Virus record (IMG/VR): IMGVR_UViG_3300027905_000035
Coordinates: 1-20,351 of that record
Reading direction: 5' to 3' (one strand)
Origin: a virus
DNA length: 20,351 nt
In this document: piece after piece, positions 1 to 20,351 of the stretch
How positions within the stretch are numbered: position 1 is the stretch's first letter
Layout: each line of letters opens with the position of its first letter
Program-made: the position numbers and the translations under genes
Notes under the pieces: model-generated
What the model was told of the DNA's origin: nothing
Database searches by the model: none
What the model saw: the letters and a program-made list of their open reading frames with translations, nothing else

Positions 1-287
1 AAACCATTGCCCGTCGGCAAGGCTACTTGGTTGCCTGATGCAGGCATGACAGGGTTGGCCGACATGGAGGCGGCGACACTGGCCGAGCGCGCTTCTTCGG
101 CAATCAGCGTCATCTCCCGGTCGATGGCTGCCGAGGCAGCTTCGATCTGGGCGCGAAGGGTGTCGAAACGTGTGGCTTCATCGGCCGTGAGATCACGGTT
201 TTCGCCAGCGGCGACATCGGTCAGGGTGCGAGCATCCTTGACCAGATTCGCCTTCTTGGCCTGTAGCTCACGGAGGTGTTTGCTCAT
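1..287 (-). CDS. Phage major capsid protein, HK97 family (partial, N-terminal part only)
   Basis: The gene starts at an ATG at 287-285 and runs off the left edge, so only about 95 N-terminal residues are visible. They form a charged, Ala/Glu/Arg-rich helical segment (starting MSKHLRELQAKKANLVKDAR) typical of the N-terminal delta domain of HK97-type capsid proteins, which acts as an internal scaffold and is normally removed by the head protease. A GGAG ribosome binding site sits 8 bases before the ATG. Its place directly after terminase, portal and S49 protease matches the usual head-gene order. The call rests on this context and the coiled-coil N-terminus, since the capsid core is outside the window. 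An intrinsic-terminator-like hairpin lies only 17 bases upstream of the start codon. Confidence 0.75.
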   Translation of the reverse strand, partial: MSKHLRELQAKKANLVKDARTLTDVAAGENRDLTADEATRFDTLRAQIEAASAAIDREMTLIAEEARSASVAASMSANPVMPASGNQVALPTGNG

Positions 288-304
288 TGCGGGTTCTCCA
301 AAGT

Positions 305-326
305 AAAAAACCCGCTCAAGGCGGGT
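305..326 (-). terminator. Intrinsic terminator-like hairpin just before the capsid gene
   Basis: Read leftwards, a 6-bp GC-rich stem (ACCCGC / GCGGGT, loop CTTGA) is followed directly by a run of six T. It lies between the protease gene and the capsid gene. Its T run ends 17 bases before the capsid ATG, so it could cut read-through into the capsid gene or form a stable 5' end on its mRNA. Confidence 0.6.
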
Positions 327-369
327 ATAAAAAAAGCCACCGAGGAAATCCTGGGCGGCTGTCTGCGAG

Positions 370-385
370 GCCTGCAGGTGCAGGC
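370..385. repeat. Inverted repeat in the protease-capsid gap
   Basis: A perfect 7-bp inverted repeat, GCCTGCA / TGCAGGC, with a 2-base spacer. It has no T run, so it is not a classical terminator. It may be an mRNA processing or protein-binding site, or chance. Confidence 0.4.
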
Positions 386-390
386 ATAAA

Positions 391-410
391 TTCAAATCAG
401 TTCAAATCAG
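391..410. repeat. Tandem 10-bp duplication at the 3' end of the protease gene
   Basis: TTCAAATCAG occurs twice head to tail at 391-400 and 401-410. The right copy contains the protease stop codon (402-404 on the minus strand), so the left copy is non-coding. It looks like a small recent slip duplication. Confidence 0.7.
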
Positions 411-1325
411 TGCAAGCGCATTTCTCGCCTGAGAAAGTCGCGATGTGGCACGGCTTTGCGCTCGGCCACGCTTTTGCATCATCGAAATCAGGTCGTCGAA
501 GGTGCTGATGCCGTCGACCATCTTTTGTCCCACTGCGGTGTCGGCACCGAGCACGCGGCCCTGACCGAGCCCGTCGCGCACGCTGGCCACCGGCAGACCA
601 CGCCCTTTGGCGACGGCCTTGGTGAAGGCACCGTAATAGTCATCGACACGCGACTGCATGAAGCCGCGCGCCTCGTCGTTCAAGGGCTCGTAGGGATTGC
701 CCTCGACCTTGTATTTGCCGGCCGAAATCAGCGTGGGGGTCACACCCTCAGCGGCAATCGCCTGCGAGTAATCGAAATGGGCCTGCCAGACGCCGATGGA
801 GCCCACCTCACCACCCGGGGTGACGTAGAACTCGCCGGCAGCGCAGCCGATCCAGTACGCAGCACTTGCGGCCAGGCTGTTGGCAATCGCCACCACGGGT
901 TTGCTGGCACGCGCCGACTGGATCTGATCAGCCAGTTCGGCTACGCCGTAGACGCTGCCACCGGGACTGTCGATGTCGATCAGGATTTGACCCACCGAGT
1001 CGTCAGCCAACGCCTGGCGCAGCGCGGCACCAAACATCTGTGTGCTGGTCACGCCAGGGCCGGACACGTCGTCGACCATATTGGCGCGCTGGGTGACGAT
1101 GCCGTACAGCGGCAGTACCGCAATGCCGGCACCGCCAGTAGATTGCGTCATCTGACGTTTGATTTGGCGGGCTTCGCGGTCTGCCATGACCTGAGTCAGA
1201 ACGTCGTCGCCAGCAGGCTGGCCTCTATTCCATCGTCCCAATACGGCCGTCAGTGCATTCAGGCGTTCCGGCATCAATGCCCAGGGCGTCGCCAGAAACT
1301 CGGCCATCAGCAGTTCACCCTTCAT
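402..1325 (-). CDS. S49-family (SppA/ClpP-like) prohead protease
   Basis: A serine-lysine peptidase of the S49/SppA family, which in HK97-type phages trims the scaffold domain of capsid subunits during head maturation. Numbered from the ATG at 1325 (307 residues), the central domain has the family's DIDSPGGSVYG strand-turn, the nucleophile serine in LAASAAYW (about residue 154) and the general-base lysine in the GKYK motif (about 204-206), some 50 residues later as expected. A second possible protease/scaffold region lies at the C-terminus, which is rich in Arg, Ser and Ala. I chose 1325 because a GAGG ribosome binding site lies 6 bases before it and the portal stop codon (1329-1327) almost touches it. 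An ATG at 1307 with AAGGGTGA upstream, or one at 1346, is also possible. Confidence 0.88.
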   Translation of the reverse strand: MKGELLMAEFLATPWALMPERLNALTAVLGRWNRGQPAGDDVLTQVMADREARQIKRQMTQSTGGAGIAVLPLYGIVTQRANMVDDVSGPGVTSTQMFGAALRQALADDSVGQILIDIDSPGGSVYGVAELADQIQSARASKPVVAIANSLAASAAYWIGCAAGEFYVTPGGEVGSIGVWQAHFDYSQAIAAEGVTPTLISAGKYKVEGNPYEPLNDEARGFMQSRVDDYYGAFTKAVAKGRGLPVASVRDGLGQGRVLGADTAVGQKMVDGISTFDDLISMMQKRGRAQSRATSRLSQARNALALI

Positions 1326-1326
1326 G

Positions 1327-2622
1327 TCATGCCTCATCGTCGTCATCTTCCGTGTTGATCTTGTTGGGCTCGGCGTTGTCGTCGTCAGGCGGCGGTGCCT
1401 TGGCCGGTTGCTGATTGGTGCCGGTCATCCCCATGTTGAGCGCCACCAGTGGCTCATCCAAGCCCGGCAGCGGTGTGTAGTTTTCTGCGATACGCACTTC
1501 GTTTCTGGTTAGCGCACCCATGCTGACCATGGCCGAGTAGTACGTGGCGCGGCTGTTGGCGTCCCCTCGCATGAGCGCTGCAAAGTCAAATTCGCAGTCC
1601 AGCCCTTCGTCATCGAGCATCAGATCGGCGCGAATACTGGCTTCCCACCGCTCGGCCCAGGGCCGCATGGTGTAGCGCACGAACTCGATGGACTGCTGCT
1701 CGATGTTGTTGTTGGTCGCCCGGTCCAGGTCCGCAATCATGTGCGGCGGCACCCGAAACAGGCGAGCGATATCCGTCACCTGAAATTTGCGCAGCTCAAG
1801 GAACTGCGCTTCCTTGTTAGTGACGCCAACCTCGTGGTACTTCATGCCGGCTTCCAGCACCAGCACCTTGCCACGATTCATTGCGCCTTGCGCGTTCTGG
1901 TAAGACTCCCGGAAATTGTCGCGGGCGGGCTTGTCCTTGAAAGTGCCCGGATACTCGATCCAGCCGCCGGTGGGCTTGGCGTCGTTGGCAAAGAAGCGTG
2001 AGCCATAGTCCTGTGCGGCCAGTGCCAGTCCAAAGCTCTCACGCGCCATCTCAATGGGGGAGAGGCCGATCATGCCGTCGCTGGACAGTCCCCGCAGATG
2101 CCAGACCGCGCTGCGCGGTAGAAAGGTTTGATTGCCAAATCGGTCGATGATGCGATAACTGTATTCGTCAGCCTGGCTCTGCGAGAGCACCAGGCTGATG
2201 CGATCCGGGTGGATCGGAATCAAGTCGGTGATTTCCCCATTGGCGTTACCAACGATCCTGCAGAACGCGTTGCCGCGCAGCGCCAGATGCCCCATGAGCA
2301 TTTCACGCCACTCGAATGGGTTCTGAAACCGGTTCGGGCGCAGGTGAAACAGGCGGTACAGCCAGTGATTCGTCACCTCGACCTTGCCCCGGTTTTTGCC
2401 GGGGCGGTACAAAATGAATGGCAGCGAGGCCATGCTCTCGGACAGGATGCGCACACAGGCGTACACCGCCGACAAGCGCAGCGCAGTTTCTGACGAAATC
2501 CGCGCGCCGCTGACCGTGCGCATCGTGACCGGTTCGAACCAGAACGATCCCCAGGGACTGCGATCATCCGAGTCGGCGCGCGGACCGCCAAAATTGCGGA
2601 AGAAATCAGCGAACTTTCCCAT
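1327..2622 (-). CDS. Phage portal protein, HK97 family
   Basis: Forms the dodecameric ring at the head vertex through which DNA is packaged and the tail is attached. The 431-residue length fits the HK97 portal family. The early segment with ALRLSAVYACVRILSESMAS followed by LPFILYR is the hallmark N-terminal region, and the later stretch FQVTDIARLFRVPPHMIADL with NNNIEQQSIEFVRYTM is the conserved wing/stem region. The C-terminal tail is Pro-rich and then strongly acidic (ending DDDDEA), which is common in this family. The ATG at 2622 overlaps the terminase stop (TGATG). A GTG one codon earlier is less likely. It is translationally coupled to both neighbours and belongs to the packaging/head operon. 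Confidence 0.93.
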   Translation of the reverse strand: MGKFADFFRNFGGPRADSDDRSPWGSFWFEPVTMRTVSGARISSETALRLSAVYACVRILSESMASLPFILYRPGKNRGKVEVTNHWLYRLFHLRPNRFQNPFEWREMLMGHLALRGNAFCRIVGNANGEITDLIPIHPDRISLVLSQSQADEYSYRIIDRFGNQTFLPRSAVWHLRGLSSDGMIGLSPIEMARESFGLALAAQDYGSRFFANDAKPTGGWIEYPGTFKDKPARDNFRESYQNAQGAMNRGKVLVLEAGMKYHEVGVTNKEAQFLELRKFQVTDIARLFRVPPHMIADLDRATNNNIEQQSIEFVRYTMRPWAERWEASIRADLMLDDEGLDCEFDFAALMRGDANSRATYYSAMVSMGALTRNEVRIAENYTPLPGLDEPLVALNMGMTGTNQQPAKAPPPDDDNAEPNKINTEDDDDEA

Positions 2623-4334
2623 CACAACACCATCAGTTCATAGTCGCTGCCGATCACCATGCCATCACCCGGTTTGATGGCCCGCGCGATCGCCATGATC
2701 AGCGCCACGATGCCGTCGATCTTGTTCTCCGGGCGTTCCTTCCTTGGATAGATGTTGTCCTTGGCATCCATGTGGGCCACCACGTTCGATGCCATCCAAG
2801 TGAGCACTGGGTCGCCGTCGTGAATCAATTTGCGTTGCAATACCAGCGCCTCAAGCGTCTTCATCGGCTCTGAAAAATTGAGCACCGTCGGGCGCACTTC
2901 GATCATGGGCAAACCCTCTGCCAGCATGCGTGTTGAGAGTTGCGTGGCCTGGAACGGGTCGTAGGCCACGGCCTGCACCTCAAAGCGCGAGGCCAGTTCC
3001 ACCAGCTCGCCCTCGATCCAACCGAAGTCGATGACATTGCCCGGTGTCACGGTAAGGCGACCGCTTCTGGCCCAGCCAGCGTACTGGCTGTTCTCGGACG
3101 CAGACACCGTGTCCTCCGGCAGCCAGTACCGGCTGAACACCGCGTAGGCACCGGCGACGTCCGGGTGCTGGAACACCAGCACCAAAGCGGCCACGTCCGT
3201 TTTACTGGCCAGATCCAATCCAATCCAGCACGGCTGGCCAACGAACGCTTCAATATCCAGGGCAGGATTGGCGCAAGCATCCCAGGCGCGCATATCCATC
3301 CACGCGGTATCGGCGTTGACCCACTCGTTGAGATGCTTGGTCTTGAAATTGTTCACGGCGCTGGGCAATTGCATGGCCTTGGCCTGCAGCGGCGCCAGCA
3401 CTTCCGGGCGCACCGAGATGCCCCAATTCGGATTGGCCTTGATCAGCGCGGTCTCCAGCGTCCAGTCGTCCCCGTCATCGAGCCCATAGACGATGCCAAA
3501 CTGGCTGTCGTCCTCGAAGACGCCATCGAGCAGGCGGGTCACAAAGGTGCGAATCTCGTAGCAAATGCCGGAGCGGTTGCTGCCGGCCGTGGTGATCACC
3601 CACAGGAGCGAGTTATCGCGCTTGCCGGTGCCGGTTTCCACCACATCGTAGACCGTGCGCGTTTTGTGGGCGTGCAGTTCGTCCACGCAGCCGAAGTGGA
3701 TGTTGAGCCCGTCCAGGGTCGAACCTTCTGCGGACAGCGCTTCGAATTTCGAGCCACTGGCCATCACATGCATGTTGTGCGCGCCGACCCCGACGCCAAA
3801 GCGTGAGCGAAATCCAGCGGACTGGCGCGCCATGGTCTGCGCATCGCCAAACACAATGCGCGCCTGGTCACGTGTGGTCGCCAGCGAATACACCTCGGCG
3901 CCACCTTCACCATCAGCCGCCAGCATGTACAGCGCCAGCGCCGAGGACAGCGTGGACTTGGCGTTGCCGCGCGGCACCTCGATGTAGGCACGCCGAAACC
4001 GGCGCTTGCCATCAGGCTTGACCCAGCCGAACACGGTGGTCAGGATGAATACCTGCCATGGCTCCAAGTGGATCGGCTGTCCGGCCAGCGGGCCTTTGAC
4101 GTGGGGCAGGCGTTCAAGGAACGCGCACAGGTTGTCTGCCGGAGAAAACGATTTACCCGATCGGTCCGCCAGCTTTGGATTGAAACGATAGGGGCTGGCT
4201 TTGCCCTTGAACTTGACCAGGTCGTTCAATTGCCGCTGGCAGGCCTGCTTTACCCATCGGCAGGCGGAAATATCACCTTCCACTACTGCTTCGGCGTAAC
4301 GACGGGCTGCGGTGACGTAGTTAGAGGTTGCCAT
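2622..4334 (-). CDS. Terminase large subunit (DNA-packaging ATPase/nuclease)
   Basis: The motor that cuts concatemeric phage DNA and pumps it into proheads. From the ATG at 4334 the protein is 570 residues, normal for the family. The ATPase domain shows a Walker A-type loop PRGNAKST at about 121-128 and a Walker B with catalytic acid, FGCVDELHAH, near 215-223. The nuclease domain starts at WIGLDLASKTD (Asp374 and Asp380) and contains the later acidic strand AYDPFQAT. An ATG at 4346 is in frame, but 4334 gives the standard N-terminus (MATSNYVTAARRYA) and shares its initiation context with the preceding gene. It overlaps the upstream glycosyltransferase-like gene by 14 bases and the portal gene by 1 base. 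Confidence 0.95.
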   Translation of the reverse strand: MATSNYVTAARRYAEAVVEGDISACRWVKQACQRQLNDLVKFKGKASPYRFNPKLADRSGKSFSPADNLCAFLERLPHVKGPLAGQPIHLEPWQVFILTTVFGWVKPDGKRRFRRAYIEVPRGNAKSTLSSALALYMLAADGEGGAEVYSLATTRDQARIVFGDAQTMARQSAGFRSRFGVGVGAHNMHVMASGSKFEALSAEGSTLDGLNIHFGCVDELHAHKTRTVYDVVETGTGKRDNSLLWVITTAGSNRSGICYEIRTFVTRLLDGVFEDDSQFGIVYGLDDGDDWTLETALIKANPNWGISVRPEVLAPLQAKAMQLPSAVNNFKTKHLNEWVNADTAWMDMRAWDACANPALDIEAFVGQPCWIGLDLASKTDVAALVLVFQHPDVAGAYAVFSRYWLPEDTVSASENSQYAGWARSGRLTVTPGNVIDFGWIEGELVELASRFEVQAVAYDPFQATQLSTRMLAEGLPMIEVRPTVLNFSEPMKTLEALVLQRKLIHDGDPVLTWMASNVVAHMDAKDNIYPRKERPENKIDGIVALIMAIARAIKPGDGMVIGSDYELMVL

Positions 4335-4935
4335 CGGTCCAGTCATTTGAGGCTTGGCGAATGCGCCTGACCGCTTCTGGGTCGCCTATACGATGGCCTT
4401 GGCGCGGGTGCTGTCGCCAATGCCGTCCGATAATGGGCAGGTGCAGCACATCGCCCCCCTTGGCAACGAGCAGCGTCAGCAGCCAGTCGGAAAAATTGTT
4501 GATGTCGGTGGTTTCCTTGAGCACGGCCTCGACGGCGAGTCGACGCATCACGATCAGGCCGTGCACATGGCTGCCGCTGCTGGCGTGCTGCCGGCGGCTG
4601 TAGGTCAAACGCCGTACAGCAATGTCTCGCCCGCTTTCGTTGGTCAGCGTTTCGTCGGTGTAGGCCATCACCGCCTGCGGGCAGGCATCCAGCGCATCGG
4701 CCAGCCGCGTGAAGGCACTCGCTTCGTACAGGTCGTCGGGATCGACGTAGGAAACCAGGGGCAAGATGCCCTGTGCATAGCCAGCGGCACGAGCCTCGCC
4801 AATGCGGCCCGGAATCCCCGGCAAGATGTGCAACTGGATCGGTGCGCCCGCGAGGCTGGCGATGCAGGCCTCGCGCCATTGGGCAGGCTCGTATAGGGTG
4901 AGCAGATGAACATCGATGCGCGCTTCGGTTGCCAT
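4321..4935 (-). CDS. Glycosyltransferase family 2-like protein inside the terminase operon
   Basis: A 204-residue protein with the look of a short GT-A-fold glycosyltransferase. It has an N-terminal beta strand and helix (RIDVHLLTLYEP, then CIASLAG), a middle segment GEARAAGYAQG preceding VSYVDPDDLYEA, where DPDD (about 65-68) takes the place of the metal-binding DxD motif, and a C-terminal part with NNFSDWLLTLLVAKGG and RHWRQHPRQGH, resembling the acceptor-side W-L and 'YRxHxxQ' segments of GT2 enzymes. If active it would transfer a sugar from a nucleotide-sugar donor, to either a virion protein or a host glycan. It lies between the small and large terminase genes and overlaps the latter. 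The start at 4935 is 8 bases after the small terminase stop. The family call is by motif only, and the acceptor is unknown. Confidence 0.7.
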   Translation of the reverse strand: MATEARIDVHLLTLYEPAQWREACIASLAGAPIQLHILPGIPGRIGEARAAGYAQGILPLVSYVDPDDLYEASAFTRLADALDACPQAVMAYTDETLTNESGRDIAVRRLTYSRRQHASSGSHVHGLIVMRRLAVEAVLKETTDINNFSDWLLTLLVAKGGDVLHLPIIGRHWRQHPRQGHRIGDPEAVRRIRQASNDWTDGNL

Positions 4936-4943
4936 CAGTCCGT

Positions 4944-5405
4944 CTATCCCGCGATGTCCGCCCAAGGATCGAGGTCGTCCTCAGCGGCTTCCATCGGCAG
5001 CGTTACGCGCGAACGCGAGGCTGGCGTGAAGCCCATCTCGGTGGCGGCCTTGGTCATGATCTGCGCCTGCTTGTTGGCAATCGCCAGATACGGGGACTGC
5101 ATCGGCACCCCGGTGTTAGGCGCCTTGATGAGCAATCCGGTCTTGTTGATGCCGGCTTGCGCTTTGCGATAAAGGTCGGCGGCACATGCCCACACTTCAA
5201 GCACTGACATGTCGAGTTTCTTCAACAGGTGCGGCGGCGCGCATTCCAGTGCATAGCGCCAGGCCGACCTCGCGCCTTCGCTCATGTACTCGGGCGGCTC
5301 GACCAACTCTCCTTGCGGCTTGGGCTCGCGCAGGTTGGTCCGGCATTTCTGCAGCGTGCCTTTGATTTGCTTGACTGTGGTGGGCAGCGGTTTGCGACCG
5401 GCCAT
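4944..5405 (-). CDS. Terminase small subunit, P27 family
   Basis: The DNA-recognition partner of the large terminase, which binds the packaging site and forms a ring. The 153-residue length is typical. The N-terminus MAGRKPLPTTVKQIKGT is the P27-family signature (GRxPxPtxlkxlxGt). It is followed by a helical core with SEGARSAWRYAL and the conserved VLEVWACAADLYRKAQ and KQAQIMTKAATEMGFTPASRSRV segments, and ends acidic (DDLDPWAD). The ATG at 5405 is preceded by a weak AGGA motif 10 bases away. The upstream gap carries GC-rich palindromes that could include the packaging site it recognises. Confidence 0.9.
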   Translation of the reverse strand: MAGRKPLPTTVKQIKGTLQKCRTNLREPKPQGELVEPPEYMSEGARSAWRYALECAPPHLLKKLDMSVLEVWACAADLYRKAQAGINKTGLLIKAPNTGVPMQSPYLAIANKQAQIMTKAATEMGFTPASRSRVTLPMEAAEDDLDPWADIAG

Positions 5406-5509
5406 AACGATTCCATCCTGGGGGGAGTCCCCCCTGTTTCAATTTGCACGCACAAAAATTTGACTGGGCGCACGCATCGCTCGAACGCGATGCCAAAGAA
5501 TTCACCCCC
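5406..5509. other. HNH-small terminase intergenic region with palindromes; candidate cos/packaging site
   Basis: This gap holds a perfect palindromic arm pair GGGGGG-AGT-CCCCCC at 5420-5434 and a 7-bp inverted repeat GCATCGC / GCGATGC with a 6-base loop at 5474-5493. A further 6-bp pair, CACCCC / GGGGTG at 5503-5520, overlaps the HNH stop codon. In HK97-type phages with 3'-overhang cos ends, the cos site lies close to the HNH and small terminase genes, so this is the natural place for one. No T run follows any stem, so these are not ordinary terminators. The cos assignment is inference. Confidence 0.35.
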
Positions 5510-5887
5510 CTACCGGGGTGTGGGCCTGCGTCGTGCGCTTTCACGCGCGGACTTGGCGTTGTGGCAGGACACGCACAGCGACTGCAGGTTGGCAGCATCA
5601 AAGCGTGCGCCACCTTCCTTGATCGGTTTGACGTGATCTACAACCTTGGCCGGAACAACGCGACCGGCGGCCTCACAGGCCACACACAACGGGTGCGTGG
5701 TCAGGTGCGCGGCGCGAACGGCTCGCCAATCGCGCGACTGATAGAAGCCGACTTCGGCATCGAAGCTGCGACGTTTCCGGCCGTAGTCACGGTGGATGAC
5801 GGACCGATGTGTCTCGCAGTGCCCGGGCACAGCCAGCACTGCTAAACAACCCGGATACCGACAAGGAGTTGGCGCGCTTCGAGGCAT
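5510..5887 (-). CDS. HNH endonuclease (packaging-associated)
   Basis: A 125-residue HNH nuclease. The catalytic beta-beta-alpha-metal fold is seen as CVAC (about 68-71), VVDHVKPIKEGG (His85), then DAANLQSLCVSCHNAKS (Asn100, Cys105, Cys108, His109), giving a complete H-N-H set plus the structural zinc cysteines. The N-terminus has a second Cys/His cluster (C9, C14, C24, H27). HNH proteins next to terminase genes in HK97-type phages work with the large terminase to cut cos ends, and this position fits. I start at the ATG at 5887 (MPRSAPTPCRYPGC), since this gives the usual N-terminus; a longer in-frame extension to 5989 exists but looks non-coding. No good ribosome binding site is visible for either. 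Confidence 0.88.
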   Translation of the reverse strand: MPRSAPTPCRYPGCLAVLAVPGHCETHRSVIHRDYGRKRRSFDAEVGFYQSRDWRAVRAAHLTTHPLCVACEAAGRVVPAKVVDHVKPIKEGGARFDAANLQSLCVSCHNAKSARESARRRPTPR

Positions 5888-6006
5888 CTGCGGTGGATTT
5901 CCAACTGATTCAAAAAAGAAGCGATTTCCTGGGAGATTTCGCTTGGCTTCTCGCGGGAATGAAGCGTTCATACGAACACCATCAACCACCCAGAGGAACC
6001 AAAACC
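5888..6006. other. Divergent intergenic region between HNH gene and rightward gene pair
   Basis: The 119-bp space between the leftward HNH gene and the rightward 65-residue gene. It must hold the start signals for the rightward pair if they are transcribed independently. I see an AGAGGA ribosome binding site before the ATG at 6007 but no convincing -35/-10 pair. Confidence 0.4.
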
Positions 6007-6204
6007 ATGTCCTACACCAGCAACGAATTCACCGTCGATGAAATCGGTTTCATCCAAATCGCACTGACAAAAGTGCTTGCCGCCGCAGCGCGGGGCGAAC
6101 TCGATCTCAACCGACTGGCCCGCGAAGAACTTGCTTCGCGCGGTCTCAATGACCAAGGCGTCTGGGTCGGCTTCGATCGCGCCAAACAAATCCACAACGT
6201 CTGA
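6007..6204 (+). CDS. Small protein of unknown function (65 aa), rightward accessory gene
   Basis: A 65-residue, mildly acidic, helix-rich protein (MSYTSNEFTVDEIG... ending in DRAKQIHNV). I do not recognise a family. AGAGGA lies 9 bases before the ATG, which decides this start over in-frame codons further upstream at 5809 and 5959 that would overlap the HNH gene. It is read against the prevailing direction and is followed 16 bases later by the DUF3489 gene, so the two probably form one rightward transcript. The sequence has no signal peptide, membrane segment or catalytic motif. The pair looks like a lysogenically expressed accessory insertion. Confidence 0.75.
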   Translation: MSYTSNEFTVDEIGFIQIALTKVLAAAARGELDLNRLAREELASRGLNDQGVWVGFDRAKQIHNV

Positions 6205-6220
6205 ATTTCAGGAGATCCAC

Positions 6221-6694
6221 ATGACAACGCAACTCACACCAGCCCAACACGCCATCCTGTCCTATGCTCATCAGCACACCGACGGCAAGATCGTCTGGTT
6301 TCCAGAGAACATCAAAGGCGGTGCGCGCAACAAGGTCCTCGCAGGACTCGTCAATCGCGCCCTCATCACTACAGACCAGAAGGACTGGTTCATCGCTGCC
6401 GAGGGTTACGACGCGCTCGGTATTCCACGCAAGGCGCCGGTCAGCATCGAGGTGATTGACGCGGTCATCGAATCTGCCACGCCACGCACCCGCGACAACA
6501 GCAAGCAAGCGCAAGTGATCGCCATGCTCAAGCGTCCCGAGGGCGCGACCATCGCGCAAATTTGCGCAGCAACCGGATGGCAGGCACATACAGTGCGCGG
6601 CACGTTTGCCGGCGCATTCAAAAAGAAACTCGGCCTGGAAATCACCTCAACTAAGGAGCAAGGCAGCGAGCGGATTTACACGATCGCCGGTTGA
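6221..6694 (+). CDS. DUF3489 domain protein (winged-helix-like)
   Basis: A 157-residue protein whose C-terminal half has the DUF3489 signature: KQAQVIAMLKRPEGATIAQI, then CAATGWQAHTVRGTFAGAFK and KKLGLEITS, ending in ERIYTIAG. This reads as a winged helix-turn-helix and is known from phages and plasmids of proteobacteria; its molecular role is not established. The N-terminal half (LTPAQHAILSYAHQ..., KVLAGLVNRALI) looks like a second winged-helix unit. The AGGAG site 6 bases before the ATG at 6221 is strong. It is the second gene of the rightward pair, and its 3' end overlaps the 3' end of the leftward methyltransferase gene by 19 bases, so the two transcripts converge. Confidence 0.85.
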   Translation: MTTQLTPAQHAILSYAHQHTDGKIVWFPENIKGGARNKVLAGLVNRALITTDQKDWFIAAEGYDALGIPRKAPVSIEVIDAVIESATPRTRDNSKQAQVIAMLKRPEGATIAQICAATGWQAHTVRGTFAGAFKKKLGLEITSTKEQGSERIYTIAG

Positions 6695-7929
6695 TCCATC
6701 TCGGACGGAAGTCCGAATGTCGCGCCATCACTGGCGCGCTTTGCTGCTTGTCCGGTGTAGTCCTGCCAGCGACGCACGATCACATCGACATACTGCGGAT
6801 CAAGCTCGATCAGTCGTGCCCGACGTCCGGTTTTTTCGCAAGCAATCAGCGTTGTTCCAGAGCCGCCGAAGGGGTCAAGCACGATGTCCTTGGTCTTGCT
6901 GCTGTTGCGCACGGCACGCTCCACCAGTTCCACCGGCTTCATCGTTGGGTGCAGGTCATTTTTCTGCGGCTTCTTGATGTTCCAGACGTCGCCCTGATCG
7001 CGTGCGCCACACCAGAAGTGATCGGTACCATCGCGCCAGCCATACAGAATCGGCTCATATTGGCGCTGGTAATCGGCACGGCCCAGCGTAAAAGTGTTCT
7101 TGGCCCAGATGATGAACGTCGACCATTTGCCACCAGCAGTGCGGAATGCCGACTGCAGGGTGTCGAGTTCAGATGAACTCATGGCGATGTAGACCGCACC
7201 CTTCGTGACGGTCAAAATGTTCTGGCAGGCGGCAACGAGAAACGCGCCGAATCCATCACCCAGGTTGTCGTTCAGGATGGGACGGTTTTTGCCGCGCATC
7301 TTGTCTTTGGCGGTGTTGGCGTAATTCACGTTGTACGGTGGATCGGTGAATGTCATGTCGACCAGTTCGTCACCGAGCAGCGTCTGGTAGTCCTCGGACT
7401 TGGTGGCATCGCCACACAGCAGTTTGTGCTCGCCCATCAGCCACACATCGCCGGTTCTGGAAATAGGCGTTTCGGTTAGCTCGGGAACGGCATCATCGTC
7501 GGTGAGACCGTCAGTGGTATTTTCTCCAGCAATCAATGCTTCCCACTCTTCGGGGGAAAAGCCCGTCAAGCCAAGGTCGAAGCCAGCCTCTTTCAATTCA
7601 GCCAATTCGATGCCGAGCAGTTCATCTTCCCAAGAGGCGTTTTCACCGATTTTGTTGTCGGCCAGGATCAGTGCCCGGCGCTGGGTGTCGGTCAAATGTT
7701 CCAGCGGCACGACGGGAATATCGGTCATGCCGAGCTTGCGGGCGGCCAGCAAACGGCCATGGCCCGCAATCACATTGTTCTGACCATCGACCAGAATCGG
7801 CGCACCCCAGCCGAACTCACGGATGCTGGCGGCGATCTGCGCCACTTGCGCATCCGAATGCTGCTTGGCGTTGCGGGCATACGGGATCAGCGAGTCGATG
7901 GGTCGGTAGTGAATCTGCAGCGCGCTCAT
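6676..7929 (-). CDS. ParB/Srx-domain DNA methyltransferase (N4-cytosine/N6-adenine type)
   Basis: A 417-residue fusion. Residues 1 to about 95 form a ParB/sulfiredoxin-like domain (IDSLIPYARNAKQHS, then VIAGHGRLLAARKLG with the GHGR motif at 56-59). The rest is an amino-methyltransferase with the catalytic DPPY at 196-199 and the SAM-binding motif FGGSG at 354-358, followed by ELDPQYVDVIVRRW. DPPY before the FxGxG motif is the beta-class order of CcrM-like enzymes. Such orphan enzymes are common in phages and probably protect phage DNA from host restriction or alter gene expression. No restriction nuclease lies beside it. The ATG at 7929 has only a weak ribosome binding site and is preceded closely by a terminator-like hairpin, suggesting it heads its own late or regulated transcript. 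Confidence 0.92.
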   Translation of the reverse strand: MSALQIHYRPIDSLIPYARNAKQHSDAQVAQIAASIREFGWGAPILVDGQNNVIAGHGRLLAARKLGMTDIPVVPLEHLTDTQRRALILADNKIGENASWEDELLGIELAELKEAGFDLGLTGFSPEEWEALIAGENTTDGLTDDDAVPELTETPISRTGDVWLMGEHKLLCGDATKSEDYQTLLGDELVDMTFTDPPYNVNYANTAKDKMRGKNRPILNDNLGDGFGAFLVAACQNILTVTKGAVYIAMSSSELDTLQSAFRTAGGKWSTFIIWAKNTFTLGRADYQRQYEPILYGWRDGTDHFWCGARDQGDVWNIKKPQKNDLHPTMKPVELVERAVRNSSKTKDIVLDPFGGSGTTLIACEKTGRRARLIELDPQYVDVIVRRWQDYTGQAAKRASDGATFGLPSEMDQPAIV

Positions 7930-7944
7930 GGGTATCCGGAAATG

Positions 7945-7982
7945 AAAAAACCCGCTGAAAGCACAATGCTCAGAGCGGGTTT
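7945..7982 (-). terminator. Intrinsic terminator at the early/late boundary
   Basis: Read leftwards, a 9-bp outer stem AAACCCGCT / AGCGGGTTT, with a small inner AGC/GCT pair and internal loop, is followed by six T (7950-7945). It lies after the DUF6362-like gene and 15 bases before the methyltransferase ATG. It probably ends early-operon transcription, with late expression needing read-through or a promoter. Confidence 0.72.
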
Positions 7983-8140
7983 ATGGTGTCGGCCAGTCGT
8001 TCTGCGATGCCACTTGGCACTGCTCACACGTCTGTCCAGAAGATAGCCGAAATAGTACCCTCAAACGGGCTGTTTTGTTGCACGACCAAAGTACCCTAAA
8101 ACGGACAAGCTGGGCAAAACGAGGACAAACGCGGCAAGCA
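7983..8140. promoter_or_regulatory. Control-like gap with 15-bp direct repeat
   Basis: The gene-free region between the early operon and the methyltransferase holds two near-identical elements, AGTACCCTCAAACGG at 8054-8068 and AGTACCCTAAAACGG at 8090-8104 (14 of 15 bases equal, start-to-start distance 36 bp). On the minus strand the left copy continues as GGGTACTAT, where TACTAT resembles a -10 box, but no good -35 is seen. Paired direct repeats upstream of a late module are typical activator-binding or late-promoter sites. This is a suggestion from position and repetition only. Confidence 0.4.
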
Positions 8141-8560
8141 TTACCTTACATGGCTCAGGATTTTGGAAGGTTGGCCAGCATTGAGATTCGTGGCGACGAT
8201 CTCCAGCGCCTTCTGCCAGCGACGCCACGCTGTCGAGCGGTCGCAGGCAAAACGGATCGTGATGTCGCGCCAGCCATACCGTTTGGCGCGCATCCAGACC
8301 AGATGGCGCTGCTCAATCTCCAGCCACAGCACCCATTGCATCGTTTCCAGCATGCGGTCCACATCTTTGGGGTCTGGCGGAAACGATCGATATACGGCGC
8401 CATCTGCTGCGAACACTTCCCACTGCTGTCGCACGATTGGCGGCCAGGTATTGAAATAGCCCTGCACGCGCACAGGGGGCAACCGCCGGCCTGTGGTCGC
8501 GGCTTCCTCGAATCGCACGGCCACGTCATCGATGGTCCAGATGTTCAGGGCTCTAATCAC
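8141..8560 (-). CDS. DUF6362-like protein with C-terminal helix-turn-helix; possible late regulator
   Basis: A 139-residue protein resembling the DUF6362 family of prophage proteins: WTIDDVAVRFEEAATTGRRLPPVRVQGY near the N-terminus, then an aromatic helix-rich middle (MQWVLWLEIEQRHLVWMRAKR). The C-terminal segment YGWRDITIRFACDRSTAWRRWQKAL (about 95-119) reads as a helix-turn-helix like those of sigma-4 or phage Q/ArpU-type regulators. The start is a GTG at 8560, supported by GAGAGGG about 7 bases upstream and overlap with the preceding stop. It is the last early gene, directly before the control-like gap and terminator, which is where a late activator or antiterminator usually sits. That role is inference; the family name is from memory. 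Confidence 0.7.
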   Translation of the reverse strand: MIRALNIWTIDDVAVRFEEAATTGRRLPPVRVQGYFNTWPPIVRQQWEVFAADGAVYRSFPPDPKDVDRMLETMQWVLWLEIEQRHLVWMRAKRYGWRDITIRFACDRSTAWRRWQKALEIVATNLNAGQPSKILSHVR

Positions 8561-8762
8561 GGCGTGGCCCTCTCGATCCGTAGAGCCGTTCGCCGATGCG
8601 GCGGACAATCTCGCGCTCGACGAAATCGAGTCGCGCATCCGACTCGTTGACCACGAGAATGTGCTGATCCTGCCAACCACGCTGTTTGACGGCGTCAAGG
8701 TCGACGGGTTCGGGCTGCATGCGGCCCAGGGGAGACGGGTAGCGCGATGGAGGGATTTTCAT
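8553..8762 (-). CDS. Small phage protein of unknown function (69 aa)
   Basis: A 69-residue basic/acidic mixed protein (begins MKIPPSRYPSPLGRMQPEPV, ends in YGSRGPRRD). I do not recognise the family. A perfect AGGAGG ribosome binding site, located in the last codons of the resolvase gene, is 6 bases from the ATG at 8762, and there is only one base between the upstream stop and this start, so it is clearly translated and coupled. It overlaps the DUF6362-like start by 8 bases. The Pro-rich N-terminus and the DFVEREIVRRIGERLYG helix suggest a small partner protein rather than an enzyme. Confidence 0.8.
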   Translation of the reverse strand: MKIPPSRYPSPLGRMQPEPVDLDAVKQRGWQDQHILVVNESDARLDFVEREIVRRIGERLYGSRGPRRD

Positions 8763-8763
8763 A

Positions 8764-9228
8764 TCACGCCTCCTGGGTGTCGATCGCCCAATGCAGCAAG
8801 GCCAGGGCATCAGCTTCGTTGTCGTCCGTCACCGGATGGCCTTTTGCACGCATGGCCGCGATCACATCATCCTTGCCGGCATTGCCTTTGCCGGTAGCGT
8901 GCTTTTTTATCGTGCCGACCGGTACGCCCTGGTACGGAATGTTGCGGTGCTCGCACCAGGTGGTAAGCGTGGCCATCAGGCCGCCATAAACGTGTGCGGC
9001 ATCGACGCCAACGTGTCGGCGCACTTCCTCGAAATACACCGCGTGTATGTCGTTCGCCGTGGAATGGATTTCCGACAGCCAACGCTTGAACCGCAGGAAG
9101 CGCATGCCGCCGCCCTCGAATCGTTGCGGGCGGAAACTCACGAATCCGTGAGCCATGTCTCCGTCACTCGGGCGCAAGGCCCAGCCGGTGGTGGTGCCCA
9201 GGTCCAGGGCCAAGATGATCTGCGTCAT
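8764..9228 (-). CDS. RuvC-like Holliday-junction resolvase
   Basis: A 154-residue RNase H-fold nuclease of the phage RuvC-like type, resolving branched DNA made by recombination and replication before packaging. Key features are the first catalytic strand MTQIILALDLGTTTGWAL (Asp9), the second acidic strand VYFEEVRRH (Glu67/68), the basic loop VGTIKKHATGKGNAGKDDV, and the final NEADALALLHWA with Asp140. The ATG at 9228 has AGGA upstream; a longer in-frame extension to 9459 crosses the repeat-bearing gap and is not credible. It follows the primase-helicase after a 140-bp gap containing a large inverted repeat and is coupled to the 69-residue gene downstream. Confidence 0.88.
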   Translation of the reverse strand: MTQIILALDLGTTTGWALRPSDGDMAHGFVSFRPQRFEGGGMRFLRFKRWLSEIHSTANDIHAVYFEEVRRHVGVDAAHVYGGLMATLTTWCEHRNIPYQGVPVGTIKKHATGKGNAGKDDVIAAMRAKGHPVTDDNEADALALLHWAIDTQEA

Positions 9229-9253
9229 GATTTCCGTCCTTTTTTGTTTTGGC

Positions 9254-9347
9254 CTGACGCAGCTGACGGAGTCTGTCGAAACCCTCCATGAGGCGCGCGT
9301 CACGCGCACGTGTAGAGAGTTACGTAGAAAAGCGTCAGCTGCGTCAG
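9254..9347. repeat. 15-bp inverted repeat with iteron-like halves; candidate origin or control site
   Basis: CTGACGCAGCTGACG at 9254-9268 is repeated as its exact reverse complement CGTCAGCTGCGTCAG at 9333-9347, separated by 64 bp. Each arm itself contains two copies of the hexamer CTGACG spaced 9 bp, so the region has four copies in all. The spacer includes GC-rich GCGCGCGTCACGCGC. It lies between the primase-helicase and resolvase genes, the only sizeable gap inside the replication block. It could be a replication-initiation site, a regulator-binding site or a long mRNA hairpin. Confidence 0.6.
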
Positions 9348-9368
9348 ACCCGTGAATTTGCATAGGGG

Positions 9369-11660
9369 TCAGTTGTCGGCGTAGGGGGTGTAGGCAGGCG
9401 TGGGCGGAGCTTTGAGGCCAATGCCCTGGAACCCACGAATGCCCACGCCGTTGCGCCATTTCTCCAGCCCGCGCGTCATAAGCAGATCGGAGAATCGACG
9501 TTGCGAGCCGATAAATTCACCAGCTGCCTCGGCCCATTGTTTCCAGTCGTTGAACAACTCGGCCGTCAGCGACTTGGCGTTGGGAACGCGAACGCAGTTC
9601 TCGTCCAGCCAGCGGCCGAGCGCGTCCTCGGCCTCGAAATACTCCTCAGTCGCGTCCATCACCTGTTGCGGCGGCTCGAGGCGACCCAGACGCTGCCAGG
9701 CGAGACATCCGTCCAGCGCCCACGCCAAAATGCCATCGCGCTCGGCCAGCAATTTCTGTTGCAGATGCTTGTCGCGTCGCTCGGGCGGAATGGTCACCGT
9801 GAACGGAATCAGGTGCAGGCGCCGCTTCATCGCCTCATCGATGTTGCGAATCGCTGGCTTGTGGTTGCCCGCCACGAACAACTTGAACTGCGGAAAGAAC
9901 TCGAAAAAATCCTGACGCATGAAACGCGCCGAGATCTTGTCGCCGCCGGTCAGGTTCTTGACCTTGGATTCCGCCCAGCGCCGACCTTGCTCGGTTTCGA
10001 TGGCGGCCACAAAGCGGGCACCGCGCAGCCCAGCCATGTCGGTTGGATGCCGGTCGGTGCGCGTTTCCATGAAGGTGTCCATGGGTGCATTCGTGGCGTA
10101 GTCACCAAGAATGGTGGCCAGCGTGTTCACGAATACCGACTTGCCGTTTGCGCCCGTGCCATAAAGAAAAAACAAGGCGTGTTCGCGCGTCGAGCCGGTC
10201 AGGGCATAGCCGACCATGCGTTGCAGATAGGTTTGCAGCGTCTTGTCGCCTCCGGTCACTTCATCGAGAAACTGCCGCCAGATGGGGCAGTCACCGCGTG
10301 GCGTGGCGGTGGTGATCTTGGTCATGCGATCGAGCCGGTCGTGTGGCCGCATCCGGCCATGCCGCAGGTCGATCACGCCGCCTGGCGTATTCAAAAGCCA
10401 CTGATCGGCATCCCATTCGTCGGTCGTGGCCGCATGACGCCGGTCAGCACGCGCCAGGCGCTCGACGCCGGAAACGGTGCTGGCCGCTGCGAGCTTGGCT
10501 GCGATTTTGGGATTGCTGGATTTGACCGACGCGTGGCGGCAAACGTGGCGAACGAGATCCGTCGCCGCCAGGGTGTCTTCCGAACGCCAACGCTGGCCAT
10601 CCCAGACCAGCCACTTGCCCCATGCCGCCACATAGCGCCAGTCCTGGTGATAGCGGCGAGTAAAGCTCAGGGCCAGTGCGTCCTCGGTACCCCAGACCGT
10701 TTCCTCGCCCGCGCTGGTATCAGTTTCAGGTCCGGGTTCATCGCCAATCCGGTGCATCTGAATGCGCGGGCCGTGGACAATGAAGCCGGCAACCTCAAAA
10801 CCCTCGCCGTGTGCGTCTGCGACGTCCCACCCTACCGGAGCATCTTCGGGTGGATACAGGATGTGGCAGCTCGCAGCCCCGGCCGTGAGGATGGCTTGTG
10901 CGGCCCGATCAGCGTACTCCCAACCCGGCTTGTCCTTGTCCGGCCAGATGAGCACGGCCTTACCGACCAGCGGCGACCAGTCGGTCTTCTCAATGGGTGC
11001 ATTGGCACCATGCATGGCCGTGGTCGCGCAAATGCCGATATCGATCAGCACCTGTGCGCACTTTTCTCCCTCGACCAGCACCACTTGATCGGCACTCACC
11101 ATGCCGGGCTGGTTGTACAGTGGCCGTGGATCGGGTGGTGCCATCTTGCGGCGCTTGGCATCCCATGGCCGGAATTCCTTCTTTCCACCGGGTGGGTCGT
11201 AGCGGTAGACGACCGCGATCAGGTTACCGGCAGCATCGCAGTAATCCCACTTGGCAGTGGCCGGGCCGAGGTCGTCGACCATCGACGCCGATTTGGCCTT
11301 GCGTGCCGGTACCGAGCGCGCACGTCCCAGCAGATCGGCAGCCTCATCCAGCACGCGAGGAAAGTCGTTATGTACATCGGCGCCAAGGCAGGCCGCGATC
11401 AAGGCAAAAATATCACCACCATCGCCAGTCGCGCGATCGGTCCATAAGCCAGCTTTGTCACCTGTTAGCACCACCTCAAGGCTGTCGCCAGGACTGCCCA
11501 GCGTGTCGCCGATCAGAAACTTGGCTCCACGCTTTTTGCCGGCCGGGAACAGCGTGATCAACACCGATTCCAGGCGTGCGATCAAGTCGGCGCGAATCTG
11601 GTCACGTTCAGTGTCCCGGTTGTGATCTGCGGGATGGCTTGGGTCATTGAAGTCAATCAT
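9369..11660 (-). CDS. P4-type primase-helicase (toprim + SF3 helicase fusion)
   Basis: A 763-residue replication protein that would make primers and unwind phage DNA. An N-terminal segment (KRGAKFLIGDTLGSPGDS, then GLWTDRATGDGGDIFALI) resembles the CHC2-replacing region of phage/plasmid primases. A toprim-like domain follows with VVLVEGEKCA near 193-202 and VLIWPDKDKPG near 236-246. The C-terminal superfamily 3 helicase has Walker A GTGANGKS at about 501-508, then RGARFVAAIETEQG, KNLTGGDKISARFM and KLFVAGNHKPAI, the classic P4-family order. The ATG at 11660 overlaps the AlpA-like gene stop (ATGA). The inverted repeat immediately downstream could be its substrate. Confidence 0.93.
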   Translation of the reverse strand: MIDFNDPSHPADHNRDTERDQIRADLIARLESVLITLFPAGKKRGAKFLIGDTLGSPGDSLEVVLTGDKAGLWTDRATGDGGDIFALIAACLGADVHNDFPRVLDEAADLLGRARSVPARKAKSASMVDDLGPATAKWDYCDAAGNLIAVVYRYDPPGGKKEFRPWDAKRRKMAPPDPRPLYNQPGMVSADQVVLVEGEKCAQVLIDIGICATTAMHGANAPIEKTDWSPLVGKAVLIWPDKDKPGWEYADRAAQAILTAGAASCHILYPPEDAPVGWDVADAHGEGFEVAGFIVHGPRIQMHRIGDEPGPETDTSAGEETVWGTEDALALSFTRRYHQDWRYVAAWGKWLVWDGQRWRSEDTLAATDLVRHVCRHASVKSSNPKIAAKLAAASTVSGVERLARADRRHAATTDEWDADQWLLNTPGGVIDLRHGRMRPHDRLDRMTKITTATPRGDCPIWRQFLDEVTGGDKTLQTYLQRMVGYALTGSTREHALFFLYGTGANGKSVFVNTLATILGDYATNAPMDTFMETRTDRHPTDMAGLRGARFVAAIETEQGRRWAESKVKNLTGGDKISARFMRQDFFEFFPQFKLFVAGNHKPAIRNIDEAMKRRLHLIPFTVTIPPERRDKHLQQKLLAERDGILAWALDGCLAWQRLGRLEPPQQVMDATEEYFEAEDALGRWLDENCVRVPNAKSLTAELFNDWKQWAEAAGEFIGSQRRFSDLLMTRGLEKWRNGVGIRGFQGIGLKAPPTPAYTPYADN

Positions 11661-11911
11661 TCAGCGTCCCCCGCAGACGTGTCCGAAGACTGATCGTCTC
11701 GGCCCTGGACTGCGGTGCTGCGCGCGGCCCACGCCGACAGGTCGGACAATCGATAGCGCACCAAGCCACCCATCAGGTAGTGAGGAATGCGGTATTTGGT
11801 GCGCATCGCCTGGTCAGCGAACCAGTAGTACGGCAGACGCAGTGCTGACGCTGCCTGCTTGGCATCGATCATCGGCTCGGCGCCGGTAATTGGATGGGTG
11901 TGGTCAGTCAT
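11657..11911 (-). CDS. Small AlpA/MerR-like DNA-binding protein
   Basis: An 84-residue protein with one helix-turn-helix/wing domain: MIDAKQAASALRLPYYWFAD, RTKYRIPHYLMGGLVRYRLSDLSAWA. The pattern 'xxYRIPHYxxGxLVRYRxxDLxxW' is the wing of excisionase/AlpA-like MerR relatives. The C-terminal tail is Ser/Asp-rich and probably flexible. The ATG at 11911 has GGAGG 8 bases upstream and follows the nuclease stop by 2 bases; its own stop overlaps the primase start. It may bind DNA in the replication region or act as a small regulator. An upstream in-frame start at 11956 is inside the nuclease gene and unsupported. Confidence 0.82.
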   Translation of the reverse strand: MTDHTHPITGAEPMIDAKQAASALRLPYYWFADQAMRTKYRIPHYLMGGLVRYRLSDLSAWAARSTAVQGRDDQSSDTSAGDAE

Positions 11912-11913
11912 TC

Positions 11914-12645
11914 TTAAGTCCTCCAGCAACGGTCTGCCCACGCGCAGAACTTGCATTCGAAATGGGTGGAATCGGTGAACGAGCGCGGCAGCAGTTCCCC
12001 CGCCTCACTGGCCGTGATCACGCGTGCGGCGCGATCAGACATGCGCTGTGCCAGCCCCGCATCAAACGGGATCAGCTCGGCGTAGATCTCCATCGTGTCG
12101 GCGTTGACGGCGGTGAACAGTGCCGGGTGTTCGTGCAACTCGAGATAGCTCTGGTACAGCGCGATCTGCGCTGCATAGACGGGCTTGGATACCGCCAGCT
12201 TGTGTTTCTCGACATCGCGCCAGGACTTGGCACCAAGGCATTTGTTCTCCCACAGCGATGGGTAGGCAAAGCCCTCCGGTCCAGAGATCAGCACGCCATC
12301 GACGTGGCCACGCAGGCGACCACCGGCCACCGAAAATCCGAATTGGTGGCCATTGGCGTCCTCGGTCTTGAGTTGGAAACCCGCCATGCGCAACCAGCGG
12401 ATCACCATGTCCTCGGTGCGGTGGCCGCGTTCGAAGATGCGCAGCAGACGGCCGGAGAAACCTTTGCCGTGATCCACGGGTGCCTTGGCGTACTCGTACT
12501 GGAGTTGTCGCTCGCAGGCTGCGCCCAGACGCGACGCGCCCAGGTACTCGCGCGGCGGAGTGGCATCCCGTTCGGCTTCCAGCGCAATGTCGAACAGTTC
12601 CTGCAGTCGGCCCGAGAGACTGGCCGATGAATTGAAATCGATCAT
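11914..12645 (-). CDS. Cas4-like PD-(D/E)XK exonuclease with Fe-S cysteines
   Basis: A 243-residue RecB/Cas4-type nuclease. The active site shows RGHRTED (about 73-79), GHVDGVLI with Asp116, WENKC with Glu133 and Lys135, and the helix with Tyr157/Gln160 (KPVYAAQIALYQSY). Cys44 near the N-terminus plus Cys231, Cys234 and Cys240 near the C-terminus form the four-cysteine iron-sulfur pattern of Cas4/AddB-type enzymes. It is not beside cas1/cas2, so a CRISPR role is unlikely. Next to a Sak4-like ATPase and a DUF669-like protein it probably resects phage DNA ends for strand annealing. The ATG at 12645 overlaps the upstream stop (ATGA) and has GGGAG 8 bases before it. Confidence 0.88.
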   Translation of the reverse strand: MIDFNSSASLSGRLQELFDIALEAERDATPPREYLGASRLGAACERQLQYEYAKAPVDHGKGFSGRLLRIFERGHRTEDMVIRWLRMAGFQLKTEDANGHQFGFSVAGGRLRGHVDGVLISGPEGFAYPSLWENKCLGAKSWRDVEKHKLAVSKPVYAAQIALYQSYLELHEHPALFTAVNADTMEIYAELIPFDAGLAQRMSDRAARVITASEAGELLPRSFTDSTHFECKFCAWADRCWRT

Positions 12646-13145
12646 GGCGACGTCTCCCAAGGCAGGTCGTCCACCATGTCGGCAAACGGGTTCTCGGACA
12701 GCGGCGGTACCGACTCGCGGATCGGGTCATTGACCGGCGTCACACCGAGCATGCGCACCGGCGGGTATTTGCTCCGTTCATGCTGCGCGGCCATCTCGTC
12801 CACATACGCTGTGACGATGGCTTCGATCACGGACAGCGCCTCTGCTTCGGAGTAAGCCCCGAGGGGCTTGTCGAAACCGATGATGGCCGCCGCTTCACCG
12901 AAGAACTTGAGGCACATGCGCATGGCGGCGTTTTCCAGAAGCGTGGCATCAACCATGGCGGCCTCCGGTGGCAGACCCTGGTCCAGCGCACGGGTCCAGG
13001 ACCCGTACAGCGTGTGAAACGCGTCCTGGCAGCGGCGTGAGCAAAACACCCAGTCGATCGGGTAACGCCGGGGGTCGCCCACCCGGTGCCGGTTTTCCGT
13101 ATGGCCGAAGCCGCGTGCCTGACGTGAGCAGACCCAGCATTTCAT
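12642..13145 (-). CDS. DUF6511-like zinc-ribbon protein
   Basis: A 167-residue protein. The N-terminus has a four-cysteine zinc site, CWVC (3-6) and CSRRC (35-39), enclosing the conserved RQARGFGHTENRHRVGDPRR and YPIDWVF segments that I associate with DUF6511. The middle has a helical pair (LENAAMRMCLKFFGEAAAII, then EAEALSVIEAIVTAYVDEM), and the C-terminus is Pro/Asp-rich. The function is unknown. Its fixed place between the single-strand-binding-like protein and the exonuclease suggests an accessory role in recombination or replication. The start at 13145 is 12 bases after the upstream stop, and the stop overlaps the exonuclease start. Confidence 0.8.
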   Translation of the reverse strand: MKCWVCSRQARGFGHTENRHRVGDPRRYPIDWVFCSRRCQDAFHTLYGSWTRALDQGLPPEAAMVDATLLENAAMRMCLKFFGEAAAIIGFDKPLGAYSEAEALSVIEAIVTAYVDEMAAQHERSKYPPVRMLGVTPVNDPIRESVPPLSENPFADMVDDLPWETSP

Positions 13146-13157
13146 GGCGGGCTCGCA

Positions 13158-13802
13158 TCACTGTGCCCACGCCGGTTTGCCGGTCGCAGAGGGTTGGGCC
13201 GCACGCGCCGGGGCAGCGAATGCCGGGGTCGCTTGTGCAGGGGCGCCGGAATTGCCACCACCCGTCGGGCTCTTGGGCACGCCGCCCATCAATGCCGCGT
13301 AATCCTTGTGATCTGGTTCGATCGCGATCTTCACAACATTGCGGTCTTCACCCTTGGCGTCCTTTTCCACATCGACGCGAGCGATGAACTCGATGCCGTC
13401 CAGATCCGCGAAGCTGTTGATCCGGCGCGCGGCAGCCGCTTGCGGCGTGTTGTCCTGCGGGTGGACGTTGCGTGAGCTGTTGAGCGCGGCGCGGATGAAA
13501 CTGCGTCCCATCTGACCCCAGGTCGGACCCTTTGCGGAGTGCAGGCCGACGTTCGACCACATCTTGCGTTTGGCGAATGGCCCGCCGGTGACGACGAATT
13601 CGCAGGCGAGGTACACCGCGCCGGTGTCAAAGGACTCGGTGGCATACCCGCCGGTCCAACCCTGGCTGTGGTCGTCATGGCCACCCGGTTTGATGGTCAT
13701 GCGCAGCGGCACGACGCTGCCCTTGGGGATCAGGTCGAATGCGCCGTGCTGGGCTTCGGCGTCGTTGAAATCGTTCCAGTTGCTGGCTGTATTGGCGTTC
13801 AT
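13158..13802 (-). CDS. DUF669-like putative single-strand DNA-binding protein
   Basis: A 214-residue protein with an OB-fold-like N-terminal part: FDLIPKGSVVPLRMTI, YLACEFVVTGGPFAKRKMWSNVGL, GQMGRSFIRAAL and DLDGIEFIARVDVEKDAKGEDRN, in the same order as DUF669-type phage single-strand-binding proteins. The C-terminal third is low-complexity Gly/Ala/Pro (GGGNSGAPAQATPAF...), like the flexible tails of SSB proteins, although it lacks the usual acidic tip. It is coupled by an ATGA overlap to the Sak4-like ATPase, which in other phages acts with an SSB partner for annealing recombination. The name is from pattern and context, not from a search. Confidence 0.65.
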   Translation of the reverse strand: MNANTASNWNDFNDAEAQHGAFDLIPKGSVVPLRMTIKPGGHDDHSQGWTGGYATESFDTGAVYLACEFVVTGGPFAKRKMWSNVGLHSAKGPTWGQMGRSFIRAALNSSRNVHPQDNTPQAAAARRINSFADLDGIEFIARVDVEKDAKGEDRNVVKIAIEPDHKDYAALMGGVPKSPTGGGNSGAPAQATPAFAAPARAAQPSATGKPAWAQ

Positions 13803-14647
13803 GATGGGTCCTTGATTGATGGGGTCAGCAGTACGGGTGCGACCGGGGCCGGTTGTTGGCCCAGGCACTTGGCGATGAGTTTTCCGAGGTGGGGCTCCTC
13901 GATGGCGTCCAGCCGACCGCTGCGGTCCTTGCTGGGATAGCCGAACGGGTTGTCGGCGCGGGTGACAAAACCCCGGTAGTTGGTGCCGTCGTCGGCCTTG
14001 AGGATGGCCAGCGTCACGACCTCATCAAGCACGCCGGGCAACTCGAGCGCGGTCTTGCTGCCTTCCAGTTGCAGCTGGTAGAAGCGCCGGTTGAAGTCAT
14101 CCATCTTCTCTTCGAGGATGGCGACATAGATGACGTGCTTGTCGCGGACATGCTGCAGGTGCGTGAGCGCGGTGATCATTTCCTGACCCAGCTGTCCATA
14201 CGCGCCTCGGCTGTCGGGCTTGCCGGTCTTCTCGCTGAACGCCTGCGGCTGGGTCTTGCACCAGGCAAAGCACAGGCGCGAGAGCACGGTCAGGCTGTCA
14301 ACGAAGTAGGTGTCGTACTTGGCCAGCTGCGTCGGGTCACCAAACTTGGTGCAGACGTGCTCGAAATGCGCCTGCGAGAAAGCCTGTTCAGCGCTGGCGG
14401 TCGGCATGGGCCCGGCCAGGAATACCACCAGATCGCGGAACTCCGGCCAGGTGCGCGGACGCACCGTGTCGCCGGTCCAATCCCGCACCGACAGGTCGCC
14501 GGCCTCGAGATCCACGAACAGGGTGGTGTTGGTCGGCAGCGTCTTGAGCTGGGAGGTTTTGCCGACACCCGCCGGGCCGACCAATGCAACCTTGGCGCTG
14601 TGGCGTTCCTTGAGCCGCTCTTCGGCGGAGATGATTGGCAGTGCCAT
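13799..14647 (-). CDS. Sak4-like RecA-core ATPase (recombination)
   Basis: A 282-residue P-loop ATPase. Walker A is GPAGVGKT at about 24-31, followed by TTLFVDLEAG; Walker B is YDTYFVDSLT near 111-120; and a later strand HVIYVAILEEKMDD carries sensor-like residues. The length and this RecA-like core, with no extra RecA domains, fit the Sak4 group of phage annealases, which promote single-strand annealing with a partner SSB. Generic annotation would be 'AAA/ATP-binding protein'. The ATG at 14647 shares a base with the BRO gene's stop, and the 3' end overlaps the SSB-like gene. The tail (LGQQPAPVAPVLLTPSI) is probably disordered. Confidence 0.82.
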   Translation of the reverse strand: MALPIISAEERLKERHSAKVALVGPAGVGKTSQLKTLPTNTTLFVDLEAGDLSVRDWTGDTVRPRTWPEFRDLVVFLAGPMPTASAEQAFSQAHFEHVCTKFGDPTQLAKYDTYFVDSLTVLSRLCFAWCKTQPQAFSEKTGKPDSRGAYGQLGQEMITALTHLQHVRDKHVIYVAILEEKMDDFNRRFYQLQLEGSKTALELPGVLDEVVTLAILKADDGTNYRGFVTRADNPFGYPSKDRSGRLDAIEEPHLGKLIAKCLGQQPAPVAPVLLTPSIKDPS

Positions 14648-15396
14648 CACGCCACCTCGCGGATCAGATCGGTCACGGCCGGATTCCAGAGGATCTGGTA
14701 ACCGGAGTGCCCGTTGCGCGAGAATGGCAGGGCTTCCGCCCATTGCTGGCCAGCGTCCGTCAGCTCCCACTCGTCGCGGTCGTTCTTGAACTGAAGGCCC
14801 AGGGACTGCAGCCGCGTGTTGATAGCGCGTGCGGACATGCCGACGCGTTCACCGACCTGCGTCGGGTTCAAGCTGCAGATTGGCTCATTGGCCGCCGGCA
14901 GCACCTTGCGCAGAGAGTCGACCGCCAGACCCGTGTTCTCATGGATCACCGTCAGCGTTGCCGCCATGGCGATGCCGGGTTTTACGCCGGGGACGCGAGC
15001 AATGGCCTCGCCGATGGACAGGATGGCGTTGACACGATCCTGTGTTGGCGCTGGCAATGCAGCAACCGACCCGGCTGACGCATACGACCCGGTCTTGCGG
15101 ATGGATGGCAGCACTTCGTGGGTGACCCAGCGCTTGAAACGTTTGGCCTCGGGCTTGCGGCTGCCCAGCACCAGATTGAACAATCCGGACTCGTTCACCA
15201 CGGTCATGTCCTGCGACCCGCCAGGGGTGTGAATTGAATTCACCCCCTTTTCGTCATCGTCAAGACGCTCCAGTGCTTTGCGATCGAGGTTCAGGGTAGA
15301 CAGCACGTCAGCTGCGACAAACGCCGGTTCGCCGTTGTCACCCATGACGACGCGCACGTTGCTGGATTCAAAGTTGAATGCGACGAGCTGGTTCAT
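14647..15396 (-). CDS. BRO-N domain phage antirepressor
   Basis: A 249-residue protein. Residues 1 to about 105 form the BRO-N domain: VRVVMGDNGEPAFVAADVLSTL, DDDEKGVNSIHTPGG, VNESGLFNLVLGSRKPEAKR and FKRWVTHEVLPSIRKTGSY. The C-terminal part (residues about 165-249) has a helix-turn-helix-like segment PTQVGERVGMSARAINTRLQSLG and a WELTDAGQQWAEALPF stretch similar to antirepressor C-terminal domains. Such proteins bind or displace repressors during induction. Here it sits in the middle of the early operon, coupled to both neighbours, rather than next to a repressor gene, so its target cannot be named. Confidence 0.9.
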   Translation of the reverse strand: MNQLVAFNFESSNVRVVMGDNGEPAFVAADVLSTLNLDRKALERLDDDEKGVNSIHTPGGSQDMTVVNESGLFNLVLGSRKPEAKRFKRWVTHEVLPSIRKTGSYASAGSVAALPAPTQDRVNAILSIGEAIARVPGVKPGIAMAATLTVIHENTGLAVDSLRKVLPAANEPICSLNPTQVGERVGMSARAINTRLQSLGLQFKNDRDEWELTDAGQQWAEALPFSRNGHSGYQILWNPAVTDLIREVA

Positions 15397-15683
15397 TTCG
15401 TCACCCCCACGGCGATGTCACCGACGGTTTCGGCACCCTGGTAGGTGTGCTCACGAGCCAGCGTGTACAGCGCCTCGAGGGCATTGCGACGACGATGAAT
15501 CGCCGAGCTTTCGCGGGACAGTGACTGGATAGCAAACGCGACCTCGTCGAGGGTGGCGTCCAGCAGAGGCTTTTCGACCGTGTTGCCGTAGCGATCCTCG
15601 TAGCTGATGCTTGTGCCGAGGTGCTCGCCGACGAAGCCGCCGAGCTTGGCCTGAAGGGTTTGATGCGGGGTTGGGGTTTTCAT
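15393..15683 (-). CDS. Small phage protein of unknown function (96 aa)
   Basis: A 96-residue protein I do not recognise. It has a helical N-terminus (KTPTPHQTLQAKLGGFVGEHLG), a short strand region (SISYEDRYGNTVEKPL) and a helical C-terminal half (DEVAFAIQSLSRESSAIHRR...LEALYTLAREH) that could form a helical hairpin. GAGAACCTCGC precedes the ATG at 15683, and its start and stop both overlap the neighbouring genes (ATGA type), so it is a genuine member of the early operon. The longer frame open to 16049 is only an extension through the neighbouring gene. Confidence 0.75.
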   Translation of the reverse strand: MKTPTPHQTLQAKLGGFVGEHLGTSISYEDRYGNTVEKPLLDATLDEVAFAIQSLSRESSAIHRRRNALEALYTLAREHTYQGAETVGDIAVGVTK

Positions 15684-16165
15684 GCGAGGTTCTCCTGTAC
15701 AAGTGCAAGGCGGTAACTGGTTTTGCCGGGTTTCACGGTGCGAGCCTTGACGAAGGTTTCCTTCAAGGTCGTGGGCCAGGCGTTGAAGCGGGACTCGGAA
15801 ATCGAGTAGTCGATGTCGATGAAGTCGCCAACCTTGTCGCCGGTGGCAGCGATGCGTTGTGCGAAATCGGCCAATGCGGCTTGATCCCACGTCACGCGCT
15901 TGGGGACATCGACGGTGATCCGCAGCGGACCGTCGGTGAAATGGACGGCGCCAAAATCCTTGCCGGCCTCGATGCGGGCTGCGCGGGCCTGCTCGCCATA
16001 GGACTGCTCCAGAGCGGCATCGAATTTGGTGCGCGCCTTCTTCAGCCAATCAATGGCGGTATCGAGGTTGCGGTTGATTTCCTGCTTTTGGGCTGGGGAC
16101 AGCGCCGCCAGTTGGCTTACAGACATCTCGGCGATGTCGGCGGGGAAGATGGTCATGTCGGTCAT
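15680..16165 (-). CDS. Early phage protein of unknown function (161 aa)
   Basis: A 161-residue protein. The N-terminal half is helical (AEMSVSQLAALSPAQKQEINRN, AIDWLKKARTKFDAALEQSYG), followed by FGAVHFTDGPLRITVDVPKRVTWD and a C-terminal part GDKVGDFIDIDYSISESRFN...VKARTVKPGKTSYRLAL that looks like a small beta domain. I do not know the family. GGGAG lies 6 bases before the ATG at 16165; an in-frame GTG at 16180 and an ATG at 16171 are alternatives. It is coupled to the DNA-binding gene before it and to the 96-residue gene after it, so it probably serves early replication or takeover. Confidence 0.75.
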   Translation of the reverse strand: MTDMTIFPADIAEMSVSQLAALSPAQKQEINRNLDTAIDWLKKARTKFDAALEQSYGEQARAARIEAGKDFGAVHFTDGPLRITVDVPKRVTWDQAALADFAQRIAATGDKVGDFIDIDYSISESRFNAWPTTLKETFVKARTVKPGKTSYRLALVQENLA

Positions 16166-16176
16166 GGTCATCTCCC

Positions 16177-16440
16177 TCACTGGTACGCACGAGCGAAGGT
16201 CGAGTGGCGCGAGACGCGACGCTCGAAGGCCTCGATTTCGGAAATCAGGTAGGTGACACGAGCCCCGAGCTTGCAGAAGACGGGGCCGAGTTGTTCCTGG
16301 CGCCAGCGGCGCAGGGTTTTGACAGAGAGCCCCCAGCGGACGGCGAGCTCGTTTTCGTCAAGGGCGATGCGGGTGACTGTGTCCGGATTCGGACGGGTGA
16401 AATTTTTACTGCGTTGAACAGAGGGGGTTTGATTTTGCAT
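16177..16440 (-). CDS. Small helix-turn-helix (MerR/AlpA-like) DNA-binding protein, first early gene
   Basis: An 87-residue protein with one DNA-binding domain: DENELAVRWGLSVKTLRRWRQEQLGPVF (helix-turn-helix), then CKLGARVTYLISEIEAFERR (wing and helix). This is the pattern of HTH_17/excisionase-like MerR relatives. The basic N-terminal extension (QRSKNFTRPNPD) is probably flexible. The ATG at 16440 has AAAGGAG 8 bases upstream, but that site lies inside an 8-bp hairpin, so translation may be controlled. As the first gene of the early operon, next to operator-like repeats, it may regulate the operon. Confidence 0.85.
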   Translation of the reverse strand: MQNQTPSVQRSKNFTRPNPDTVTRIALDENELAVRWGLSVKTLRRWRQEQLGPVFCKLGARVTYLISEIEAFERRVSRHSTFARAYQ

Positions 16441-16442
16441 TT

Positions 16443-16469
16443 GGAGCACTCCTTTCGTTGAAGTGCTCC
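16443..16469 (-). promoter_or_regulatory. Hairpin that sequesters the ribosome binding site of the first early gene
   Basis: GGAGCACT and AGTGCTCC form a perfect 8-bp stem with an 11-base loop. On the minus-strand mRNA the AAAGGAG ribosome binding site of the gene starting at 16440 straddles the loop and the stem, and the stem ends 3 bases before the ATG. It could act as a translational switch or be a protein operator. Confidence 0.55.
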
Positions 16470-16487
16470 TATTACCTCGCGTATCAC

Positions 16488-16526
16488 CCTGCGATATTTC
16501 GCAGTAATCCCGCTGAAATTACGCAG
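16488..16526. promoter_or_regulatory. Two operator-like sites 22 bp apart
   Basis: CCTGCGATATTTCGCAG (16488-16504) and CCGCTGAAATTACGCAG (16510-16526) agree at 12 of 17 positions, share the core GAnATTnCGCAG and are centred 22 bp apart, about two helical turns. The first is a palindrome (CTGCGA-TATT-TCGCAG). They lie upstream of the early operon, where a repressor or antirepressor-controlled protein would bind. I see no strong promoter consensus beside them. Confidence 0.5.
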
Positions 16527-16546
16527 GAATTACAACGCCTTGATTC

Positions 16547-18835
16547 CTAGGCGGTTTCAGGCTCCTCGACGGCCGTACCGGCGCGGTCGATAACGTCCTT
16601 GGCGGCATCCGTTTCAGCGGTCTGGTAGTCGGGCACGCCGATGTTGAGTTCCCACAGGCGGGGTTTGCTGTTGCCGTCGGCGCCGCGAATGTAGTTTGTC
16701 CACTCCGGTGCACCCCGGAATAACTCGCTCATCGCACGGATGGTCATGTTCGCCGCATTCTCCAGCTGCAGCTTCGTGCATTTCCTCTTCTGCGACGTCC
16801 AGGCTTCCACGAGGACTTCGACAACGTCGATCCATTTTTTCTGAGTGAGCGTCCACGGATCTGGCCACGGGCCGACCAGAAGGGCATTGTGCGCGCCCTC
16901 CTTGATCAGGCGCGGCGTATCGGTAGCCGCCGCCGCGTTCTGCCTGCGGCGAACTTCACCTTCGACGCGCGAGAGGTCGAGCCTGGCCCCACCGTCATCC
17001 TCGATCAGAAGCGTGCTCATGGGCACCACGATGCCCGGCCCGAGGAATCGCCGATGCGATTCGGCTGTCGTGGTCAGGACGACGGTTAAGCCCAGATTGG
17101 ATTGCCGCAGCATCGTATCCATCTTGTCGGCATGCTTGGGTTCCCACAGGCGCGACACGAGGGCAACGGGGAGTCGTTGGTCGCCCATGCGGTAGTTGCC
17201 AAGAACGAATGGCTCGTGCTCGTCGGGGCTGAGGGGTTTGTCGATCAGTTGATCCTTGAGCAGCAGGTCGAGCCGCTCGCGCAGATACGATTTGTCGACC
17301 GCGTATCGGCAGAGGTCGCCTTCGGTGAGATCGAACCGCTCGCCGGTAAGCTCATCCTGCGCCCAGGTGCTGGTGCTGTTCGATTGCACCTTCAATCGGC
17401 GGAACCCGGACTGGCCGTCGTTGTCCTCCACCGGCACCGTGATGTAGTCGCCCGGGGTCTTTTTCTTCAGCAGGCCTTTGGCGACGAGATCGCCTGTGGG
17501 CAATTGCAACGCGGTCAGCAGATGACCATCGATTTCATCCGCAGCCAGATCGAGCAGCTTCATCTCGGCGCGGAACAATGCGATGTCTGCGCCAACCTTC
17601 GCCGGCTCGACGCGCTTCATCACGCCGAGCGATGTCAGGATGTCCTCGCCACACTTGCGCAGCCGAGGATCGGGAAAGGTGAGCAGATTGCAGGAGCCGC
17701 GCTGCCCGATGGTGATGTCCAGCGCACGCGTTTCCACCTCGCCATCGAACCGTACGACGAATGACAGTTCCACTTCTTGAATGGAACGGCAGGCGGTGAT
17801 CGGGTTGTGCTCGCCAAAATGATCGCGGGCCACGCGCCAAATGTCATCGTTGCCGGCCAGCGCCAGTGTCATGCTGTGGCGGGTATGACCAAGGGTCACG
17901 TTCAACGACGAGATCCAGGCGTCGACGACCAGCGCGCCGGTCGCCTTGGCTGCCTTCAGATCGACCGGGTTCTTGAACATGGCCAGCTCATAGCTGATCG
18001 CGTCCACCGGTTGTTTCGAGAGCGGCTTGTCGAACCCGATCAGGGAAAACCGGTCAGCCAGTCGCTTCGCCGTGCTCTGTCGGTCGGAGAGTACATGGAC
18101 TTTGTTCTCGGCAGGATCGTAGACCAGGGTCGCTTCCAGCGCCGGGATGTAGAGCAGCAGGTCGCGTCGCCGATCCTTCATCTGGCGCAACGTGCGCATC
18201 TTTCCGGGGTGGTAGACAACCAGGTAATGAAGCCGGCGTTTACTGGCATCATCGCCATCATCCATTTCGAAGTGGATGATTTCGCAGCTTGCCTTGGCCT
18301 CGTCGTCCAATTCCAGAATTTCGCCCACGCCCTCGTGGAGCTTCTGCGCGACTTCGTCAGTCCAGACGAAATCACGGCCGTCGCCGTCCCGAACGCTGAA
18401 GCCCAGGAACTTCTTGTGCCCGTGGAAGTGATGGGTGAGGTAGATGGTTTCGATCTGGTCGAAGATTTTTGGGGCCTTGGCCCTCACCCAGATCAACCGG
18501 GTCATCGCATCGGAGGTGCGGTCAAACGTATCGATTTCGGCGTGCCCCTCGAACTCGATGGCAGCGTAGGCGTGTTCGAGCATTTCCTCGGTGCGGAAAC
18601 GCGCCAATTGCAGGAGGCGTACGGCTTCCTCGTCGGCAATGGCGATGGCCTCCGGTTTGACGGACGACAGGGCGTCGATCAGCGTTGATCGGGCGACGTC
18701 CTCGGGCTTCGACGCATCCAGTACGCCGAGGAATGCGAACTTGTCGACTTTGGAAAGCAGAGCGATGGCGGGCAGCGTTGCCGATCCGATCAACTCGACG
18801 AGGTGTTTGCTGTTCTTGAGGGACTTCTTGGCCAC
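16547..18835 (-). CDS. Large protein of unknown function (762 aa) in ImmA/PIN cassette
   Basis: I do not recognise this protein. It is soluble, with no signal peptide or membrane helix. The N-terminal part is helical (residues 1-95). A mixed alpha/beta region has a His-rich stretch THHFHGHKK (134-142) and an acidic loop EMDDGDD (190-196). A central domain spans about 240-400 (VHVLSDRQST, WISSLNVTLGHTRHS, CRSIQEVELSFVVRFD), and a later conserved-looking stretch RLPVALVSRLWEPKHADKMD...LGLTVVLTTT lies at about 554-590. The last 100 residues (KKWIDVVEVLVEAWTSQKRK... MSELFRGAPEWTNYIRG... RLWELN) resemble a winged helix. The start is a GTG at 18835 with a strong AAGGAG 6 bases upstream. It follows the PIN gene by 70 bp, and its size and position suggest the sensor or effector of the cassette. 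Confidence 0.85.
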   Translation of the reverse strand: MAKKSLKNSKHLVELIGSATLPAIALLSKVDKFAFLGVLDASKPEDVARSTLIDALSSVKPEAIAIADEEAVRLLQLARFRTEEMLEHAYAAIEFEGHAEIDTFDRTSDAMTRLIWVRAKAPKIFDQIETIYLTHHFHGHKKFLGFSVRDGDGRDFVWTDEVAQKLHEGVGEILELDDEAKASCEIIHFEMDDGDDASKRRLHYLVVYHPGKMRTLRQMKDRRRDLLLYIPALEATLVYDPAENKVHVLSDRQSTAKRLADRFSLIGFDKPLSKQPVDAISYELAMFKNPVDLKAAKATGALVVDAWISSLNVTLGHTRHSMTLALAGNDDIWRVARDHFGEHNPITACRSIQEVELSFVVRFDGEVETRALDITIGQRGSCNLLTFPDPRLRKCGEDILTSLGVMKRVEPAKVGADIALFRAEMKLLDLAADEIDGHLLTALQLPTGDLVAKGLLKKKTPGDYITVPVEDNDGQSGFRRLKVQSNSTSTWAQDELTGERFDLTEGDLCRYAVDKSYLRERLDLLLKDQLIDKPLSPDEHEPFVLGNYRMGDQRLPVALVSRLWEPKHADKMDTMLRQSNLGLTVVLTTTAESHRRFLGPGIVVPMSTLLIEDDGGARLDLSRVEGEVRRRQNAAAATDTPRLIKEGAHNALLVGPWPDPWTLTQKKWIDVVEVLVEAWTSQKRKCTKLQLENAANMTIRAMSELFRGAPEWTNYIRGADGNSKPRLWELNIGVPDYQTAETDAAKDVIDRAGTAVEEPETA

Positions 18836-18905
18836 TTATTACTCCTTGAACAATGCCGTGTGGCCCGCCTCCCATGAAGTGGCAACGCCGCCAGCGTTAC
18901 GACAA
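18836..18905. other. Gap between the PIN gene and the 762-aa gene
   Basis: A 70-bp spacer, the largest in this cassette, holding the AAGGAG ribosome binding site of the next gene and a weak 5-bp hairpin (AACGC / GCGTT). I see no terminator or clear promoter, so the three genes are probably one transcript. Confidence 0.4.
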
Positions 18906-19427
18906 TCATGGGATGATCCCCATCCGAATCTTGGTCTTGATGCTCGACAGCCAGTCCTCGCGGTACTGCAATGCGAGTGCATCGAGGTTGACGCGGCCGA
19001 CGCCGGCTTTGCGCGCCAGATCCTCCAACGACACCGCGCAGTCGAGCCAGCCGAGGCCGTGGGACGCCACCAACGCCGCCTTGTCGGCTGTGGTGACGAC
19101 GATGACTGCCGAAGGCAGCAGCTTGTTGGCGAGCAGCCATGCGAGTAGGTGTTTCTCGCCGTCGTCGAGTGTGCTGCAGGAAGGATGGGCGAGTACCAGA
19201 GACGCCAGCTCCTTGCGCGTCACCGGATGCTCGCCCGCGAGACCGGCCTTCAGATTGGCGGGCGGAACCGTGACATGGCGAGGATCACCGGGGTTGCCGG
19301 TCAGCGTTTCCTCGACGCATTTCTGAACGGTCTCGATGGCGAAATGGCTGCTGATCGCCGTCCAGCACCCCGTGCGGAATGATTCGAGAATGACATTGGT
19401 GTCCGCGAAAATTCGGATTTTCGGCAT
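18906..19427 (-). CDS. PIN-domain protein (putative ribonuclease toxin)
   Basis: A 173-residue PIN-fold protein. The first strand KIRIFADTNVILE carries Asp9 and Asn11; ETVQKCVEETLTG supplies Glu39/40; STLDDGEKHLLAWLLA has the D-G-E motif (Asp89, Glu91); and VIVVTTADKAAL carries Asp115. All four acidic positions are present, so it is probably an active metal-dependent RNase. Beyond the core there is a C-terminal extension of about 30 residues. The ATG at 19427 has AGGTGAG 6 bases upstream and lies 12 bases after the metallopeptidase stop, so the two are co-expressed. PIN toxins are normally restrained by a partner; here the XRE/ImmA-type protein upstream is the obvious candidate. Confidence 0.87.
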   Translation of the reverse strand: MPKIRIFADTNVILESFRTGCWTAISSHFAIETVQKCVEETLTGNPGDPRHVTVPPANLKAGLAGEHPVTRKELASLVLAHPSCSTLDDGEKHLLAWLLANKLLPSAVIVVTTADKAALVASHGLGWLDCAVSLEDLARKAGVGRVNLDALALQYREDWLSSIKTKIRMGIIP

Positions 19428-19439
19428 ACGTCGCTCACC

Positions 19440-20351
19440 TCACAGCTCAAACGGTGCGGTGAGGTCGTACTGAGCAAATAGCTCGGTCAACCCGCCTAGA
19501 CCAAGACCCATCGCCTTGGCCGCTTTGCGGGCCGACAGCCTTCCGTTCTCCAGGGCCTCGTGCAGCATCTTCACGAAAGTCAGTGAGAACCGTTTTGGCG
19601 GACCTGATACCGATGCCCGCTGCTTTTCTTGCGAAAGGGCGCGCTGGGTGTCGACACCGATGAGCTTGAGGTTGAACAGTCGCCATGCCAGCGTGACTGG
19701 GGCAACCCGTAGCAGAGCTGCAACTTCACAGAGATGCGCGATATCGTCGAGACGATCGCGTTCAATCAGTTTGTCAAGGGATGCGATAGGCATCAGCAGC
19801 GTGGCGGCGAAGCTATTGGCCAGTTGCTCAATGCGCTTGCCTTTATTGCGGTCTTCGATGGAATTGGATTCCCGGTGCTCGGGTTTCATTGCATCCCAAG
19901 TCAGCGCATGAAATAGCTCGTGAGCCAAATCGAAAAATCTGCGGGCTTCGTTCTCATTCCGGTTGATCAAAATGACGCCCATCTCCTCAAGGTGACAGGT
20001 CGCGCCCGAGATGGATTGGCCATCGGCAGCGTCGATCGTATCGACGAACAGCACCGGAATGTCCAGTTCGCGCTCAATCTTGTCGATCAGGCTTTCGGCC
20101 GGGATGACACCTAAATCAAGCTCGGCAACCAGACTCTCCGCGCGCTCCTGGGCATCCTCGTAGGACGATTGAGCAGATAGCCGCAGTGCGCGTTTGAGCA
20201 CACTTGCCCGACTGTCGCGCTGCTCTCGTAACCACCGAAGCAAACCAATCCACTGGCCGGCCTTGATCTCGAACCCATCCAGACCATCCTCTGGCACCTC
20301 GGGCGCGGCCCGCCAAGAAAACTGTGCCTCGCCGGCTACGGCAAACGGGTC
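19440..20351 (-). CDS. ImmA/IrrE-family metallopeptidase/regulator (partial, N-terminus outside window)
   Basis: The frame is open to the right edge, so the true start lies outside; about 303 residues are visible. The zinc-metallopeptidase motif FFDLAHELFHALTW (HExxH) is followed about 30 residues later by EQLANSFAATLLMP, which supplies the third ligand, as in ImmA/IrrE. Full-length relatives usually begin with a 60-70 residue XRE helix-turn-helix, and the edge sequence (DPFAVAGEAQFSWRAAP) looks like the linker that follows one. The C-terminal part (SLTFVKMLHEALENGRLSARKAAKAMGLGLGGLTELFAQY) looks like a further helix-turn-helix. Such proteins repress, and cleave or control, partner genes. A GTG at 20297 is an internal codon. 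Confidence 0.88.
   Translation of the reverse strand, partial: DPFAVAGEAQFSWRAAPEVPEDGLDGFEIKAGQWIGLLRWLREQRDSRASVLKRALRLSAQSSYEDAQERAESLVAELDLGVIPAESLIDKIERELDIPVLFVDTIDAADGQSISGATCHLEEMGVILINRNENEARRFFDLAHELFHALTWDAMKPEHRESNSIEDRNKGKRIEQLANSFAATLLMPIASLDKLIERDRLDDIAHLCEVAALLRVAPVTLAWRLFNLKLIGVDTQRALSQEKQRASVSGPPKRFSLTFVKMLHEALENGRLSARKAAKAMGLGLGGLTELFAQYDLTAPFEL

Follow-up and report, generated by a model that had tools for sequence, protein, structure and literature searches.

The palindromic element described in this study, located between the genes of a primase-helicase and a RuvC-like resolvase in a virus record of 20,351 bases (the window, comprising the whole stretch of DNA that was analysed), probably serves DNA replication in cis, in all likelihood as a phage origin, whose iterons would be bound by the winged helix of the adjoining primase-helicase. 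Judged from sequence, a cis-acting replication element recognized by this protein is much the best account of the observed features. A candidate origin had already been proposed in a preliminary description of this DNA, and this reading is supported by the recurrence of the repeats in relatives, by the link between the repeats and a domain of the primase and by the placement of P4 crr and of the corresponding elements of PICI/SaPI, SCCmec and pRN1.

Architecture of the palindromic element

The element is built around the sequence CTGACGCAGCTGACG at 9254-9268, whose exact reverse complement is found at 9333-9347 after a spacing of 64 bp, as had been claimed in the preliminary description, and the pair lengthens to 18 bp at 94% (9251-9268 and 9333-9350) with inclusion of one G-T. 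The claim of two copies of CTGACG per arm is equally borne out, with this motif at 9254 and 9263 and its complement CGTCAG at 9333 and 9342 adding up to four copies. It is, however, not the unit of repetition as such. Each arm contains two 9-bp repeats (CTGACGNNN), and what is repeated is an iteron of 9 bp in which the G and the C of GAC do not vary (Table 1). In a search of the whole window, the pair is the sole exact inverted repeat of at least 12 bp within 100 bp, and an exact 15-bp inverted repeat within 100 bp was obtained in 1 of 300 order-2 Markov windows, in line with the claim that such an architecture is unexpected by chance.

Table 1. Coordinates of the element, its parts and the adjoining genes in the window.
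Feature	Position	Strand	Basis
Whole palindromic element (two inverted arms and core), candidate origin or cis replication element	9251..9350	.	inverted repeat; R1 match; recurrence in relatives
Primase-side arm (5' arm in gene sense)	9333..9350	-	18-bp inverted repeat, 94%; helix 1 covariation
RuvC-side arm (3' arm in gene sense)	9251..9268	+	inverted repeat; helix 1 covariation
Iteron CTGACGCAG	9339..9347	-	sequence; 9-bp period in arms of relatives
Iteron CTGACGCTT, in tandem with 9339..9347	9330..9338	-	sequence; 9-bp period in relatives
Iteron CTGACGCAG	9254..9262	+	sequence; 9-bp period in relatives
Iteron CTGACGGAG, in tandem with 9254..9262	9263..9271	+	sequence; 9-bp period in relatives
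Core between the arms	9269..9332	.	imperfect palindrome, GTAACT.../...GTTTCGA (gene sense); central alternating purine-pyrimidine CG/TG run
P4-family primase-helicase, presumed initiator	9369..11660	-	D5_N 3e-37, TIGR01613 1e-114, PRK07078
C-terminal winged helix of primase-helicase (residues ~678-753), presumed iteron-binding	9402..9629	-	AlphaFold2; RFX and 1ka8 fold matches; covaries with arms
RuvC-like Holliday junction resolvase, downstream neighbour	8764..9228	-	phrog_159 2e-33

Transcription on the minus strand proceeds from the primase-helicase through a gap of 140 nt (9229-9368) to the RuvC-like resolvase. According to the list of ORFs with their predicted gene starts, this is the only gap exceeding about 15 nt across 8553-15396, which agrees with its previous designation as the only sizeable gap of the replication block. 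Genes for a Sak4-like annealing protein and for an exonuclease resembling Cas4 belong to the same block. Within the gap, no match to an intrinsic terminator or a sigma-70 promoter was detected. The model R1, whose alignment includes the window sequence, matches the window at 9251-9351 with 100.2 bits on the minus and 59.9 bits on the plus strand.

Other parts of the window contain features that we record as separate observations. A small ORF at 8553-8810 on the minus strand, placed between the RuvC-like and DUF6362 genes, belongs to no Pfam family and resembles, as judged by eye, an ORF in the locus L359. At 19440-20297, also on the minus strand, we find an ImmA/IrrE-type metallopeptidase (PF06114) with similarity to capP in PADLOC (7e-19), whose two neighbours at 18906-19427 and 16547-18835 have no Pfam or PADLOC family. 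Together, these three genes (16547-20297) could form a regulatory or defence cassette.

Recurrence and variation among relatives

Related loci were collected in two scans of viral contigs, one with the RuvC-like protein and one with the primase, each providing at least 599 candidates of which 80 loci were kept, and further loci were added by a motif scan and a scan of cellular genomes, the latter contributing 80 loci that mostly reside in proteobacterial genomes. The closest annotated phage among the matches listed is AcaML1 of Acidithiobacillus caldus. The C-terminus of the primase is present in at least 238 loci, with a RuvC-like gene within 2 kb in 232 of the 238 and a gap of 125-149 nt between both genes in 191 of these 232. 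Of the six loci where no RuvC-like gene is found within this distance, five end at most 168 nt past the primase stop, and the sixth, L176, extends for 1,568 nt beyond it and contains the element but no RuvC. A stem finder assigned scores of at least 12 to the region behind 228 of 237 primase genes among the matches listed, leaving nine loci with no strong stem by this method, compared to 11 of 476 stretches that were drawn at random from these loci and may themselves include the element. The search for these repeats after the primase genes of other, related prophages, which had been suggested in the preliminary description, is thus strongly positive and, far from being absent in close relatives, the element was found in nearly all of the 238 related loci. 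One of the lysogens with the element is Comamonas granuli NBRC 101663 (L307/L310).

The distribution of the element follows the primase and not the resolvase. Among the matches listed in the 80 loci anchored on RuvC, R1 was detected at E<=0.01 in 39 of 43 loci with a full primase, and in all 43 at E<=1. It was found in none of 30 loci where the match to the primase stops near residue 300 and in none of seven loci with no visible primase, three of which hold less than 100 nt of upstream sequence. The RuvC-like gene is not needed for the element, and the latter is absent where RuvC follows another type of helicase. In the 30 of 80 loci with a shortened match (L023, L030, L034 and others), inspection by eye shows the RuvC-like gene after an N-terminal primase part that is fused to a RecA-like helicase. 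In these loci, an AT-rich ATATAAATCAAC core precedes RuvC and is flanked by other inverted iterons, namely AGTTGGC or CCAGATTGCGG, and it looks as if helicase and repeats had been swapped together.

Matches to R1 were obtained in 28 of 30 records, at one place each except for G019 and for adjacent double hairpins in G002 and G003. The second match in G019 (C1:34704-34796) is weak, with 29 bits, and is located 21 kb from the main element. In seven loci (L020, L040, L044, L048, L076, L078 and L016), an additional, shorter hairpin containing these iterons is found ahead of the main element. R1 also matches directly behind a related primase in the circular Methylobacterium plasmids pMNOD03 (31.5 bits, E 5e-5) and pCB376_1 (29 bits, E 2e-4). 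Among the 51 listed features of pMNOD03, whose gene tables are incomplete, the primase is the only named replication protein, accompanied by ParA. Altogether, R1 matched the region 3' of the primase in two of eight plasmid loci (L402, L406), with other inverted or repeated motifs in L405, L407 and L408 and little or different sequence in L401, L403 and L404.

The arms vary in sequence and retain their pairing. In an alignment of 42 sequences, 95.1% of cells are paired and 18 of 28 pairs have changed on both sides, a pairing value that is reached by none of 500 shuffles and is far lower in slid structures. In helix 1, which comprises the 18-bp arms, both-side changes are found for 12 of 18 pairs, and one arm position has G-C in 22 and U-A in 20 sequences. 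The columns without variation in the arms are the two outer letters, G and C, of a GAC that occurs twice per arm at a distance of 9 bp. Identity at a lag of 9 is 0.52 in both arms (109 unique left arms), compared to 0.18-0.36 for other lags between 4 and 16. In AcaML1, one arm contains three tandem copies (CTGACGGGT CTGACGGGT CTGACGGAT). The same arrangement with different units is found in divergent loci, including GGTGACAG (L353, L354), GTGACCG (L346), CCGACCGAA (L013, L057) and CGGCGCA (L069, L080, L081, L331), with the GGTGACAG-type iteron limited to the divergent L353, L354 and L358. The pairing of the arms could also reflect conversion between them instead of selection for a hairpin.

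Between the arms, the core has a median AT of 0.43 (n=174) and is not rich in AT, and it contains an alternating purine-pyrimidine run of at least 14 nt in 154 of 174 cases, compared to 1 of 174 after mononucleotide shuffling. A profile of the core alone assigned the orientation of the window to 220 of 238 loci, three of them as near ties, and the inverse orientation to nine, including L280 and L346 by small margins, with no match in the remaining nine. Separate inversions have occurred in L332 and in the clade of six loci around L089 (support 0.955). L332 resides within an otherwise forward clade (0.981). A change in position is found in L359 of Ramlibacter aurantiacus, where the primase-RuvC gap of 41 nt lacks the element, which is located intact 3 kb downstream. 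The flipped cores, which are found in 9 of 238 loci and stem from two or more independent events, might also recommend the element as a recombination or inversion site, such as an invertible segment, a resolution site or a small hairpin transposon. Yet, with one copy per phage at a fixed place behind one gene, rare flips, no linked invertase noticed and arms that follow a domain of the primase, we regard this as the least probable of the readings considered, and the flips are more easily understood as a by-product of pairing arms.

These rearrangements also bear on the question whether the element acts as DNA or as RNA. A structured RNA in the primase-RuvC transcript, be it an RNase III site, a leader or a regulator of RuvC translation, would be consistent with the compensatory changes, and a sense-strand RNA was first favoured based on the fold of 9230-9368 (z -7.2 on the minus compared to -5.4 on the plus strand as single-stranded RNA; -5.4 and -4.7, respectively, as single-stranded DNA) and on raw G-U counts in the 42-sequence alignment, which exceed those of A-C. 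It was dropped in light of event counting, the inversions and the relocation, and we now consider it very unlikely. When events were counted on a tree built from 162 unique gaps (from 208 registered stems, out of 219), 49 changes led from Watson-Crick to G-T and 45 to A-C (39 if the outermost position is left aside), besides 102 from one Watson-Crick pair to another. Since changes to G-T and A-C are about equal, the sense strand is not clearly preferred, although the returns to Watson-Crick, 25 from G-T versus 6 from A-C, would fit some constraint on this strand. An RNA is also at odds with cores whose orientation towards the genes has been reversed in two or more independent lineages, with an element residing 3 kb from both genes in L359 or in absence of RuvC in L176, and with the region of the element matching no Rfam family at gathering score. 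The four matches that Rfam returned at low threshold concern other kinds of families, were far under their cut-offs and were rejected. Collectively, the flipped cores, the relocation in L359 and the lack of a strand preference point to an element that acts as DNA, irrespective of its orientation and also from a distance.

The winged helix of the primase-helicase

Pfam assigns D5_N and DUF5906 as the only families to the primase-helicase. The protein contains what we take to be a TOPRIM-like motif and thus presumably a primase domain of the bacterial (TOPRIM) type. An AlphaFold2 model of its C-terminal 120 residues, based on 50 sequences, displays a winged helix with a mean pLDDT of 76 and values of about 84-90 over residues 41-110 of the modelled fragment. 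In VIA-align, this model shows highest similarity to the RFX DNA-binding domain (Z 10.2). The origin-binding domain of P4 (1ka8) aligns with a Z of 8.1 (rmsd 3.6, 78 aligned residues, 17% identity), where a value near 8 is middling. A search of the PDB with the sequence profile of the C-terminus gave no match, and phmmer with the whole primase provided weak matches, mostly to the helicase part.

A relationship between this domain and the repeats is apparent from their common variation. Given the distances of the helicase part and of RuvC, the sequence distance of the arms from locus to locus correlates with that of the winged-helix domains with a partial r of 0.578 (n=142), a value reached in none of 299 Mantel permutations, whereas the corresponding values are 0.005 for RuvC and -0.049 for the helicase part. 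Loci with a stem score below 12 were excluded from the tests, as were those lacking an alignable RuvC (in the 142-locus test only) and L004, L068, L077, L131 and L331, where the finder had taken a wrong or partial stem; by eye, L331 fits the relation. In L346, the helicase part is kept and both the C-terminal domain and the iteron are different. It is thus supported by sequence comparison that the repeats are tied to the DNA-binding domain of the primase. Part of the correlation could originate from a joint transfer of neighbouring DNA, though no correlation is seen for RuvC, the neighbour on the opposite side. As a separate observation, the gap behind the primase contains stand-alone small ORFs homologous to the winged-helix domain next to the element in two loci, L077 (E 1.5e-34) and L358 (8e-10), which are possible regulators or accessory binders.

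Sites of the iteron type can double as operators, and arms that follow the winged helix of the primase would equally suit an operator for autoregulation, where the primase or a regulator bound to the iterons controls RuvC or antisense transcription. This assignment appears highly improbable in light of the missing promoter match at the site, its placement behind instead of before the initiator gene and the relocation in L359, and neither the paired palindrome nor the 64-bp spacing would be needed for such a function.

Known counterparts and proposed function

In phage P4, the crr region (4291-4590) is located directly 3' of alpha (4636-6969, minus strand), similar to the element described here, which directly follows a P4-family, alpha-type primase-helicase. 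The 120-bp repeats of crr contain type 1 repeats at 9-bp spacing in both orientations, including copies of ACTGTTCAC that are 9 bp apart, and inverted arms of 12-15 nt that are 92-93% complementary (93% for the 15-nt arms) with 45 nt in between. Both systems thus share direct and inverted iterons with a period of about 9 bp and inverted arms, and their initiators share the fold of the C-terminal origin-binding domain, although the similarity to 1ka8 is middling and lower than to RFX. In contrast, the iterons are of the CTGACGCAG-type here and of the GGTGAACAGT-type in P4, whose type I iteron GGTGAACAG was not encountered; the core is not AT-rich as in crr; and a single element corresponds to two tandem 120-bp copies and a separately annotated rep_origin in P4. 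A single strand of the crr repeat folds with a z of -2.8 and forms no continuous stem, and R1 does not match phage P4.

A further counterpart is found in Sulfolobus plasmids of the pRN1 family. In the excerpts from Berkner et al. (PMC4234260), a stem-loop of 100 nt located 3' of the replication gene of pRN1 is needed, can be relocated and requires an intact stem. The same kind of origin is proposed there for the phages BIP-1 and BPP-1 and contrasted with P4 iterons, and the authors state in this part of the text that direct proof of origin function is lacking for the stem-loop of pRN1. As far as covered by these excerpts, the element resembles pRN1 in a stem-loop of about 100 nt 3' of the replication protein, whose structure is kept while its sequence varies, and in a protein combining an SF3 helicase with a C-terminal winged helix. 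Unlike the element, where 9-bp iterons reside within the stem, pRN1 has no iterons according to its authors in the same sections, and its protein is an archaeo-eukaryotic prim-pol. In PICI and SaPI, as described in sections of PMC6092414, the origin is found immediately 3' of the rep/primase gene, with two iteron sets flanking an AT-rich stretch; the element shares the location 3' of the rep gene and the two iteron sets around a core, which, in contrast, is GC-rich and alternating (AT 0.43), and these sections describe no covarying palindrome like the one found here. For SCCmec, the portion of PMC7581432 at hand reports that the isolated C-terminal domain of Cch2, a Primase_Cterm helicase, binds direct repeats 3' of its gene and that inverted repeats can be deleted without loss of binding. 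Both systems thus have repeats just downstream of a gene for a Primase_Cterm-type helicase at a putative origin, but in this portion the iterons of SCCmec are described as 5 nt long and located outside the palindrome arms, whereas those of 9 bp described here are within. Since some of the defining features that were tested for either class were not found, we do not classify the element as a P4 crr or a PICI origin, although it would work like them. What sets it apart from its counterparts is that iterons and a stem-loop are joined in a single long palindrome, which covaries and has a core rich in GC. Among open-access full texts, we found no paper on this element.

Since the rep_origin of P4 is separate from crr, the same layout need not mark the start site. 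The element might correspondingly act as a crr-like partner, needed in cis and serving as a binding site of the primase-helicase, with synthesis starting at another site that is poor in iterons or differently marked, as might be indicated by the second weak R1 match in G019. We consider this quite unlikely, given that 13 fully read phage contigs contain no second cluster of the arm motif besides scattered single matches at 12-13 of 15 positions, that R1 matches were confined to one place in the other records, the double hairpins aside, and that, in the parts of PMC7581432, PMC6092414 and PMC4234260 referred to above, the (putative) origin of SCCmec, PICI and pRN1 is the 3' element itself. In 13 related contigs, GC skew does not jump locally in any notable way where the element lies, and its detrended minimum is located 0.4-4.6 kb from the element in 11 contigs and is off by 25-28 kb in the other two. 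That the element is the start site itself, and not a crr-like partner, is the likeliest but a less certain part of our assignment.

In the mechanism that we propose for an origin, the C-terminal winged helix of the P4-family primase-helicase would bind the four 9-bp iterons, two in tandem per arm. The two facing pairs of iterons may load two opposed assemblies of the SF3 helicase, with the palindrome or the alternating CG core possibly easing opening. The helicases would then unwind outward and the primase domain lay the first primers on the exposed strands. In a more tentative variant, which we view as rather unlikely, torsion would drive the opening of a palindromic origin: supercoiling would extrude the iteron arms as a cruciform or convert the CG core into Z-DNA in place of an AT-rich melting region, the initiator would clamp the arms, the RuvC-like resolvase would remove the four-way junction and the flipped cores would be scars of resolution in the opposite sense.

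The element thus offers a probable origin for a large group of prophages, with at least about 600 candidates in each protein scan, and it would merge two types of origins that are set apart in the excerpts from PMC4234260, the iteron origins of the P4 kind and the stem-loop origins. Its natural iteron variants, matched to variants of the winged helix, may serve as a ready set for studying the code by which P4/D5-type initiators recognize their iterons. Through the copies that were flipped or relocated, its independence of orientation and position becomes directly testable.
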